From NCBI RefSeq assembly GCF_900107735.1, contig NZ_FNQV01000010.1, positions 62,001 through 126,000 of the forward strand: DNA of 64,000 bases. The letters run 5' to 3'. This document shows positions 1-64,000 of the stretch, in pieces. Within the stretch, counting starts at the first letter, position 1. The number at the start of each line of letters is the position of its first letter. This DNA is from Bowdeniella nasicola (GTDB lineage: Bacteria; Actinomycetota; Actinomycetes; Actinomycetales; Actinomycetaceae). Both the position numbers and the translations under genes were made by a program. Under the pieces are notes generated by a model that searched no databases, had not been told where the DNA came from, and worked only from the letters and a program-made list of their open reading frames with translations.

Positions 1-1153
1 AGATTTCGCCGTCCGCGGGCAGGCGCGCAATCTCGTCGTCGACTGCATCGGAAATGAGCGAACGCACGGCCACAATCGCGGGATCGAGCCGCCGCTGATC
101 AAGGTCGCGGGCCAATTCTGCGGTGCCATCACGCACCAGATCGATCGCCCGTGCCACCTGATCGAAGCCAACGTCGGGCACTGCGCGGCGCACGTCGTGC
201 AGGTCAATGAGGCGCACGCCGGGCAACTTGCCGACGCCCACCTCAACATCGCGGGTCAGCGCCAAATCCAGCAGCACCACGTCGCGCGTCCCTCCGCCAC
301 GCGAGCCGTCACCACGCAGCGCCAGTGCGGCCCGCATGTCCGCCACGGTCAGCACGGGCGAACCGAGTCCCCGGCACGAGACCACGAGGTCAGCGGCCGC
401 GAGCTCCTCGATGAGCGCATCGGGCGCGATCGCGGTGAGATCGTGCCCCGCGGCAAACTGCTGGGCACGCCCGGAGGAGGAGTGCACGGCAATATTCATG
501 GCGCCGCGCTCGTGCAGCCCGGCGACGGACGCCCCCGCATACGAACCCGTCCCGATGAGTAGGACGCGGCACGAGGCAAGCGGCGGCACAAACTCTTGAG
601 CGACGTTCAGCCCGACGCCCACGACGGACCGACCCGCGGACGCCAGCCCGGTCAGGTGCGCCACCTTGCGGGAGGTACGAAGCGCCGCCTGCACGGTGCG
701 ATGGATGAGGGAGGAGGCCGTGCCCTGGCGCCCGGCAACGGTCAGCGCGCGGCGCAATTGGCCGGAAATCTCCCGCTCGCCGACGACCATCGAGTCGAGC
801 CCAGCGGCCACATCGAACAGGTGAGTGACGGCGTCGGCCAGGTGATGGGCCGTCGCATGGACGCCCGCGCGCTCGCCACCGCGCCCCTGCTCGTGGCGCG
901 TCAGCTCCGCCTCGACGTAAGTATCCAGCTCGCTCCAGTTCAGCGGTGCGGCGGTTTCTTCCACATCGAGCAGCAATTCCACGCGATTACACGTGGCAAG
1001 GGTGAGGGCGCCGCGAATAGGCAGGGCGGAATTCACCGCGCGCTGCGCGAGGCCGTCGACGGCGGGGGTCACCCGCTCGACGCCCGCGAGCCCGTGCACG
1101 CGGTGGTGGACGGAATACAGATGGAGCCCCACAATTCCGTCATTCAACCACAC
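1..1153 (-). CDS. hemA: Glutamyl-tRNA reductase, 3' end outside the window
   Basis: First committed step of C5 tetrapyrrole synthesis: NADPH-dependent reduction of glutamyl-tRNA to glutamate-1-semialdehyde, which HemL then uses. About 384 residues are visible and the gene runs off the left edge. The active-site segment TCNRVE lies near residue 50, a GEREISGQ stretch sits in the catalytic domain, a GTGSYAG nucleotide-binding loop follows, and a helical C-terminal part reaches the edge. I chose a GTG start at 1153 (first residues MWLNDGIVGLHLYS); TTG at 1147 is an alternative. It is divergent from hemE, with a 286-bp shared intergenic region. Confidence 0.93.
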   Translation of the reverse strand, partial: MWLNDGIVGLHLYSVHHRVHGLAGVERVTPAVDGLAQRAVNSALPIRGALTLATCNRVELLLDVEETAAPLNWSELDTYVEAELTRHEQGRGGERAGVHATAHHLADAVTHLFDVAAGLDSMVVGEREISGQLRRALTVAGRQGTASSLIHRTVQAALRTSRKVAHLTGLASAGRSVVGVGLNVAQEFVPPLASCRVLLIGTGSYAGASVAGLHERGAMNIAVHSSSGRAQQFAAGHDLTAIAPDALIEELAAADLVVSCRGLGSPVLTVADMRAALALRGDGSRGGGTRDVVLLDLALTRDVEVGVGKLPGVRLIDLHDVRRAVPDVGFDQVARAIDLVRDGTAELARDLDQRRLDPAIVAVRSLISDAVDDEIARLPADGEI

Positions 1154-1200
1154 CTGGCGCCTGGAGTTTTTCACGTCGCGTCAACATCGCGAAGCCCCCG

Positions 1201-1256
1201 TGTCGACAACCGCAACATTCGCGCCTTATCGGTTTAATCGACGATTGTTGTCGACA
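1201..1256. promoter_or_regulatory. Inverted repeat between hemA and hemE
   Basis: The 10-mer TGTCGACAAC at 1201-1210 recurs as its reverse complement GTTGTCGACA at 1247-1256, with 36 bp between. Each arm contains the palindrome TGTCGACA, and a third TGTCGACA lies near 1458-1465, just inside hemE. The position in the divergent heme promoter region suggests an operator for a dimeric regulator. I do not recognise the motif, so the function is inference. Confidence 0.4.
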
Positions 1257-1439
1257 GCTCGTGGCTAACCTCTCCGGCGCGCCGACGCTGCACCCGGCCA
1301 TCAGCCGCCAACTTTCGCGACGCAGCCCTTGATTCGCTGCCGCACTCAACGCCCGCTGCCCCACACACCCGCAGCCCGGATTCCTCGACACGGCTTCGGC
1401 TTTTATCGCGTCGTCGGGCACAATGGAGGCGTGACTGCC

Positions 1440-2561
1440 ATGCCCTTCGAGCCCCGTGTCGACAAAACTGCTGGAGCGCAATCCCCGGCCGCACCGCCCG
1501 CGCTGCTCACTGCCGCCCAGCGCCGCCGCCCCCACCGCATCCCCGTGTGGTTCATGCGCCAGGCCGGCCGCTCCCTGCCGGAGTACCACGAGGCGCGCGC
1601 CGGCACGGGCATGATCGAGTCCTGCCTCATGCCCGAACTCGCGGCCGAGATCACGTGCCAGCCGGTGCGCCGGCACGACGTCGACGCGGCCGTGTTCTTC
1701 TCCGACATCGTCGTGCCGATGAAGCTCGCCGACGTCGAGGTGGAGATCGCGCCCGGCGTCGGGCCGGTCTTTGCCGAGGCCGCCAACTCCCCCGCGGCGA
1801 TCGCGCGCCTGACCTCCCACACGCAGGCCGATTTCACGCCAATCGAGCAGGCGATGCGCCTCGTCGTCGACGAATTAGGCGATGCCACCCCCGTCATCGC
1901 CTTCGCAGGGGCGCCCTTCACGCTCGCGGCCTACCTCGTTCACGGCCGGCCGTCCAAGGACCACCTGGCCGCGCGCGCCCTCATGCACGCCGATCCCGCG
2001 AGCTGGGACACCCTCATGAGCTGGTGCGCGGACCTGTCTGCCGGCTTCCTGCTCGCCCAGCTCGGCGTCGGCGCGCGCGTCATGCAGCTGTTCGATTCCT
2101 GGGTCGGATCGCTCTCCGAGGCGGACTACCGGGCGCACGTCATGCCGTATTCGCAGCGCGTGCTCGCCACCGTCGCCGCCGCTTACCCCGACGTTCCGCG
2201 CATCCACTTCGGGACGAATACCGCGCACCTGCTGCCCGCGCTCGGCGAGGCGGGAGCGAGCGTGCTCGGCGTCGATCACCGCACCCCGCTGTCCGAGGCC
2301 GCCGCGCTGCTGGGCGGGCGCTACGTGCTGCAGGGCAACCTCGATCCCGCGCTGCTGTTCGCGGGAATTCAGGCGCTGCACGCTGGCGCCAAGCGCGTCG
2401 TCGACGAGGGCGCCGCCGCCCCGGGCCACATCGTCAACCTCGGCCACGGCGTCCCGCCGAACGCCGACGCCCAGGTCCTCACCGACCTCGTCGCCTATCT
2501 CCACTCGCTACCCGTGCCGCACTATCCGGCCGCCCCTGACGCTGCGGAGGCGGCGCGGTGA
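1440..2561 (+). CDS. hemE: Uroporphyrinogen decarboxylase
   Basis: Decarboxylates the four acetate side chains of uroporphyrinogen III to give coproporphyrinogen III. The protein of 373 residues has the family hallmarks: RIPVWFMRQAGRSLPEY near the N-terminus, the SDIVVPM stretch, GAPFTLAAYLV, and a C-terminal LQGNLDP plus NLGHGVPPN. ATG at 1440 is preferred because GGAGG ends ten bases upstream; GTG at 1431 is in frame but sits directly on that ribosome site. It is the first gene of the plus-strand heme operon and overlaps the next gene by four bases. Confidence 0.95.
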   Translation: MPFEPRVDKTAGAQSPAAPPALLTAAQRRRPHRIPVWFMRQAGRSLPEYHEARAGTGMIESCLMPELAAEITCQPVRRHDVDAAVFFSDIVVPMKLADVEVEIAPGVGPVFAEAANSPAAIARLTSHTQADFTPIEQAMRLVVDELGDATPVIAFAGAPFTLAAYLVHGRPSKDHLAARALMHADPASWDTLMSWCADLSAGFLLAQLGVGARVMQLFDSWVGSLSEADYRAHVMPYSQRVLATVAAAYPDVPRIHFGTNTAHLLPALGEAGASVLGVDHRTPLSEAAALLGGRYVLQGNLDPALLFAGIQALHAGAKRVVDEGAAAPGHIVNLGHGVPPNADAQVLTDLVAYLHSLPVPHYPAAPDAAEAAR

Positions 2562-4120
2562 GACCCGTCGTCATCGGCGGCGGCTTCGCGGGGCTCGTCG
2601 CGGCCTACGAACTCGCGCGCGCCGGCCACCGCCCGCTCGTGCTGGAGGCGCGCGGCTACACCGGCGGCCTCATCGCGGCGCTACCCGTCGCAGGCACGGA
2701 CATCCTCGCGGACATCGGCGCCGAATCCTTCGCGACGCGCGGCGGCGCAGTGGCGGGCCTCGCCGCCGATCTCGGCCTGTCCGTCGCCCCGCCCGCCGGC
2801 CGCTCCTGGGTGCTCGCCGCCGACGGCACCCCCATCCGTATCCCCGCCGGCATCCTCGGCATCCCCGGCTACCTCGATCCGCCGGGCACCACTGGGATCG
2901 ACGACGATCTACGCGCCGCCCTCACAACCGACGAACTCGCCCGCGCACTCGAAGACCTGACGATGGGTGGGGATATTGGCGCCGACTGCACGGACCTCGC
3001 CTCCTTCGTTACCGCGCGGCTCGGCGAAGCGGTGCTGACCAAGCTCGTCGCGCCCGTCGCCGGGGGCATCCACTCTGCGCCGCCGTCCTCGCTCGCGATC
3101 GACGTCGTCGCCCCGGGCCTGCGCGCAGCCACCCGGAAATACGGCTCGCTCATGCGGGCGGTCACCGCGCTGCGCCAGCTCCCCACGCCGCCGCCCATCG
3201 TCGCCCAAGTCGTTGGCGGCATGCACCTGCTCACGAGCGCCCTCGCGCGCGAGATCGTCGCGGCCGGCGGCGAGATCCGCACGCGCACTGGCGTCCTTGG
3301 CCTCCGGCGCGGCGCCCCCCAGCAAGGCGCGGGCCGGGATGACCGCGGCGAGGCCTGGCTGCTCGACGTGGCCGAGATGGCCCCCGCCCGCGGCCCGCAC
3401 CTGGAACCAGCAGGGCCGACGCGCGAGCTCGCGGCCGATCGCGTCATCGTCGCGTGCTCCGGCCCGCACGCGCTGCGCCTGCTTGCCGGGGCGCTCGATA
3501 TCGAGCCGTGGGACATGCCCGAAGGCTCGCCGATCGCGCACCTCACGATGCTGCTGCGCGCCCCCGCCCTCGATGCGGCGCCCCGCGGCTCCGGGATGCT
3601 CGTCACCAAAGGCGCGCACTCGGCAGCCGGCGCCCCCGTCGGCGCCAAAGCCCTGACCCACATGAGCGAAAAGTGGCCGTGGCTGGGCGAGGCACTGCGC
3701 GCGCAGCTTGGCCCGCACCATCACCTCGTGCGCCTGTCCTATGGGCGCCACGGCGAGCCCTACCCGCAGCCGAGCGTGCCCGCGGCGCTCGCGGACCTCG
3801 CGGCAATGACGGGCGCTGACCTGGCCGCATCCGATGTCCTTGCACACCGCCTCATCCGCTGGGACGGCACCCTCGCGCCGCCCACCCCGCAGCACCGCGC
3901 GAACGTCTCCGCCCTGACGAAGCGCCTCGCGGCCATCCCGTCGCTCGCGGCCACCGGCGCCTGGCTCGCTGGCTCGGGCCTCGCGGCAATCCTGCCCCAC
4001 GCCCGGTCCGCCGCCGCGTCACTCGGCGCCCCCACCCCCGTCGACGCAGCCACCCCCGTCGACGCCCCCACCCCCACATCGCCCGCACCCCACAACGCAA
4101 GGTCGCCCCGTCATGACTGA
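2558..4120 (+). CDS. hemY: Coproporphyrinogen/protoporphyrinogen oxidase (HemY/CgoX type)
   Basis: FAD-dependent six-electron oxidation of a porphyrinogen ring. Actinobacteria normally use the coproporphyrin-dependent route, where this enzyme acts on coproporphyrinogen III. The N-terminus has the dinucleotide-binding motif GGGFAGLVAAYELARAG followed by an acidic residue in VLEARG. A C-terminal GSGLAAILPHARSAA stretch closes the FAD site. The protein is 520 residues, somewhat longer than usual because of a low-complexity Thr/Pro/Val/Asp tail over the last 30 residues. It starts with GTG inside the hemE stop (GTGA) and its stop lies inside hemCD (8-bp overlap). Confidence 0.9.
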   Translation: MRPVVIGGGFAGLVAAYELARAGHRPLVLEARGYTGGLIAALPVAGTDILADIGAESFATRGGAVAGLAADLGLSVAPPAGRSWVLAADGTPIRIPAGILGIPGYLDPPGTTGIDDDLRAALTTDELARALEDLTMGGDIGADCTDLASFVTARLGEAVLTKLVAPVAGGIHSAPPSSLAIDVVAPGLRAATRKYGSLMRAVTALRQLPTPPPIVAQVVGGMHLLTSALAREIVAAGGEIRTRTGVLGLRRGAPQQGAGRDDRGEAWLLDVAEMAPARGPHLEPAGPTRELAADRVIVACSGPHALRLLAGALDIEPWDMPEGSPIAHLTMLLRAPALDAAPRGSGMLVTKGAHSAAGAPVGAKALTHMSEKWPWLGEALRAQLGPHHHLVRLSYGRHGEPYPQPSVPAALADLAAMTGADLAASDVLAHRLIRWDGTLAPPTPQHRANVSALTKRLAAIPSLAATGAWLAGSGLAAILPHARSAAASLGAPTPVDAATPVDAPTPTSPAPHNARSPRHD

Positions 4121-6146
4121 CGCCCCCCGCACCATCCGCCTAGGCACCCGCTCCTCGGACCTCGCCCTCACGCAGTCGAGCTGGGTCGCCGATTTGCTGC
4201 GCGAGCGCGGCCTGCGCGTCGAGCTCGTCCCCATCACGACGCGCGGCGACCGCTCCCGCCGCCCGCTGGCCCTCATGGGCGGCGTCGGCGTCTTCGCCGC
4301 GGCCCTGCGCACCGCGCTGCTCGAGGGCGAATGCGACCTCGCCGTCCACTCGCTGAAGGACCTGCCCGTCGCGCCCGTGCCGGGACTGACCATCGCCGCC
4401 GTGCCGGGGCGCGAAGATATCGCCGACGTCCTCGTCCTCGCCCCGCATCTCGCGTCCCAGCTTCGCTCGCTACATTCCGACGACGGGGACGCGCTGCTAT
4501 CGCAGTTGCCCGACGGCCTGAGGATCGGCACGGGCTCGCCGCGCCGCGCCGCACAGATCCGCGCGCTGCTGCCCACCTGCCAGATCGCCGACATCCGCGG
4601 CAACGTGCCCACCCGCATCGCGCGTGCCGCCGCCGGGGACCTCGATGCGGTCGTGCTCGCCGCCGCCGGTCTCAACCGCCTCGGAGATACGCTCGCCGAG
4701 CTCCTTGCCGAGCGCCTCGTCGTGCCGCTGCCGATCCTGCCCGCGGCCGCCCAGGGCGCGCTCGCCGTCGAATGCCGCAGCGCCGACGCGGCCGGTTCCG
4801 GCGTCTTCGGTTCCGCCCTCGCCGAGGCCCTCACGGCGATCGACGACGCGGGCGCCCGGGCCGTAATCGACGCCGAACGCGCCGTGCTCGCGGAGCTCGA
4901 GGCGGGCTGCGCGGCCCCCGTCGGCACCCACGGCGAACTCCTCGCGAGCGGGGATCTCGCGCTGACGGCGGCCGTCTTCGCACTCGACGGCAGCGAGACC
5001 GTTTCCGCCACGACGACGGGCCACCCCTGGGACGCGATCGCAATCGGGCGTGACCTCGCCCGCGAGCTGCTCGCCCAGGGCGCGGGCGACATTGCCGAGA
5101 TCGGCGCGCGCCACACCCGCGCCCGCTCCGACGCCGTGCCCGCGCTCGCCCCCACCACCGCGGGCCCCGAGGCCGGCCCGCTCGCCGGGCGTACCGTGTT
5201 CGTGCCGCGCGAGGCGGACGACCACATCGTCGCCGAGCTCCGCGCCGCTGGCGCCGCCGTGATCGCCCACCCCGTCACGCTCACCGAGCCGATCGACGTA
5301 GACGCCGCGGCCCTGGCGGCGAACCTCCTGCCGAGCCTCACGCACCTGGCGATCACGAGCCCGCGCACGATCACGCGCCTGGAAGAACTCAACCTCCTGG
5401 AGACGATCCGCGCCGCCGCTACTCCGCCCGAAGCCGTATCCTTGGCATCCACTAGTGGCGCATCCCCCGCCGCGGGTCGCGCGCCGCTCGTGATCGCCGC
5501 CGTCGGGCCCGCGAGCGCCGCGGCCGGTGAAGCCGCGGGGCTGCCGGTGACGATCCGCGGCACGCACGACGCCGCCGCCCTCGCCGCGGCCATGATCGCG
5601 GCGGCACAATCGCCCGAGCCCTCGGAACCGGCCGAGCCCCCGGAAGCATCCGCGCCTGGGGAACTCGCCGAGCCCGCGGCAGCGCCCCACGCCTGGCTGC
5701 CCGCCTCGGCCCTCGCCGCGCCCACCTTGGCCGACGCGCTCACCGCCGCCGGCTGGCGCGTCACCCGCACCCCGATCTACACCACGCGCACGCGCCCGAG
5801 CGCGGACCAGGACGTCGCCGACGCCTGGCACCGCGGCCTCATCGACGCCGTCGTCGTGACCGCGCCGTCCGTCGCCGCGGCCCTCGTCGAGCTGTTCGGC
5901 CACGCCGGCCCGGGCACGGCCGTCGTCGCGATCGGCGAGCCAACCGCTAGAGCGATCCGCGCCGGCGGCGGCCTGCTCGCCGCAACCGCCGTGCAGCCCA
6001 CTCCCGCGGCTATCTGCGCGGCCGTCGTCGACGCACTTCGCCCCGACGGCGAGCGCACCGGCGAGCCAGCCCACGCCGAAGCACCAGCCCGCACCGCAAA
6101 CCCGGAAACGACCGCCACCCCGCCGGAACCGAAGGAGCAGCCATGA
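4113..6146 (+). CDS. hemCD: Fused porphobilinogen deaminase / uroporphyrinogen-III synthase
   Basis: A 677-residue two-domain protein. Residues about 8-330 are HemC: IRLGTRSSDLALTQ at the start, AVHSLKDLP, TGSPRRAAQ, and the dipyrromethane-cofactor cysteine in LEAGCAAPVG. Residues about 350-650 are HemD, beginning AGRTVFVPREADDH and ending in the AIGEPTARAI region of the second Rossmann-like lobe. Fusion would channel unstable hydroxymethylbilane directly to ring closure. An Ala/Pro/Glu-rich stretch around residues 495-530 looks like an insert in HemD. The ATG at 4113 is inside hemY, and the stop overlaps hemB by four bases. HemC assignment is secure; HemD rests on weaker, position-based similarity. 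Confidence 0.9.
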   Translation: MTDAPRTIRLGTRSSDLALTQSSWVADLLRERGLRVELVPITTRGDRSRRPLALMGGVGVFAAALRTALLEGECDLAVHSLKDLPVAPVPGLTIAAVPGREDIADVLVLAPHLASQLRSLHSDDGDALLSQLPDGLRIGTGSPRRAAQIRALLPTCQIADIRGNVPTRIARAAAGDLDAVVLAAAGLNRLGDTLAELLAERLVVPLPILPAAAQGALAVECRSADAAGSGVFGSALAEALTAIDDAGARAVIDAERAVLAELEAGCAAPVGTHGELLASGDLALTAAVFALDGSETVSATTTGHPWDAIAIGRDLARELLAQGAGDIAEIGARHTRARSDAVPALAPTTAGPEAGPLAGRTVFVPREADDHIVAELRAAGAAVIAHPVTLTEPIDVDAAALAANLLPSLTHLAITSPRTITRLEELNLLETIRAAATPPEAVSLASTSGASPAAGRAPLVIAAVGPASAAAGEAAGLPVTIRGTHDAAALAAAMIAAAQSPEPSEPAEPPEASAPGELAEPAAAPHAWLPASALAAPTLADALTAAGWRVTRTPIYTTRTRPSADQDVADAWHRGLIDAVVVTAPSVAAALVELFGHAGPGTAVVAIGEPTARAIRAGGGLLAATAVQPTPAAICAAVVDALRPDGERTGEPAHAEAPARTANPETTATPPEPKEQP

Positions 6147-7141
6147 GCCTGAACCTGACCAACCGCCCGCGCCGCGCGCGCACGAGCGCCGCGATGCGCC
6201 GCCTGACGCGCGAGATCGAGGTGCGCCCAAGCCAGCTCATCCTGCCCGTCTTCGTGCGCGACGGGAGCGACGCCCCCGCGCCGATCGACTCGATGCCGGG
6301 CGTCAGCCAGCACACGCTTGACTCGCTCGCGGCGCTCGCCAGCGACGTCGCGAGCGCGGGCCTCGGCGGCATCATGCTCTTCGGCGTCCCAACCGAGGAC
6401 GATAAGGACGCCACCGGCAGCGCCGGCCTCGCCGAAGACGGCATCCTCAACCGGGCGCTCGCCCGCGTGCGCTCCGAGGTCGGCGACGCCACCGTCGTCA
6501 TGGCCGATACGTGCCTCGACGAGTTCACCGACCACGGCCACTGCGGCGTCCTCACCAGCGAGGGCCGCATCGATAACGACGCGAGCGTAGCGCGCTACGT
6601 GGAGATGGCGATCGCCCAGGCCGCGGCCGGCGCCCACGTCGTCGGCCCCTCGGGCATGATGGACGGCCAGGTCGGCGCCATCCGCGCGGGCCTGGATCGG
6701 GCGGGCTACGACGACGTCGCGATCCTTGCCTACAGCGCCAAGTACGCCTCGGCCTTTTTCGGTCCTTTCCGCGACGCCGTCGGCTCGAGCCTTGAGGGCG
6801 ATCGCCGCACCTACCAGCAGGATCCGGCCAACCGCCGCGAGGGCGCCTACGAGGCGGCGCTCGACATCGCCGAGGGCGCCGACGCCGTCATGGTTAAGCC
6901 CGCGGGCTACTATTTGGACGTCCTCGCTGATGTCGCCGCCGACTCGCCCGTGCCCGTCGCGGCCTATCAGGTCAGCGGCGAGTACGCGATGGTGGAGGCC
7001 GCGGCGCGCAACGGCTGGATCGAGCGCGAACGCGTCATCGCCGAATCGCTCACCTCGATCGTGCGCGCGGGCGCGGACCTCGTGCTCAGCTACTGGGCGC
7101 TCGAGGCCCCCGCCCACCTCGCCGCGAGCTACCGGAACTAG
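6143..7141 (+). CDS. hemB: Delta-aminolevulinic acid dehydratase (porphobilinogen synthase)
   Basis: Condenses two 5-aminolevulinate molecules to porphobilinogen. The 332-residue protein matches family length. It shows [10 protein letters not shown] near the N-terminus, the metal-site region [17 protein letters not shown], the first Schiff-base lysine in [14 protein letters not shown] and the second in [10 protein letters not shown]. The cysteines of the D-T-C and H-G-H-C segment suggest a zinc-type active site. It overlaps hemCD (ATGA) and is followed by a 56-bp gap before hemL. Confidence 0.95.
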
Positions 7142-7197
7142 CCCCGCCGCGCCCCGTCACTCACCTCGCCGACCCGGCCGAAAGGATCCACCGCACC

Positions 7198-8526
7198 ATG
7201 ACTAGCAACGATTCCCTGTTCGAACGCGCCAAGCACGCCATCCCTGGCGGCGTCGATTCGCCCGTGCGCGCCTACGGCTCCGTCGGGGGCACGCCGCGGT
7301 TTTACACCGAGGCGTCCGGCCCCTTCGTGCGCGACGTCGAGGGCACGCGCTACGTGGACCTCGTGTGCTCCTGGGGGCCGGCGCTGCTCGGCCACGCGCA
7401 TCCCGAGGTCGTCGCCGCTGTTAAGGAGGCCGCCGCGCGGGGCCTCAGCTTTGGCGCGCCGACGCTCGCCGAGGTGGAGCTTGCCGAAGCGATCACCGAG
7501 CGCGTGCCGCTGTGTGAGCGCGTCCGGCTCGTCTCGACCGGCACCGAGGCAACGATGACGGCGATCCGGCTCGCGCGCGGGGTCACCGGGCGCGACGTGC
7601 TCGTGAAGTTCGCCGGCTGCTACCACGGCCACTCCGACTCGCTGCTCGCCGAGGCCGGCTCGGGCATCGCGACGGCGGGCCTGCCCGGCTCCGCTGGCGT
7701 GCCGGAGGCGATCGCCGCGCAGACCCTCGTCGTGCCCTATAACGACGAGGCGGCGCTGCGGGCGCTGTTCGCCGAGCGCGGGCACGAGATCGCGGCCGTC
7801 ATCACCGAGGCGGCGCCCGCCAACATGGGCGTCGTGCCGCCGCTGCCCGGCTTTAACGCCTTCCTGCGCGAGATCACGGCCGAGCACGGCGCGCTGCTCA
7901 TCCTCGACGAGGTCCTCACGGGCTTTCGCGTGGGGCCCGCGGGCTGGTGGGGCCTGGAGCAGGCCGCCGCGGCCGACGGCGCGGCTGGGAGCGCGGGAGG
8001 CGCCTGGGCGCCCGACATCGTGACGTTCGGCAAGGTAGTCGGCGGCGGGATGCCGCTCGCCGCGCTCGGCGGGCCCGCCGCGATCATGGACGAGCTCGCG
8101 CCGCTCGGCCCCGTCTACCAAGCCGGCACGCTCTCGGGCAATCCGCTCGCCACCGCCGCGGGGCTCGCCACCCTGCGCCTGGCCGACCAGGGCGTCTACG
8201 ACCACGTCGATCGCGCGGCCGTGCGGATTCGCGGCGCGCTCGGCGAGGCGCTGGCCGACGCCGGCGTCCCGTTCACGATCAACCACGCTGGCTCGCTGTT
8301 TTCCGCCTTCATCGGTGAGGGACCCGCCGCCGATGGCGTCGAGAATTATGCCGACGCGAAGGCGCAGGACGCCGCTGCCTACGGGCGGTTTTTCCACGCG
8401 ATGCTCAAGGCCGGCGTCGCGCTGCCGCCGAGCTGCTATGAAGCCTGGTTCCTGTCCGCCGCGCACGACGAGGCGGCGCTCAGCCACATCGAGGAGGCGA
8501 TCCGCACCGCGGTGCGCGCGATCTAA
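7198..8526 (+). CDS. hemL: Glutamate-1-semialdehyde 2,1-aminomutase
   Basis: PLP enzyme that isomerises glutamate-1-semialdehyde to 5-aminolevulinate, the step after HemA. The 442-residue protein begins with the family signature [18 protein letters not shown], has [16 protein letters not shown] in the cofactor-phosphate region, and carries the PLP lysine in [17 protein letters not shown]. The ATG at 7198 follows a GAAAGGA ribosome site. A short Ala/Gly-rich insert sits near residues 258-271. It is the last heme gene of this cluster; no ferrochelatase or coproheme decarboxylase gene lies in the window. Confidence 0.95.
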
Positions 8527-8543
8527 CTCGCTAGGCTGGGGGT

Positions 8544-9818
8544 ATGCGTATCGGCTTTATTTCGCTGCACACGTCCCCCCTGGCCGAGCCGGGGCGCGCG
8601 GATGCGGGCGGCATGAACGTCGTCGTCAACCGCACGGCGTGTCAGCTCGCTGAGCTCGGGCACGAGGTCGAGATGTTCACGCGGCGCTCCGATCCGGAGG
8701 CGCCCGCCGTGACTGAGGTGCGCGAGGGGGTGCGCCTCATCCTGCTCGACGCGGGGCCGGCCGCGCCGCTCGCAAAGTCCGAGATGGAGCGCGCGATCGA
8801 GCCGTTTTCCGCCGAGCTGCGGCGCGTGCTGTCCGGCGGCGCGATTGGTGGCATCACGCTCGAGCCGCTCGACGTCATCCACTCCCACCACTGGTTCTCG
8901 GGGGTGGCGGCGCTGCCCGTCGCGCGCGAACTCGGGATCGCCCACATCCAGTCCTACCACTCCGTCGCGGCGCCGAAGAACGCCTCCTCGCTGGCGCTCG
9001 GGGAGCCGAGCGAGTCCGAGGGGCGCATCGACGGCGAGCGCCGAGTTGGGCAAGGCTCGGATCTCGTCGTCGCTGTATCGCATATCGAGGCGGATACGAT
9101 CGTTGCGCGCTATCGCGTGCCGGATGACAAGGTGCGCATTGCGCGGCCCGGCGTCGGCGTCGAGTTTTTCACGCCGCGCACGTGCCCGCCGCCCGAGCAG
9201 CCCTACCTGCTGTTTGCGGCGCGGTTGCAGCCGCTCAAGGGCGCGGACTTGGCGCTCGAGATGTTCGCGAAGGTACGGGAGCAGCTTAATGGTGCTGCGG
9301 GTGGCGCAGGTGGTGCGGACGCTGCGGGCGGTGCAAGTGGCGCGCTGGAGCGCTATCGCGGGCTGCGGCTCGTGCTCGCGGGGGCGGCGTCGGATGACCA
9401 TGACGCCTATCCTGACGAGCTGCGCGCGCAGGCCGAGCGGCTTGGCGTCGCCGATGCCGTCGACTTTGCTGGCGCGTGTTCGCGCGAAAAGCTCGCGTGC
9501 CTGATGCGCGAGGCCGCGCTGTTTGTGCTGCCGAGCTGGTCCGAGACGTTCGGGCTGGTGGCGCTGGAATCGCAAGCCTCGGGCGTCCCCATGATCGGGT
9601 GGCTCGGCGCCGGTGGGCTCGCCGAGGCCGTCGCGCCCGGCGGCCTGCTCATGGAATCGCGCGACGCCGATGACTGGGCCGAGGCGATCGTCCACCTGCT
9701 CGGCGACGACAAGCGCCTGGCGGCCGCGGGTGAGTCCGCGCGGGAGTTCGCGCTCGAGCACACGTGGCGGCACACCGCGACGGACCTCGTGTGCGCCTAC
9801 CAGGAGGTGCTCGCGTGA
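8544..9818 (+). CDS. mshA: Mycothiol glycosyltransferase MshA (GT4)
   Basis: Likely transfers N-acetylglucosamine from UDP-GlcNAc to 1L-myo-inositol-1-phosphate, the first step of mycothiol synthesis. The N-terminus, IGFISLHTSPLAEPG followed by DAGGMNVVV, is the MshA fingerprint within GT4. The HSHHWFSG segment, the LLFAARLQPLKGADLAL donor-domain entry and the E-x7-E-like SETFGLVALE motif support a retaining GT-B fold. A Gly/Ala-rich insert lies near residues 252-266. It overlaps the deacetylase gene by four bases, which strengthens the mycothiol assignment. Confidence 0.85.
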   Translation: MRIGFISLHTSPLAEPGRADAGGMNVVVNRTACQLAELGHEVEMFTRRSDPEAPAVTEVREGVRLILLDAGPAAPLAKSEMERAIEPFSAELRRVLSGGAIGGITLEPLDVIHSHHWFSGVAALPVARELGIAHIQSYHSVAAPKNASSLALGEPSESEGRIDGERRVGQGSDLVVAVSHIEADTIVARYRVPDDKVRIARPGVGVEFFTPRTCPPPEQPYLLFAARLQPLKGADLALEMFAKVREQLNGAAGGAGGADAAGGASGALERYRGLRLVLAGAASDDHDAYPDELRAQAERLGVADAVDFAGACSREKLACLMREAALFVLPSWSETFGLVALESQASGVPMIGWLGAGGLAEAVAPGGLLMESRDADDWAEAIVHLLGDDKRLAAAGESAREFALEHTWRHTATDLVCAYQEVLA

Positions 9819-10666
9819 GCGGCGCGGGCGATGGCGTGCGCTCGGCGGGCAATCCGGCGTTGGCGCCGCTCGCCGCGCTAGAAAACTCCGCGCGCGTGCT
9901 TTTCGCGCACGCCCACCCTGACGATGAGGCCCTAGCCACGGGCGCGCTCATCGCCCACCTTGCGAGGCGCGGCGTCAGCTGCATCGTCGTCACCGCAACG
10001 CGCGGCGAACGCGGCGAAATCCGCCCGGGCGCACTACCGCCGGGCGATACCCGCTCCCTCACCGACGTTCGCGCGACCGAACTCGCTGCCTCCTGCGCCG
10101 CGCTCGGCGTCTCCGAGCACGCGTGGCTCGGCCAGGGCAAGGCGCCCTATCTCGACTCCGGCATGCAGTGGCTGGATGCGCCGGACGAGGAGCGCGCCGA
10201 CGCATCAGCAGGCGCGGAGCCCGTCGCCGGCCCCGCTCCCGATGCGCCGCCGGAGGCCTTCACGAAGCGCCCGATCGCGGACGCCGTCGCCGATCTCGTC
10301 GAGCTCATCGAGGCCTTCCAGCCCGAGGCGATCGTTTCCTACGACGCGGCCGGGACGTATGGCCATCCCGATCACGTCCACCTGCACGAGGTGGCGCTGC
10401 GCGCGGCGAACGAGGCGCACCTGCCGATGATCGAGATCGTCTCCGAGCGCATGGGCACACCGGCGCCTGAGCTCCCGGGCTTCGAGGCGTTTCCCGGAAC
10501 GCTCAGCCAGGTTCGCGAGGCACTCGCGAGCTACGCGACGCAACTGCGGGTCATCGCGCTGCCGGAAGGCGCGGTCGACGTCGTCGAAGTAGAGCACGTC
10601 GGTGGGCAACGCCAGCGCGTCTACTGCGGAGCCGCCCTTGCCTGGGCCGAGACTTCTAGGTCCTAG
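9815..10666 (+). CDS. mshB: Mycothiol deacetylase MshB (PIG-L family)
   Basis: Zinc hydrolase expected to remove the acetyl group from GlcNAc-inositol, the second intermediate of mycothiol synthesis. It has the PIG-L metal motif AHPDDE near residue 31, and a second histidine pair in YGHPDHVHLHE. The GTG start at 9815 lies in the mshA stop (GTGA) and gives 283 residues, close to family size. Residues about 130-150 are an Ala/Pro-rich insert. A conjugate amidase (Mca) is the main alternative, but adjacency to mshA favours MshB. Confidence 0.82.
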   Translation: MSGAGDGVRSAGNPALAPLAALENSARVLFAHAHPDDEALATGALIAHLARRGVSCIVVTATRGERGEIRPGALPPGDTRSLTDVRATELAASCAALGVSEHAWLGQGKAPYLDSGMQWLDAPDEERADASAGAEPVAGPAPDAPPEAFTKRPIADAVADLVELIEAFQPEAIVSYDAAGTYGHPDHVHLHEVALRAANEAHLPMIEIVSERMGTPAPELPGFEAFPGTLSQVREALASYATQLRVIALPEGAVDVVEVEHVGGQRQRVYCGAALAWAETSRS

Positions 10667-10724
10667 CGTCGGGAAAATCGGCGAATGGTCGCCACGCGAG
10701 GCCAAATCGGGTGAGAATAGGGCC

Positions 10725-11270
10725 ATGCAGAACCCAGCCGACTGGTCGCCGATCGTGACCGAGAACCTCATGTTGCGGGCGCCGACGTCCGAGGATCAGC
10801 CGTCGATGACGAAGCTGCACTCGGATCCGCAGACCTTCATGTACCACCCGCTGCCCATCGAGGTGGCGCGCTCCATCGTCGGGCGGCGCTACGATGACGC
10901 CGTCGCGCACTGGCGCGAGCACGGGTTCGGGTTCTGGGTGGCGACGGACCGGCAGGATCCGACGCGCGTCGTTGGCATGTCCGGCGTCCAGTTCCGCACG
11001 TTCCACGACCGCCCGGCCCTCAGCCTGTACTACCGCTTCGAGCCCGGCAGCTGGGGCAAGGGCTATGCGACGCAGGCGGCGCGCGCGGCGATCGATCTGG
11101 CGCGCGAGCACCTGCCCGAATATCCGATCGTCGCGCTCACGGTGCCCGCGAACGTGCCCTCGCATCGCGTCGCCGAAAAGGTGGGGCTCGTGCGCAACGA
11201 AGAGCTCGATACCGCCCAGGAGACGCACGGCCGCAAGTTCACGCACATCTACTACGTCTCGAACTGGTAG
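10725..11270 (+). CDS. GNAT-family N-acetyltransferase
   Basis: A 181-residue acetyl-CoA-dependent acetyltransferase of the RimJ-like Acetyltransf_3 type. The N-terminal LRAPTSEDQPSM strand, the central YYRFEPGSWGKGYATQA (motif A, acetyl-CoA pyrophosphate loop) and the NVPSHRVAEKVGLV helix are visible. It is too short and single-domained to be MshD, the bipartite mycothiol acetyltransferase. Start ATG 10725. The substrate cannot be read from the sequence; it may act on a small molecule or on a protein N-terminus. Confidence 0.8.
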   Translation: MQNPADWSPIVTENLMLRAPTSEDQPSMTKLHSDPQTFMYHPLPIEVARSIVGRRYDDAVAHWREHGFGFWVATDRQDPTRVVGMSGVQFRTFHDRPALSLYYRFEPGSWGKGYATQAARAAIDLAREHLPEYPIVALTVPANVPSHRVAEKVGLVRNEELDTAQETHGRKFTHIYYVSNW

Positions 11271-11276
11271 GCGGCG

Positions 11277-12599
11277 TTGGGGGAGATCACCTCGGGCCTG
11301 CGGGGGCTCGTTGCCGTCCTCGCGACGGGCGCGCGCGTGTTTGCGCGGCACTGGCCGCAGCTCCTCACGCTGTTCTTTGCCGGGCAGGCGCTGCGGCTTG
11401 CGGCGCTGTGGCTCGCTGGTAAGGCCTCGCTGATCTCGCCGACGCTCGCAACCGTGATCCTGCCCTTCGCGCCACTCGCCACGCTGGCCTCGCTCGCGCT
11501 GATGCTGCGGGTGCTGGCGCCCTCGCTTCCGGCGTTCGCCGAGCTCGTCGGCACCTCCCGCGGCATGCGGTGGCGCTCCAACCTGCAGGCCACGGCCATG
11601 GCGCTCGTACCGTTCCTCGCGGTGTATGCCTCCAACGGCCTGCTCAAGGCCGACCTGCAGCGGTACATGTTCGACCAGTCGGGCGTCGTCTTCGCCTCGC
11701 TGGAGCGCGCCGACTTCCTATCGGACTCCTTCACCCGGCTCGCGCTTCCCACGTCGGGCATCATCATCGTCATCGTGCTGGGGGCGCTCGCGGCGCGCAA
11801 GATCATTGCGCTGAAGGAGCTTGCCAATACCTCCGGCTGGTGGGCCGCGATCTCCGCCTACCTGGAGGCGCTGTGGCTGACCGCGCTCGTCTACGTCTTT
11901 ACCGCGCGGATCGAGGAGATTAAGGCGTGGGTGACGAGCCGGAAGGTCGTCGACGATATCTACACCTGGTGGCAGACGCTGCAAGACACCTACAGCCAGA
12001 TCGAGACGCTCATTTTGGCGCCGTTCAAGTTCGTCGGCGGGCTGATTTCGTCGGCGGGTTCGCTCATCATCGTGCCCGTGGCGTGGCTGGCGATTGGCGC
12101 GACGATCTACGGCAGCCAGCTGAAAAAGGGCGATCCTGTCATCACGCACGAGATCGATACCGCGCGCATTAAGCGGGTGCCCTCCCCGGTGCGGCGGGTG
12201 GCCAAGCACGTGACGTCGCCCGTCGTGACGCCGGTGAAATCGACCTTTGACGCGATCGGCAAGGTGGCCGTTGCGGGGCTCATCCCGATGGCGCTGTTTT
12301 GCGTGATTTTTGCGCTCACCGGGTGGCTGCGCGTGGGCGTGGACTACGTCATGCGGCTGGCGATTGGGCCGCAGCCGGGAACGCTGCAGTACGCGCTCGA
12401 TCCGTTTGTCGATCTGGGGGAAAACCTCGTGTACTTCGTCGCGACGATCGTGTTGCTTGCGGCGGGCGTTAACCAGATCGTGCTCTCGCAGCGGGAGCGT
12501 CAAGCAAAGGCGGAAGCCGAGGCTGCCACTGAGGCGGCTGCCACAGGTGCGGCAGAGGCGGCTGGAGCGGAGGCTCCGGGCGAGGCGGCCGGTCGCTAG
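11277..12599 (+). CDS. Polytopic membrane protein of unknown function
   Basis: A 440-residue protein with several hydrophobic helices. Clear segments lie around residues 25-50, 55-80, 105-120, 160-175, 195-215, 245-280, 325-350 and 380-400. The C-terminal tail is Ala/Glu-rich. No enzymatic motif is visible and I do not recognise the family. The start is uncertain: TTG 11277, seven bases after the GNAT stop, or GTG 11337. The stop codon overlaps the stop of the convergent neighbour. Confidence 0.7.
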   Translation: MGEITSGLRGLVAVLATGARVFARHWPQLLTLFFAGQALRLAALWLAGKASLISPTLATVILPFAPLATLASLALMLRVLAPSLPAFAELVGTSRGMRWRSNLQATAMALVPFLAVYASNGLLKADLQRYMFDQSGVVFASLERADFLSDSFTRLALPTSGIIIVIVLGALAARKIIALKELANTSGWWAAISAYLEALWLTALVYVFTARIEEIKAWVTSRKVVDDIYTWWQTLQDTYSQIETLILAPFKFVGGLISSAGSLIIVPVAWLAIGATIYGSQLKKGDPVITHEIDTARIKRVPSPVRRVAKHVTSPVVTPVKSTFDAIGKVAVAGLIPMALFCVIFALTGWLRVGVDYVMRLAIGPQPGTLQYALDPFVDLGENLVYFVATIVLLAAGVNQIVLSQRERQAKAEAEAATEAAATGAAEAAGAEAPGEAAGR

Positions 12600-13309
12600 T
12601 CGGCGTTGGCGTCGAAGTCCAGGTAGTTCGGCGTATCCCAGTAGATGCGTACCTTGGCGGGGACCACGTCGTCGGGCATCGCGAATCCGATGGTGGAGCG
12701 CCACGAGGGCGGGCGCGGGGCCCCGGATTCTTCGAGTTTTCCAGTAAAGGCGTTGACGATCGGCCCCTCCTCACCGGGCACGAGGCAGTCGTCGACGCGG
12801 AAGAGCGGTTCGGCGCCGGGGGTATCCACGAGGGCGCTGCGCGGGTGGTAGACGTTGCCGGCTTCGTCGAAGAGCTCGATGGTGCAGCTGTCTGCGGGGA
12901 CCGATGGGTCGGCGGTGAAGGCGAAGCTGACGGCCCACTGCTTGGCGCCGTCGACCGCCTGCTTGCCGTGCAGCACGCCCACTTCCGTGACGGAGACGAG
13001 GCGGACGTCGATCGTGCGCTCGTAGGTGGTGTTGGCGATGCGGAAGCTTGAGGTGTAGGTGCCGGAATCGCCGGATGCTGGGAGCTGGTGGGTGGGCAGC
13101 GAGGGGCGGTAGAGCTCGGTGAGGCGGTAGGAGCTGGCGAACAGTGCGGCGGCGATCGCTGGGCCGAGGAGGATCAGGGCGAGGGCGTTGTCGCGCCACC
13201 AGCGGCGCTTTCGGTGGCGCTCCGCGCGGGTCGTTGGGGCGGCGGGCGCAGTGGCGTCGGCGGGCCGCGTCGCGTCGGGGCGTACCTCGGGCGCGTCGGA
13301 GAAACTCAC
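12596..13309 (-). CDS. Single-pass membrane-anchored protein, third gene of a three-gene operon
   Basis: 237 residues: a Pro/Ala/Arg-rich cytoplasmic start, one transmembrane helix at about 41-60 (ALALILLGPAIAAALFA), and an extracellular domain rich in beta strands with two cysteines (DSCTIELFDE and VDDCLVPGEE) that could pair. The layout matches the two upstream genes. The start ATG overlaps the preceding stop by four bases. The fold resembles small exported Ig-like or DUF4352-like domains only in general character. Function unknown. Confidence 0.7.
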   Translation of the reverse strand: MSFSDAPEVRPDATRPADATAPAAPTTRAERHRKRRWWRDNALALILLGPAIAAALFASSYRLTELYRPSLPTHQLPASGDSGTYTSSFRIANTTYERTIDVRLVSVTEVGVLHGKQAVDGAKQWAVSFAFTADPSVPADSCTIELFDEAGNVYHPRSALVDTPGAEPLFRVDDCLVPGEEGPIVNAFTGKLEESGAPRPPSWRSTIGFAMPDDVVPAKVRIYWDTPNYLDFDANAD

Positions 13310-13896
13310 GGCTGCCTCCGCTCGTAGCGCGTCGACTCCGCTTCGATCGACGTCGCAGCCGCGAGAATGGCGGCCGCGTCCTCGTCGGTGATCTGCAAGT
13401 CGATGTCGGCGATGTTATCGCCCCCGGCCGAGCGGTAGTTGTGCACGAGCAAGTGGCCGCCGGCGATCGCGTCGGTGGGCAGCTCGAACCAGATCGTGCA
13501 CGTGACCGGGATGCCCACGACGGATGACCCGCACGCGGTGATGCGCGGGCCGGGCTGGCTGCCGCCGTAGCGCTTGCCGTCGGCGCCGCGCCAGAAAATC
13601 GGCGAGATAACGCGCTCCTTCCCGTTCGTCGCGTAGGTAACGTCGACGACGGCGAAGATGCCGGAGGTTTTCGCCGTCGAGCCGAAGACGGTGACGTCGG
13701 TGGCGAGGCGGAGGTTGGTGGCCTTGACTTCGCCCGTGCGGATGGCCACGTACTCGTCGAGCACGCCGGCGACGGGGTAGGGCTCGGACATGATGTCCGC
13801 GCGCGTGGGCAGATAGGAGTTGATGACGCTGCCGACGGCGAAGGCGGCGGCGAGGACGGCTGCGGTGACGAGGCCGCTCGGGGTGAAGCGGCGCAT
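13306..13896 (-). CDS. Single-pass membrane-anchored protein, second gene of a three-gene operon
   Basis: 196 residues starting MRRFTPSGLV, with one helix at about 8-27 (VTAAVLAAAFAVGSVINSY) and an external domain predicted to be beta-rich. Two cysteines lie in ITACGSSVVG and PVTCTIWFELP. The ATG shares one base with the upstream stop (TGATG), so translation is probably coupled. I do not recognise the family. Conserved order with its neighbours suggests the three products form one surface complex; that is inference. Confidence 0.68.
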   Translation of the reverse strand: MRRFTPSGLVTAAVLAAAFAVGSVINSYLPTRADIMSEPYPVAGVLDEYVAIRTGEVKATNLRLATDVTVFGSTAKTSGIFAVVDVTYATNGKERVISPIFWRGADGKRYGGSQPGPRITACGSSVVGIPVTCTIWFELPTDAIAGGHLLVHNYRSAGGDNIADIDLQITDEDAAAILAAATSIEAESTRYERRQP

Positions 13897-14552
13897 CAGG
13901 GGGCTCCTGCCGCGAGGGGTTCGACCGGGATGCGGGCGATCGGATCGGTCAGACGGAAGATCTGGTGGCCGTCGAGCGAGGAGCGGCCGTCCTCCGCGCC
14001 CGTGACGACCAGTGTGACGTCCTCGCTGGTCACGGGCGCGACCGGCTGCCACGTCACGATGATGTCCGTCGGTAGGCCGGGCTGGTAGGCGCCCTGCGTG
14101 AGGCCGTCAATCACGCGGTAAATCTGCGGGTAGCGCACGGTGGTTTTCAGGGGTTCGTCGTCGACGGTGACCGTGAGCATGCCGGAATCGAGCAGGTGAG
14201 TGGCGAAGACGGTGTCCTCGATGAGGCGATCGGCGGTGTTGGTGGCCGTGAGGCGGGCCTCGATGCAGCCGTGCTCGGCGTCGAAGGCGAAGCCCGAGCA
14301 TTCCGCGACGTGCCGGGCCTCGGAAAACACCAGGGTGAAGGGGCCGGCGGTGAGCTCTTTGCCGAGCTCGATCAGCGGGAGGGCGTCCTCTTTATCGACG
14401 GCTTGGCTGGCTTTCGACCAGCCGCCGGTTGCTGCGACGACGGCGATGACGATGAGCATGACCGCGAGCGCGATGTTGCCGGGCTTGGCGACGTCCTTGA
14501 CGAGGCCGTAAAGCCGGGTCAGGCGCTCGGTTCTCGAGGGTTTCTCGCTCAC
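13896..14552 (-). CDS. Single-pass membrane-anchored protein, first gene of a three-gene operon
   Basis: 218 residues. A basic N-terminus (SEKPSRTERLTRLYGLVKD) leads into a helix at about 28-43 (ALAVMLIVIAVVAA). An external domain follows with two cysteines (VAECSGFAF and EHGCIEARL). The motif GPFTLVFSEARHV and the conserved-looking ARLTATNTADR hint at a small beta-sandwich, as in other exported actinobacterial proteins, but this is not a confident family call. First gene of the operon; its promoter should lie within 14553-14680. Confidence 0.68.
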   Translation of the reverse strand: MSEKPSRTERLTRLYGLVKDVAKPGNIALAVMLIVIAVVAATGGWSKASQAVDKEDALPLIELGKELTAGPFTLVFSEARHVAECSGFAFDAEHGCIEARLTATNTADRLIEDTVFATHLLDSGMLTVTVDDEPLKTTVRYPQIYRVIDGLTQGAYQPGLPTDIIVTWQPVAPVTSEDVTLVVTGAEDGRSSLDGHQIFRLTDPIARIPVEPLAAGAP

Positions 14553-14678
14553 GCTTGCATCGTACTTCGTTCGGGGGGCTTTATGGCGGAGTTTTCCGGG
14601 GCGGAGAGTTGGTTCCGAGGGTGGGGGGTATGGCTTGGGCCGGAGCCTAGCGTGGTCACCAGATTCCGGCCCAAGCTG

Positions 14679-14713
14679 GGCGCGCCCCTCACGGTTGCTC
14701 TAAGGGGCGCGCC
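14679..14713 (-). terminator. Hairpin downstream of the GH101 fragment
   Basis: Perfect 10-bp stem, GGCGCGCCCC at 14679-14688 and GGGGCGCGCC at 14704-14713, with a 15-base loop. It lies directly after the stop of the broken minus-strand glycosidase gene and probably was that gene's terminator. No long T-run follows. Confidence 0.55.
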
Positions 14714-14719
14714 GGTTTC

Positions 14720-15046
14720 CTACGCGTGGGAGTTGCGTCGGATGATGAGGACACCGCCACCTACGAGCAGCGCTGCCAGCAGCGCCAGGCCCGTGAGCTG
14801 GCCACCGGTAATCGGCAGTCCGGACTTTCCAGGCTTCGTCGGAGGTGCGGTTGGCTCGTCCGTGGGCTGCTCCGTCGGTTCCTCGGTCGGCGTGGCAACC
14901 GTGCACTCAACTCGGGCGTCGCCCCAGTTCGCGTGGTCGTTTCCAACCCCGTTGCCGCCGTCGCCCACAAGGAGCGTCAGCACGTCAACGCCGGTCACGT
15001 CGACGTCGATCTCGATCGAATGCCGTCTCGGTTGGCGCCGGTTTCC
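14720..15046 (-). pseudogene. C-terminal fragment of GH101 endo-alpha-N-acetylgalactosaminidase (NPCBM-like end and LPITG anchor)
   Basis: The reverse strand encodes the end of an NPCBM-type carbohydrate-binding domain (VDVTGVDVLTLLVGDGG then DHANWGDARVEC), a Thr/Pro/Glu-rich wall-spanning linker, and a sorting signal: LPITG, a hydrophobic helix (LTGLALLAALLVGGGVLII) and a basic RRNSHA tail. There is no start codon of its own; upstream is IS21. The N-terminal half of the same gene lies at 19501-20868. Upstream of IEIDVDV another frame reads ETGANRDGI, which fits the domain better and suggests an extra frameshift in the relic. Confidence 0.75.
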
Positions 15047-15141
15047 TGTGACGGCGGCCACGGCAGACTGCCCGGAGACGGCGAGATAGTTGCCCGGTCG
15101 CGGACATGAAAGTTGCCCGCTGATGGTCATGGGATCTGCCC
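15047..15141. repeat. Left IS21 end with four 23-bp-spaced motifs
   Basis: CTGCCC/TTGCCC cores at 15068, 15090, 15113 and 15136. Two helical turns of spacing place all copies on one face of the DNA, as expected for cooperative transposase binding. The innermost, CATGGGATCTGCCC, mirrors CCCATG-side sequence of the right end. Confidence 0.75.
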
Positions 15142-15240
15142 GACACGACATTCGTTGCCTCGCCGCCTTGCGCGGTTCGAGGCCCCTCCTCGGGTGCGAT
15201 AGCGGTGCTGAAGCGCCCATCGCGTCCGAGGAGGGACAAC

Positions 15241-16791
15241 ATGAAGTCTGCCGAGGAGATCATGGAAATTCTCAAAGCGTTCGATCTGACAGGGTCCTAC
15301 CGGGATGCCGGCGAGCTCGCCGGGGTCTCTCACCACACCGTCGCCCGTTACGTCACCGCCCGTGATGCCGGGCGTCTGAGCGACAAGCCCGCGGCTCGGG
15401 CGCAGCTGATCGATGAGTTCTTGCCCAAGGTTGAGGAGTGGGTGGAGAAGTCCCGCGGGAAGGTCCGCGCGGACGTGGTCCACGACAAGCTCACCGCCGC
15501 GGGGTTCACCGGGTCCGAGCGCACCACCCGCCGGGCGGTCGCGGCGGTGAAGAAGTCCTACCGGCTGGGAAGCGTGCGGGTCCACCGGCCGTGGGTCACC
15601 GAGCCGGGCCTGTGGTTGCAGTACGACTTCGGCGACGGGCCGGTGATCGACGGAGTCCGGACCGTGCTGTTCTGCGCGTGGCTGGCGTGGTCGCGGTTCC
15701 GGGTAGTGCTGGCGATTCGCGACAAGACCGCCCCGAGCGTGTTCGCGGCGCTGGACGTCACGCTGCGGCGCCTGGGCGGGGCGCCGACGTATGTGCTGAC
15801 CGACAACGAGAAGACCGTGACCGTCGAGCACGTCGCAGGGATGGCGGTCCGCAACCCGCAGATGGTGGCCTTCGCCAGGCATTACGGGCTCACCGTGTTG
15901 ACGTGTGAGCCGGCCGACCCGGCCTCGAAGGGCGGGTCGGAGTCGACGGTGAAGGTCGCCAAGGCCGACCTCGTGCCGAAGGAGACGAACCTGAGGGGCG
16001 AGTACGCCTCGTTCGCCGACCTCGAGGCCGCCTGCGCGACGTTCTGCGAGGAGGTCAACAACCGGGTCCACCGGGTCACCAGGCGCGCACCCGCGGAGAT
16101 GCTCGAGCAGGAGCGCGCCCGGCTGCATGCCCTGCCGTCGACCCCGCACACGATCGCACTGGGCACCACGAGACACGTCCCAGTGAACAGCCCGATGGTG
16201 ACGTTCGAGGGCGGGCAGTACTCCGTGCCGCACCGCCTGCTGGGTGAGACCGTCTGGGTCCGGGTCTACGGACAGGGCGCTGGTGAGCAGGTCGTCATCG
16301 TCCACGTCAGCTCCGACGGGCCCCTGGAGGTTGCCCGCCATGCTCGCGCGACCCCGGGCAGCCCGCGGATCGACGATGGGCACTTCCCGCCGGCCCCGGC
16401 CGGCGCGCTGGAGCGCAGGCCACGGCCCAAGAGCGCCGCGGAGGCCGAGTTCCTCGCGCTGGGCAACGGGGCCAGGCTCTGGTTGACCGAGGCCGCCGCG
16501 GCCGGGACGACGAAGATGCGCGTCAAGATGGCCGAGGCCGTCTCGCTGGCCAAGCTCTTCGGGCCCGGTGAGGTCGACTGGGCACTGGGTCACGCCGCCG
16601 TCCACGCCCGCTTCGCCGAGGCCGACCTGCCCTCGATCTTCAACCACCGAGCCGCCGGCACGAGCGGGGCGGTCCACCGGGCCGGGGAGGACCGGTCCCT
16701 GACCCAGGGCACCGCCGGATGGGCCGCCCTGGGCCAGCACACGGCCACCACCGGCGAGGTCGGCGCTCAGGACCAGGAGGTGGCCTCATGA
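15241..16791 (+). CDS. istA: IS21-family transposase IstA
   Basis: 516 residues. The N-terminus holds a helix-turn-helix (GSYRDAGELAGVSHHTVARYV). The rve-type DDE core has D in WLQYDFGDG, D in YVLTDNEKT and E in SKGGSESTVK, so it looks catalytically intact. A DUF4158-like/Mu-type C-terminal beta region follows (FEGGQYSVPHRLLGETVWV). ATG 15241 follows a GGAGGG ribosome site; its stop overlaps istB by four bases. Cuts and joins the element ends together with IstB. Confidence 0.93.
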   Translation: MKSAEEIMEILKAFDLTGSYRDAGELAGVSHHTVARYVTARDAGRLSDKPAARAQLIDEFLPKVEEWVEKSRGKVRADVVHDKLTAAGFTGSERTTRRAVAAVKKSYRLGSVRVHRPWVTEPGLWLQYDFGDGPVIDGVRTVLFCAWLAWSRFRVVLAIRDKTAPSVFAALDVTLRRLGGAPTYVLTDNEKTVTVEHVAGMAVRNPQMVAFARHYGLTVLTCEPADPASKGGSESTVKVAKADLVPKETNLRGEYASFADLEAACATFCEEVNNRVHRVTRRAPAEMLEQERARLHALPSTPHTIALGTTRHVPVNSPMVTFEGGQYSVPHRLLGETVWVRVYGQGAGEQVVIVHVSSDGPLEVARHARATPGSPRIDDGHFPPAPAGALERRPRPKSAAEAEFLALGNGARLWLTEAAAAGTTKMRVKMAEAVSLAKLFGPGEVDWALGHAAVHARFAEADLPSIFNHRAAGTSGAVHRAGEDRSLTQGTAGWAALGQHTATTGEVGAQDQEVAS

Positions 16792-17600
16792 GCCCGACCA
16801 CCACGACGAGCAGGAGCGTCCCGACGCTCGGAGTGCCCTCCGCAGCGCCGCTGCCCGATGACCTCGAGGCGATGCTGCGTCGTGTACGTCTGCCCCACAT
16901 CCGCCGCCATGCTCCCGAGGTCGTCGCGACCGCGAAAGCCCAACGTTGGGAACCCCTGGAGGTCCTACGAGCCCTGTTCGCCGAGGAGGCCGCCGGACGC
17001 GAACGCGCCGCGCTGACCACCCGCCGCACCGCGGCGGGGTTCCCCACCGGCAAGACCTTCGAGGCCTGGGACGAGAGCATGTCCTCGATCCCAGCACCGA
17101 CTCAGCAGGCGCTACGGACCCTGGAGTGGGTCCACCGCAAGGAGAACCTCGTCCTCTGCGGGCCCTCGGGCACGGGCAAGACGTTCCTGCTCGAGGCGCT
17201 CGGGCAGCAGGCCGTCGAGCAGGGCCTGCGGGTCTCGTGGTTCACGCTCGAGGACCTCGGCGTTCTTTTGCGCAGGCACCGCGCCGACGACACCGTCACC
17301 AAGGCCATCGCCCGCGTTCTGCGCGCCGACCTGATCATCGTCGATGACATCGGTCTGCTCTCGGTCGCCACCGACGCCGCCGAGGGCCTCTACCGTCTCG
17401 TCGACGCCGCCTACGAGAAACGGGCCGTCGCGATCAGCTCCAACCTCCACCCGGCGGCGTTCGACGAGCTCATGCCCAAGACCATCGCCACCGCGACCGT
17501 CGACCGGCTCCTGCACCACGCCCACATCTGCCAGACCAGCGGCGAGTCCGTCCGCCTCTCCCAGGCCCTAACCGGTCAGGGGGTGAAGCCCCTGGCCTGA
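16788..17600 (+). CDS. istB: IS21-family helper ATPase IstB
   Basis: 270 residues. DnaA/DnaC-like AAA+ ATPase that remodels target DNA for IstA. Walker A is CGPSGTGKTFLLEAL, Walker B is ADLIIVDDIGLL, sensor-1-like ISSNLHP follows. The N-terminal helical domain contains the RLPHIRRHAPEV segment typical of the family. ATG 16788 overlaps the istA stop and follows AGGAGG. Apparently intact. Confidence 0.93.
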   Translation: MSPTTTTSRSVPTLGVPSAAPLPDDLEAMLRRVRLPHIRRHAPEVVATAKAQRWEPLEVLRALFAEEAAGRERAALTTRRTAAGFPTGKTFEAWDESMSSIPAPTQQALRTLEWVHRKENLVLCGPSGTGKTFLLEALGQQAVEQGLRVSWFTLEDLGVLLRRHRADDTVTKAIARVLRADLIIVDDIGLLSVATDAAEGLYRLVDAAYEKRAVAISSNLHPAAFDELMPKTIATATVDRLLHHAHICQTSGESVRLSQALTGQGVKPLA

Positions 17601-17627
17601 CACCCCGGACCGTGATGGCCAACCCCT

Positions 17628-17721
17628 GGGCAGATCCCATGGCCATCACCGGGCAGAACTCGTGACTGTCACCGGGCAGGTCTCACGACCGCCTCCGGGC
17701 AGATCTCACTGTCCCTTGACA
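17628..17721. repeat. Right IS21 end with four 23-bp-spaced motifs
   Basis: GGGCAG cores at 17628, 17651, 17674 and 17697, exactly 23 bp apart, in inverted orientation to the left-end set. The array starts 28 bp after the istB stop. Confidence 0.75.
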
Positions 17722-17828
17722 TTCCTGGTCGGGTCTTGCAGGATGGTCGTCGGGACGACGTGTTGCCTTTATCACACACCGGGGGGATCGCGAGCTCCGG
17801 TTCCCAATCGTCGGACAGAGGAGTCACG

Positions 17829-19100
17829 ATGTTCAGGGCACGTTCTTTGCGAGTGGCAGCGATGGCCGCTGCTGCTGGATGTCTCGTTCTTCAAGGCGCG
17901 ATCGCGTATGCGCACGAGAGCACCAACGCGGCCGACGCCGCGCAGACGGTGGAAGTCGCCGCACCGCAGATCGAAGATCAGATCAGCGCAGCAGAGATGC
18001 AGGACTTGATGTTTGTGGCGGAGCAGAGTGGCGCTCCACTGGACGAGGTGATCGAGCGATACGCCTGGAACGACAACTTTGCCTTGGCTGCGGCGGAAAT
18101 CCGGGACACGTACCCCGACCTGTTCTCCAGTGCCGAGATTGTCGACGCGCACCACGCTTGGGTAGCCTTCAAGGGCTCCCCTCCTGAGGGGGTGCACGCC
18201 GTCCTCGATTCCTTCGCCCGCGTCGCGCCATCCGTCAAGGTTGAACTGCGAGGTGGCGAGGGCTACTCCGAACGGGAGTTGCAGGCCTCTATCGAGAGCG
18301 TTCATTACGCCGTCTACGAATCTCCGGGGGTCCGAGACGCCGCCACGAGCTTCGACGCCGCCACTCGCACGATCACGACGAGTGTCGTCCTCGCCGACGG
18401 GCTGCAAGAGTCGGTCGTCACCGACCTGAATACAACCGCACAAGAAGCGCTCGTGGCTGCCTCCGCCAAGTCGCTCGGCATCGCTGCGGTCGTGGACGTT
18501 TCCGACCGTGCGGTTCTCGGCGGGGTCGACAGTTCGAGCTATCACTACGGAGGTGAGGTTCTCTCGGGTTGCACCTCCGGGTTCGGGACCAGGGCTTCGA
18601 GCAGTACCAGCGGCACCCGCGGGATCGCCACCGCCGGTCACTGTGGCAACAGCCAGAGTGACGATGGCTCTGCGCTGACCTACCAGGGTGGGCACGTGGG
18701 GACCCACGGCGACTTCCAGTGGCACACGGGGCCAAGGACGGAGTCTGACGACTTCTATGCAGGTACCGCGAGCACGACTGAGACGACCCTTCGTGATGTC
18801 TCAGCTGTAGGGTCGCCGACCGTGGGCCAGACGCTCTGCAAGAACGGGGCGACGAACCATGCAAGCTGCCAACAGGTGCGGGCGCTGAATCACTGCAACG
18901 GAAGTGCATGCAACCTCGTGATGATGGGCGCGCGCCTGGCCGCCGGAGGGGACAGCGGCGGACCTATCTACTGGGGAAACACCGCATACGGTCTGCACCA
19001 AGGCTGGAAATACGACCCGGCTTGGCCCGCCGACCGTGACCTGTTCTCTCGGGCTGACCGGATCGACAACGCCCTCGGTGTCTGGGTTGCGACGAATTGA
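17829..19100 (+). CDS. Secreted S1-family serine protease (streptogrisin/alpha-lytic type)
   Basis: 423 residues with a signal peptide (residues 1-30, cleavage near AYA-HES), an acidic pro-region to about residue 190, and a chymotrypsin-like domain. The catalytic triad is visible: His271 in TAGHCGN, Asp307 or 308 in TESDDFYAG and Ser376 in GGDSGGPIYWG. Cysteines are placed as in the streptogrisin group. ATG 17829 follows GAGGAG. The gene starts about 108 bp after the IS21 end and overlaps a small membrane gene by four bases. It sits inside the broken GH101 gene, so it arrived by insertion or replacement. Confidence 0.88.
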   Translation: MFRARSLRVAAMAAAAGCLVLQGAIAYAHESTNAADAAQTVEVAAPQIEDQISAAEMQDLMFVAEQSGAPLDEVIERYAWNDNFALAAAEIRDTYPDLFSSAEIVDAHHAWVAFKGSPPEGVHAVLDSFARVAPSVKVELRGGEGYSERELQASIESVHYAVYESPGVRDAATSFDAATRTITTSVVLADGLQESVVTDLNTTAQEALVAASAKSLGIAAVVDVSDRAVLGGVDSSSYHYGGEVLSGCTSGFGTRASSSTSGTRGIATAGHCGNSQSDDGSALTYQGGHVGTHGDFQWHTGPRTESDDFYAGTASTTETTLRDVSAVGSPTVGQTLCKNGATNHASCQQVRALNHCNGSACNLVMMGARLAAGGDSGGPIYWGNTAYGLHQGWKYDPAWPADRDLFSRADRIDNALGVWVATN

Positions 19101-19504
19101 GAGCGAAACGTCCGCCGGGCAGCAAGGCTGCGAACCAGACCGGGCGAAAAAGAACCCGCTGGGTTGTCGCGGCCTTGCTGCTCGCGGTCGCGGTGGTCGC
19201 TGTCGCCGTCACGCTGACACGAGGCGTCTCTTGGCGCGACCAGGTTCCGGTCACTCGTGCGATCCTGTCCGCTGAGGATAGCCTCACCCTCGTGGTCAAT
19301 ACGTGCGGCGGTGAACCCGCTGTTGATCTGTTGCGCGAGCAGAACGAGACGGTGGAGGTTGCTGTCGTCTCGACTCGTACCTTCGGCGGGTCCGGGGGCG
19401 AAGATTGCCAGGACACAATCGAGGTAAAGCTCCAGGCACCGCTCGGCGATCGAAACCTGGTCGATGGTGCGACCGGCGACGACCTCGCCGTGGATAACGG
19501 CTAG
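19097..19504 (+). CDS. Small single-pass membrane protein paired with the S1 protease
   Basis: 135 residues starting TTG within the protease stop (TTGA overlap). Basic N-terminus (KRPPGSKAANQTGRKRTR), one helix at about 23-39 (VVAALLLAVAVVAVAV), then an external domain of about 95 residues with two cysteines (NTCGGEPA and GGEDCQDT). No family recognised. Coupled translation suggests it works with the protease, for example as an anchor or inhibitor; this is inference. Its stop lies at the junction with the GH101 remnant. Confidence 0.65.
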   Translation: MRAKRPPGSKAANQTGRKRTRWVVAALLLAVAVVAVAVTLTRGVSWRDQVPVTRAILSAEDSLTLVVNTCGGEPAVDLLREQNETVEVAVVSTRTFGGSGGEDCQDTIEVKLQAPLGDRNLVDGATGDDLAVDNG

Positions 19505-20868
19505 CTACCATCGGCGACAATCTTCACCTGTGCGAAGGGGTCTGCTTCGGGGCCAAGGCCAAGGTGGGCGGTGGTGCCGCGGTAGACGAACGGGCCGGGG
19601 CTGACGGTTCCGATGCGCGCGTCGCCGATCGTCGTGACGTTCGCGATCCAGCGGGCGTTGGACCCGGAGCGGGGGCCGTCGGAGGTGTTGTCGCTGACGG
19701 CGTTGGACATGAAGCCGGCCGCGAGCGCCTGCTCGTTGGCGCCGACCATGAAGCCGGTGTGGGTGCCAGGCTCTGCGGTTGCGACGTTCAGGCTCGTGTC
19801 CGGGTTCTGGGAGCGGCTGACGCCGAGCTTGCTCGTGATGATCGAGCCCTGCTGGGCGGCGGTGACGCTCTCGAGATCCAGGCCCGGGACCGCGATGCGG
19901 TGGACCTTGCTGTCCGGGTCGTTCACGTCGGTGATCGTCCAGGTCAGGACGCCGTCGGCAACCGTGATGGTGACGTTGAACGTGACGTCGAGGTCGGCGA
20001 CACTCAGGGCGTAGGTGGCGCTCGCGCCGGTGCCCGTGGGGGCCGCGACGGTGACGTCGTAAGGCTTTTCGTCGATCGTGACCTGCGTGAGGGGATCGCC
20101 GAGCTTGCCGGCGAGCTGGGCATCGCCGAGACGGTAATCGACGACCTGCGGGAAGTCAGGGTGGAGGCGGACGGACAGGCCGTCGGCACTCAGTTCGGGC
20201 GCGCCGTCGGGCACGACGATCTCGGGGCCGGGTGCTGGCGTGGGATCGGTGGGCTCGGCCGGTTCGGTCGGCTCGACGGGCTCGCTGCCGTCGTCGGTCA
20301 CGCTGAAGGCGTTGAACTCAGCGAGGGTAGCGACCTGTTCGGGGGTGTTGTTACCGCCCCAGGAGGCGTTGTAGACGACCTTGACGCAGCGCGCTGCGAC
20401 GGCGTCGAAGTCGATGACGACGTCGGCCTTGGGGTCGGTTTCTGCGGCGACATCGCCCTTGGCGACCTCGGTGAAGTCCGCCTCGCACGACTCGGCCTTC
20501 TGGATCGAGTACTGCGCCACGCGGCCGGAGCCGTTGGAGGACTGGCGCGGCGTGAGCACGACGCGGCCGAGGTCAACGGCTTCGTCAACCAGCTCGATGG
20601 TGAGGTGGTGCGGCAGCGGATCGACGCCGCCCGCCCACTTGGTGTGCCAGTAGGTTTCTTTGTTTCCATCAAGCACGAGCGCGGCGGCACCGTTGGGCGC
20701 TTCGGCACTCTCTTCGACGGAGCTCACGTCGACGATGGACATCTGGCTTTGGTCGATGGCGGTATAGACGGGCTCAGCAGCGGCAGGAGACGTGGTGGCT
20801 GGGAGGGCAAGTCCCGCACTCAAGAGACTACCTACCGCGATGACCCCAATGCTTCTTGCGAGGTTCAT
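19501..20868 (-). pseudogene. N-terminal part of GH101 endo-alpha-N-acetylgalactosaminidase, catalytic domain lost
   Basis: 455 residues of a secreted enzyme that would release core-1 O-glycans from mucins. Order: signal peptide (MNLARSIGVIAVGSLLSAG..., cleavage near AAA-EPV), an F5/8-type C (CBM32-like) domain (LVLDGNKETYWHTKW), a Pro/Thr/Glu linker, then the GH101 N-terminal beta-sandwich (GLSVRLHPDFPQVVDYRL through FVYRGTTAHLGLG). The frame stops at VKIVADGS where the family normally enters the catalytic barrel. ATG 20952 would add 28 residues. The rest of the gene is at 14720-15046; over 600 residues in between are missing. Confidence 0.8.
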
Positions 20869-21123
20869 GAACGTCTTGTGGCGACGGTAGCGCGATTCTG
20901 ATCGAACATGCAAGGTTTTGGATGAAATAGGTGGAATGCGCTCACTTTCCATCGTTTGACGGTGTGCGGAAATGATCGCTGGTCTGCTGTGTATTTGTGC
21001 AGTTTAGTCCGCACGTCTCACGTGGTGGTCGCACTATTGCGTCAGGTGTTGGTTGGTCCTAACGTCGAGCTCACCTGAGGAGCAGGTCCCCTCCTTGCTC
21101 CGGGTGTGAGCTAGGGAGATGTC

Positions 21124-22755
21124 ATGTCAATGAAGAAGCCGACGATGCGTCCGGGTGGTGATGCGAGCTCGGGCAATGGCCGCGAGCAGTGGACCGGCCA
21201 GTACGGATTTATTCTCGCCGCGATCGGCTCAGCCGTCGGGCTGGGCAATATTTGGCGCTTTCCGGGCGTCGCTTATTCCAACGGCGGCGGCGCATTCCTC
21301 ATCCCCTACCTCGTCGCGCTGCTGACGGCGGGCATTCCGATCCTGCTGCTCGATTACTCGCTCGGTCATCGCTTTCGGGGCGGGGCGCCGGCCGTCTTTC
21401 GTCGGCTCAGCAAGAACTTTGAGGTGATCGGCTGGCTTCAGGTGATGATCTCGTTTGTCATCATCACCTACTACGCCGTCATTTTGGCCTGGGCGCTGCG
21501 CTATATGTTCTTCTCTCTCAACGAGGCCTGGGGCGAGGACACGCTCGGGTTCTTTGTTGGGGACTTCTTGCAGGTAGGTCCGGCGGAGTTTTCTGCGAAG
21601 ATTGTTCCCGGGATCTTCTGGCCGCTGATCGGCTTGTGGATTGTGGCAGCGATTGTCATGGCCCTCGGGATTTCGGGCGGTCTGGAGCGCGTAAACAAGA
21701 TCTTCATGCCGCTGCTGATTGTCATCTTCCTCATCCTTGTGGTGCGGGCTCTGATGCTCCCGGGCGCGGTTGACGGGTTGAACTCCTTCTTCACACCGAA
21801 CTGGCAGGCGCTGGCCGATCCGCAGGTGTGGATCGCGGCCTATTCGCAGATCTTCTTCTCGCTGTCGGTCGCCTTTGGCATCATGCTGACCTACTCCTCG
21901 TATCTGCGGCGACGGTCCAACCTGGCGCCGACGGCGCTCGTGGCCGGGTTTGCGAACTCATCTTTCGAAATTCTCGCGGGTTTCGGAGTGTTTGCCACGC
22001 TCGGCTTCCTCGCTTTCCAGCAGGGGGTGGGCGTTAACGAATTGCAGGGCATCACTGGACCGATCTTGTCATTCGTCACGTTCCCCGCGGTGATTTCGAT
22101 GATGCCGGGCGGCCCGTTCTTCGGCGTGATTTTCTTTGCCTCGCTCGTCATCGCGGGATTCACCTCGCTGATTTCGCTGCTGCAGGTGGTCTCGTCTGCA
22201 CTGCAGGAAAAATTCGGGATGAACCGCCGGCTCGCCGCCCTCATCACGTGTGGCACGACCGGGATTCTATCGATCGGGCTGTATTCGACCACGAACGGGT
22301 TGAACGCGCTGGATGTCGTCGATAAGTTCATCAACGAACTGGGCATCGTGGCCTCGGCCATTCTCATGACACTGCTCGTGTCCTACGTCGTCAAGAAACT
22401 GCCCGAGCTACGCGCGCACATCAACCACTATTCGACGCTCGCGATCGGCCCGTGGTGGTACATCGTGATCGGGGCGCTCGTGCCGATCGTTCTGACCGTC
22501 ATCTTCGTCGCGACGGCCTACTCCCTCGTGACCGAGGGCTATGACCCGGATTCGTATTCGACATCGTTTATTTACCAGTTCGGCTGGGGCATGCTCGTGC
22601 TCGTCGTGCTGTCCGCGTTTGTCTTCACCGTCGCGCCGTGGAAGACGAACGTTGATGAGTTCGACCCCGTCGACTTCCACGAAGACGGCGCCTCGGCGGG
22701 CGTACGTCAATCCCCCGGCGCTACCGCCTCACCCGACCAAAGGAGCAACCAATGA
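21124..22755 (+). CDS. metP: Sodium-dependent NSS-family transporter, MetP-like
   Basis: 543 residues with about 12 transmembrane helices of the LeuT fold. The first helix carries the family signature FILAAIGSAVGLGNIWRFP, which forms the Na+ and substrate sites. The 4-bp-overlapping MetS-like small gene matches the two-component methionine/alanine importer MetPS of Corynebacterium, so amino-acid uptake is likely. The substrate itself is inferred from that pairing. ATG 21124 follows GGGAG. Confidence 0.87.
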   Translation: MSMKKPTMRPGGDASSGNGREQWTGQYGFILAAIGSAVGLGNIWRFPGVAYSNGGGAFLIPYLVALLTAGIPILLLDYSLGHRFRGGAPAVFRRLSKNFEVIGWLQVMISFVIITYYAVILAWALRYMFFSLNEAWGEDTLGFFVGDFLQVGPAEFSAKIVPGIFWPLIGLWIVAAIVMALGISGGLERVNKIFMPLLIVIFLILVVRALMLPGAVDGLNSFFTPNWQALADPQVWIAAYSQIFFSLSVAFGIMLTYSSYLRRRSNLAPTALVAGFANSSFEILAGFGVFATLGFLAFQQGVGVNELQGITGPILSFVTFPAVISMMPGGPFFGVIFFASLVIAGFTSLISLLQVVSSALQEKFGMNRRLAALITCGTTGILSIGLYSTTNGLNALDVVDKFINELGIVASAILMTLLVSYVVKKLPELRAHINHYSTLAIGPWWYIVIGALVPIVLTVIFVATAYSLVTEGYDPDSYSTSFIYQFGWGMLVLVVLSAFVFTVAPWKTNVDEFDPVDFHEDGASAGVRQSPGATASPDQRSNQ

Positions 22756-22898
22756 CTACCACCGCAATCGTCATGATGGCTGTTGCTATCGCGACAGTAT
22801 GGGGCGGCCTCGCGGTTTCCGTTGCCTATCTTGTTACGCACCCCGTAGAAGAAGAAGTTGACGGCCGGCAGAACTCAAGCGCTCACTTGGATGTCTAG
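22752..22898 (+). CDS. metS: MetS-like NSS transporter small subunit
   Basis: 48 residues in one reading: MTTTAIVMMAVAIATVWGG, then a hydrophobic LAVSVAYLV and an acidic tail ending in SAHLDV. One membrane helix, as in the MetS/MetI small subunits required for transport by MetP-type permeases. ATG is inside the metP stop (ATGA). Confidence 0.85.
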   Translation: MTTTAIVMMAVAIATVWGGLAVSVAYLVTHPVEEEVDGRQNSSAHLDV

Positions 22899-23039
22899 GG
22901 GGTAAAGGTCCACAAGCTTCGCACATAGTCGAACAACTCATTGCGTTGGTAGCCTTTAGGTAATACAAATAACCCTCACGTACGCTTGACCGAAATGCTC
23001 TTGACGGAGCGCCCCGACAAAAGGATGTGTCTACCGGAC

Positions 23040-23792
23040 ATGAACACCACTCCTCGCACACACTCCCCGCTCGACCGCCGCACTGTTGTCTCAGGAGCCG
23101 CCTGGGCGGTGCCTGCAATCGCGCTCGGAACCAGCGCTCCTGCGTTCGCTACGTCCGAATGTTTAAGCATTCCGACAATCAACACGTGGAGGATGACGAA
23201 TAAGGACGTCAACGAAAAGCCGTTCCGGTTCAGGGGTAACTCCACGCTGGAAGCGATCATCGACTGGGCGTGGTGGTATAGGAACGACCGACCGGCCTTC
23301 GGCTACGGATGGGCGACCACGACGCTTCGGGTCGAGCCCGGACACCGATACACAATCAGGCTCGGCCTTGAAACCTGTAAAGGCTATAACTGGCCGGGTC
23401 CCGGATCCCCTGAATCCTGCGACACGAACAACACCACGTTGGATGTGTCGTGGATCCCCAGCGGCGGCCAGCCAGTCTCTCTTTTCAAAGGCTCGACGCA
23501 ACCGACCAGTGGGTACGAGCACTTCGAACCGCCGCACAATTGCTCTGGGCCTGTGAGAAACCGGAATCCCCTATGGAGCGGGGTGAAGAACCGAGACGTC
23601 ACCTTCGATGTGCCGTGCGGGGCGCAGAACACCGGAACGCTCCAACTGCAATTCACGGCATACCCGCACGACTTGGTGACCTCTGCAGGCAATCAGAGCA
23701 ATTATTCCAAAACGAAGTTCTCTAACCAGAACAACGATGACTGGCGCGTGACCCCAACAGTCGTGTCATGTGAGCGAATCGCCAGCTGCTAG
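23040..23792 (+). CDS. Tat-exported Cys-containing surface protein, unknown family
   Basis: 250 residues. The N-terminus has a twin-arginine-type signal (SPLDRRTVVSGAAWAVPAIAL) with cleavage near AFA-TSE. The mature part is rich in Trp, Gly, Pro and Asn and contains seven cysteines (SECLS, LETCKG, PESCDT, HNCSGP, VPCGAQ, VVSCERIASC), suggesting a disulfide-stabilised beta fold. No enzymatic motif is visible. Local base composition is lower in GC than the neighbours. An in-frame ATG at 23025 is an alternative start. Its end overlaps the convergent patatin gene by four bases. Confidence 0.7.
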   Translation: MNTTPRTHSPLDRRTVVSGAAWAVPAIALGTSAPAFATSECLSIPTINTWRMTNKDVNEKPFRFRGNSTLEAIIDWAWWYRNDRPAFGYGWATTTLRVEPGHRYTIRLGLETCKGYNWPGPGSPESCDTNNTTLDVSWIPSGGQPVSLFKGSTQPTSGYEHFEPPHNCSGPVRNRNPLWSGVKNRDVTFDVPCGAQNTGTLQLQFTAYPHDLVTSAGNQSNYSKTKFSNQNNDDWRVTPTVVSCERIASC

Positions 23793-24667
23793 CGGCCGAG
23801 GAACTCGCGGATGGCTGGGAGCTCCCGGCGGGCTTGGTCTAGGCCGAGCCGATGCGCAGCCCACAGCTTGTTCAGGTTGCGCTCACCGTTGGTGATGGGC
23901 ATGGTTTCGGGCGCAAATACGTAGGCTCGACCGGCCTTTTCCAGCTCGAAGATGTGCTCGCGCGCGTCGTTGTAGCGCACGTGCCGATCTGTTAGGGCCT
24001 CGTAGACGGCGGGATAGCGTCGGTAATGCTGGCGAATATAGCGAGAAAAGCGCTGCGGACCTTTGACGTAGGAGCGCGGCTGGGTTAGCACGATGACAAA
24101 CTTGGAAAACCCGTCGGCCTCGGCCTTGTCGATCGCGATGCCGCCGGCGCCCCCGAGGGCGCCGTCGACGTAAACCTCGCCGTCGAGGGTGACGGGCGGC
24201 ATGAGGATCGGCATCGCTGAGGAAGCTTGGACGCGCGTCATGAGATCGCGGATGTCGCCGATATCGCGCTTGGACCACCATGTTTGTTCACCGCTGCGGG
24301 CGTTGAAGCCGCCGATGCGGAAGTCGGCGGGGTTTGCCATGAACGCGTCGTAATCGAAGGGGAAGGCTTGGCCGGGCAGGCCCGAGACCTGGTAGATGTA
24401 ATGCGAGTTGAATAGGCCTTGGCCACGCAGGAAGGTGCGCCAGTTGCCAAGGAGCGGGTCGGCGGCGATTTCGACGAAGGCCTGGCGGGCGCGCTCGGGG
24501 GATTTGGCGATGTAATTGCACGTCATCGACGAACCCGCCGAGATGCCGGCCACCCAGCGAAAATCGAGCCCGGCCTCGATGAGCACGACGGCCATGGCGG
24601 AGGTGTAGGCGCCGCGCATGCCGCCGCCCTCGAAAATGAGGGCGGTGTTGGTAATTGGTTCAGTCAT
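23789..24667 (-). CDS. Patatin-like phospholipase family protein
   Basis: 292 residues of serine acyl hydrolase. The oxyanion loop is FEGGGMRGAY, the nucleophile serine is in GISAGSS, and the dyad aspartate is in VDGALGGAGG. It resembles the bacterial YjjU-type single-domain group. No signal peptide, so it probably acts on the inner membrane leaflet or on lipids in the cytoplasm. ATG 24667 chosen; longer forms upstream lack family similarity. Confidence 0.85.
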   Translation of the reverse strand: MTEPITNTALIFEGGGMRGAYTSAMAVVLIEAGLDFRWVAGISAGSSMTCNYIAKSPERARQAFVEIAADPLLGNWRTFLRGQGLFNSHYIYQVSGLPGQAFPFDYDAFMANPADFRIGGFNARSGEQTWWSKRDIGDIRDLMTRVQASSAMPILMPPVTLDGEVYVDGALGGAGGIAIDKAEADGFSKFVIVLTQPRSYVKGPQRFSRYIRQHYRRYPAVYEALTDRHVRYNDAREHIFELEKAGRAYVFAPETMPITNGERNLNKLWAAHRLGLDQARRELPAIREFLGR

Positions 24668-24768
24668 CGGCACTGAGCCTAGTCCGGCGCCCGGGCCCGC
24701 CGCACGTCGAACCGCATGGTGTGCCGAGCGGCGCGAGCAGTGCGAGCGGCTGCGGCGTGGCGGTCCCG

Positions 24769-25554
24769 CTAGGGCAGTTCGCGGCGGCGGAAGACCTCGA
24801 TGGCTGCGTAGGCGATGACGGCGGCACTCAGCAGGCTCGTCGCGATGGGGAGCCACAGCTCGGCCCCAGAGACGGATTCAGTGGCGATGCGCCCGGGCAG
24901 GGCCAGGATGCCGGCGGGGCTGTAGCGCGCGGCCGGCGGCCAGATGGCAAGGAGTTGCAAGACGAAGAACGCGCCGATGCCGATACCGGCGGCGCCGATC
25001 TGGCTGGCGAGCGCGGCCGAGGCGAGCCACGTGACCGCAAGCAGCAACGCGGCGGCGACGCACCAGGCCGCGGTGGCGGCCACGAGGCGCACCAGGACGC
25101 CGTCGGCGAAGAGCAGGGCCGTCATTCCCGCGGCGACGAGGGAGCCGAGCAGGCTCGTCGCGAGCGTGATGACAAGGCCGACGACCATCGTCGCGGTGAC
25201 GTAGGCGGCGCGCGAGACGCCGCGCGTGAGGAGGAATTGCGCGGTGCCACGCGCGACGTTGCCCGCGATCGCGCCGCCAGCGATGACGATGAGAGCGATA
25301 AGGACGATCTGGGTGAGGTTCTTTGTCCACTGGGTGGCGGCGTCGGTCGCGGTGGGCTCGGGGATGAGCTCTCTCAGGGCGGAATCGCCGAGGCTGGAGA
25401 GGATCGCGGGCAGGTAGTAGGCGGCGATGGGGCTTAAGAACGCGAAGATGGCGATGAGGACGACGATGACGACGAGGCGCGCGCCGCGCCGCCACGCGAG
25501 CCACTCGGTGGCGATCATGGTGCGCAGGCCGCTCATGGTGGTGGGGGCACTCAT
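24769..25554 (-). CDS. ABC-2-type transporter permease
   Basis: 261 residues with six hydrophobic segments, including LVVIVVLIAIFAFLSPIAAYYL at the start, a pair near 80-100, and others across the C-terminal half. It overlaps the ATPase gene by four bases, so the two form one transporter. Last gene of the PadR-led operon. Substrate unknown; drug or lipid export is common for this class. Confidence 0.82.
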   Translation of the reverse strand: MSAPTTMSGLRTMIATEWLAWRRGARLVVIVVLIAIFAFLSPIAAYYLPAILSSLGDSALRELIPEPTATDAATQWTKNLTQIVLIALIVIAGGAIAGNVARGTAQFLLTRGVSRAAYVTATMVVGLVITLATSLLGSLVAAGMTALLFADGVLVRLVAATAAWCVAAALLLAVTWLASAALASQIGAAGIGIGAFFVLQLLAIWPPAARYSPAGILALPGRIATESVSGAELWLPIATSLLSAAVIAYAAIEVFRRRELP

Positions 25555-26393
25555 GCTGCACCGCCGCGCGTGAGCTCGACGTAGACGTCCTGCAGGCTCG
25601 CGCCCACCGCGCCCGCAGAGACAATGTCCGCACCTTGGTCTGCGAGCGCGTCACGGATCGCGCCCTCGCTTTCCGGTCCCGGCAGGCGGAGGCGGACCTC
25701 GTATTCGCCGGTGGCGGATCCGCGGGCGAGGACGTCAGCGATGGGGCCTTCGGCGATCATCGCGCCGTTGTGGATCATGCCGACGTGGGTGCACACCCGT
25801 TCGACGTCGGCCAACAGGTGGGAGGAAAACAGCACCGTCGTCTTGCCGCGCAGCGAGGCGAGCAGGGCGAGGACGTCGGCGCGGCCGAGCGGATCAAGGG
25901 CCGAGGTCGGCTCGTCGAGGATGAGGAGCTCGGGTGCGGAGATGAGCGCCGTCGCGATGCCGAGCCGCTGGGTCATGCCGCGGGAGAAGCCGCCGATGCG
26001 GCCGCGCACTCGCGCAAGTCCTGCGGTCGATAGCAGTGCGGGGATGCGCGCGTCGGTCACGTCCCGCGGCGTGCCAGAAACAGCGCCCGCGAGGCGCAGC
26101 GCCTCGGGTGCGGTGAGCCACGGGTAGAGGCCGGGGACGTCGGGCAGATAGGACACGCCGCGCACGGCCGGGGCGGGCAGCGTGCCACGCTCGATACCGA
26201 GGACGGTGATCGTGCCGCTCGTAGCGGCGGCCAGGGAGAGCGCGATGCGCAGCGTCGTCGTCTTGCCGGCACCGTTGGAGCCGATGAAACCGTAGATCGC
26301 GCCGCGCGGTACGGACATATTTAGGCCGTCGAGCGCGGTGTGCTCGCCGTAGCGTTTTGTCAGGCCTGTGGCCGACAGAGCGAGATCGCTCAT
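25551..26393 (-). CDS. ABC transporter ATP-binding protein
   Basis: 280 residues. Walker A GSNGAGKTTTLRIAL, Q-loop region in SYLPDVPGLYPWLT, an ABC signature in the form FSRGMTQRL, Walker B LLILDEPTSALDP and the H-switch in FSSHLLADVERV. The C-terminal 60 residues form the extra domain usual in ABC-2 exporters. It overlaps genes on both sides by four bases. Confidence 0.92.
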   Translation of the reverse strand: MSDLALSATGLTKRYGEHTALDGLNMSVPRGAIYGFIGSNGAGKTTTLRIALSLAAATSGTITVLGIERGTLPAPAVRGVSYLPDVPGLYPWLTAPEALRLAGAVSGTPRDVTDARIPALLSTAGLARVRGRIGGFSRGMTQRLGIATALISAPELLILDEPTSALDPLGRADVLALLASLRGKTTVLFSSHLLADVERVCTHVGMIHNGAMIAEGPIADVLARGSATGEYEVRLRLPGPESEGAIRDALADQGADIVSAGAVGASLQDVYVELTRGGAA

Positions 26394-26680
26394 CTCGTAT
26401 CGTCCGTTTCGGGATAGAGGAGGTCGCTGAGAGTCTCGCCAGCTCGTTGGTCCTCGGGCGGCGCTTCACTGTGCCGCGTGCGTTCGCGGATGACGATGAT
26501 GAGGAAAATCGTCGGGCCAACGATGCCCACCAGCAGGATGACGAGGAGCCAGGCAAACTTGTTGCCCGGCAGGAGCGCGGCGTCGGTGTGCAGCCAGATG
26601 ATCGCAGCGGTGACGGCGAGGACCGCCTGCACGATGACGAGGATCGCGAGGAGTTCGAGTGGGATGCCGACGTCGATCAT
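26390..26680 (-). CDS. PLDc_N-type small membrane protein
   Basis: 96 residues with two helices (about 7-28 and 42-64). The LPGNKFAWLLVILLVGIVGP stretch matches the phospholipase D N-terminal membrane domain found as a stand-alone protein next to ABC exporters. Acidic C-terminal tail. It overlaps the neighbouring genes by four bases. Confidence 0.75.
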   Translation of the reverse strand: MIDVGIPLELLAILVIVQAVLAVTAAIIWLHTDAALLPGNKFAWLLVILLVGIVGPTIFLIIVIRERTRHSEAPPEDQRAGETLSDLLYPETDDTR

Positions 26681-27279
26681 GAGCGCAGCTGGGTATCGAG
26701 TTCGCTGAGGGCCGCCTTGATGACTCCGACCGTGACGCCACCGGCGACGACGGGGTAGGCGAGGATCGAGGCGAGGACCGCCAGCGAGGGCTTGTCGGGG
26801 CGGGCGGCGGAACGTGCGGCAGCCAGCACGAGGCCCGTTGCCATGGTTTGGGCCCCCGTCGCGAGTGCCGATGCCGCCACGTTGGCGCCCGGGTCGTCCT
26901 TGCCGCTGAGCTGCGCGAGGCCAGCCGCGCCGACGGACAGGGCGATCGGGGCCGCGAGCGCCGCCGCGGGTGAGGCGAAGGACCGCGGCCGGAATGCGCT
27001 ATTCCAGCCCGTCGGCAGCTTCCTTGCGCGAACGCCCACGACGCCCGCGGCGACGATGGTGGTCGCGGCTCCCACGAGGGGCGCGAGTGCCAGCGCTCGG
27101 CGCACTCGGGCAGGGACGTAAGGGTCGAGGTCGGGCAGCGAGTCATCGGGGCGGATGAGGCCGAGCCTGACCGCGAGCGCACCGAGGTTGAGGTCCCACC
27201 CGAGACCGATCGTTCGGCGGACGAACAGCTGGGGGTTTTCTGGATCGAATTGTTTCAGCGCGGTGGGCGTCGTCGTCAT
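26677..27279 (-). CDS. DUF5808-like membrane protein
   Basis: 200 residues. The N-terminus DPENPQLFVRRTIGLGWDLN matches the DUF5808 pattern, often found with PadR regulators. Hydrophobic helices follow at about 68-82, 107-122 and 168-186. It lies directly after padR, suggesting a sensor or accessory role in the exporter; this is inference. Confidence 0.65.
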   Translation of the reverse strand: MTTTPTALKQFDPENPQLFVRRTIGLGWDLNLGALAVRLGLIRPDDSLPDLDPYVPARVRRALALAPLVGAATTIVAAGVVGVRARKLPTGWNSAFRPRSFASPAAALAAPIALSVGAAGLAQLSGKDDPGANVAASALATGAQTMATGLVLAAARSAARPDKPSLAVLASILAYPVVAGGVTVGVIKAALSELDTQLRS

Positions 27280-27280
27280 G

Positions 27281-27604
27281 TCACTGTCCTAGGATCGCGG
27301 TCATTGCGGTAGAAAGTTCCCGCCAGGCATCGGTCAGGTTCGCCAGCTGGCGCCGACCGCCGGCGGTGAGTTCGTAGTATTTGCGCGGCGGCCCCACCGG
27401 GGATTCCTGCCAACGGGGGGCAACGAATCCCGCTCCTCGCAGCCGCGTGAGCAGTGGGTACAGCGTCCCCGAGGAGACTCGCAGGCCGCCGTTGGTCGCG
27501 AGGCGCTCCAGGAGTTCGCCGCCGTAGCTCGGGGCGCGCTCGAGTTCGGCAAGAACGGCAAGCTCGAGTACGCCTTTGCGCAGCTGGGAGTCCTTGGCCT
27601 TCAT
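27281..27604 (-). CDS. PadR-family transcriptional regulator
   Basis: 107 residues forming the PadR winged helix: LELAVLAELERAPSYGGELLERL, then SSGTLYPLLTRLRGAG and the wing PRKYYELTAGG. First gene of the operon that encodes the ABC transporter, so it probably represses that operon and responds to the exported compound. A perfect palindrome lies 24 bp upstream of its start. ATG 27604. Confidence 0.9.
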   Translation of the reverse strand: MKAKDSQLRKGVLELAVLAELERAPSYGGELLERLATNGGLRVSSGTLYPLLTRLRGAGFVAPRWQESPVGPPRKYYELTAGGRRQLANLTDAWRELSTAMTAILGQ

Positions 27605-27628
27605 CTCGCTACCTCGCTTACCGAGTAT

Positions 27629-27643
27629 CTATGTTTTACATAG
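27629..27643. promoter_or_regulatory. Probable PadR operator
   Basis: CTATGTTTTACATAG is a perfect inverted repeat with 6-bp arms and a TTT centre. It contains the ATGT/ACAT half-sites characteristic of PadR operators, although PadR spacing is often wider. It overlaps the likely -10 region of the minus-strand operon (TAGATACT), fitting autorepression. Confidence 0.6.
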
Positions 27644-27730
27644 TAGCAGGCGCAGGACTAGCTAGAGTTCGCAAACCTCACTATCCACAGACCGAGAGCC
27701 CATCGCCGCGCGAGCGCTTACCCTCGAGTT

Positions 27731-28375
27731 ATGGCTGACAGCACTGCGGACCTCATCATCGGCGAGGACGGGCTCGCGCGCCCGGCGTGGGCGGCGGGCG
27801 ATCCTCTCCTGCGTGAGTACTACGACACCGAGTGGGGCATGCCCGTGACCGACGAGTCCGGTGTCTTCGAACGGCTCAGCCTCGAAGCGTTTCAGTCGGG
27901 GCTGTCGTGGCGGCTCATTCTTGCGCGCCGGGAGGCCTTCCGCGAACTTTTTGCGGGCTTCGATCCGCAGGCCGTTGCGATGTTCAACGAGGACGATGTC
28001 GAACGGCTCGTGGCCGATGCCCGCATCATCCGAAACCGCCGCAAGATCGAAGCGACGCTCGCCAATGCGCGCGCCACGCTGGAGCTTCGAGCAACCGGCA
28101 GTCTGTCGGATCTCGTATGGAGCTACCGGCCGGCACGCACTCCTGCTCCGCGCAGCGCAGCCGAGGTGCCGAGTTCGTCACCCGAGTCCGTAGCGCTAGC
28201 AAAGGAATTGAAGCGGCACGGATTTCAGTTCGTGGGCCCGACGACGATCTTCGCGCTGATGGAAGCCATCGGTATCGTCGATACCCATCTAGTTGGCTCG
28301 CACCGACGAGGTGCCTCCGAGCTGTGGAATCCCGACGGCACCCAGCGCCTCAAGCCGGCTGCGGAGGGAGCGTAG
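27731..28375 (+). CDS. tag: DNA-3-methyladenine glycosylase I
   Basis: 214 residues. Base-excision enzyme that removes 3-methyladenine. Typical features: LREYYDTEWGMPV, FERLSLEAFQSGLSW, ILARREAFRELFAGFD, and the C-terminal FQFVGPTTIFALMEAIG. Family members bind a structural zinc ion through Cys and His residues; the N-terminal Cys usually found there is absent (GEDGLARPAWAAG), as is the C-terminal Cys-His, so this copy may lack the zinc site. Confidence 0.88.
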   Translation: MADSTADLIIGEDGLARPAWAAGDPLLREYYDTEWGMPVTDESGVFERLSLEAFQSGLSWRLILARREAFRELFAGFDPQAVAMFNEDDVERLVADARIIRNRRKIEATLANARATLELRATGSLSDLVWSYRPARTPAPRSAAEVPSSSPESVALAKELKRHGFQFVGPTTIFALMEAIGIVDTHLVGSHRRGASELWNPDGTQRLKPAAEGA

Positions 28376-28385
28376 ACTCGCACCC

Positions 28386-29090
28386 ATGAACTGCGCGCGA
28401 CGATGTGGCCCACTCATCCTCGCGGTGGCGGTCTTACTCGGAGCGTGCAGCTCCTCGGAGCCACCGGAGCCTATCGTTCGTGGTCCACTGCCGGGCGCCG
28501 ATGCTGATCGCGAGGCACTCGACCGCGTCCGCAGCGACAATTACGGTCAAGCCTCCCCTGATGCAGCCGAATCTGCCCCCGCGACGAACGCGCCCAAGCC
28601 GATCACCGACCTCACGAGCGAGGAGCGTCGAGCATTCTTACTGCTCGAAGCCAAGGGCGAACCGCAGGAGCCAAGCTGCACGCCAAAGGACGTCATCTTC
28701 CGCTACCAGTTCAACGATGCGGCCGCGGGCCACCGCTACGCCGTCATCGAGGTCGAGAACATCAGCGCCCAGGATTGCGGTCTGGGTTTCTTTCCCGGAA
28801 TGGGCGTGGCCTCCACCGACGGTGAGCCTATGTCCCCGCGGTTCGAGGTGAGCGATCGCGACATCAGCAATGAGCCCGTCACCCCGCGCGCAATCGTCCT
28901 ATCTCCCGGTGGTAAGGCATTTACCGAGATCGAGTGGACAGGCGAGCTGGCAGGAAATTGGCAGCCGCACCTAGGCGCGTTCGCGATCCAACTCGCCCCG
29001 GGAGGCGACGTCGCAATGTACGAGCCGCCCGAGCCGATCATTGACCTCGGCAACGGCACAACCCTGCGGTTCACGGCCTGGCAACAGTAG
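28386..29090 (+). CDS. DUF4232-like lipoprotein
   Basis: 234 residues. Lipobox LLGAC near residue 20 predicts a lipid anchor. The mature region starts with a Ser/Pro/Ala linker; from about residue 95 a beta-sandwich of the DUF4232 type follows, with the paired cysteines in EPSCTPKDV and QDCGLGFFPG. Such domains are common on actinobacterial cell surfaces and have no established function. ATG 28386 chosen; longer readings overlap tag. Confidence 0.72.
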   Translation: MNCARRCGPLILAVAVLLGACSSSEPPEPIVRGPLPGADADREALDRVRSDNYGQASPDAAESAPATNAPKPITDLTSEERRAFLLLEAKGEPQEPSCTPKDVIFRYQFNDAAAGHRYAVIEVENISAQDCGLGFFPGMGVASTDGEPMSPRFEVSDRDISNEPVTPRAIVLSPGGKAFTEIEWTGELAGNWQPHLGAFAIQLAPGGDVAMYEPPEPIIDLGNGTTLRFTAWQQ

Positions 29091-29119
29091 GGTGGAAGCA
29101 CGCTACGGAAGGACCCGTG

Positions 29120-29710
29120 ATGGCTCGCGCACTGCTCGTTGTTGATGTTCAGCCGACCTTTTGCGAGGACGGCGCCCTGGGCGTTGCAGGCGGCAATGCC
29201 GTCGCCCAACGAATCGCCGACTTCGTCGCATCTCATCGCGACGACTACGCCCTGATCGCTACCTCGCAGGACTGGCACATCGACCCGGGCGAGCATTTCT
29301 CTGACAATCCGGACTTCGTTGACACCTGGCCACCGCACGGCGTGGCCGGAACCGCCGAGGCCGAACTGCACCCCGCGCTCGCGGGCTTAAACGCCGACAT
29401 CGCTGTCAAAAAGGGTCAATACTCCGCGGCGTACTCGGCATTTGAAGGCGTCACCGAGGACGGCACGAGCCTCGCGGAGGTCTTGAAGGACGCGGGAATT
29501 GAGGCCGTCGATGTCGTCGGCATCGCCGAGTCTCACTGCGTGTGCGCCTCAGCGCTCGACGCCCGCAAGGAGGGCTGGCCGGTGCGCTGCTTTAGCGACC
29601 TTACCGTCCCAGTCTCCGAGGAGCTGGGCGCGGCCGCGCGACAGACCATGGCCGATGCTGGCGTCGAGCTCGCGGACTCCTCAGACCTGGGCATGGCGGG
29701 ACACGCCTAA
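29120..29710 (+). CDS. pncA: Nicotinamidase (isochorismatase-like hydrolase)
   Basis: 196 residues. Converts nicotinamide to nicotinate for NAD salvage. It carries the catalytic aspartate in LLVVDVQPTFC, the metal site DWHIDPGEHF, the catalytic lysine in VKKGQYSAAYSAF, the cis-peptide region and the nucleophile cysteine in AESHCVCASALDA. The GTG three bases earlier is an equally good start. Ribosome site GGAAGGA. Adjacent downstream gene starts at the next base. Confidence 0.85.
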   Translation: MARALLVVDVQPTFCEDGALGVAGGNAVAQRIADFVASHRDDYALIATSQDWHIDPGEHFSDNPDFVDTWPPHGVAGTAEAELHPALAGLNADIAVKKGQYSAAYSAFEGVTEDGTSLAEVLKDAGIEAVDVVGIAESHCVCASALDARKEGWPVRCFSDLTVPVSEELGAAARQTMADAGVELADSSDLGMAGHA

Positions 29711-30097
29711 ATGATTTCGCTTGATCGGGCACGTGACCTTCGCGCTGCGGGCATCCCGTGGACGCCGCGTAGCGGAGATCAATTCATGATTCCGGACCGC
29801 GATCTCGATAACGAGGTTTTCGTTATCTCGGAGATGACGATCGAAGCTGAGAATCTTCCGACGGGCCAGATCGTGAAGTTCAACGGCACGACCGAGTGGG
29901 CGCTCGACTCGATCTCGACCGATGACGTCCTGTGGTTGCCGCGAGAAGACCAACTACGCGAATTCCTCGGCGAGAATTTCACTCGACTAGAAGCCGCCGC
30001 CGGTGGGTTCGTCGTGGAGTTACGCGACGGCTCACGGCACGCAGATGCAAGCGCTGCCTCCGCCTATGCGCGAGCAGTGTTATCGCAGCTGCGCTAG
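29711..30097 (+). CDS. Conserved actinobacterial protein of unknown function
   Basis: 128 residues, soluble, starting one base after the pncA stop. Motifs include IPDRDLDNEVFVISEMTIE and FNGTTEWALDSI; it looks like a compact alpha/beta protein. Similar small proteins occur widely in actinobacteria, but I know no function. Likely co-transcribed with pncA. Confidence 0.7.
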   Translation: MISLDRARDLRAAGIPWTPRSGDQFMIPDRDLDNEVFVISEMTIEAENLPTGQIVKFNGTTEWALDSISTDDVLWLPREDQLREFLGENFTRLEAAAGGFVVELRDGSRHADASAASAYARAVLSQLR

Positions 30098-30104
30098 CTT
30101 GCTC

Positions 30105-31046
30105 CTACTCTTCGAAGAAGTCCTCATCGATTTCCGGGATCCTGATGACCTGGCGGCTTTGCACACCGACACCGTATTGCAGCATCAGCTTCGTCAGCAG
30201 CTGGCCGTCGACGAGGACAATCTTGCCGTGGATTTCTCGCTCTGCAAAAGTTCTTGCGTCTGACGTGAAAGACGACGTGGTGATGAAGACGCCGCGATCC
30301 ACGCCGCGTCCGGTGATGGCACCAAGGAATCCCTGAACGTCTGGGCGTCCGACCGAATTGGTGTCGGCGTAGCGCTTTGCTTGGATGTAGACGTTCTGAA
30401 CACCCAATGGGTCCTGGGGAATGATCCCGTCAATACCTCCATCACCGGAGCGCCCGGTATGAACCATGCGGCGTTCTTTTCCGCCATAACCCATGGCTGT
30501 CAGGAGATCGAGAACCGCCTTCTCAAAGAACTCGGGTGTCGAGTCCTGCAGCCGGGCAAGTAATTCCGTCGCTACGACATCGTTGATCTTTTCAACATTG
30601 TCCTGAATAGTCTCCATTGGATCCTGGTCGTCAGAAACACTCGCGGAACTATCACGGACTTCGTCTCGCGATGCACGACGTTCTTCGAGTTTCGCCTGGT
30701 ACGCGTCCCACATCGGTAAGCCAGCAAGATCCGCTTCACGGAAGGGCCTGTCACCCCACTTGGCAGCGAGCTGACGACCCACCTCGGTGATTCGATAGAG
30801 CCCTCGAGCCGGACGTTCCACTGCCCCCGCAGTTGCGAGCGATGTGATGGCCCAACCGATCCGGTTCAAGCTTCTCGACTGCCCGCTGGGAAGTCGCTCG
30901 GACCGTTTTTCGGGTGTTAGACCTGCGTAATTGCTGACCAAGGAATTGAGTTCCTGGCGCACCCGCGTCTCACCATCGAGGAGAACTTGGAGCACCATCG
31001 GTCGGAAATCATCGGAGGTGGGCATGTCGGAAGGGTGTGAAGCCAT
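30105..31046 (-). CDS. mrr: Mrr-type restriction endonuclease
   Basis: 313 residues. An N-terminal winged-helix DNA-reading domain (about 1-95, ending in the GLYRITEVGRQLAA wing) precedes a PD-(D/E)xK nuclease domain. The catalytic motif is GDGGIDGIIPQDPLG then YIQAKRYAD, as in Mrr. Such type IV enzymes cut methylated foreign DNA. The protein has full family length and no visible damage. It lies close to the defence island at 33-40 kb. Convergent with the 29711 gene. Confidence 0.9.
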   Translation of the reverse strand: MASHPSDMPTSDDFRPMVLQVLLDGETRVRQELNSLVSNYAGLTPEKRSERLPSGQSRSLNRIGWAITSLATAGAVERPARGLYRITEVGRQLAAKWGDRPFREADLAGLPMWDAYQAKLEERRASRDEVRDSSASVSDDQDPMETIQDNVEKINDVVATELLARLQDSTPEFFEKAVLDLLTAMGYGGKERRMVHTGRSGDGGIDGIIPQDPLGVQNVYIQAKRYADTNSVGRPDVQGFLGAITGRGVDRGVFITTSSFTSDARTFAEREIHGKIVLVDGQLLTKLMLQYGVGVQSRQVIRIPEIDEDFFEE

Positions 31047-31186
31047 GTCGCTATTATCGCCGCTCCCTACAAAAGCGAAGCGTGTCGAAGTCCAGTATCG
31101 AAAACGCGTTACATCGAAATTGATGCTAGATCGGTTTCGGTTGTCGTCGATAGTGTGGACTCACAGCCAGGAGAGGGGAGCCGGCC

Positions 31187-31522
31187 GTGGCTTTGACGTT
31201 TGATATCGAGGAGCGCCGGGTGTTCTTTCGCGACGTGAAACCCTATGAGGTTCCGCAAAGGCTGGAGAATTTGAAGGGCCCAGCCAACGGTGTTGTCGAT
31301 CTACCGCACTCGGTGCTGTGGGCACCGGGCGGTGGCCGAGTCGATCTGGATGCGGAGGGAGGAATCGGTCTGGCTTATCGGGCGGTGCTGACCGAGGGAT
31401 CCGTCGCCGATCAGGTATCTGTCATGAATCGTGCTCGCCTCATGTCGGTGTGGCCGGAGCTCCTGCTGCCGCGGCGTGTGCGCGAACTGTGGGAGGTTCG
31501 GTTTCCCGAGCTCCGCACGTAG
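31187..31522 (+). CDS. Hypothetical protein
   Basis: 111 residues from a GTG start. Mixed alpha/beta, no membrane segment or signal. The segments LPHSVLWAPGGGRVDLD and AYRAVLTEGSVADQV look conserved in style, but I do not recognise the family. Divergent from mrr (140-bp gap), convergent with the phosphotransferase gene. Confidence 0.6.
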   Translation: MALTFDIEERRVFFRDVKPYEVPQRLENLKGPANGVVDLPHSVLWAPGGGRVDLDAEGGIGLAYRAVLTEGSVADQVSVMNRARLMSVWPELLLPRRVRELWEVRFPELRT

Positions 31523-31523
31523 G

Positions 31524-32393
31524 TCAGCGGTTTGCTCGGGCAAGGACGGCGGAAAGGCGCTGCCGACCCTCGCGCTCGAAGGCTTCGTCGCCGACCTTGT
31601 AGGCCCAAGCGGCGGTGGCGATTGCTTCGCGTAGCTCGGCCATGAGCCACTGCGGGCTCGATTCGATCCCCTCGGCCAGACCATAGCCGCGGTGAAACGC
31701 TGCGCGCGTGGCAGGGTACGTGCGCCATTGGCGGCCAGCGATGCGCAGAAAATCTAGGACGGCGGGCCGGTGACCGAAGCGTCCGAAGTCGATGAGTGCG
31801 ACGCGGCCGTCGTGCACGATCCAATTGCGGGGCGAGAAGTCGCCGTGGCTGGGGACGACGATGGCGGGCCCCGGACGGTGGGCGCGCAGGATCTCGCGCG
31901 CTCGATCGGCTTCAGCGGGCGGGATGCGGTGGGGGCGGTTCAGCCACTGCAGCGCCTTTTTCCGCATGTTGCGCTCGATTGACTCGTCGATGCTTTCGCT
32001 CGCTGAATGCAGCTCTCGTAGCAGTTCGCCGGCCTGCTCGCTGATGTCCGGTTCCGCCTCGCAGGCCGTCCCCTCAACGAGGGTTCCGGGCAGGTATTCG
32101 GCGCACAGGATTCGGGCCTCGCGGTCGGCGGCCATCAGCTGGGGCGCGGCGCCGCGGGCGATCAGGGCCTGCAGGGCGCCGTCGTCGTGGGCGGAGATTT
32201 CGCGCGCGATGTGGTGGTTGTCCGCGCCGCCGGCTTTGATAATGACCTCGCCGTTTCCACTCGCGCAGTGCAGGACGTAGGAGTCCACGAGGTGCCACGA
32301 CAGATCGGCGACGAGGCGCGCGCCCGGCAGCGCCGTCGCGATGAAGTCGCGCTGCGAGTCCGTGAGGTGGGGGTAATCGATGGCGGCGCGCAC
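31524..32393 (-). CDS. APH-family phosphotransferase
   Basis: 289 residues, GTG start. Protein-kinase-like small-molecule kinase: VIIKAGG gives the ATP lysine, VPSHGDFSPRNWIV is the catalytic loop and ALIDFGRFG carries the metal aspartate. The fold is that of aminoglycoside/choline kinases; resistance cannot be inferred from the sequence alone. Confidence 0.82.
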   Translation of the reverse strand: MRAAIDYPHLTDSQRDFIATALPGARLVADLSWHLVDSYVLHCASGNGEVIIKAGGADNHHIAREISAHDDGALQALIARGAAPQLMAADREARILCAEYLPGTLVEGTACEAEPDISEQAGELLRELHSASESIDESIERNMRKKALQWLNRPHRIPPAEADRAREILRAHRPGPAIVVPSHGDFSPRNWIVHDGRVALIDFGRFGHRPAVLDFLRIAGRQWRTYPATRAAFHRGYGLAEGIESSPQWLMAELREAIATAAWAYKVGDEAFEREGRQRLSAVLARANR

Positions 32394-32413
32394 GGTTCTT
32401 ATTGTGACAGGCC

Positions 32414-32447
32414 AAAGCCCGCCGCCACGGCTGGTGGGGCGGGCTTT
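32414..32447 (-). terminator. Hairpin terminator after the SRPBCC gene
   Basis: AAAGCCCGCC at 32414-32423 pairs with GGCGGGCTTT at 32438-32447 around a 14-base loop. It lies between the SRPBCC stop and the phosphotransferase start, both minus strand. Confidence 0.6.
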
Positions 32448-32469
32448 GCTCGGGCGAAAAGCTAGGGCG

Positions 32470-32940
32470 CTAGTTCGTCGCGACGGCGGCGGCGAGCTGG
32501 TTGAGGGATTCTTCCAGCGCGGATTCGTCGAAGGCGGGGAAGATCGAGATGAGGTCCTTGTCCGTCACCTTGGACCAGTCGTAGGTGAGGGTCACGTTGG
32601 TGGAATCCGAACCGTCGGCTTCCAGCGTGTAGAGCCACTCCCAGCCGGCGGGCTCGTCCTTGTTCTCCTCCTGGGCGGGCTGCCAGCCGACCATCTTGTT
32701 CTCGTCGTAGGCGGTGACGTGGTTGTACATCTGGTAGTCGCCGCCCATGGCTTCGGCGTGCATGTTCATGACGAAGACGTCGCCGACCTGTTGGATGCGC
32801 TGGGACTTCTCGTCGGAGACGACCGTGCCGGAGCCGTCGAATTCGCTGTGGCGGGCCGGCAGTGTCAGCAGGTCGAAGATGTCCTTGGCGGGAGCGTCGA
32901 TGATCCGGGAAACGATGATCTGCTTGTCATTGGTAGTCAT
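32470..32940 (-). CDS. SRPBCC (START-like) family protein
   Basis: 156 residues. Begins with the family-type strand IIVSRIIDAPAKDIFDLL, then WEWLYTLEADG and VTLTYDWSKV, and ends in an alpha helix that would line the hydrophobic pocket (FDESALEESLNQLAAAV). Such proteins bind small hydrophobic ligands; the ligand here is unknown. Monocistronic between two hairpins. Confidence 0.78.
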   Translation of the reverse strand: MTTNDKQIIVSRIIDAPAKDIFDLLTLPARHSEFDGSGTVVSDEKSQRIQQVGDVFVMNMHAEAMGGDYQMYNHVTAYDENKMVGWQPAQEENKDEPAGWEWLYTLEADGSDSTNVTLTYDWSKVTDKDLISIFPAFDESALEESLNQLAAAVATN

Positions 32941-33063
32941 GCCTTTACTCTGCCCGAGGGCAGGGATGGTCGCATGTTGAAAGGGGAAGCGAGGTCACAG
33001 CTGCGAACGGTTGACGTACGTGCGGCACTTTGCTTTTTTTAGAGGCACGTCACAGATGCAAAA

Positions 33064-33087
33064 AACCAGCAGGCGAGCCTGCTGGTT
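33064..33087 (-). terminator. Intrinsic terminator reading on the minus strand
   Basis: Perfect 10-bp stem AACCAGCAGG / CCTGCTGGTT with a CGAG loop at 33064-33087, followed on the minus strand by a T-run (33063 downward). It would end transcripts coming from the broken restriction operon. It abuts the mobile-element-like repeat at 33088. Confidence 0.75.
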
Positions 33088-33135
33088 GATGGCGGCTATT
33101 CAGGGAAGTGGTGAATGCCCAGATCAGACGCGCCT
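33088..33135 (+). repeat. IS-terminus-like repeat, copy 1
   Basis: GGCTATTCAGGGAA (from about 33093), then a variable base pair, then GAATGCCCA and TCAGACG. The same sequence recurs in the same orientation from about 34368. It starts where the res N-terminal fragment loses homology, so it probably marks one end of a lost insertion sequence. Family unassigned. Confidence 0.45.
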
Positions 33136-33140
33136 TGACG

Positions 33141-33281
33141 GTCTTGCCCGCGCCAGTCGACGCCGTGAGAGATGACTCTGACAGCGGCCCGTAGCGGCGG
33201 TACATGTCCCGGGCCGGATCCAGGTTACGCAGCACGTCCCGGACGGGCCTCGCTCTGGTAGTCCTTCAGGGTGAACCTCAT
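33141..33281 (-). pseudogene. N-terminal fragment of a type III-like restriction helicase (res)
   Basis: Starts MRFTLKDYQSEA, then one extra C breaks the frame; restoring it gives VRDVLRNLDPARDMYRRYG and the helicase Walker A region SSLTASTGAGKTV. This is the start of a DEAD/DEAH-type restriction subunit. Similarity ends soon after GKTV near 33141; the following sequence is unrelated. The ATG overlaps the upstream gene stop by four bases, showing the original operon order. The C-terminus of such a protein survives at 39656-39933. Confidence 0.72.
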
Positions 33282-34003
33282 GGTCGGTCCGTTCGTCCGG
33301 GCACCCACAGGCCCGAGGGGTCCTGGCGGGAACCGAGAACTTTGGTCGCGTTGCAGATGCGAGCGTTCAGTCCATCTCGATGGGAGTAGTGCCAGATCGT
33401 CACGCCAGGTGAGTCGAAGTACTTCTCGAAGACAGTACGGAACTCCTGCTTCTTCTCCACTAGATCCCCGACGCTCCCACCAAGGAAGACGACTGTGGCG
33501 TGGCGAGGCGGTTCAAGATGCCCAAGGGTCTCGTCCAGGAGCTGGGCGCAGATATCCCGATGCTTGGCATCACTCTTCAGTTTCTCTTCGGCCACTTTGG
33601 AAGACGTCTCCACGGTAATGGTGTCGAGGTCCACGATGAATCCTCCCCACAGGCCCCAGTGGTAGGCCACGGCACGAAGGCGGTGGTCCTTGGTCACAGA
33701 ACTCGTGTCGTGGAAGCAGCCGAAGGTACGCACATCCCGAACGACCCGCCCGGTCTTATCCTGACGTCCGGCAGGGTTCAGTCCGACGAGCACAATGTCC
33801 CGCTGCAGGGCCTGCCCCACTCCTGCGAGGTAGTCGTCCTCAGTGGGCGTCTCGAAAAAGCCCACCTCACCCACTCCTGCGGTGGTCAACTGGCTGTCCG
33901 GGTCGAGCACCTCCGGCGGGTTCTCCCAGACCGCCCATGAAGCCACCTCGGCGCGGTTGGCACGCATCCATTGGTAGACGCTGAACGGCACGCTCGTGGT
34001 CAT
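33278..34003 (-). CDS. Intact gene of the former restriction operon, DUF1643/uracil-glycosylase-like
   Basis: 241 residues between mod and res remnants. The core motif DIVLVGLNPAGRQ, followed by FGCFHDTSS and DHRLRAVAYHWGLWGGFIVDLD, resembles DUF1643 or uracil-DNA-glycosylase-fold proteins; I cannot decide between them. A C-terminal VVFLGGSVGD strand and a final IWHYSHRDGLN loop with histidines could complete an active site. ATG 34003 follows GGAGG. It has no frameshift, unlike the flanking genes. Confidence 0.62.
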   Translation of the reverse strand: MTTSVPFSVYQWMRANRAEVASWAVWENPPEVLDPDSQLTTAGVGEVGFFETPTEDDYLAGVGQALQRDIVLVGLNPAGRQDKTGRVVRDVRTFGCFHDTSSVTKDHRLRAVAYHWGLWGGFIVDLDTITVETSSKVAEEKLKSDAKHRDICAQLLDETLGHLEPPRHATVVFLGGSVGDLVEKKQEFRTVFEKYFDSPGVTIWHYSHRDGLNARICNATKVLGSRQDPSGLWVPGRTDRP

Positions 34004-34008
34004 GGTTA

Positions 34009-34122
34009 TTACCTCCGGTTCAAGGCGAAGTTTTGCAAGTACGACTCGCAGAGCCGCACCGGGAACTCGACGTATTTATTGTGGTACTTCCAATCCTTCG
34101 CACCCGTGTTGTATGGCGGGTT
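34009..34122 (-). pseudogene. Remnant of the restriction-modification methylase (mod)
   Basis: 37 codons in one frame ending at a stop 5 bp before the downstream gene: NPPYNTGAKDWKYHNKYVE, then FPVRLCESYLQNFALNRR. The first part is methylase motif IV (NPPY) with the flanking sequence of type III Mod proteins; the second looks like a C-terminus. Hundreds of codons between and before them are missing. Two codons upstream of NPPY lies a stop. Confidence 0.62.
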
Positions 34123-34338
34123 CAGTCAGCCGCGACACTCGCTACGCCTCCTTCACGGTCTGCGAGTGCTCCAGACCCGCTCTTACCATCGTAGGCAGCG
34201 GCACCGACAGAATGCTTGAAGCTGGGCCTGTCGATGGCGCGGTGGTTAGTCACGGTGTTGTCGAAGGCCACAGGGCCCTCCAACGCAGAACTCCCGGCCC
34301 AGGTGACCCGGGACCGGGACTTCTCTTGAAGAAGATCG
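34066..34338. repeat. ~275-bp direct repeat, copy 1
   Basis: Near-identical to 39934-40208, same orientation, with a few substitutions and small indels (for example GTATGG versus GTGTGG, GCGCGGTGG versus GCGAGGCGG). It contains the mod NPPY segment. Both copies diverge at the same point, after TACGTCGAG (minus strand), where two different sequences follow. Confidence 0.9.
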
Positions 34339-34365
34339 GCTAGTACCAATGAATTGCCATGATGG

Positions 34366-34410
34366 CTATTCAGGGAAACGGCGAATGCCCACGTCAGACG
34401 CCGCTCACCG
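34366..34410 (+). repeat. IS-terminus-like repeat, copy 2
   Basis: ATGGCTATTCAGGGAA, then GAATGCCCACGTCAGACG, matching the copy at 33088-33135 in the same orientation. It follows directly after the end of the 275-bp repeat. Confidence 0.45.
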
Positions 34411-34525
34411 ACGTTCTGAACACTTCACCACACGCCCAAGGGTAGGTTCACCACAAGGGTGGTGGGATACAGCGGGGAGGCTGTGCTCGCCAGAACTGTC
34501 AGTGGCCTCTGGCAACGTCTTAACC

Positions 34526-35280
34526 ATGAAGCGCGCCTATACCGCCCTGTGCAACGCGACCGACCGGGACCAGGACCTCATCACTGCCCTTCGTTGGGCC
34601 CTGGACCACGCCGAGGACGGCCAGCCCGTCACGCTGTGGTGCTGGGACAAGGAGGGCCTCCCTGCGGGGCCTCGTGGCTCAGGCCCCTCGCTGGGGATCG
34701 CGGTCCACTCAGAACACCCACGTCCGCGTGGTGGTCGCCCCTTCCGTGCTCCGAACGGCCTGTCGTGGCTGTGGACCTCCCGTTGGAGACTCTGGTGGAG
34801 ATCGAGCCCTTCGATGACCCTGTCTGCCTCTTGCACGCCTACATGCCGGAGAACGACGAGCGGGGCGGATGGATCGGCGGGGACAATCTACCTTTCGACC
34901 GTTCTTGGGATCAACGCCTACCGACCCGAGTGCCTGTCAGGCCGGCCCATCCAGACTCCCAAGCCCCTCATCACCAACCCCGCGATGGCCGTAGCGATGA
35001 TGTCGTTCACCGGGAGGAGCTACGACGGCACCACGATGCACGACTACGGCGACGGTGACCGCGTGACCCATGGGCTCATGGAGTTGCGGAAGGGCGGGCC
35101 GTCATCGAGCCGGACCTGCTGTTCGCTGCTTCCCTGCGGGCGGGCTGGTAGGGACGTGAAGCGGTGCTGTTCTGGAACGTCGCCAAGGAAGTCGCCAAAG
35201 GCATCAAGAAGCGTCCTAAGCACCACTACCGCGAGGACATCCTGAGCCACTGGCGCTCCCAGGCCAACACGCCCCAGTAG
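34526..35280 (+). pseudogene. Frameshifted relic of an unidentified gene
   Basis: Coding-like pieces lie in different frames: MKRAYTALCNATDRDQDLIT... to TLWCWDKEGL; then LRGLVAQAPRWGSRS; then VVAVDLPLETLVEIEPFDDP; then TIYLSTVLGINAYRPEC; and last VAKEVAKGIKKRPKHHYRED up to TPQ and a stop at 35280. At least three frameshifts are needed to join them. The pieces are hydrophilic and read as one former protein. I do not recognise it. Confidence 0.5.
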
Positions 35281-35357
35281 TAGCGCGCTCCCGTGGTCCA
35301 AGGAGTGTCAGTGGTGCCGTCCATGCTGGAGGTAACGAGCTGAGGAAGGAGGTGAAC

Positions 35358-35582
35358 ATGAGCAAGGGCGACATCGAGACGTACAACGAGGACGGCCAGT
35401 GGAAGAACCGCGCGCAGGGCAACAGCCGGGCGAGCAACGTGCACGACACCAAGGCAGCAGCGCAGGCGGCGGGCCGAGAGATGGCCAAGGACCGAGGCGT
35501 GGAGCACGTCATCAAGAAGATGGACGGCACCATCGGTGAGAAGAACTCCTACGGGAGGGACTCCTACCCGCCGAAGGGCTGA
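35358..35582 (+). CDS. DUF2188 family protein
   Basis: 74 residues starting MSKGDIETYNEDGQWK. The pattern of an N-terminal beta strand, a helix with repeated Ala (TKAAAQAAGREMAKDRG) and the end VIKKMDGTIGEKNSYGRD is that of DUF2188, small proteins common in phage and accessory regions. ATG 35358 follows AGGAGG; GTG 35352 is an overlapping alternative. Function unknown. Confidence 0.78.
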   Translation: MSKGDIETYNEDGQWKNRAQGNSRASNVHDTKAAAQAAGREMAKDRGVEHVIKKMDGTIGEKNSYGRDSYPPKG

Positions 35583-35922
35583 CCGAACTAGAACTCCGCG
35601 CTCTTCACTGAGAGGGCGCGGGGTTCTGCATCTCAGCGACGACAAGAACTATCTCGCTGGAGTTCTTGAGGATGTCGGCCAGCCTGGCAACTGTCCAGGC
35701 GCATGAGAGCGACCAACCAGCAATCCCTGATCTCCCCCGTCTTCGAGGTAGCCGAGCGCGCCACGAATGACCTCACCCCCCTCGTCTCCGATCTCAACCG
35801 GGACCGCACCGAGTACGCGCTGGCGTCGGTGCTGCTGGAGGAGGCGTGGATCAGCAGCCGCTGGCGGTCTGAACACCCTAGAGAGGCCAACCCGGCTGTG
35901 GACAGCCCCCGAGAATATACGC
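35583..35922. other. Gap without a confident gene
   Basis: A GC-rich imperfect hairpin at about 35590-35626 may terminate the DUF2188 transcript. The segment 35703-35890 has a coding-like reading (ERATNDLTPLVSDLNRDRTE) that runs out of frame, so it is probably a relic rather than a gene. Confidence 0.4.
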
Positions 35923-36387
35923 ATGAGCATCGACGCGGAATACCCCGGATACCCACGGCATCCTGAACACACCGACTGGCTCCTTGAACTCGGGAGGGCC
36001 ACCTACGCGGCTGCCGGGCTGTCCGGCATCGCTTTCGATCTCCTGAGGGTGCACTCAGGTTTCGAGTCTGAGGACCTGTACAAGGACCCTCTGGGCAGGT
36101 TGCTGGAGAAGTTACGCAGGACCCCTCCCGCAGTAGGCGGGATCGAGGACTTCATCGCCCTGGCCGAAGATGCACTGGTGGTGCGCAACGATGTCCTGCA
36201 CGCCCTCCCCGTGCTGCACGGGTTGCGTCGTCGTCGCAGTGACGATCTCGGCTACGTCCGCAACTACTACGACCTGGCCTCACTCCGGGAGGCTACGCAG
36301 GTCATGCAGAACGCGCGCCGGAAGGGCAATGAGGTGCTCTACGCCGGTGGTGGTGAAGCCGTCAGGCGCTGGGTCGAGAGCGGCTGA
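35923..36387 (+). CDS. HEPN-like protein convergent with a TIR protein
   Basis: 154 residues, mostly helical. The segment LAEDALVVRNDVLHALPV contains R-N-D-V-L-H, the R-x4-H motif that forms the RNase site in HEPN proteins. The flanking region LELGRATYAAAGLSGIAFDLL supplies the expected helices. It ends one base before the stop of the TIR-domain gene on the opposite strand. HEPN proteins often act as toxins or RNases in defence, but nuclease activity is inference from one motif. ATG 35923. Confidence 0.6.
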   Translation: MSIDAEYPGYPRHPEHTDWLLELGRATYAAAGLSGIAFDLLRVHSGFESEDLYKDPLGRLLEKLRRTPPAVGGIEDFIALAEDALVVRNDVLHALPVLHGLRRRRSDDLGYVRNYYDLASLREATQVMQNARRKGNEVLYAGGGEAVRRWVESG

Positions 36388-37107
36388 TCAGTCGGACTCG
36401 GGGCGCACCGCGTTGGCGATCTTCACCGCGACCTGCTCCAGCGTGTCCTCCCCGGTGCTCAGTCCCGACCGGGACGCCAGCAGTGGGCTCTCGTCACGGA
36501 GTTCCTCGTAGGTGATGCCGTGGACGACCGGAATCACCCGGTCAGTGGCCAGCAGGGCCGACAACTCCTTGTCCGCGATGCCCTCGGCTGCGAGGCTCCT
36601 CAGAAGGTTGGGGGTGGCCAGCACGATGCCGATGTGTGACATGCGCAGACCCTTGTCGATCTCTCGCACTAAGGAGGTCCCCAGGGCAACGTCCTTCTCC
36701 GAGAACCACACGCTTACCCCGAACCTCTCCAAGAGGTCGTGGAGTTCCTGCGCGGCTCCTTGACGGTCACCCCAGGCGTGGCACAGGAACACGTCACGAC
36801 GCTCGGGATGCGCTGCCGCCTGACGTTCGGCTTCCGTAGCCACGGCCCCTAAGGTGCGGTCCTCCGTGGCGCGGTAGGTGACGCTCGGGCGGCTGGCCGA
36901 CTGCAACTTCCGGTTCGTGTCCCTCACCCACTTGTCGATTTTGCGCTGAGCGGCCTGCTCGTTTCGACGTTGCTGGGCCTTGACTTCGTTCTCGGCCTTG
37001 CGCTGCGCAGCCTTCAGGTCGCGCTCGAACTGCTGCTCGGCCTTGCGCTGAGCTGCGCGCATCTGAGACCTGATCTGGGACTGGGACGGCATGCGTGGTA
37101 CTGGCAC
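36388..37107 (-). CDS. TIR-domain protein with coiled-coil N-terminus
   Basis: 239 residues from GTG 37107, chosen for AGGAG seven bases upstream. Residues about 8-70 are a charged coiled coil of Arg/Gln/Ala/Lys repeats (QRKAEQQFERDLKAAQRKAE). Residues about 104-200 are a TIR domain: RDVFLCHAWGDRQGAAQEL, then VSVWFSEKDVALGTSLVREI, and ADKELSALLATDRVIPVVHG, where the glutamate of the KEL segment is at the position of the NADase catalytic residue. Bacterial TIR proteins deplete NAD or make nucleotide signals on phage infection. No second sensor gene is certain. Confidence 0.8.
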   Translation of the reverse strand: MPVPRMPSQSQIRSQMRAAQRKAEQQFERDLKAAQRKAENEVKAQQRRNEQAAQRKIDKWVRDTNRKLQSASRPSVTYRATEDRTLGAVATEAERQAAAHPERRDVFLCHAWGDRQGAAQELHDLLERFGVSVWFSEKDVALGTSLVREIDKGLRMSHIGIVLATPNLLRSLAAEGIADKELSALLATDRVIPVVHGITYEELRDESPLLASRSGLSTGEDTLEQVAVKIANAVRPESD

Positions 37108-37196
37108 GTGTGGGCTCCTAACTGATCGGTGGAGTCCAGCATGGCATGGAGCACTGACAGAATTGACGGGCTGAGTCGACAGCGGGGACATATACC

Positions 37197-37385
37197 TCAG
37201 TCTCGGGGAGCCGCTTCACCGTCCGCGAAGCCGTGGTACGCCCGGATGTCCCGCTCGGGCTCAGGAAGTCCATCCCTGCGGGACTGGGCCTCCTTGCGAC
37301 GGTATTCTCGGTCAACGACCTCGAAGACCTCGGCAAGCACCTCTAGGTCAGCCTGGAGGGTGTCCTTGGGGTTCTGCTGGTTCAT
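37197..37385 (-). CDS. Small acidic helical protein upstream of the TIR gene
   Basis: 62 residues starting MNQQNPKDTLQADLEVLAEV. Predicted helical, charged, no cysteines. A GGAG lies about eight bases before the ATG. It is 89 bp upstream of the TIR start on the same strand, so possibly in one transcript. Unknown family; a regulator or immunity role is possible. Confidence 0.5.
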   Translation of the reverse strand: MNQQNPKDTLQADLEVLAEVFEVVDREYRRKEAQSRRDGLPEPERDIRAYHGFADGEAAPRD

Positions 37386-37683
37386 GACGGTCGCTCCGTG
37401 ATGTGGGTTTGCGCTGCTGGGTGCTATAGAAAGTAGACGCACAGGCGTACGAGCACGCTCGGTCGGCTCACTCTGTTGGGTAATTTGGACTGAGTGAACG
37501 AAAGAGTCGCGAAGATCGGAACGCGGTACCCGACGCGGAGCGACGTGGCTACCGCCCAGCGGGTGCATCACCTGCTGGGCGTGTGGGTCCGAAAAAGAAG
37601 TGAGCATCGCCGCTTCAGCCGATTGGGACGGCGGCTAGGCCATTGACCCGAAGGAGTATGGACTTCTTTGCTCCAACTGCCAC

Positions 37684-38028
37684 TTGAAGGCGCCGCAGTT
37701 GGGTTCCGCCGAAGTGTTCTGGGCATGGCTCGCTCGCCACCAGTCCTCAGAGGCTGGCCCAGCGAACGCTACTATAGCGTCTCTGGTTGACAAACTGAAT
37801 CTTCTGCCCGCCGAAGAGCGGGAGACGGCGCTGACTCACGGTGTCGGAATCGCGGTCCTGACCGCGAGCCGAGGCAGGCCAGACCACACGGCCTACCGCG
37901 AAGACTGCGCCGACCGGACGTTTGGTGAGGTGATGGAGGAGGCCCTCAGAATGGTCGTGGACTGGCTGCATGAAGGGTCGCTCGCGCACCGGATAGGCCA
38001 TCCCGAGGAAAGTCTTGACCGAACGTGA
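37684..38028 (+). CDS. Hypothetical protein with an HNH-like start (possible remnant)
   Basis: From TTG 37684 the frame codes 114 residues (MKAPQLGSAEVFWAWLARH...). The open frame extends upstream to 37640 and there reads IDPKEYGLLCSNCHLKAPQ, resembling the C-x2-C-H end of an HNH nuclease domain, but no start codon and the rest of the domain are missing. It may be the 3' part of a decayed HNH gene. It ends 71 bp before the convergent cyclase gene. Confidence 0.4.
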   Translation: MKAPQLGSAEVFWAWLARHQSSEAGPANATIASLVDKLNLLPAEERETALTHGVGIAVLTASRGRPDHTAYREDCADRTFGEVMEEALRMVVDWLHEGSLAHRIGHPEESLDRT

Positions 38029-38099
38029 ACTCAGACGCTACGAGTTCAGCCGCCCCCGGTTTGGTAGCCCAGACGCATTGCCACGAACCACCTAAGTAT

Positions 38100-39053
38100 C
38101 TACAGGCGGTAGCCGCGCTGCGAAACGCGCAGCCTGTCTCTTTCGCGCTTTGCCTCCAGCGCCCTCTCCATCGCCATTCGAGGCATCGTCATGCGAACGC
38201 TGGTGGAGATGTCTCTCTTCGTCTCACCTGCCATGATCGCGTCACAGAACTCCGGCCCGCACTTCTCACACCAACCTGATTTGAGGACAACGGCGGCTTG
38301 GTCGTCCTGTGGGAGACGGTCAACGGTTGTCTCCGTCCAAAGGTTCGCGGACGGACCGTCGTTGCAGTCACAACTGAAGGCGATGTAGTCGTTATTCTTG
38401 AACTTTTCCCACACCTGCTGGGTAACGATCATCTCGTGTCGCTCGGCAGCCTGCGCACACTTGGCTGCGTAGTTGACCGGCCTGCCCGCCCAGACGGCCT
38501 CCTGTTCTGAGACGTTCCGCCGCGTTCCGATCTTCTTGACGAGGGTGCGTGCAGCGTGGACACCCACCTTGTAGCCAGTCTCCGGGGCGTCTGGCCACCG
38601 CTTCTCGAGTCGTTCCACCAGGTCTTCGCTGAACGTCTTGATCGTGACCCCTGCGCACAGTGCTCGCTCGTAGGCCCGGTCGCCCCAGAAGAGGCCGAAT
38701 CCGCCGTCGCCTTGGATGTCGATGAAGTTCGCCTTGAAGTCGTGGAAGATGCGCACCGCACCCTCGACGCTGCTCTTGTAGATGCGGGCGGTCGACTTGT
38801 CGTGCTTGCCGGTACCGAGGTGGGTAGACCCCTTCAGGTCACAGACCACGGCCACAACCTCAGGAAGTTTGATCCACGTGTCGCTGGACGAGGAGGGGAT
38901 GTCCTGGGCCTTGAAGGTGCCGTCCTTCTCCACCACAGGGATGTCGGAGTTGTTCAGAACTGTGTTCACCTCTTCGCCCCGTGCGTCGAGGAGGGAGGTC
39001 AGGAAGGCGGGTTCATCGCTCATATAAACAAGTCTACGGAGCCGGTCTGACAC
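38100..39053 (-). CDS. pycC: Pycsar nucleotide cyclase (PycC-like)
   Basis: 317 residues. Class III nucleotidyl-cyclase domain at about 62-235: metal-binding Asp72 in VVAVVCDLKGST, second metal Asp116 in FIDIQGDGGFGLFWG, and the conserved segments GYKVGVHAARTLVKKIG and GRPVNYAAKCAQAAE. The C-terminus has four cysteines (CDCNDG and CEKCGPEFC), perhaps a zinc site. With the adjacent membrane gene it forms the two-gene Pycsar layout, in which the cyclase makes cCMP or cUMP on phage infection. Base specificity cannot be read here. GTG 39053; ATG 39023 is an alternative. Confidence 0.8.
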   Translation of the reverse strand: MSDRLRRLVYMSDEPAFLTSLLDARGEEVNTVLNNSDIPVVEKDGTFKAQDIPSSSSDTWIKLPEVVAVVCDLKGSTHLGTGKHDKSTARIYKSSVEGAVRIFHDFKANFIDIQGDGGFGLFWGDRAYERALCAGVTIKTFSEDLVERLEKRWPDAPETGYKVGVHAARTLVKKIGTRRNVSEQEAVWAGRPVNYAAKCAQAAERHEMIVTQQVWEKFKNNDYIAFSCDCNDGPSANLWTETTVDRLPQDDQAAVVLKSGWCEKCGPEFCDAIMAGETKRDISTSVRMTMPRMAMERALEAKRERDRLRVSQRGYRL

Positions 39054-39060
39054 TCTTGGG

Positions 39061-39654
39061 CTACCAGCACAGCGCCTGGCCTACGACTACCGCAACCGTG
39101 CCCAGCAGAGACAGGAATCCGAGAAAGATGGCCCGGTTGGCCCACGTGTATTTACGGACGGCTACGCCAGAGTTCGCCACGATCTGACGCGCAAGGTGCT
39201 CGGTGACCGTATTCGGATCAGCCAATGCGACCCTGAGGTGTGCCGCGTACTGGTCGGGCTGGCCCGCAAAGTGCCGATGAACGTCGCCGTAGTAGAGCGG
39301 GTTAAACTTGGTCTGGTCGGGCTCGTGGGCGAACTGGGGCAGGAGACCCAGCGTGGCTGCGCCAGCGGCGAGAAGGAGAAGCAGTCCCGTCAGTCCTTCG
39401 ATCCAGAGCATGGCTGCCGAAGGGCTCCCAGCCTCGACCACGAGCGTGATGAGGCCGGCTGCCAGCACCCCAAGGAAGGCGAGCACCACACCAAGTTTGG
39501 TTTCGGCGTGCTTCACCCACTCGTTGACGTTGGTCAGGACATTCCAAGCCTCTGTGACTGTCGCTGCATCAGGGTCGCTAGCGGACGCGCCGGACAGAGT
39601 GCTTGTGGGTGCAGGAGAGGTCCAAATGCGCCTGAGCCAGTCAAGGAGGGCCAT
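39061..39654 (-). CDS. pycTM: Pycsar membrane effector (PycTM-like)
   Basis: 197 residues. Two helices near 52-73 and 83-105 (LGVVLAFLGVLAAGLITLVV and the LLLLLAAGAATLGLL region), a soluble stretch with FNPLYYGDVHRHF, then LARQIVANSGVAVRKYTWANRA and a C-terminal membrane helix. This order, with Q-I-x3-S and K-Y before the last helix, is that of the DUF5706/Pycsar effector family, which disrupts the membrane when cCMP/cUMP binds. It lies 7 bp upstream of the cyclase gene. It follows the res fragment stop by one base. Confidence 0.78.
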   Translation of the reverse strand: MALLDWLRRIWTSPAPTSTLSGASASDPDAATVTEAWNVLTNVNEWVKHAETKLGVVLAFLGVLAAGLITLVVEAGSPSAAMLWIEGLTGLLLLLAAGAATLGLLPQFAHEPDQTKFNPLYYGDVHRHFAGQPDQYAAHLRVALADPNTVTEHLARQIVANSGVAVRKYTWANRAIFLGFLSLLGTVAVVVGQALCW

Positions 39655-39655
39655 C

Positions 39656-39933
39656 TCAGTAGTCGCTCGCGATGTCGGACTCGTAGAATCCCTTGGCGCT
39701 ATTGGCGTCGCGGATGGTCTGACGGAGGTGGTGCATGGTCAGGTCGACGACACGCCTGGCCTCTCCGGTCTCGGCCACGGACTCGATGCGGCGGAGCTCG
39801 CCCTGGTACTTCTCCGCGAACGCAGCCTGCCCGCGCAACTTGGGCAGGGCATCGGAGAGGTGATGCCCGTGGGGGTCCACCAAGTCTGCGACGACCTGGG
39901 CGGCGTGATCGGTTCCGAAAAAGATGAGGCTGC
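39656..39933 (-). pseudogene. C-terminal fragment of a type III-like restriction subunit (res)
   Basis: About 90 codons ending at the stop one base before pycTM: SLIFFGTDHAAQVVADLVDP, then LPKLRGQAAFAEKYQGELRR, IESVAETGEARRVVDL and a final YESDIASDY. This matches the tail of type III restriction (Res) proteins. It has no start; upstream it is fused out of frame to the repeat copy containing the mod NPPY segment. The N-terminus of such a gene lies at 33141-33281. Confidence 0.68.
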
Positions 39934-40208
39934 CTCGACGTAGTTGTTGTACTTCCAGTCCTTCGCACCCGTGTTGTGTGGCGGGTTCAGTCAGCCGCGA
40001 CACTCGCTACGCCTCCTTCACGGTCTGCGAGTGCTCCAGACCCGCTCTTACCATCGTAGGCAGCGGCACCGACAGAATGCTTGAAGCTGGGCCTGTCGAT
40101 GGCGAGGCGGTTAGTCACGGTCTTGTCGAAGGCCACAGGGCCCTCCAACGCAGAACTCCCGGCCCAGGTGACCCGGGACCGGGAGTTCTCTTGAAGAAAA
40201 GTGGCTAG
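39934..40208. repeat. ~275-bp direct repeat, copy 2
   Basis: Second copy of 34066-34338, same orientation, ending 16 bp from the 3' end of tRNA-Leu. Minus strand reads NPPHNTGAKDWKYNN here (Tyr to His in motif IV). The two copies bound a 5.6-kb segment with the TIR, HEPN-like and Pycsar genes. Confidence 0.9.
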
Positions 40209-40223
40209 TACAGCGAATAGCCA

Positions 40224-40310
40224 TGGTGCTCGAGAGAAGACTTGAACTTCCACGCCCTTACGGGCACACGGACCTGAACCGTGCGCGTCTACCAATTCCG
40301 CCACTCGAGC
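40224..40310 (-). tRNA. tRNA-Leu (anticodon CAG)
   Basis: 87 nt with encoded CCA. Acceptor stem GCTCGAG/CTCGAGC, D arm TGGCGGAATTGGTAGACG, anticodon stem-loop CACGG-TTCAGGT-CCGTG with anticodon CAG, a long variable arm (TGCCCGTAAGGGCGT) typical of tRNA-Leu, and T arm around GTTCAAGTC. In mycobacteria a leucine tRNA also sits next to fhaA. The defence island abuts its 3' end, the usual integration point of islands. Confidence 0.93.
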
Positions 40311-40443
40311 AGCGTTCATTTTGGAACATCAGTATCGTAGCGCGCCTAGCGCGTCGAAGGAAATCTGGGCCAGAGAGATGCTCAGCACACCTCACCCGTT
40401 AGAATCGCAGTGTATAGGTATGTCCAACCCCAGGGGGCCAGCA

Positions 40444-41145
40444 ATGAGCTTTCTCGACAAGTTCGAAAAGAAGGTGGAAAACGTCGTTTCTGGGGCGTTC
40501 TCCAAGGCCTTCCGCTCGGAGATCAAACCCGTCGAGATCGCTTCGGCGGTGCGACGCGCGATGGATGAGCGAGCCGCCGCGGTAGCGCGCGACCGCACGA
40601 TCGCGCCGAATGACTTCAAGGTCACACTCTCGGCGACGGACGAAGACAACTTTGAGGCATGGGGCGCCGACGCCCTGGCCGAGGAAATCGCGGCGGCGGC
40701 GACCGAGCACGCGATGAGCCAGTCCTATTCCTTCGTCGGGCCAGTGCGCGTCACCTTCGATCTCGATTCGGAGCTCACGACGGGCCAGTACCAGATTGCC
40801 TCGGCGACCAAGCGCGGGGCCGTGGCTCCCGCGACGACGTCGAATGCGGCCGAGCGGCACCCCATCGTCGACATTGATGGGCGGCGCTACCTGCTCACTG
40901 GCCCGGTCACCGTCATCGGGCGCGGCTCCGAGGCGGACATCGTCGTCGACGATACGGGCGTGTCACGCAAGCACCTCGAACTGCGGGTCACGCCGCGCGG
41001 CGTGATCGCCACCGACCTCAACTCCACCAACGGGCTGTACGTCGAGGGGCATAAGGTGCCGGCGGCGACGCTCGTGGATGGCAATACGCTGACGATCGGG
41101 CGCACGCGCATCCTGTTCTGGTCGCAGCCGGGAAGCGAGGGCTGA
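40444..41145 (+). CDS. fhaA: FHA-domain protein FhaA (DUF3662 + FHA)
   Basis: 233 residues. The N-terminal DUF3662 domain (about 1-120, MSFLDKFEKKVENVVSGAF) is followed by a short linker and an FHA domain at about 140-228 with VIGRGSEADIVVDDTGVSRK and TDLNSTNGLYVEG. It binds phosphothreonine on PknB targets and links kinase signalling to peptidoglycan synthesis. The linker is much shorter than in mycobacterial FhaA. ATG 40444; ATG 40420 is possible. First gene of the growth operon. Confidence 0.9.
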   Translation: MSFLDKFEKKVENVVSGAFSKAFRSEIKPVEIASAVRRAMDERAAAVARDRTIAPNDFKVTLSATDEDNFEAWGADALAEEIAAAATEHAMSQSYSFVGPVRVTFDLDSELTTGQYQIASATKRGAVAPATTSNAAERHPIVDIDGRRYLLTGPVTVIGRGSEADIVVDDTGVSRKHLELRVTPRGVIATDLNSTNGLYVEGHKVPAATLVDGNTLTIGRTRILFWSQPGSEG

Positions 41146-41149
41146 GCCC

Positions 41150-41632
41150 ATGAGCGAACTCGCCGTCACCCTCCTACGGCTGAGCTACCTCGCCCTCTTG
41201 TGGCTCTTCATCCTCTTTACGCTCGGCGTGCTGCGGCGCGATATCTTCGGCACGACCGTCACCCCCCGCGGCCCGGGACGCCCGCCCAGCAAACCCGCAA
41301 AGCGGCGCGAGGCACGACCGGCGGCTCGCCCCGCGCGCACCGAACCCACGCGCCTCATCGTCACCGAGGGGCCGCTCACCGGCTCCGCGGTGCCGCTGTC
41401 CGGCTCCGCCGTCATCGTCGGGCGGGCCTCGACCTCAACGCTCGTGCTCGATGACGACTACACCTCCTCGCGCCACGCACGGTTCTTCCCGCACGAAGGC
41501 GGCTGGTACCTCGAAGACCTCGACTCGACCAACGGCACGTACGTCAGCGGCACGCGGATCTTCCAGGCGACGCCCGTCGCGCCCGGCACGCCTGTGCGCA
41601 TCGGCCAGCACGTGATGGAGCTGCGCCGATGA
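41150..41632 (+). CDS. fhaB: FHA-domain membrane protein FhaB
   Basis: 160 residues. One membrane helix at about 6-28 (LLRLSYLALLWLFILFTLGVL), a basic Pro/Arg linker, then an FHA domain with VIVGRASTSTLVLDDDYTSS and RHARFF, and DLDSTNGTYVSG. It recruits phosphorylated partners to the division site. Overlaps pstP by four bases. Confidence 0.9.
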   Translation: MSELAVTLLRLSYLALLWLFILFTLGVLRRDIFGTTVTPRGPGRPPSKPAKRREARPAARPARTEPTRLIVTEGPLTGSAVPLSGSAVIVGRASTSTLVLDDDYTSSRHARFFPHEGGWYLEDLDSTNGTYVSGTRIFQATPVAPGTPVRIGQHVMELRR

Positions 41633-42942
41633 GCGTGCAATTCCGCTACGCCGCCCGCTCCGACGTCGGCATCGTGCGCTCGAACAATCAAGACTCGGCC
41701 TACGCCGGGCCCCACCTGCTCGTGCTCGCCGACGGCATGGGCGGCCCCGCGGGCGGCGACATCGCCTCCTCCGTCGCCGTCGCGCACCTCGCGCCGCTCG
41801 ACGATGACGCCCCCGGCGCCGATGACCTCATCGACCTGCTGCGCGGCGCCGTCGAATCCGCGCACGACGAGCTCATGGACCGCTCCGATACCGACCCGGA
41901 GCTGGAGGGGCTCGGCACAACGTGCATCGCGCTGCTGCGCTCGGGCACGAAACTCGGCATGGTCCACATCGGCGATTCGCGCGCCTACGTGCTGCGCGAA
42001 GGGACGCTGCACCAGGTGACGACGGACCACACCTACGTCCAGCACCTCGTCGACATCGGGCGCCTGACCCCCGACGAGGCCGAACACCACCCGATGCGCA
42101 ACATGATCCTGCGGGCGCTCGGCGATACCGACGGCGAAGTCCTGCTCGATACCTCGGTGCGCGAGGCCCACCCGGGCGAGCGCTGGCTGCTCGCCTCCGA
42201 CGGACTTTTTGGCGTCGTCTCGGCCGAAACGATCACCGAAACGCTCACCGAGCACGAAGACGTAGATGCGTGCGCCGACGAGCTCATTCACCTCGCGCTG
42301 CGAGCCGGAGCGCCCGATAACGTCACCGTCATCGTGTGCGACATCCTCGATTCCAACCTCCTCGCCGACGGGCACCAGCCCTCGACGACGCCGCAGATCG
42401 TCGGCGCCGCCGCGACCGACCGACTCGCGCGCACCCGGGCATCGCTCAATTCGGGCGCCGCCGGCCGGGCCGCGAACCTGCGACCGGCACGCGCGGCCGA
42501 GCCCGATGAGGAGGCCCCGGCGCCCAAACGGCGCGGGCGGATCATCGGGCGCGCGCTCGGCGCCCTGCTCATCCTGCTCATCCTGGCCGGAGGCCTCGCC
42601 GCCGGCTACTCGTGGACGCGCACCCAGTTCTATATCGCCGAGGACGAGGGCGTCGTCACCGTCTTCCAAGGGATCCCCCAAAAGCTCGGGCCGATCTCGC
42701 TGTCCGACGTTCACCACCGCACCGACATCGACGTCGACGCGCTGCCCGATTACGCCAAATCGCGCCTCACCACGCCGACGACGCGCTCCTCGCTGGAGGA
42801 GGCCGATGCCGTCGTCGCGAACTTCCGTTCCCTCGCTAGGCCCTCGCTCGCCGAGGAATCCACCCCCGACGCCACTGAGTCGCCCACCCCCAGCGAGTCG
42901 CCCACACCGAGTGATTCCCCGTCGCCAAGCGAGTCGCCCTAA
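41629..42942 (+). CDS. pstP: PP2C-family serine/threonine phosphatase
   Basis: 437 residues. PP2C domain (about 1-235) with metal motifs RSNNQDSAY, LADGMGGPAGGD, GDSRAYVL and the DNVTVIVCD end. A membrane helix follows at about 308-328 (GALLILLILAGGLAAGY), then an external domain and a tail of Ser/Pro/Thr/Glu repeats. It reverses PknA/PknB phosphorylation. Overlaps fhaB by four bases and rodA by one (TAATG). Confidence 0.93.
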   Translation: MSVQFRYAARSDVGIVRSNNQDSAYAGPHLLVLADGMGGPAGGDIASSVAVAHLAPLDDDAPGADDLIDLLRGAVESAHDELMDRSDTDPELEGLGTTCIALLRSGTKLGMVHIGDSRAYVLREGTLHQVTTDHTYVQHLVDIGRLTPDEAEHHPMRNMILRALGDTDGEVLLDTSVREAHPGERWLLASDGLFGVVSAETITETLTEHEDVDACADELIHLALRAGAPDNVTVIVCDILDSNLLADGHQPSTTPQIVGAAATDRLARTRASLNSGAAGRAANLRPARAAEPDEEAPAPKRRGRIIGRALGALLILLILAGGLAAGYSWTRTQFYIAEDEGVVTVFQGIPQKLGPISLSDVHHRTDIDVDALPDYAKSRLTTPTTRSSLEEADAVVANFRSLARPSLAEESTPDATESPTPSESPTPSDSPSPSESP

Positions 42943-44381
42943 TGGCTACCGTCGCGATGCGTCCGGCCCGCTCCGGCCGGCTGACCGAGCTCCTGCTGCT
43001 GCTCCCGGCACTCGCGCTCGGGCTGTACGCCTACGTCCAGGTCGGGCTCGCCGTCGACGGCGCCGTGCCCGCGCGGCTGACGACGTATGCCGCGGGATTT
43101 AGCGTCCTCGCGATCATCACGCACCTCGTCGTGCGGTGGCGGGCGCCCTATGCCGATCCGGTCATCCTGCCCATCGCCGTCGCGCTCAACGGGATCGGGC
43201 TCGCGATGATCGCCCGGCTCGACATCGCCTACAAGGCGAAGGACCCGAACGCGCACGCCTTTGCCTCGGGCCAGCTGCAATGGACGATCCTCGGGATCGC
43301 GCTCGGCCTCGCCGTCATCCTGCTGCTGCGCGATCACCGCACGCTGCGGCGCTTTACCTACCTCTCGCTCATCGGCGGCCTCATCATGCTGCTGCTGCCG
43401 CTCGTGCCGGGCCTCGGCAAGACGATCAACGGCTCGCGCATCTGGATCGGCGTTTCCAGTTTCTCCTTCCAGCCCGGCGAGATCGCCAAAATCCTGCTCG
43501 CGATCTTCTTCGCCGGCTACCTCGCGACCCAGCGCGATAACCTCGCGCTCGCCGGCCCGAAGATCCTCGGGCTGCAACTGCCGCGGATCCGCGATTTCGG
43601 CCCGATCCTCATCGCGTGGGGCGTCGCAATCGCAGTGCTCGTCTTCGAAAAAGACCTCGGCTCCTCGCTGCTGTTCTTCGGGCTATTCGTCGCGATGCTC
43701 TACGTCGCGACCGAGCGCGTCTCCTGGATCATCATCGGGCTCGGCATGTTCCTCGCCGGCGTCATCCTCGCCGGCAACCTCTTCAGCCACGTCTACGCCC
43801 GCTACGAAATCTGGCGCGACCCGCTATCCACCGAGCTGTACAACCGCAGCCCGGGCGGCTCCTTCCAGCTCGTCCAGGGCCTATTCGGCATGGCGCAGGG
43901 CGGCCTTATGGGCACCGGCTGGGGCTATGGCCACCCCGAACTCGTCTACGCCGCGCACTCCGATTCCATTACGGCCTCCCTCGGCGAGGAACTGGGGCTG
44001 ACCGGCCTCATCGCGATCCTGCTGCTCTACCTCATTCTCGCGCTGCGCGCGATCCGCATCGGGCTCAACATCCGCGACGCATTCGGCAAGCTGCTGTGCG
44101 GTGGCCTCGGCTTCATCCTCGCCTTCCAAGTCTTCGTCGTCGTCGGGGGCATCACGCGCGTCATCCCGCTGACGGGCCTGACCTTGCCGTTCCTCGCGCA
44201 GGGCGGTTCCTCGCTCATCGCGAACTGGATGATCATCGGGCTGCTACTGCGGATGTCGAACGGCGCGCGCCAGCCCGGCATGAGCTCGCCGACCCCGCAG
44301 ATCGTCGACGGCCCGCTGCCGCCCACTATCGGCGACCTGTCCGATGACCAGCAGCGCACCGAGGAGGTGCGGCTGCGATGA
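42942..44381 (+). CDS. rodA: SEDS-family peptidoglycan glycosyltransferase (RodA/FtsW)
   Basis: 479 residues with about ten membrane helices. SEDS hallmarks: the QPGEIAKILLAIFFAGYL motif, the loop with VFEKDLGSSLLFFGLF (catalytic Asp region), and the C-terminal GITRVIPLTGLTLPFLAQGG then SLIANWMIIGLL. It polymerises lipid II together with the PbpA transpeptidase encoded next. Locus context favours RodA over FtsW. Confidence 0.92.
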   Translation: MATVAMRPARSGRLTELLLLLPALALGLYAYVQVGLAVDGAVPARLTTYAAGFSVLAIITHLVVRWRAPYADPVILPIAVALNGIGLAMIARLDIAYKAKDPNAHAFASGQLQWTILGIALGLAVILLLRDHRTLRRFTYLSLIGGLIMLLLPLVPGLGKTINGSRIWIGVSSFSFQPGEIAKILLAIFFAGYLATQRDNLALAGPKILGLQLPRIRDFGPILIAWGVAIAVLVFEKDLGSSLLFFGLFVAMLYVATERVSWIIIGLGMFLAGVILAGNLFSHVYARYEIWRDPLSTELYNRSPGGSFQLVQGLFGMAQGGLMGTGWGYGHPELVYAAHSDSITASLGEELGLTGLIAILLLYLILALRAIRIGLNIRDAFGKLLCGGLGFILAFQVFVVVGGITRVIPLTGLTLPFLAQGGSSLIANWMIIGLLLRMSNGARQPGMSSPTPQIVDGPLPPTIGDLSDDQQRTEEVRLR

Positions 44382-45835
44382 ACACCCCCCTGCGCCGCCT
44401 GTCGATCGTCATGATGGGGATGTTCGCCGCGCTACTCATCTCCACCACCGCGATCCAGTTCTTCCAGGCCCCCGCCCTGAACGCCGACGCCCGCAACGTT
44501 CGCGAAATCTACCGCGAGTACGGTCGCGACCGCGGCCCGATCATCGTCGGCGGCGAGGCGATCGCCACCTCCGTACCCGCCGACGACGTCTACCGCTTCC
44601 AGCGCACCTACGCCGACGGCCCGCTGTATGCGCACGCCACCGGCTACTTCGCGACGGCCTTCAACTCGGCGACGGGGATCGAGCGCGCCGAGTCGCAGGT
44701 GCTGAACGGCACCGCCGATTCGCTCCTCATCTCGCGCATGCAGGACCTCATCACCGGCAAGCAGCCCAAGGGCGGCTCCGTCGAACTCACGCTCGACCCG
44801 GCCGCGCAGAAGGCCGCCGCGGAGGCGCTCGGCAACCAGAGCGGCGCCGTCGTCGCGCTGCGGCCCGCAACCGGCGAGATCCTCGCGATGGTCTCCACCC
44901 CGAGCTTCGATCCGAACGCGCTCGCCACCCACGCGACGAAGGACGCCCGCGCAGCCTGGGAGACGCTGTCAAAGGATCCGGCCAAGCCGCTAACGAACCG
45001 CGCGCTCGGACCCGACACCTTCGCGCCCGGCTCCGTCTTCAAGGTCATCACCGCCGCGGCCTACCTGGAGGAACACGGCGGCAACGCCGCCCAGGAGGTC
45101 CCGACGCAGGCGACGCTCCAACTGCCCGGCTCCTCCCACATCCTGCATAACCCCGGGCGCGGCTCGTGCGGCAGCGGCGACGTCGGCCCGCTCAGCTACG
45201 CCTTCGCGCACTCCTGCAACACGACGTTCGCCCAGCTCGCGATGGACGTCGGCACCGAAGCGCTGACGGCCCAGGCCGAGGCCTTCGGCTTCACCGACTC
45301 GCTCGAGGTCCCCATGCGCGCCGCCCCCGGCACGCTCGGCACCGTCGGCGATAGCGCGCAGCTCGCCCTGTCCGGCATCGGCCAGTTCGAGGTCCGCGCA
45401 ACGCCGCTGCACATGGCGATGGTCGCCTCCGCCGTCGCCAACAACGGCAGCCTCATGCGTCCCTACCTCGTCAAAACCATCCGCGACGCTGACCTCTCCG
45501 CCATCTCCGAGACGAGCCCCAGCCAGTACTCCCAGCCCATCTCGGCGCAGACGGCCGCGACGCTGAAGGACCTCATGCGCTCGGTCGTCACCGACGGCAC
45601 GGGCGGGCCCGCCGCCATCTCCGGCGTCCAGGTCGCGGCCAAGACGGGCACCGCGCAAACCGGCAACGAGTCCCACCAGCACGCGTGGATCGTGGGCTTC
45701 GCCCCCGCCGACGATCCGCAGGTCGCCGTCGCCGTCTTCGTCCAAAATGGCGGCGACGCGGGCTCCGCGGCCGACGGCGGCCGCACCGCCGGCCCCATCG
45801 CCAAGCGCGTCATGGAGGCGGTGATCGCCAAGTGA
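44378..45835 (+). CDS. pbpA: Penicillin-binding protein 2 type transpeptidase PbpA
   Basis: 485 residues, class B PBP. N-terminal membrane anchor (about 8-30), a dimerisation/pedestal domain, then the transpeptidase domain with the nucleophile serine in PGSVFKVIT (S-x2-K), the S-x-N motif in AHSCNTTFAQL and the K-T-G motif in AAKTGTAQTG. Overlaps rodA (ATGA) and pknA (GTGA). Confidence 0.94.
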   Translation: MNTPLRRLSIVMMGMFAALLISTTAIQFFQAPALNADARNVREIYREYGRDRGPIIVGGEAIATSVPADDVYRFQRTYADGPLYAHATGYFATAFNSATGIERAESQVLNGTADSLLISRMQDLITGKQPKGGSVELTLDPAAQKAAAEALGNQSGAVVALRPATGEILAMVSTPSFDPNALATHATKDARAAWETLSKDPAKPLTNRALGPDTFAPGSVFKVITAAAYLEEHGGNAAQEVPTQATLQLPGSSHILHNPGRGSCGSGDVGPLSYAFAHSCNTTFAQLAMDVGTEALTAQAEAFGFTDSLEVPMRAAPGTLGTVGDSAQLALSGIGQFEVRATPLHMAMVASAVANNGSLMRPYLVKTIRDADLSAISETSPSQYSQPISAQTAATLKDLMRSVVTDGTGGPAAISGVQVAAKTGTAQTGNESHQHAWIVGFAPADDPQVAVAVFVQNGGDAGSAADGGRTAGPIAKRVMEAVIAK

Positions 45836-46728
45836 TCGCCTCCCGCACGCTCATCCACCCCGGCCGCATCCTCGCCGGGCGTTTCCGGCTCGACTCCCCG
45901 ATCGCCAGCGGCGGCATGGGCGAGGTCTGGCGCGGCATCGACCTCGACGAGCCCGACCGCGAGCGCCGCACCGTCGCGATCAAGATCCTGCGGCCGGACC
46001 TGCGCTGCGAGACGGTGTTCCTGCGCCGCCTCGCCGCCGAAGCCACCCACCTGGCCGCCCTCGATCACCCATCGATCGCGCGCTTCGTCGCGCACGGCCA
46101 CAGCGGCAACGTCGACTACCTCGCGATGCAGTTCGTGCCCGGCGTGCCGCTGCACACCCTGAGTGAGGCGGGCCTCGTGAGCTTCCCCGACGCCGCGCGC
46201 ATCCTCGGCAAGGTCGCCGACGCCCTGGCCCACGCCCATGATCGCGGCGTCGTGCACCGGGACGTCAAGCCCGCGAACATCCTCGTCGACGCACCCAGCG
46301 GGGGCGTGTGGGTGACGGATTTCGGCATCTCCTTTGGCTCCGGCTCCTCCGATCTGACCAAGGTCGGGCGCGTCATGGGCACGGCGGAATACCTCGCGCC
46401 CGAGCGCGTCAAGGGCGCCGCCTCCTCGCCCGCGACGGACCTGTACGCCCTCGGCGTCACGGCCTTTGAGGTCGTAGCCGGCTACCGGCCCTATGACGGC
46501 CCCAACCCGCTCGCCATCGCGATGAAGCACGTCTCCGATCCGATCCCGCGCCTGCCGGCTCGCGTGCCGCCCGCCCTCGCGCGCGTCATCACTCGGTTAC
46601 TTGCCAAAGATCCGGCCGCCCGGCCCGCGAGCGCCGCGGCCCTCGCCGCCGAGTTTTTCGCCCTTGATACTGTTGCACATCCAACCCCACCTGAGCCGCC
46701 GGCCCCGCCGGCGCCAGCGGCCCTATAG
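45832..46728 (+). CDS. pknA: Serine/threonine protein kinase PknA
   Basis: 298 residues with a complete kinase domain: glycine loop ASGGMGEVW, ATP lysine in VAIKILRPD, catalytic loop VHRDVKPANILV, DFGISFG and the APE-like YLAPERVKG. The C-terminal tail is short and Pro/Ala-rich with no membrane helix, so unlike mycobacterial PknA it appears soluble. GTG 45832 within the pbpA stop. Confidence 0.92.
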   Translation: MIASRTLIHPGRILAGRFRLDSPIASGGMGEVWRGIDLDEPDRERRTVAIKILRPDLRCETVFLRRLAAEATHLAALDHPSIARFVAHGHSGNVDYLAMQFVPGVPLHTLSEAGLVSFPDAARILGKVADALAHAHDRGVVHRDVKPANILVDAPSGGVWVTDFGISFGSGSSDLTKVGRVMGTAEYLAPERVKGAASSPATDLYALGVTAFEVVAGYRPYDGPNPLAIAMKHVSDPIPRLPARVPPALARVITRLLAKDPAARPASAAALAAEFFALDTVAHPTPPEPPAPPAPAAL

Positions 46729-46736
46729 GAGGACAC

Positions 46737-48581
46737 GTGGTAGATCGAGCCCCGCAGATGCTGGCGGGCCGTTACGAGATCGGTGAGTTGATCGGCCGTG
46801 GCGGCATGGCCGAAGTTCACATCGGGTACGACACGCGCCTGTCGCGGCGCGTGGCGATCAAGCTGCTGCGCGAAGACCTCGCCCGCGATCCCGTCTTCCT
46901 CGCCCGCTTCCGCCGCGAGGCCCAATCCTCCGCGGCCCTGAATAACGCCGCCATCGTCGCGGTCTATGACACCGGCGAGGAAGAGGTCATCTCCCCGCGC
47001 TCGGGAGAGAAGGTCGCGCTGCCCTACATCATCATGGAGTACGTCGAGGGCCACACGGTGCGCGACCTGCTCAAGGACGGCACCGCGGTACCGATCAACG
47101 AGGCCGTCGAGATCGTCGACGGCGTCCTCATCGCCCTCGAATACGCCCACCGCGCCGGCATCGTCCACCGCGATATCAAGCCCGGCAACATCATGCTTAC
47201 GCCGCAGGGCGAGGTGAAGGTGATGGACTTCGGCATCGCGCGCGCGATGGCGGACTCGCAGGCGACGATGACGCAGGCCAATGCCGTCGTCGGCACCGCG
47301 CAGTACCTCAGCCCGGAGCAGGCCCGCGGCGAGGTCGTGGACGTCCGCTCCGATCTGTACTCCACCGGCTGTCTGCTCTTCGAGCTGCTGACCGGCCAAC
47401 CCCCGTTCACCGGGGATAGCGCGGTCGCGATCGCCTACCAGCACGTGCGCGAGACCCCGCGCACCCCATCGTCGATCGCCTCGGATATCCCGGAGGCCCT
47501 CGATCGGGTCGTGCTGAAGTCGCTCGCCAAGGACCGCGATCAGCGTTACACGGACGCCGCCCAGATGCGCAAGGACCTCCTCGCCTCGGTGCGCGGCGGC
47601 ACGGTCAGCGCGCCGTCCACCGCCGTGTGGGGCGTCGCCGGCGGCATCGCCCCCGGCGCTACCACCGCCATGGCGAGCCCGGTCCCGCCGCCCACGCAGA
47701 CGATGCCGCGCGACCCGGGCACCTCCACCCAGCCCGCGATCGCCACCCAGCAGCGCAGCTCCAAGGGCTGGCTGTGGGGCCTCCTAGCGTTCCTCGTCGT
47801 CGTGCTGTCGGTCGCCGCCGCCTACCTCATCATGAACCGGGACACGGCGCCGCCCGAAACCCCCAAGGTCGAAGTCCCGGTCCTTACCGACATGAACCAA
47901 AACGGCGCCCGCGTCGCCCTCGAAGCGGTCGGGCTGTCTATGGTGATCGGCGACGACGTCCCGCACGATTCGATCGAAGCCGGCCTCTTCGTCTCCTCCG
48001 AGCCGCCCGCCGGCACCTCGGTCGATAAGGGCAGCGACGTCACCGTGCACTTCTCCTCCGGGCCGGGTGAGGTCGAAGTCCCCGACGTCACGGACCAAAC
48101 CCAGGAGCGCGCCCGCGAAGCCCTCGAAGCCGCCGGGCTGAAGGTTTCCAACGTCTCGACGGAGGACGCCCCCGGCAAGCAAAAGGACGTCGTCCTCAGC
48201 ACCGATCCGAAGGCCGGCTCGAAGGTTCCCAAGGACTCGAGCGTCACGATCGTGGTCGCCTCCGGCTTCGTGAACGTCCCGGACCTGAAGAACAAGACGC
48301 TCGAGGAAGCGACGAAGATCCTGCAAGAGGACCTCAAGCTGACGCTGCGCATCACGGAACAGGAAACGGGCGACGTTGACCCGGGCCTCGTCATGAGCCA
48401 ATCGGACTCCGGCAAGGTGGAGGTCGGCTCGACGATCGAGCTCGTCATCTCCAAGGAAGCGCCCGCCATCATCATCCCGACGGAGACACCTTCGCCGACG
48501 GACGGCATCACGCCTAACCCGACGGGCACCCCGAGCGAAGGCAACGAACTGCCCTCCCCGCCCAAGGACGACAACAACTAG
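46737..48581 (+). CDS. pknB: PASTA-domain serine/threonine kinase PknB
   Basis: 614 residues. Kinase domain (about 10-275): GRGGMAEVHIGYD, VAIKLLRED, IVHRDIKPGNIML, DFGIARA and YLSPEQARGE. A Ser/Pro/Thr juxtamembrane linker precedes a helix at about 342-362 (LWGLLAFLVVVLSVAAAYLI). Three PASTA repeats follow (start near 380, 448 and 515; for example VEVPDVTDQTQERAREALEA), then a Pro/Thr tail. It senses muropeptides or lipid II. GTG 46737 after AGGAGG. Confidence 0.95.
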   Translation: MVDRAPQMLAGRYEIGELIGRGGMAEVHIGYDTRLSRRVAIKLLREDLARDPVFLARFRREAQSSAALNNAAIVAVYDTGEEEVISPRSGEKVALPYIIMEYVEGHTVRDLLKDGTAVPINEAVEIVDGVLIALEYAHRAGIVHRDIKPGNIMLTPQGEVKVMDFGIARAMADSQATMTQANAVVGTAQYLSPEQARGEVVDVRSDLYSTGCLLFELLTGQPPFTGDSAVAIAYQHVRETPRTPSSIASDIPEALDRVVLKSLAKDRDQRYTDAAQMRKDLLASVRGGTVSAPSTAVWGVAGGIAPGATTAMASPVPPPTQTMPRDPGTSTQPAIATQQRSSKGWLWGLLAFLVVVLSVAAAYLIMNRDTAPPETPKVEVPVLTDMNQNGARVALEAVGLSMVIGDDVPHDSIEAGLFVSSEPPAGTSVDKGSDVTVHFSSGPGEVEVPDVTDQTQERAREALEAAGLKVSNVSTEDAPGKQKDVVLSTDPKAGSKVPKDSSVTIVVASGFVNVPDLKNKTLEEATKILQEDLKLTLRITEQETGDVDPGLVMSQSDSGKVEVGSTIELVISKEAPAIIIPTETPSPTDGITPNPTGTPSEGNELPSPPKDDNN

Positions 48582-48620
48582 CGCCGAGCAAGCCGCCGGC
48601 CGGCGGCCTAACCCACACAT

Positions 48621-48661
48621 AACCGCCCCCATCCCGGCGCAAACCGGACATGGGGGCGGTT
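48621..48661. terminator. Bidirectional terminator between pknB and pabA/trpG
   Basis: AACCGCCCCCAT at 48621-48632 pairs perfectly with ATGGGGGCGGTT at 48650-48661, 17-base loop. Lies between two convergent genes. Confidence 0.75.
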
Positions 48662-48690
48662 ATGGAGACTTAGGTAGGTAGCCCCCAGCC

Positions 48691-49311
48691 CTAACTCTCC
48701 CTAGCGTCCCCGTTTCCTGCACCAACGCAGGACGGCACGGATGCGAGCCAGTTGGCAAGGAGCGTCGCCCCGCCCTCGGTGAGGACGGACTCGGGGTGGA
48801 ACTGCACGCCCACGAACGGCAGCTCGCGGTGTTCGATCGCCATGATCGTGCCGGACGGCGTCGTCCCAGTCACGCGCAGCTCGCCGGGCACGGAGTCCGC
48901 GGCGATCGCGAGCGAGTGGTAGCGCGCCACCGGCAGCGGGCTGGCAAGCCCCGCGAAGATGCCGGAACCATCGTGCTCAACAACGTCGGCCTTGCCGTGC
49001 ATGAGTTCGGGCGCGTGGGTGACGCGCGCCCCGAAGACGGCGCCCAGCGCCTGATGGCCCAGGCACACCCCGAGCATCGGAACCGCATAGCGCGCGCACT
49101 GCCGGATTGCCGCCATGGAGACGCCAGCGTCTTCGGGTGTGCCGGGCCCCGGGGAGACGACCACGGCGTCCACGTCGCGCGGGTCGGTGGGCGCGCGATC
49201 GGCTCGCACGACCTGAACGTCAGCGCCAAGCTCACGCAGGTAGGACACGATCGTATAAACGAAGGAATCGAAGTTGTCGATCATTCGGACGCGCACTGGG
49301 TTCACGTCCAC
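48691..49311 (-). CDS. pabA: Anthranilate/aminodeoxychorismate synthase glutaminase
   Basis: 206 residues of class I glutamine amidotransferase: IDNFDSFVYTIVSYLRELG, oxyanion loop SPGPGTPEDAG, nucleophile cysteine in GVCLGHQALG and His/Glu in VQFHPESVLTEGG. It supplies ammonia for folate or tryptophan synthesis. Its place beside pknB is conserved in actinobacteria, where it is labelled trpG or pabA; the partner subunit is not in the window. Confidence 0.9.
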   Translation of the reverse strand: MDVNPVRVRMIDNFDSFVYTIVSYLRELGADVQVVRADRAPTDPRDVDAVVVSPGPGTPEDAGVSMAAIRQCARYAVPMLGVCLGHQALGAVFGARVTHAPELMHGKADVVEHDGSGIFAGLASPLPVARYHSLAIAADSVPGELRVTGTTPSGTIMAIEHRELPFVGVQFHPESVLTEGGATLLANWLASVPSCVGAGNGDARES

Positions 49312-49327
49312 ATCGTAATGGGAGCGG

Positions 49328-49489
49328 CTACTCGATATCGACGGCGTCCTGCTGGAAGGGCATATACGGCTCGATCACGGGAAAGACGAACTCGAACAGG
49401 ACGTAGATGACGGCCGCGAGCAGCAGCAGCGCCAGGATGGCCCGCAGCCAGGTGGGGCCGGGCAGGATTCGCCAGATTGCGCCGTACAT
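49328..49489 (-). CDS. Small single-helix membrane protein downstream of the sortase
   Basis: 53 residues, MYGAIWRILPGPTWLRAILA then a membrane helix and an acidic end. Its ATG shares a base with the sortase stop (TAATG), so it is probably co-translated. Similar short proteins accompany class E sortases in actinobacteria. Role unknown. Confidence 0.7.
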   Translation of the reverse strand: MYGAIWRILPGPTWLRAILALLLLAAVIYVLFEFVFPVIEPYMPFQQDAVDIE

Positions 49490-50262
49490 TACTGCGCCTC
49501 CAAGATTGCCTCGGGCATGCCCGCATCGCGCGGGATCCAGTAGTCGAGCGTCGTGTAGACGATGTAGCGCTCGCGGGTGGACATGAGCGGGTGGCACGTC
49601 GTGAGGGTCAGCATCGCCTCCGTGGCCTCCACGCCCGGCTGATGCGGCACGGGGTAGAGCACTTCGCCCGCATCGGGCAGGACGATCTCGTGGCTCTTGA
49701 CCTTAAAAACCATCCACGCCTTATCCGTCTCGACGATGACCTCGTCGCCGTCTTGCAGCGTATCGATGTGCTGGAAGACGGAGCCGCGCGTCATCCGGTG
49801 CGCGGCGAGGCCCGCGTTGCCGATCTCGCCGATCGCCGACGTTTGCGGATAGTGACCGATGAGCCCGTGGTTGAGCACCTCGGAGTAGCTCAGCCCCTCC
49901 GCGATGCCGACTTTGTAGTCCGAGCCCCACCGCGGCACGTACAGCGTCGCAAAGCCCTGGTTTTTGCCGACGGGCTCGGCGGCGGGCGGCAGGTCGGTGC
50001 GGCGTTGTTCGGGCTCGACGGTCTTTTCGACGCGCGGCTGGAACTTTTCTTCGATGACGGCGACGGCCTGCTCATTGTTCGCCGATGCCTCAAAGTTGGT
50101 GTACCACATCTGCCACAGCAGGAAGAGGCCGATAAACGCGCCGGCGGTAAACAGCAGTTCGCCGATCACGAGGGTGATGATGTCGCCGGCGCTGCGCCGC
50201 CGCTTGGCGGTGCGACGTGCCCGCCGCGTCGGGGGCAGCGGGGGCGAGGTGTCGTGCGTCAT
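49489..50262 (-). CDS. srtE: Class E sortase
   Basis: 257 residues. Basic cytoplasmic start, membrane helix at about 27-50 (DIITLVIGELLFTAGAFIGL), then the sortase barrel. The catalytic His is in GLAAHRMTRG, the nucleophile Cys in LTLTTCHPL and the Arg in RERYIVY. Class E enzymes usually accept LAxTG-like signals, not the LPITG of the broken GH101 gene in this window. Overlaps the DUF881 gene by four bases. Confidence 0.9.
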   Translation of the reverse strand: MTHDTSPPLPPTRRARRTAKRRRSAGDIITLVIGELLFTAGAFIGLFLLWQMWYTNFEASANNEQAVAVIEEKFQPRVEKTVEPEQRRTDLPPAAEPVGKNQGFATLYVPRWGSDYKVGIAEGLSYSEVLNHGLIGHYPQTSAIGEIGNAGLAAHRMTRGSVFQHIDTLQDGDEVIVETDKAWMVFKVKSHEIVLPDAGEVLYPVPHQPGVEATEAMLTLTTCHPLMSTRERYIVYTTLDYWIPRDAGMPEAILEAQ

Positions 50263-51002
50263 CCAGTGCCTTCCAGGATCTTGGCGTAGTTCAGCTCGAT
50301 TGTGCCTTCATAGGCGGGCATTGTCACGGACGCCTTGTCGGTCACGGATAGTCCGAGCCCGGCAGCGGCGACGTATTGCCGGTAAATGTGCACCTGCGGG
50401 GAGTCGTCCAGCGCTGCCTTCAGCCGCGCGGGATCGCCGATCGCCGTGATGACGTAGGGCGGGGAGAACCGTTGATCGTGCACGAGCAGCACGTTGCCGA
50501 CGCAGCGCACACCGGAGGTCGCCGCGAGCCGCTGCCCCTGCACGGTCATCGCCTCCGCGCCCCCGGACCACAGCGCATTCATGACGGCCTCGACGTCCTG
50601 CTGGTGGACGACGAGCTGGTTCGGATCCCACTCGCCGGATTCGGCGATCGTCTTCGGCGCATCCCACAACTGAACCTCGAGCGCCGCGCCGGTCATCTCC
50701 TTGTCGAGGTAGCCGAAGATATTGGGCGTTTCCTCCGCGGGCGTCTCGGTCTCGCCCGCCTGCAGGATCGCTTGATCGACGCGCTCGCGCAGCGCGGAGA
50801 CGGCCTTTTCCCGGCTCTCAAGCTTTTGCGTTTCGACCTGGACGAGCTCGACGAGGTTTTGCGGCGTGCGGTATTCGCGATCCTCAAAAAGTTGCGCGTT
50901 TGCGGCGAACAGCAGCCCGGCACCGACGGCGACGAGCCCCACGGACAGCGAGGAGCCCTGGGGATGCCACCACGGGTACGTGCGCTTTGTCACGCGCAAC
51001 AT
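50259..51002 (-). CDS. DUF881 family membrane protein
   Basis: 247 residues. One helix at about 18-36 (SLSVGLVAVGAGLLFAANAQ), a coiled coil (ELVQVETQKLESREKAVSAL), then the DUF881 domain with NQLVVHQQDVEAVMNALWSGGAEAMTVQG-type core (positions about 130-160) and an ITAIGDPARLKAAL segment. Its position next to crgA is conserved in actinobacteria and suggests a cell-division link. Divergent from crgA. Confidence 0.85.
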   Translation of the reverse strand: MLRVTKRTYPWWHPQGSSLSVGLVAVGAGLLFAANAQLFEDREYRTPQNLVELVQVETQKLESREKAVSALRERVDQAILQAGETETPAEETPNIFGYLDKEMTGAALEVQLWDAPKTIAESGEWDPNQLVVHQQDVEAVMNALWSGGAEAMTVQGQRLAATSGVRCVGNVLLVHDQRFSPPYVITAIGDPARLKAALDDSPQVHIYRQYVAAAGLGLSVTDKASVTMPAYEGTIELNYAKILEGTG

Positions 51003-51084
51003 TTCCTTTCGGCCAATTTAGGTCACGTTCTTGCTCCAGACTAAGCTAAGAGAAGTTGTCCTGCCTATCCCCGTGGAGGATGTC

Positions 51085-51333
51085 GTGCCGAAGTCACGCA
51101 ATCGTAAGAAGCCTGGAGTAACCCCGTCCGCTACCCCGCGCAAGACCGGCGCGATCGAGTCCCCCAGTTGGTGGGCGCCGGTGATGGTGGGCCTCATGAT
51201 TTTGGGCCTGGCCTGGATCGTCGTGACGTACCTGATGGGCGGGCGCTGGCCGCTTCCGATCGGCAACTGGAACCTCGCCGTCGGCATCGGCCTCATGATG
51301 TCCGGCTTCCTCATGACGATCAACTGGCGATAA
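51085..51333 (+). CDS. crgA: Cell-division protein CrgA
   Basis: 82 residues starting GTG (PKSRNRKKPG...) after GGAGG. Two membrane helices (about 31-48 and 58-76) with the family's basic N-terminus and ...WWAPVMVGLMILGLAWIVVTY start. CrgA coordinates FtsZ, PBPs and septum formation. Confidence 0.9.
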   Translation: MPKSRNRKKPGVTPSATPRKTGAIESPSWWAPVMVGLMILGLAWIVVTYLMGGRWPLPIGNWNLAVGIGLMMSGFLMTINWR

Positions 51334-51402
51334 CGCGCGAACTGCCTACGCTGGTACGTAACAGCCCGAATCGTTGGTCCTGACAAGCTTAAAGGAGCGG
51401 CT

Positions 51403-52245
51403 ATGCCGAACGTACCTGACATCACCCTGCGCGATGGCGCAACCATTCCCCAGCTGGGCTTCGGCGTCTGGCAGGTCGAGGACGACGTCGCCGAAACGGC
51501 CGTAGCCCAGGCCCTTTCCGACGGCTACCGCCTGATCGATACCGCCCGCATCTACGGCAACGAGGAGGGCGTCGGCCGCGCGATTGCCGCGAGCGATGTC
51601 GCCCGCGAGGATGTCTACCTCACGACGAAGCTGTGGAACAAGGACCAGGGGCGCGATAAGGCGCTGCGGGCCTTTGACGCCTCGCTTGAGCGCCTCGGCA
51701 CCGATTACGTCGATCTCTACCTCATCCACTGGCCGTGCCCGAAGGATGACCTGTACGTCGAGACCTGGAAGGCGCTCATCGAGATCCGCGCTTCCGGCCG
51801 CGCCAAGTCGATTGGCGTCTCGAACTTCCTGCCGCATCACCTGCAGCGCATCATCGACGAAACCGGCGAGATCCCGGTCCTGAACCAGATCGAGCTGCAC
51901 CCCTATCACCAGCGCGCGGACCTGCGCGAGCTGCACCACCAGTACGACATCGCCACCGAGGCGTGGTCCCCGCTGTCCTCCGGCCACGGTCTACTCGACG
52001 ACGAGGTCGTCGCAGCGGTCGCTCAGGAAGCTGGCGTCACGCCTGCCCAGGCCGTGCTCGCCTGGCACCTCGCGATCGGCAACGTCGTCATCCCGAAGTC
52101 CGTGACGCCGGAGCGCATCACCGAGAACCTTGCCGCCGTCGACGTCGAGCTCACGCCGGACCAGATCGCCGCGATCAGCGGCCTAGAGCGCGGCGCCGCC
52201 ACCGGCGCCAACCCGGACGAGGTCTACATTGATCTGTGGGGCTAA
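51403..52245 (+). CDS. Aldo/keto reductase
   Basis: 280 residues, NADPH-dependent (alpha/beta)8 barrel. Catalytic tetrad visible: Asp in LIDTARIYGNE, Tyr in IYGNE, Lys in LTTKLWN, His in YLIHWP. The C-terminal VIPKSVTPERITEN binds NADPH. It resembles the 2,5-diketo-gluconate reductase group; substrate unknown. Confidence 0.92.
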   Translation: MPNVPDITLRDGATIPQLGFGVWQVEDDVAETAVAQALSDGYRLIDTARIYGNEEGVGRAIAASDVAREDVYLTTKLWNKDQGRDKALRAFDASLERLGTDYVDLYLIHWPCPKDDLYVETWKALIEIRASGRAKSIGVSNFLPHHLQRIIDETGEIPVLNQIELHPYHQRADLRELHHQYDIATEAWSPLSSGHGLLDDEVVAAVAQEAGVTPAQAVLAWHLAIGNVVIPKSVTPERITENLAAVDVELTPDQIAAISGLERGAATGANPDEVYIDLWG

Positions 52246-52263
52246 GCGCTCCCAGTAACAACG

Positions 52264-52306
52264 AAAACTCCCGCACCCCGCTTTCGCGGCAGGGTGCGGG
52301 AGTTTT
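52264..52306. terminator. Strong hairpin terminator
   Basis: AAAACTCCCGCACCC at 52264-52278 pairs perfectly with GGGTGCGGGAGTTTT at 52292-52306. Works in either direction between the aldo/keto reductase and the rhomboid gene. Confidence 0.85.
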
Positions 52307-52334
52307 CCACATGGTTATCCCCAATTGGGGATAA

Positions 52335-53201
52335 TTACACGAGTGTAAGACCGACCGATGAGTACTTCACGATGACGGCCACGACGAGCGCGACGAAGAC
52401 GACGGCGCTCGTGGCCCAGGCGCCCCAGTGCCACTTGCGCTGGGCGCTCGTAATGAAGCCGTAGGCCAGGATTGCCCCGGTGATGAGGCCGCCCAGGTGG
52501 GCCTGCCAGGAGATCCCGGCGACGAAGAACCCGTAGGCGAGGTTGATCGCGATGAGGATCGTGATCGCCCGCATGTCCGCCTTGGCCTTCTTGTTCAGCA
52601 CGAACAGCGCACCGAACATACCGAAGATCGCGCCGGATGCGCCCACGGCCCCGGTGTACCAGTCCATGCTCGTGGTTGAGGCCAGCAGCAGCACAAAGAC
52701 GGAGCCGCCGAACGCGCTCAGCAGATAGAGCAGGATGTAGCGCACCTTGCCGAGCACCGGCTCGAGCCCCTGGCCGATCATCCACAGCGCCAGCATGTTG
52801 AGCGCGAGATGCCACAGCCCGCCGTGCACGAATGCGCTCGTGATGAAGCGCCACGGCTCGTCCGGTCCGAGTGCCGGCACGAACATCAGCGCGCGCGGCA
52901 GGGCTGAGAAGATCCACGCGAGCACCTGCATGCCGACGCACAGGTAGATCAGCCACATCGTCACCGTGGTGGTGCCGGTAAAGCGGCCGACCTTGGCGCC
53001 GCCGATCGTGCGCGCGACGGGTGCGCGCTTGGAAAACTCCCGCGCGCAATCCACACACCGCACGCCGACGGGCGCCTGCACCTGGCATTTCGCGCAGGTC
53101 GGGCGTCCGCAGCGCTGGCAGGACACGTACGTCACCTGGTCCGGATGGCGCGGACACGTCGGCTGGTTCTCGGGCGAGTGCTCCCCGTAGGAGGCAGTCA
53201 T
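52335..53201 (-). CDS. Rhomboid intramembrane serine protease
   Basis: 288 residues. The N-terminus holds a zinc-ribbon/B-box-like domain (CPRHPDQVTYVSCQRCGRP, then CAKC, VRCVDC). Seven helices follow, with the catalytic Ser in GASGAIFGMFG, the His in WQAHLGGLITG and an HLALNM loop. Substrate unknown. Located after ppiA as in other actinobacteria. Confidence 0.9.
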   Translation of the reverse strand: MTASYGEHSPENQPTCPRHPDQVTYVSCQRCGRPTCAKCQVQAPVGVRCVDCAREFSKRAPVARTIGGAKVGRFTGTTTVTMWLIYLCVGMQVLAWIFSALPRALMFVPALGPDEPWRFITSAFVHGGLWHLALNMLALWMIGQGLEPVLGKVRYILLYLLSAFGGSVFVLLLASTTSMDWYTGAVGASGAIFGMFGALFVLNKKAKADMRAITILIAINLAYGFFVAGISWQAHLGGLITGAILAYGFITSAQRKWHWGAWATSAVVFVALVVAVIVKYSSVGLTLV

Positions 53202-53212
53202 AAGAGAGGTTC

Positions 53213-53734
53213 TTACTCCTGGTCGATGGTGATGGAGGAAATGACGACGTCACGGACGGGCCGCGACTGGTTCGTCTTGACCGCCGAGATCTTGTCGACG
53301 ACCTCGCGCGAGGCCTCGTCGGTAACCTTGCCGAAGATCGTGTGCTTGCCCTGCAGCCACGGGGTGGGCACGGTCGTGATGAAGAACTGCGAGCCGTTGG
53401 TGCCACGGCCGCCGCGCTTGCCGGCGTTAGCCATGGCGAGCAGGTAGGTGTCGTTGAAGGTCAGCTCGGGGTGGATCTCGTCATCGAACATGTAGCCGGG
53501 CCCGCCGGTGCCGGTGCCCAGCGGGTCACCGCCCTGGATCATGAAGTCCGGGATGACGCGGTGGAAGATGACATCTTCGTACAGCGGGCGGTTGGTCGGC
53601 TCGCCGGTTTCCGGATCGGTCCACTCCTGCTCGCCCGTGGCGAGACCAACGAAGTTCTTGACCGTGACCGGTGCGTGGTTTTCAAGCAGCTCGACGTTGA
53701 TGTCGCCTTCTGAGGTATGGATTGTCGCTCTCAT
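53213..53734 (-). CDS. ppiA: Peptidyl-prolyl cis-trans isomerase (cyclophilin)
   Basis: 173 residues. Cyclophilin motifs FHRVIPDFMIQGGDP, GTGGPGYMFDDEI and GSQFFITTVPTPWLQGKHTI. No signal peptide, so cytoplasmic. ATG 53734 gives the family N-terminus MRATIHTSEGDINVEL. The intergenic gap before the next gene is long. Confidence 0.93.
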   Translation of the reverse strand: MRATIHTSEGDINVELLENHAPVTVKNFVGLATGEQEWTDPETGEPTNRPLYEDVIFHRVIPDFMIQGGDPLGTGTGGPGYMFDDEIHPELTFNDTYLLAMANAGKRGGRGTNGSQFFITTVPTPWLQGKHTIFGKVTDEASREVVDKISAVKTNQSRPVRDVVISSITIDQE

Positions 53735-54184
53735 GAGCTTTAGTGTTCCACGTTCGGGGCGGCTCTGCCCAGACGGCGGCCCACAGTGGGCCACCAGTGA
53801 ACACCGCGGCGCACAAGCCGCGTTCCGTCAGGGCCTGCCGCCAGGACATTAGGAAGGGTTGATCCCGCTTTCCGCCAGTTCTACCAAACAAACAACCAAT
53901 CCACGAAAGGTCCACGTGGGACGAATCGACGGGACAAGAAGGATGCAGAAAATGGGACCAACCCTCACCTGGGATTCTATCCCGGTAAACGGCCTTCCGG
54001 ATCGGCGCGAGCCCCTGGCTGCCACCCCTTCGTCATATAGTGAAACCTCAATGGCCGTAAGATGACCAAATACGTCGAAGTCCGCACTGCGACGAACTGC
54101 GCGTGCGCGGCAAACAGGGCAAGATAGATACCAGCAGCCACGCATCACAGGCGTGGTGGGAATCAACAAGAATGAGGAGTCCCC
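53735..54184. other. 450-bp gap with no supported gene
   Basis: Several short open frames exist on both strands, but none has a ribosome site plus a plausible protein. I see no tRNA fold. A promoter for the downstream Lys/Ala-rich gene should be here (GAGGAG lies directly before its ATG). Confidence 0.5.
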
Positions 54185-55165
54185 ATGGCGATCAGCTGCA
54201 AGAAGAAGAAGATCGAGAAGAAATCGGCTCTCGCCGCCAAGAGTGCGCGCTCTGCTGCCAAGGATGCGGGATCCCTGGTGTCGGAAGGCGCGAGCGACCT
54301 GACGAAGCGTGCCGCCGAGTTCTTTGGCCAGGCTCAGGATTGGGCCGAGCCGCGCGTCAAGGATGCCCTGGATTCAGGCAAGGATGCCTACGCCAAGGCC
54401 CGCAAGGAGACGGTGAAGTTCGCGGCTCCGAAGATTGAGCACGCCACGGAGGCCGTCCGCCCGCGCGTGGATCACGCTTACGAGGCCATCAGCGAGGACT
54501 ACCTGCCGCGCATCCAGAAGGCCATGCACGACGCCGCGAAGGCCGCGCAGTCCGGCAAGACGCTGGACAAGAAGGCCAAGAAGGCTGGCAAGGCTGCCCG
54601 CAAGGCACTGACGACGAAGACCAAGAAGAACACCGCCGCCAAGACCTTCGGCTGGATCATCGTCGGATCCGTCGCTGCCGGCGCCGGCTACCTGCTGTGG
54701 CGTCGCACCCAGCCGATCGAGGATCCCTGGGCCGAGGAGTACTGGAACGAGGCCGAGGCCACCTCGGCACGAGCCGTGCCCCAGCACAAGGAGTCCCCGC
54801 TCGTGGAAAAGGCGAAGGAAGCCGCCGAGAACGTCAAGGAAGGCGCGAAGAAGGCTGCCGACGCGGTGGCGACCAAGGCCGAAGACCTGAAGGACAAGGC
54901 CGAGGACCTCAAGGACAAGGTCACCGGTACGGGCGAGGCCGCTGGCGCGACAGGCGTTGGCGCTCAGGGCAACGTCAAGGTCGATAAGGACGTCGCGAAG
55001 GATCTGAAGGACGCCGAGCCCGCGGGCTCGGTTTCCGCGACCCCGGCCGATGAGAAGATCGGCGAGGTTCGCAAGGATCTGAAGGACGCATCCAAGGACA
55101 TCAAGGAGGCCGCCGACAAGGCTAAGGCCTCTGCCGACAAGAAGATCGACGATCTGAAGAAGTAA
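54185..55165 (+). CDS. Lys/Ala-rich protein with central membrane helix
   Basis: 326 residues, strongly repetitive. Residues 1-155 are Ala/Lys-rich amphipathic helix (AAKSARSAAKDAGSLVSEG), a helix at about 157-176 (FGWIIVGSVAAGAGYLLW) may span the membrane, and the rest is a Lys/Ala/Asp coil with recurring AEDLKDK units. The pattern resembles LEA-like or histone-like tails. It may bind DNA or the envelope; unknown. Confidence 0.75.
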   Translation: MAISCKKKKIEKKSALAAKSARSAAKDAGSLVSEGASDLTKRAAEFFGQAQDWAEPRVKDALDSGKDAYAKARKETVKFAAPKIEHATEAVRPRVDHAYEAISEDYLPRIQKAMHDAAKAAQSGKTLDKKAKKAGKAARKALTTKTKKNTAAKTFGWIIVGSVAAGAGYLLWRRTQPIEDPWAEEYWNEAEATSARAVPQHKESPLVEKAKEAAENVKEGAKKAADAVATKAEDLKDKAEDLKDKVTGTGEAAGATGVGAQGNVKVDKDVAKDLKDAEPAGSVSATPADEKIGEVRKDLKDASKDIKEAADKAKASADKKIDDLKK

Positions 55166-55226
55166 CTCGATCAACAAGACGCAGGCGGCGGGACCAGATG
55201 GTCCCGCCGCTTCGTCGTTGCCTGGG

Positions 55227-56075
55227 CTAGTCGTCGACGTCGAGGCGCAGCAGCCGGTCGTCATCCGGGCCCGGATCGCCCCGACCGTCGGTGTTGTTCG
55301 TCAGCACCCAGATCTCCCCCGTGGGGCTCACCGCGACGTCGCGAAACCGCGTGTTCTCCTCGGCGAGGTAGAGCTGCTGCTTGCCCGGATCGGTGAGGTT
55401 CACGCGCCGGATCGACCGGCCGCGCAGGTTGGCGATGAAGACATCCTCGCCGCGGATCGCAATTCCGCTGGGACTCGCCTCGCTCGTCGCCCACTGGGCG
55501 ACGGGATCGAGGAAGGCGCCGCCCGAATCGCCCTCGGCTTCGGGCCAGCCGTAGTTTCCGCCGGGCTCGATGCGGTTAAGTTCGTCGAACGTTGATGCGC
55601 CGAACTCCGAGGCGTACATCGTGCCGTCGGCCGTCCACGCCAGGCCCTGAACGTTGCGGTGGCCGTAGCTGTAGACGAACGAGCCGTCGAAGGGATTATC
55701 GGCCGGGCGGCTGCCATCGGGGTTGAGGCGCAGGATCTTGCCGGCAAGCGAGTCGAGATCCTGGGAGAGCTCGCGTTGGCCTGCGTCGCCGGTGCCGACG
55801 TGAAGCTTGCCGTCGGGGCCGAAGGCGATACGGCCGCCGTTATGGTTGCCCGCGGCGGGGATGCCCTCAAGGATCGTCTCCGGTTCGCTGAGGCGGAGCT
55901 GGCCACCGTCGTCCGTCAGGCCATAGCGTTGGACGCGGTTGCTGTCCTCGGCGTTTTCGGCGCTCACGGTCTGCGAGGCGCTCGGGGAGGCGGCGGGCGG
56001 GACGGGAGAGCTACAGCTCGCAACAGCGAGAGCCGCGATGAGAGCTAGCGTGCTGGCCCGGCGTTTTGGCGTCAT
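55227..56075 (-). CDS. PQQ-type sugar dehydrogenase-like lipoprotein, N-terminally shortened
   Basis: 282 residues. A lipobox (ALAVASCSS) is followed by a Ser/Pro linker and then a six-bladed beta-propeller part: NHNGGRIAFGPDGKLHVGTG, SYGHRNVQGLAWTADGTMY, ELNRIEPGGNYGWP. Full-length aldose dehydrogenases are about 350-400 residues; blades with the active-site His (W-G and HPDF region) are absent and the sequence joins at SNRVQRYGL. It is thus either an inactive relic or a remodelled protein. Confidence 0.72.
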   Translation of the reverse strand: MTPKRRASTLALIAALAVASCSSPVPPAASPSASQTVSAENAEDSNRVQRYGLTDDGGQLRLSEPETILEGIPAAGNHNGGRIAFGPDGKLHVGTGDAGQRELSQDLDSLAGKILRLNPDGSRPADNPFDGSFVYSYGHRNVQGLAWTADGTMYASEFGASTFDELNRIEPGGNYGWPEAEGDSGGAFLDPVAQWATSEASPSGIAIRGEDVFIANLRGRSIRRVNLTDPGKQQLYLAEENTRFRDVAVSPTGEIWVLTNNTDGRGDPGPDDDRLLRLDVDD

Positions 56076-56206
56076 GTTCTTCCCTCGGTTGACCCATTCC
56101 CGCCGGCTTCGGCCTTGCGGCGGATCGCGCGCGACGGCGGGAGCGAGCATGGCGCCATTGTCGCACTGATCGCGCGATCGGGGGCGGGCCGTGGTGGGAT
56201 GGAGCC

Positions 56207-57373
56207 ATGAACGAACCGAGCGTGCTCGCCATCATTCTCGCCGGCGGCAAGGGCTCGCGCCTTGGCGCACTTACCGACACGCGCGTCAAACCCGCGCTCC
56301 CGATGGGCGGCAGCTACCGGCTGATCGACGTCTCGCTCTCCAACCTCGTGCACAGCCGAATCCGCGATATTTGGCTCATCGAGCAATACCTGCCGCATTC
56401 GCTCAACGAGCATCTCTCGCACGGTCGCCCGTGGGATTTGGACCGCAATTACGGCGGTCTCATCCTCTCGCCACCGTTCGAGGGCGGACACGGCGAGGGG
56501 TTTGCGACGGGCAATTCCGATGCGCTTTACCGCCACCGCGAGCGCCTGGCCGAAGCCAGCGCCGAGCTCGTCCTCGTGCTGTCCGCTGACCAGCTCTACA
56601 CGCTCGACTTCCGCGACGTCATCGCCACGCACCTCGCAGCGGACGCCGAGCTCACTATGGTGACGACGCGCGTCGCCGACGATTGCTCGCGCTATGGGGT
56701 CGTGACCGCCGATGAGGGCGGCCGCGTCACGGCCTTCGACTACAAACCCGCGGAGCCCGCGGGCAACCTCATTGCCGCCGAGATCTTCTGCTATTCGCGC
56801 ACCGCCCTCGTCGACGCCCTCGATGAGCTGTTCGCCGCGCGCGGCGAACTCGGCGATTACGGCGAAGACCTTGTGCCGCATTTCGTGTCCCGCGGCAGGG
56901 CCGTCGAACACCGCATGAGCGGGTACTGGATGGACATGGGCACGCTGCAGTCCTACTGGACGGCACACCTGCAGCTCATCGACGGCGACGGCGCCATCCT
57001 CGACGCTCCCCAGTGGTCGATCTATACCGCGGCGCCGCAATTCATGCCCGCGCGCGTGGACGGCGACGTCTCGGCTTCGCTTATCGCCGCGGGCGCGTGC
57101 GTTTCTGGCACCGTCGAGCACAGCGTCATCGGCCCGGGCGCGAGCATCGAAGCCGGGGCGATCGTGCGCGATAGCGTCGTCCTCAACGGCGCCACGATCC
57201 GCGCGGGCGTCGAGCTCACCAACTGCATCGTCGACCTCGACGCGCACGTCACCGGCGGCGGGCCGCGCGGCAGCGAGGGCGTCGTCACGCTCATCGGCGC
57301 CGATGGTCTCATCGCCGAGCGCCAGCCCTTCGATACCGGCGCCGCACTCCCCCGCGGGTTCGGCGGCGCGTAG
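56207..57373 (+). CDS. glgC: Glucose-1-phosphate adenylyltransferase
   Basis: 388 residues. Makes ADP-glucose for glycogen synthesis. Nucleotide-binding LAIILAGGKGSRLGALT and KPALPMGGSYRLIDVSLSN, sugar site YWMDMGTLQSYW, and a left-handed beta-helix at the C-terminus (VSGTVEHSVIGPGASIEAG). The frame reads in-phase to the end. The next gene starts 11 bp downstream. Confidence 0.88.
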   Translation: MNEPSVLAIILAGGKGSRLGALTDTRVKPALPMGGSYRLIDVSLSNLVHSRIRDIWLIEQYLPHSLNEHLSHGRPWDLDRNYGGLILSPPFEGGHGEGFATGNSDALYRHRERLAEASAELVLVLSADQLYTLDFRDVIATHLAADAELTMVTTRVADDCSRYGVVTADEGGRVTAFDYKPAEPAGNLIAAEIFCYSRTALVDALDELFAARGELGDYGEDLVPHFVSRGRAVEHRMSGYWMDMGTLQSYWTAHLQLIDGDGAILDAPQWSIYTAAPQFMPARVDGDVSASLIAAGACVSGTVEHSVIGPGASIEAGAIVRDSVVLNGATIRAGVELTNCIVDLDAHVTGGGPRGSEGVVTLIGADGLIAERQPFDTGAALPRGFGGA

Positions 57374-57383
57374 GATCCTCGGC

Positions 57384-57986
57384 ATGCCCCGGCTGTTTCT
57401 TGGCCAGCGGCTCTTCGACGCCGCCATGGCGCCGCTCACGCTGCTGCGACGCGAGGCCCTGTTCGCGAGCCTGCTCGATACCTCGGGGGTGCGCGCCGGC
57501 GAACACGTCATCGATGCGGGCAGCGGCACCGGCTGGCTGACGCGCCGGATCGCGGCGCGTGTTGGCGAACGCGGCAGCGTCCTCGGGGTCGAGCCCAACA
57601 AGCGCTCGGTCGAGTTCTCCCAGCGGCGGCGCGACAGTAGCATCGAGCGCTACGTGCAGGGCGACATTCGAGCTCTTCCGGCCCCGACCGACGCGGCCGA
57701 TCGCGTCATCTCCTCGCTCGTCGTTCACCACGTCGAGCCGGATGAACACGCGGCCACGTTCGCGGAGCTCGCGCGCGTGCTGCGTGGCGGCGGGACGCTC
57801 TTCGTCATCGAGATCGCGCGGCCGACGACGCGCTGTGCGCGCCTGGCCTTCGGGTGGCACGGCTGTGTGCGCGCCGCCCTGCCCGAGCCTCGGTTGCGCG
57901 AGCTCTCCCGCGAGGCCGGATTCATCGATGTCGCTACGGGGACGACGGCCCCCTGGGTGCGCTGGCTGCGGGCCACAAAGCCCTAG
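57384..57986 (+). CDS. SAM-dependent methyltransferase
   Basis: 200 residues, class I fold. Motif I HVIDAGSGTGWLTRRIA, acidic motif II VLGVEPNKRSVEF, and motif IV ADRVISSLVVHHVEPD. Similar to UbiE/Methyltransf_11 proteins. Substrate unknown. It starts 11 bp after the glgC stop. Confidence 0.82.
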   Translation: MPRLFLGQRLFDAAMAPLTLLRREALFASLLDTSGVRAGEHVIDAGSGTGWLTRRIAARVGERGSVLGVEPNKRSVEFSQRRRDSSIERYVQGDIRALPAPTDAADRVISSLVVHHVEPDEHAATFAELARVLRGGGTLFVIEIARPTTRCARLAFGWHGCVRAALPEPRLRELSREAGFIDVATGTTAPWVRWLRATKP

Positions 57987-57996
57987 CGCCTCGACG

Positions 57997-59697
57997 TTAG
58001 TGCCGCAGGTAGACGACCTGCCAGCCGCGCAGCTGCCCCGCGGTGACGTCCTCGCTCGTGAGGACGACCTCGGCTCCGGCTGGCCACCACTGCTCGGGTA
58101 TGTCGACGTCCTCACGCGAGAAGTTCGCGAGTGCGGTCAACTGCTCCCCCTCGAAGGTGCGTCGAACCGCCCACACCGTGGGCCGCTCGGCGTCGATGAG
58201 CGCGGGTGAGAGCAGCTCGAAGTCGCCCGCCACGAGGACGGGCAGCTCCCTGCGCAGTGCGATGAGCTCGCGGTAGAACTCGAAGACCGAGCCCGCCACG
58301 CCCACCTGCGCCGCCGCGTTGATCTCGCGCGCCGCGGGATTGAGCGCAAGCCACGGCTCACCGGTCGTGAACCCCGCGCCGGGCTCGTCGCTCCACTGCA
58401 TGGGCGTGCGCGCGTTATCGCGATTCACGCGCGCAATGCCGGGCAAGAGTTCGGCGAAACTGCGTCCCTCGGCGGCCCGCGCCGCCACGTAATTCAGCAC
58501 CTCGAGGTCCCGAAACTCACTCAGCTTCGTCCACGGGACATTAATCATCCCGAGTTCCTGGCCCTGGTAGACGTAGGGCGTGCCGCGGTGCGCGTGCAGC
58601 ATGCCCGCGAGCGCCTTCGCGGATTTCGCCCGCCACTCCTCCGCCTCATCGCCCCACCGGCTCACTGAGCGCGGCTGGTCGTGGTTTTCGAAGTACAGCG
58701 AATTCCAGCCGACCTCGCCCATGCCCTCCTGCCACGCGGCAAGATTGCCCGCGAGGTCCGCGAGCCGCATGTCGGGCCGCTCGACGGCGAACTTATCGCC
58801 GGGATTGTTATCGAGGCCGACGTGCTCGAACTGGAAGACCATGTCGACTTCCCGCCGCGCCGGATCCGAGCATTTCAGCGCATCATCCAGCCCAATTCCG
58901 GGCGTTTCCCCGACGGTTAAGAACGTGCGATCCGGGTAGGCGTCGAAGACCTCGCGGTGCATCTCGGCCAAAAACTCGTGGAACCGCGGCCCGTTCGCGC
59001 ACGCCTCGAAGCAGGAGCCGCGCCCCGTCGGCCCGACGGGCCCATCCGGCAGCCCCTTAACCTTCGAGATGAGGTTGATGACATCCATCCGGAAACCGTC
59101 TACCCCGCGCTGAAGCCACCACCGCATCATCGCGTAGATCGCCTGCCGCACCTGCGGATTCTCCCAGTTCAAATCCGGCTGCTTGCGCGAGAACAAATGC
59201 AGGTAGTACTGCCCGCTGGCCTCATCAAATTGCCACGTCGGCCCGGAGAAAAACGACTCCCAGTTATTCGGCTCGCTGCCATCGGGCTTCGGATCCCGCC
59301 AGATGTACCAATCGCGCTTGGCCGACTCGCGCCCGCTCGCCGACTCGACGAACCACGGGTGTTCATCGGAGGTGTGATTGACGACGAGATCCATGACCAG
59401 CCGGATATCGCGCTCGTGCAGCGCCGCCACCAGCTCATCGAAGTCCGCAAGCGTCCCGAAGGTTGGATCTATCGCCTGATAGTCGGAGATGTCGTAGCCA
59501 TTATCGTCCTGCGGCGAAGCGTAGATCGGCGAGAGCCACACGACCCCAACGCCGAGCTCCGCCAGGTGATCGACCCGCTCGATGATGCCGCGCAGATCGC
59601 CAATGCCATCCCCGTTCGAATCCGCGAAGGAGCGCGGATAGATCTGATAGACGACGCGATCGCGCCACCACTGGTCCAGCTGCGGTTTGGTGTTCAC
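57997..59697 (-). CDS. GH13 alpha-glucosidase
   Basis: 566 residues. Retaining (beta/alpha)8 enzyme of the oligo-1,6-glucosidase group. Conserved regions: DLVVNHTS, GFRMDVINLI (nucleophile Asp), TVGETPG (acid/base Glu) and YFENHDQPRS. No signal peptide, so it acts on imported oligosaccharides or glycogen. GTG 59697 chosen; it gives the usual QWWRDRVVYQIYPRSF start. Confidence 0.9.
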   Translation of the reverse strand: MNTKPQLDQWWRDRVVYQIYPRSFADSNGDGIGDLRGIIERVDHLAELGVGVVWLSPIYASPQDDNGYDISDYQAIDPTFGTLADFDELVAALHERDIRLVMDLVVNHTSDEHPWFVESASGRESAKRDWYIWRDPKPDGSEPNNWESFFSGPTWQFDEASGQYYLHLFSRKQPDLNWENPQVRQAIYAMMRWWLQRGVDGFRMDVINLISKVKGLPDGPVGPTGRGSCFEACANGPRFHEFLAEMHREVFDAYPDRTFLTVGETPGIGLDDALKCSDPARREVDMVFQFEHVGLDNNPGDKFAVERPDMRLADLAGNLAAWQEGMGEVGWNSLYFENHDQPRSVSRWGDEAEEWRAKSAKALAGMLHAHRGTPYVYQGQELGMINVPWTKLSEFRDLEVLNYVAARAAEGRSFAELLPGIARVNRDNARTPMQWSDEPGAGFTTGEPWLALNPAAREINAAAQVGVAGSVFEFYRELIALRRELPVLVAGDFELLSPALIDAERPTVWAVRRTFEGEQLTALANFSREDVDIPEQWWPAGAEVVLTSEDVTAGQLRGWQVVYLRH

Positions 59698-59982
59698 GGC
59701 TCTACCGTAGGCATAGTTTCGCGGAAATCCCACATCTGTAGTACGAGTGTCTCAAGTCGCTAGCCGAGCCTTCATTTCGGCTGAGTAGGAAGACGAATCC
59801 CTTCAAACTGTCACCCACTACGCAGTAAATTCATCGCTTTACGGTTGAGCCAGACCGTGCTAGCTTGTCTGTTGTCTGGCGTCTGAAATTCTCGCCGCCT
59901 AACATTAGGCGCTGCTGCAACGGCCATACTTCTCGCCCTGCAGGTTTCTGCCCAGGCCGCGGACGACTATGACGCCGATCCG

Positions 59983-61737
59983 TTGTGGACGGGCCAAAAC
60001 CCCTTCTACACCGAACAGACCCTCGCCATGGGCGGCGACGGCCTCTCCCCCAATTACCGGATCCCCGCCCTGACGGTCACCAACGAGGGCACCGTCCTCG
60101 CCTCTTACGACGGCCGTCCCACGGGCATCGACGCTCCGGGCCCCAACTCGATCCTGCAACGCGCCTCCAGCGATAACGGCGCCACCTGGGACGAGCAGAC
60201 CGTCGTGAACGCCGGCAAGGCCAGCCACCCGAAGGAAGGCTATTCCGATTCGAGCTACCTCGTCGATCGCGAAACGGGCACGATCTTCAACTTCCACGTC
60301 AAGTCCTACGATCAGGGCTTCTTCGGCTCGAAGCCCGGCGTCGATCCGAGCGACCGCAACGTCCTGCACGCCGTCGTCGCCGAGTCCCATGACGACGACG
60401 CGACGGGGACGACGCGCAACATCACCGCCGACATCACGCCCGACCTCTCGGTCAAAGCGCGCTTCGCCTCCTCCGGCCAGGGCATCCAGCTAAAGTACGG
60501 CAAGTACGCCGGTCGCCTCATCCAGCAGTACGCGATCCTGCCCGCCCAGGGCAGCCCGCTCGCCGTCTCGATCTACTCCGACGATCACGGCAAGACCTGG
60601 CAGGCCGGCGAGCCCTTTGGCCCCGCGATGGACGAGAACAAGACGGTCGAGCTCTCCGATGGCACGATCATGTTGAACTCGCGCGATTTCGACGCCCAGG
60701 GCTACCGCAAGGTCGCCTACTCCACCGACGGCGGCCACACCTACGGCCCCTGGACGCTGGATAAGAACCTCATCGATCCGCGCAACAACGCCTCCATCGT
60801 GCGGGCCTACCCGAACGCCGAGGAAGGCAGCGACAAGGCCAAGGTCCTGCTGTTCTCCAACGCCGCATCCAAGACCTCGCGCAGCAATGGCACGGTCCGC
60901 GTCTCCTGCGACGACGGCCAGACCTGGCCGGTGTCCAAGGTCTTTACCACGGGCGCAATGGCGTACTCGACGCTCGCGACCCTGCCCGACGGCACCATCG
61001 GCATGCTGTGGGAACCGGGGCATAACGGCATCGTCTTCTCCAAGTTCAACATGGCCTGGCTCGAGGGCGTCTGCGCCCCGATGACCGCCGACGAAACGAC
61101 GATCGAGCGCGGCACCTCCGAAACGGTCGAGGTCACGCTGCAAAACCAGCTCGGCCCGGTCCTGAAGATCGGTTCGATCACCGCGGACGCCCTCGAGCGC
61201 TGGAGCGTCGACTTCGATGCCCCCAAGCGCGTGCAGCCGCACCGCTCCACGAGCTTCGACGTGAGCATCACCGTGCCCGCGAGCGCCACCGGCGGAACCT
61301 ACGAAATCCCGCTCACGCTCACGACCAACAAGGGCCGCACCTCCCAGGGCATCCTGACGGTCATCGTGCCACGGAACGCCGACGAGGTCGATGGCCGGAT
61401 TTCGGTCAAGGCGACGCACACGAACCCGAAGTCGGGCCCGTACGCGGTCGGCGACGTCCTGCGCTTCAACTTCGAGGTCACCAACCTCTCCAGCGCCACC
61501 ACCACGGTCGTGCCGACGGGCAACCTGGAGAACCTCGACCCGAATAACGCGCGGCAGAACTGCCGCTACCGTCAGCTCGGCGGCAACGCGTCCTACACCT
61601 GCACCTTCCCCTTCCACGTGGTGACGCAGGCGGACCTCGACGCGGGTTCCTTCACCCCGAACACGAGCTGGGTCTCGACCTCCGGTAGCGACGTCACGAC
61701 GGTGAATCTGTCCGAACCCACGGTGACGCTCAAGTAG
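59983..61737 (+). CDS. nanH: Exo-alpha-sialidase, start region unclear
   Basis: Catalytic beta-propeller with YRIPAL (arginine triad start), Asp-box motifs SSDNGATW, YSDDHGKTW, STDGGHTY and SCDDGQTW, then C-terminal Ig-like domains. It cleaves terminal sialic acids from host glycans. From the first start codon (TTG 59983) there are 584 residues. Upstream, the same frame encodes a signal peptide (RRLTLGAAATAILLAL to AQA-ADD), but the frame has no ATG, GTG or TTG after the stop TGA at 59884-59886. So either a frameshift or start loss has occurred, or an unusual start is used. No LPxTG anchor. Confidence 0.85.
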   Translation: MWTGQNPFYTEQTLAMGGDGLSPNYRIPALTVTNEGTVLASYDGRPTGIDAPGPNSILQRASSDNGATWDEQTVVNAGKASHPKEGYSDSSYLVDRETGTIFNFHVKSYDQGFFGSKPGVDPSDRNVLHAVVAESHDDDATGTTRNITADITPDLSVKARFASSGQGIQLKYGKYAGRLIQQYAILPAQGSPLAVSIYSDDHGKTWQAGEPFGPAMDENKTVELSDGTIMLNSRDFDAQGYRKVAYSTDGGHTYGPWTLDKNLIDPRNNASIVRAYPNAEEGSDKAKVLLFSNAASKTSRSNGTVRVSCDDGQTWPVSKVFTTGAMAYSTLATLPDGTIGMLWEPGHNGIVFSKFNMAWLEGVCAPMTADETTIERGTSETVEVTLQNQLGPVLKIGSITADALERWSVDFDAPKRVQPHRSTSFDVSITVPASATGGTYEIPLTLTTNKGRTSQGILTVIVPRNADEVDGRISVKATHTNPKSGPYAVGDVLRFNFEVTNLSSATTTVVPTGNLENLDPNNARQNCRYRQLGGNASYTCTFPFHVVTQADLDAGSFTPNTSWVSTSGSDVTTVNLSEPTVTLK

Positions 61738-61750
61738 CCTCGCCCCAACC

Positions 61751-61782
61751 GGCCGCCGCCCCAGTCTCCCGGGGCGGCGGCC
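61751..61782 (+). terminator. Hairpin after the sialidase gene
   Basis: GGCCGCCGCCCC at 61751-61762 pairs perfectly with GGGGCGGCGGCC at 61771-61782, 8-base loop. GC-rich and without a T-run. Confidence 0.7.
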
Positions 61783-61827
61783 CTACAACACCAGAGCCAT
61801 GGCCGACCTCGTCACCAAGGCGACGCG

Positions 61828-63048
61828 TCAGGGGTGAGCCGGCTGGTCTAGCAGCGCCTTCAGCACCTCCGGGTCCTGCAGCTCCATCCACGCGATGACG
61901 TCCTGGTAGGTCGTGCAGTAGGTCGCCTCCTTGCCGCACGTGTCCGCCATAAAGGAGGCCACGGCCGGATTGAAGGCGTTGCCTGACCAGTTATTGAAAT
62001 GGTTGCCGATGACGAGCGGTGCCCGGTTACCGCCGAACGCCTGCTCATACATGTAGTCATAGGTCTCGCGCGCGGCGCGCGTCATCTCCGCCGTCTTGGA
62101 CTTATCGTCCTTGCCGCCGTTGACCTTGATCCAGAAGTTGTAATCCATCGCCATGACGGTCGGCGACTTATAACCCGGTTTGTCGAAGGCCGGAGAGTTC
62201 ACGACGGGCATCTGGAACTCCCAGATCCCGTCGATCTTTTCCGGCCACGACAGCCCATTGGACAGCACCATCGACGTGTCATAGGTGAAGCCGACATCCT
62301 TCCACGCCGGGATCATCGCCTCGAGCTTTCCCTCCAGGCACGGCGTGCGACCACCCTTGATGTGCTCGACGGGCACCTTCAGCTCCGGAAACGAGTCGTC
62401 GTAGCCGTTGATCGCCTTGTGCTCGGTGAGGAACTTCTTGAACTGCCCGATCTCATTCTTCCAATCGGCGGTGGACCAGTCATTGCCCGAGGGGCCGGCC
62501 CCGGCACAGAAGTGGCCGTTATAGTGCGTGCCGATTTCATGGCCCGCGGCGTACGCCTCGTTCAGGTCAATGACGAGCGTCGCGATCCGCTGCGCATCGC
62601 CACCGAATCCCACCGACGACTTGCCGGCCTTGTGCCCCGGCCCCTGGTAGGCGGTCTTATGCTGGTCGTCGATGAAATACGTGCCCGTCACGAACCCGAC
62701 GAAGCGGGCGTCGGTCTTTTTGGCGACGGCCATGAACTCTTGCCACTTGGCGTGTGAGCCCGCGCCATCGAATGACACGATGATGAACTGCGGCGCCTTC
62801 TCTCCCGGTTTCAGCTTCTCCATTGGGACGTTGCTTGCCTTGCGGCCCGGCGGATTGGGCGTCGCGGTGGACTGCTCCGACGTGGTCGGGCTCGGATCGG
62901 GCGATGCCGACTCGGTAGATGATGCGGAGGGCACCGGCGTCGTCTCCGCCGGCGAGCTATCGCTCGGCGCCGGATTGCTGGGTGTACAGGCTGCGATCGC
63001 CAGGGAGAGACAGGCACTGGCCGCTGCGGTGCGGGTCGATCGATTCAT
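61828..63048 (-). CDS. Polysaccharide-deacetylase-like lipoprotein
   Basis: 406 residues. Lipobox LAIAACTPS near residue 20, a Ser/Pro/Thr linker to about residue 75, then a NodB-like barrel: IIVSFDGAGSHAKW (catalytic Asp position), GHEIGTHYNGHFC (metal histidines), and VIGNHFNNWSGN near the end. It could deacetylate surface or host glycans. Some motif spacing differs from classical NodB, so activity is unproven. Confidence 0.75.
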   Translation of the reverse strand: MNRSTRTAAASACLSLAIAACTPSNPAPSDSSPAETTPVPSASSTESASPDPSPTTSEQSTATPNPPGRKASNVPMEKLKPGEKAPQFIIVSFDGAGSHAKWQEFMAVAKKTDARFVGFVTGTYFIDDQHKTAYQGPGHKAGKSSVGFGGDAQRIATLVIDLNEAYAAGHEIGTHYNGHFCAGAGPSGNDWSTADWKNEIGQFKKFLTEHKAINGYDDSFPELKVPVEHIKGGRTPCLEGKLEAMIPAWKDVGFTYDTSMVLSNGLSWPEKIDGIWEFQMPVVNSPAFDKPGYKSPTVMAMDYNFWIKVNGGKDDKSKTAEMTRAARETYDYMYEQAFGGNRAPLVIGNHFNNWSGNAFNPAVASFMADTCGKEATYCTTYQDVIAWMELQDPEVLKALLDQPAHP

Positions 63049-63219
63049 GGTGGAACTCCCTGTCGTCCATCGATTACTCGACCCTACTCCGCATTGAGGA
63101 GATGTCACGGCCTCTGCGGGGCGCGCGCATCAATCGAAAAATCCGACGCACACTCATCAAGCCCACGGTGGTGAGGCAGCGAAAACAACTGACGTGGCAC
63201 CGCTTGAGACAATGACACC

Positions 63220-64000
63220 GTGGGGTACAACCAAGAGTGGCATGCGCAAGTGGCTCCTGTGGTGCAGCACGTCGAGCGAACGAAACCTGGCGATGTTCTA
63301 GGGCTCTACGTATTCGGCTCAGCTGTATCGAGTGGGTTTGCGACCGGACAGCGACATTGACTTACTCATGATCACTAGGCGTTCGCTGTCTCGCGCTGAA
63401 CGGCGTGATGTAGTGAATCTTCTCCTTGCCTGCTCCGGATGGCGCGGTCATGCTGCGCGTTTCCCTGAAACCCAAGATCGGCGTCCGATTGAACTAACCA
63501 GCGTGGTGTGAGCGGAGACCGTGAATTGGGAGGATGTCCCGGTACGCGATTTTCAATATGGTGAGTGGCTGCGGCATCACTATGTCGAAGGCGAACTCCC
63601 GGTCCCATCGACTGATCCGGATGTCACCGTGCTGATAGCTACCGCGCAGCAAGCTAACCAAGTGTTGCTAGGTCCGCCTCTGACATCATTACTGCCCACA
63701 GTTCCGACTCAGGTCCTGCGTCGTGCTGTAGCCGATTGTGTCGAGGAGGTCGTGGCCGGGGTCGAAGGAGACGAGTGCAATGTTCTCCTTACTCTTGCGC
63801 GAATTCTGGTGACACTCGAAACCGGAAAGATCGTTCCGAAAGATGAGGCGGTGGGCCAGATCGGAGCGATGCTCTCGGATGCGGACCGTGCTGTGTTGGA
63901 GCGCGCTCGAGACCGCTACCTCGGAATTGATGGTGTTCGGTGGACTGTGGGAACTGAGGCCAGCACTGAGCCAGCGCATCGGCTCGCAAAGATGGCCTCG
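63220..64000 (+). pseudogene. aadA: aadA-type aminoglycoside nucleotidyltransferase, broken, 3' end outside the window
   Basis: Frame 1 from GTG 63220 reads to the nucleotidyltransferase motif YVFGSAVSSG. One extra G in the GGG at 63334-63336 then shifts to frame 2, which continues LRPDSDIDLLMITRRSLSRA. An in-frame TGA at 63509-63511 (TSVV-stop-AETVNW) interrupts it, after which the AadA-like protein continues to the edge (LTLARILVTLETGKIVPKDE). Two lesions mean it is probably not functional. Family: ANT(3'')/ANT(9). Confidence 0.78.

Follow-up and report, generated by a model that had tools for sequence, protein, structure and literature searches.

A GH101 gene of Bowdeniella nasicola, probably disrupted by a two-gene protease islet next to an IS21 passenger

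We analysed a stretch of 64,000 nucleotides from Bowdeniella nasicola (the window), in which a GH101 gene was very probably broken by an islet of two genes, a protease gene and its neighbour ORF2; the IS21 element beside the islet would be an inserted passenger, and the two remnants of the GH101 gene would be a pseudogene. This explanation rests on one strain and one assembly of the species. The ancestral state would have been a gene for a cell-wall-anchored GH101 endo-alpha-N-acetylgalactosaminidase, such as is still found intact at the same locus in the sister species. Comparison with that gene suggests that its middle 2.97 kb was replaced by a 1.8-kb islet in the opposite orientation, probably through illegitimate or homology-assisted recombination; the donor was not found.

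GH101 remnants and the intact gene of the sister species

The N-terminal remnant (N fragment; 19501-20952, minus strand), recognised by its open reading frame and its domain matches, has a probable ATG start at 20868 and an N-terminus that, judged by eye from the sequence, resembles a signal peptide. It contains an F5/8 type C domain (PF00754, amino acids 81-203, E 9e-15) and the pre-catalytic mutarotase-like domain of GH101 (Gal_mutarotas_3, PF18080, amino acids 255-481, E 1e-39). The C-terminal remnant of the same former gene (C fragment) is part of a listed open reading frame at 14720-15220 (minus strand), of which 14720-15019 is derived from GH101; it runs from the end of an NPCBM domain (PF08305, last 40 positions only, E 2e-9) through a PT-rich linker and LPITG to a hydrophobic stretch and RR, and the LPXTG models of NCBIfam matched it only below their cut-offs. 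The two fragments share a strand and flank 4491 bp of unrelated DNA (15020-19510), which stands in place of the GH101 core.

An intact GH101 gene is present in the congeneric genome G001 (contig C35, 8806-13656; locus L027). Its product of 1616 amino acids comprises, in this order, F5/8C, Gal_mutarotas_3, Glyco_hydro_101 (511-782), the 101C beta-sandwich, domain 5, a GalBD-like domain and NPCBM, and it aligns to EngBF (2zxq; best stretch residues 276-818, E 1e-131). The N fragment aligns to residues 55-503 and the C fragment to residues 1492-1613 of this protein, with 71% identity over 446 and 71% over 95 aligned codons, respectively, which is not a matter of chance; both fragments are collinear with one intact homologue, which indicates that they descend from one gene. 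At the DNA level, homology to G001 stops at window position 15019 (G001 13279) and restarts at 19511 (G001 10307). About 2971 bp of GH101 are missing, a segment that begins shortly ahead of the catalytic domain and takes in most of the NPCBM, so that the window copy has no catalytic domain, beta-sandwich or GalBD-like domain and has lost most of the NPCBM. On the N side, the break lies about 10 residues before the boundary between mutarotase and catalytic domains (residue 500-503 versus 510/511), and the reading frame of the N fragment ends at most three codons from it. Compared with the GH101 endo-alpha-N-acetylgalactosaminidases (EngBF; SpGH101, 3ecq; and the actinobacterial POGases), the window fragments represent the outer domains of the family in the right order, whereas the catalytic domain carried by these enzymes is gone. 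The POGase subgroup is a fit by size and phylum only, taken from the description in the excerpt of PMC11861894.

A search for the catalytic domain itself (Glyco_hydro_101, PF12905) was positive in two of five genomes (G001 and G150) and negative in G002, G003 and the window's own genome (G000, 0 matches in an assembly that is 99.58% complete), with none of the 14 built-in control genomes positive. The original prediction, that both fragments belong to one GH101 gene on one strand and in the right order, with about 4.5 kb of unrelated DNA between them and the catalytic domain gone, is thus borne out. It had also proposed looking for an intact gene at this locus in relatives, and G001 supplies one in a syntenic position; the sialidase that it described as retained corresponds to a BNR sialidase-like open reading frame at 59983-61737 (PF13088, E 4e-15). 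Its further claim that the strain lost the enzyme agrees with the PF12905 result, but rests on a single assembly.

The blocks on both flanks of the GH101 gene are collinear between the window and G001, with the same genes as neighbours, and the two genes are therefore regarded as occupying the same locus. In G003, a GNAT-type gene (window 10602-11270) adjoins the gene of a sodium symporter (window 21124-22755), and in G002 (76% complete) it is the gene preceding the GNAT-type gene (window 9764-10666) that adjoins the symporter. GH101 and four adjacent genes are absent from both arrangements, and G002 also has no GNAT gene at the locus; the GH101 region is therefore variable within the genus.

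The IS21 element and the junctions of the replaced segment

The unrelated DNA includes a complete IS21-family element of 2673 bp (15049-17721, plus strand; ends TGACGG...CTTGACA), with listed open reading frames on the same strand for the transposase IstA (15205-16791; NF033546, 190.5 bits, cut-off 160) and the helper ATPase IstB (16719-17600; NF038214, 219.3 bits, cut-off 200). The latter is listed with an in-frame ATG further upstream, and its likelier start is the ATG at 16788. Both proteins score above the curated NCBIfam cut-offs, the ends of the element are defined and it is flanked by a target-site duplication (TTCCTG at 15043-15048 and 17722-17727, plus strand), which together place it in the IS21 family. 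As in that family, with IS5376 as a model, istA and istB stand in tandem, motifs are repeated in both ends and the target repeats are short. The repeat is 6 bp here and 5 bp for the element tested in PMC10122671, as given in the excerpt of that paper, and otherwise the difference is one of sequence divergence only; the closest plasmid copies are 82% identical among the matches listed.

The limits of the element are supported by other copies. With a longer query (15024-17740), the matches in genomes of the family had their right end at 17721 and their left end at 15045-15053, and among the matches listed for plasmids (24 matched) homology reached both IS ends in 7 of 10 records. The four copies in family genomes that were read at both ends have 6-bp direct repeats at the same boundaries (GTGGTC, ATAGAC, CCGGAG and CACCTC), a count that leaves out the second copy of G106 and the interrupted copy of G101 and includes one copy, that with CACCTC, whose two ends sit on different contigs. 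Two plasmid copies were read as well; a direct repeat of 5 bp flanks one of them and none the other, hence 6 bp is not universal; the start TGACG also occurs in two plasmid copies. A left end at TGT (15047), with a 4-bp repeat, was considered and dropped when comparison with other copies pointed to 15049 and 6 bp.

On its left the element is flanked by 23 bp of non-GH101 sequence next to the C fragment, and on its right by the upstream region of the protease gene. Since it is complete and sits between two copies of TTCCTG, IS21 entered DNA in which these parts were already joined, by ordinary transposition between the C fragment and the protease gene. In the original prediction the gene had been split by IS21 together with accessory cargo, and both do lie between the fragments. 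IS21 as the cutter, bringing in the protease and ORF2 either as parts of a composite element or by way of an IS-driven deletion, would suit its position inside the disrupted region and adjoining the islet. However, a complete IS with the same 6 bp on both sides speaks for a simple insertion and, together with the lack of any IS21 sequence at the other islet junction (19510), argues against this role; a search of the genome found the single copy in the window and no second one, which rules out a composite transposon. A split caused by IS21 is thus strongly contradicted by the flanking repeats and most unlikely, and we retain the islet as the probable cause of the break. IS21 could have been part of the islet already when the latter reached GH101, or could have arrived later.

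At the opposite end of the replaced segment, the stop codon of ORF2 (TAG, 19502-19504) and that of the N fragment on the other strand share CTAG (19501-19504), which amounts to a four-base, tail-to-tail overlap of the two frames. The alignment of ORF2 with its homologues extends roughly to their ends, and ORF2 is therefore taken to be complete, which places the end of the islet 6 bp after it; no repeats were seen at the islet ends. We also considered that the junctions between fragments and islet might be a product of the assembly, which is a draft of 29 contigs. But IS21 and the protease gene are both single-copy in the genome, the junctions are well away from the ends of a 128-kb contig and a misjoin would not be expected to yield a clean 6-bp duplication, and we regard such an artefact as having hardly any probability.

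According to the excerpt of PMC10122671, the right end of IS21 carries a -35 box. The TTGACA at the right end of the present element (17716-17721, plus strand) might, speculatively, be an outward -35 box of this kind; its distance to CAGGAT (17739-17744) is 17 bp, and 84 bp separate the end of CAGGAT from the start of the protease gene. We take CAGGAT to resemble the -10 boxes of actinobacteria; a promoter scan across the join of IS and protease returned no consensus promoter at the scan threshold, and the idea of an outward promoter therefore stays weak.

The protease/ORF2 islet

Without IS21 and one of the repeats, the insert amounts to 1812 bp, and its genes run opposite to GH101. The first (17829-19100, plus strand; 423 amino acids) encodes a predicted secreted, S1 (chymotrypsin/streptogrisin)-like serine protease with a signal-like start. 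The His and Ser motifs of S1, TAGHC (H271) and GDSGGP (S376), are invariant in all six aligned sequences, the Asp being left unassigned. These motifs and a long N-terminal region ahead of the protease domain are shared with the glutamyl endopeptidase/streptogrisin-like S1 proteases of Streptomyces (1hpg, 2sfa), from which the islet protease is set apart by a clade of its own and by its small, membrane-anchored neighbour. Its match to 1hpg, which covers the protease domain, was weak (E 5e-6, residues 247-393), as was that to NCBIfam (a serine-protease match below threshold, E 0.007), and the structure model of the protease domain was poor (mean pLDDT 48.9). The neighbour, ORF2 (19097-19504, plus strand; 135 amino acids, full length), is conserved next to the protease and has a single hydrophobic helix at its N-terminus and an outer domain predicted to be all-beta (model mean pLDDT 79.7). 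The model had no match in the PDB at E 0.001 or better, and the only hint from NCBIfam was a weak anti-sigma-factor match below the cut-off (E 0.0013, 18.7 bits versus 100).

When the species-genome collection was scanned, 24 pattern stretches and six relatives came to light; the relatives are from Miniimonas arenae (66%), from Jiangella endophytica and from four genomes derived from metagenomes, of which one is labelled Chloroflexi. ORF2 is found just 3' of the protease in five of the six, L049 being the one in which it was not found; it was likewise not seen at 14 more distant protease-like loci from genomes of the family (flanks of up to 1.5 kb each) and not found in L085, a member of the clade from the phylum sample. 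The clade is rare: in a sample of 396 genomes from the whole phylum, 3 have it at E 1e-40, the window's own included, a count in which L084 may be the same genome as L051, given matches at the same positions. In G001 the protease had no more than weak matches over part of its length (best E 1.6e-7), and the islet is absent from that genome. Plasmids, as possible carriers of the islet, gave two records with 31-32% identity and phages one unverified record with 37%, while in the viral_contigs collection there were 34 pattern stretches but no relative.

Third-position GC content (GC3) is lower in the islet genes (0.73-0.74) than in the five host genes for which it was measured (0.80-0.92), which fits an acquisition from outside. 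The accessory cargo is a conserved pair, a predicted secreted S1-like protease and a predicted membrane-anchored small protein, and not a random assortment. Our impression is that the protease/ORF2 module may be an undescribed one. It is decidedly doubtful, though conceivable, that this is a sporadically transferred module whose capture swapped a cutter of mucin O-glycans for a cutter of proteins, with the outward TTGACA of IS21 helping to drive its expression; the role that ORF2 would have in such a module, that of a membrane-anchored partner which restrains, matures or docks the protease, is doubtful to the same degree.

State of the remnants and meaning of the loss

Compared with G001, the N fragment has a pS of 0.41 and a pN of 0.19 (pN/pS 0.45). 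Divided by part, pN/pS is 0.30 for F5/8C, 0.61 for the mutarotase-like domain and 0.32 for the C fragment; none of these falls outside the range of ten neighbouring stretches (0.17-0.63), the mutarotase part being near its top. The N fragment has neither frameshift nor stop over 483 codons, which would be odd for an old neutral pseudogene. A relative-rate test used 14 outgroup sequences, from 14 of the 23 loci L004-L026, and the 103 columns conserved in 80% or more of them; 11 departures were found in the window only and one in G001 only, i.e., 2 versus 0 in F5/8C (55 columns) and 9 versus 1 in the mutarotase part (48 columns). However, in a turn-about comparison, in which departures number 16 in 99 columns for the window and 6 in 94 for G001, two of the 14 outgroups depart more than the window, and the test is therefore weak evidence for decay. 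Taken as they stand, the data give hints of relaxed constraint in remnants whose frame is still open.

The N fragment might instead be alive, as a secreted glycan-binding protein that does not cut and consists of an F5/8C lectin and the mutarotase-like domain. Its open frame, its signal-peptide-like start, the unexceptional pN/pS of both domains and the small excess of unusual changes in F5/8C would agree with this. However, the mutarotase part departs from conserved residues more often than that of G001 and has a pN/pS close to the upper limit, and the fragment has no wall anchor. Furthermore, in the excerpt of PMC11861894, the N-terminal part of the GH101 enzyme POGase TB alone bound no glycans and had little to no activity, and binding resided in the C-terminal part, which is lost here, although domain limits may differ between the two proteins. 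We therefore consider a living N fragment unlikely and prefer to regard both remnants as a pseudogene. As such, the N fragment might still undergo secretion, though without catalytic domain and wall anchor, and the C fragment would have kept the anchor without a signal peptide; the release of mucin O-glycans by GH101 is therefore most likely lost. A search for GH129 as a replacement enzyme was negative in both genomes searched (0/2), but its control was positive in none of 14 genomes, so that no weight attaches to this negative.

As predicted from its genome, the strain most likely cannot release mucin O-glycans by means of GH101 and may secrete a new protease. The mechanism is an ordinary one, the disruption of a gene accompanied by an IS insertion, and the case as a whole is mostly one of ordinary gene disruption and decay, in which the passenger is a rare, uncharacterised islet of two genes. 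The protease/ORF2 pair, scattered over actinobacterial genomes and one Chloroflexi metagenome bin, may merit a characterisation of its own, because it is rare and neither protein matched a Pfam family at E 0.001. For the organism, a mucin-degrading surface enzyme has probably been lost in one species and kept at the same locus in its sister, a difference that may relate to niche.

Absence of the GH101 region from two congeneric genomes

In two congeneric genomes, G002 and G003, the window segment 11277-20952, including the GH101 gene and four further genes, is missing as a whole, and genes from its two sides adjoin each other.

The protease and its membrane-anchored neighbour

The secreted protease and the small membrane-anchored protein (ORF2), which together occupy window positions 17829-19504, form a rare pair, and the two lie side by side in five of six relatives (other genomes). 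Neither protein matched anything in Pfam at an E-value of 0.001. A protease homologue (37%; positions 4788-6119) was also found in MT837442.1, an unverified record from human faeces labelled 'Bacteriophage sp.', where an ORF2-like sequence (about 7008-7205) follows approximately 0.9 kb downstream.

A tract of high identity to G001

The window tract 23075-31202, within which falls an ORF for an Mrr-type restriction endonuclease (30105-31046), showed 93-99% identity to the congeneric genome G001, whereas the remaining aligned blocks reached 67-83%. On the G001 side, the tract has a join at a sodium-symporter gene, the 3' part of which is missing. The tract reflects either recent inter-species recombination or a chimeric G001 contig.
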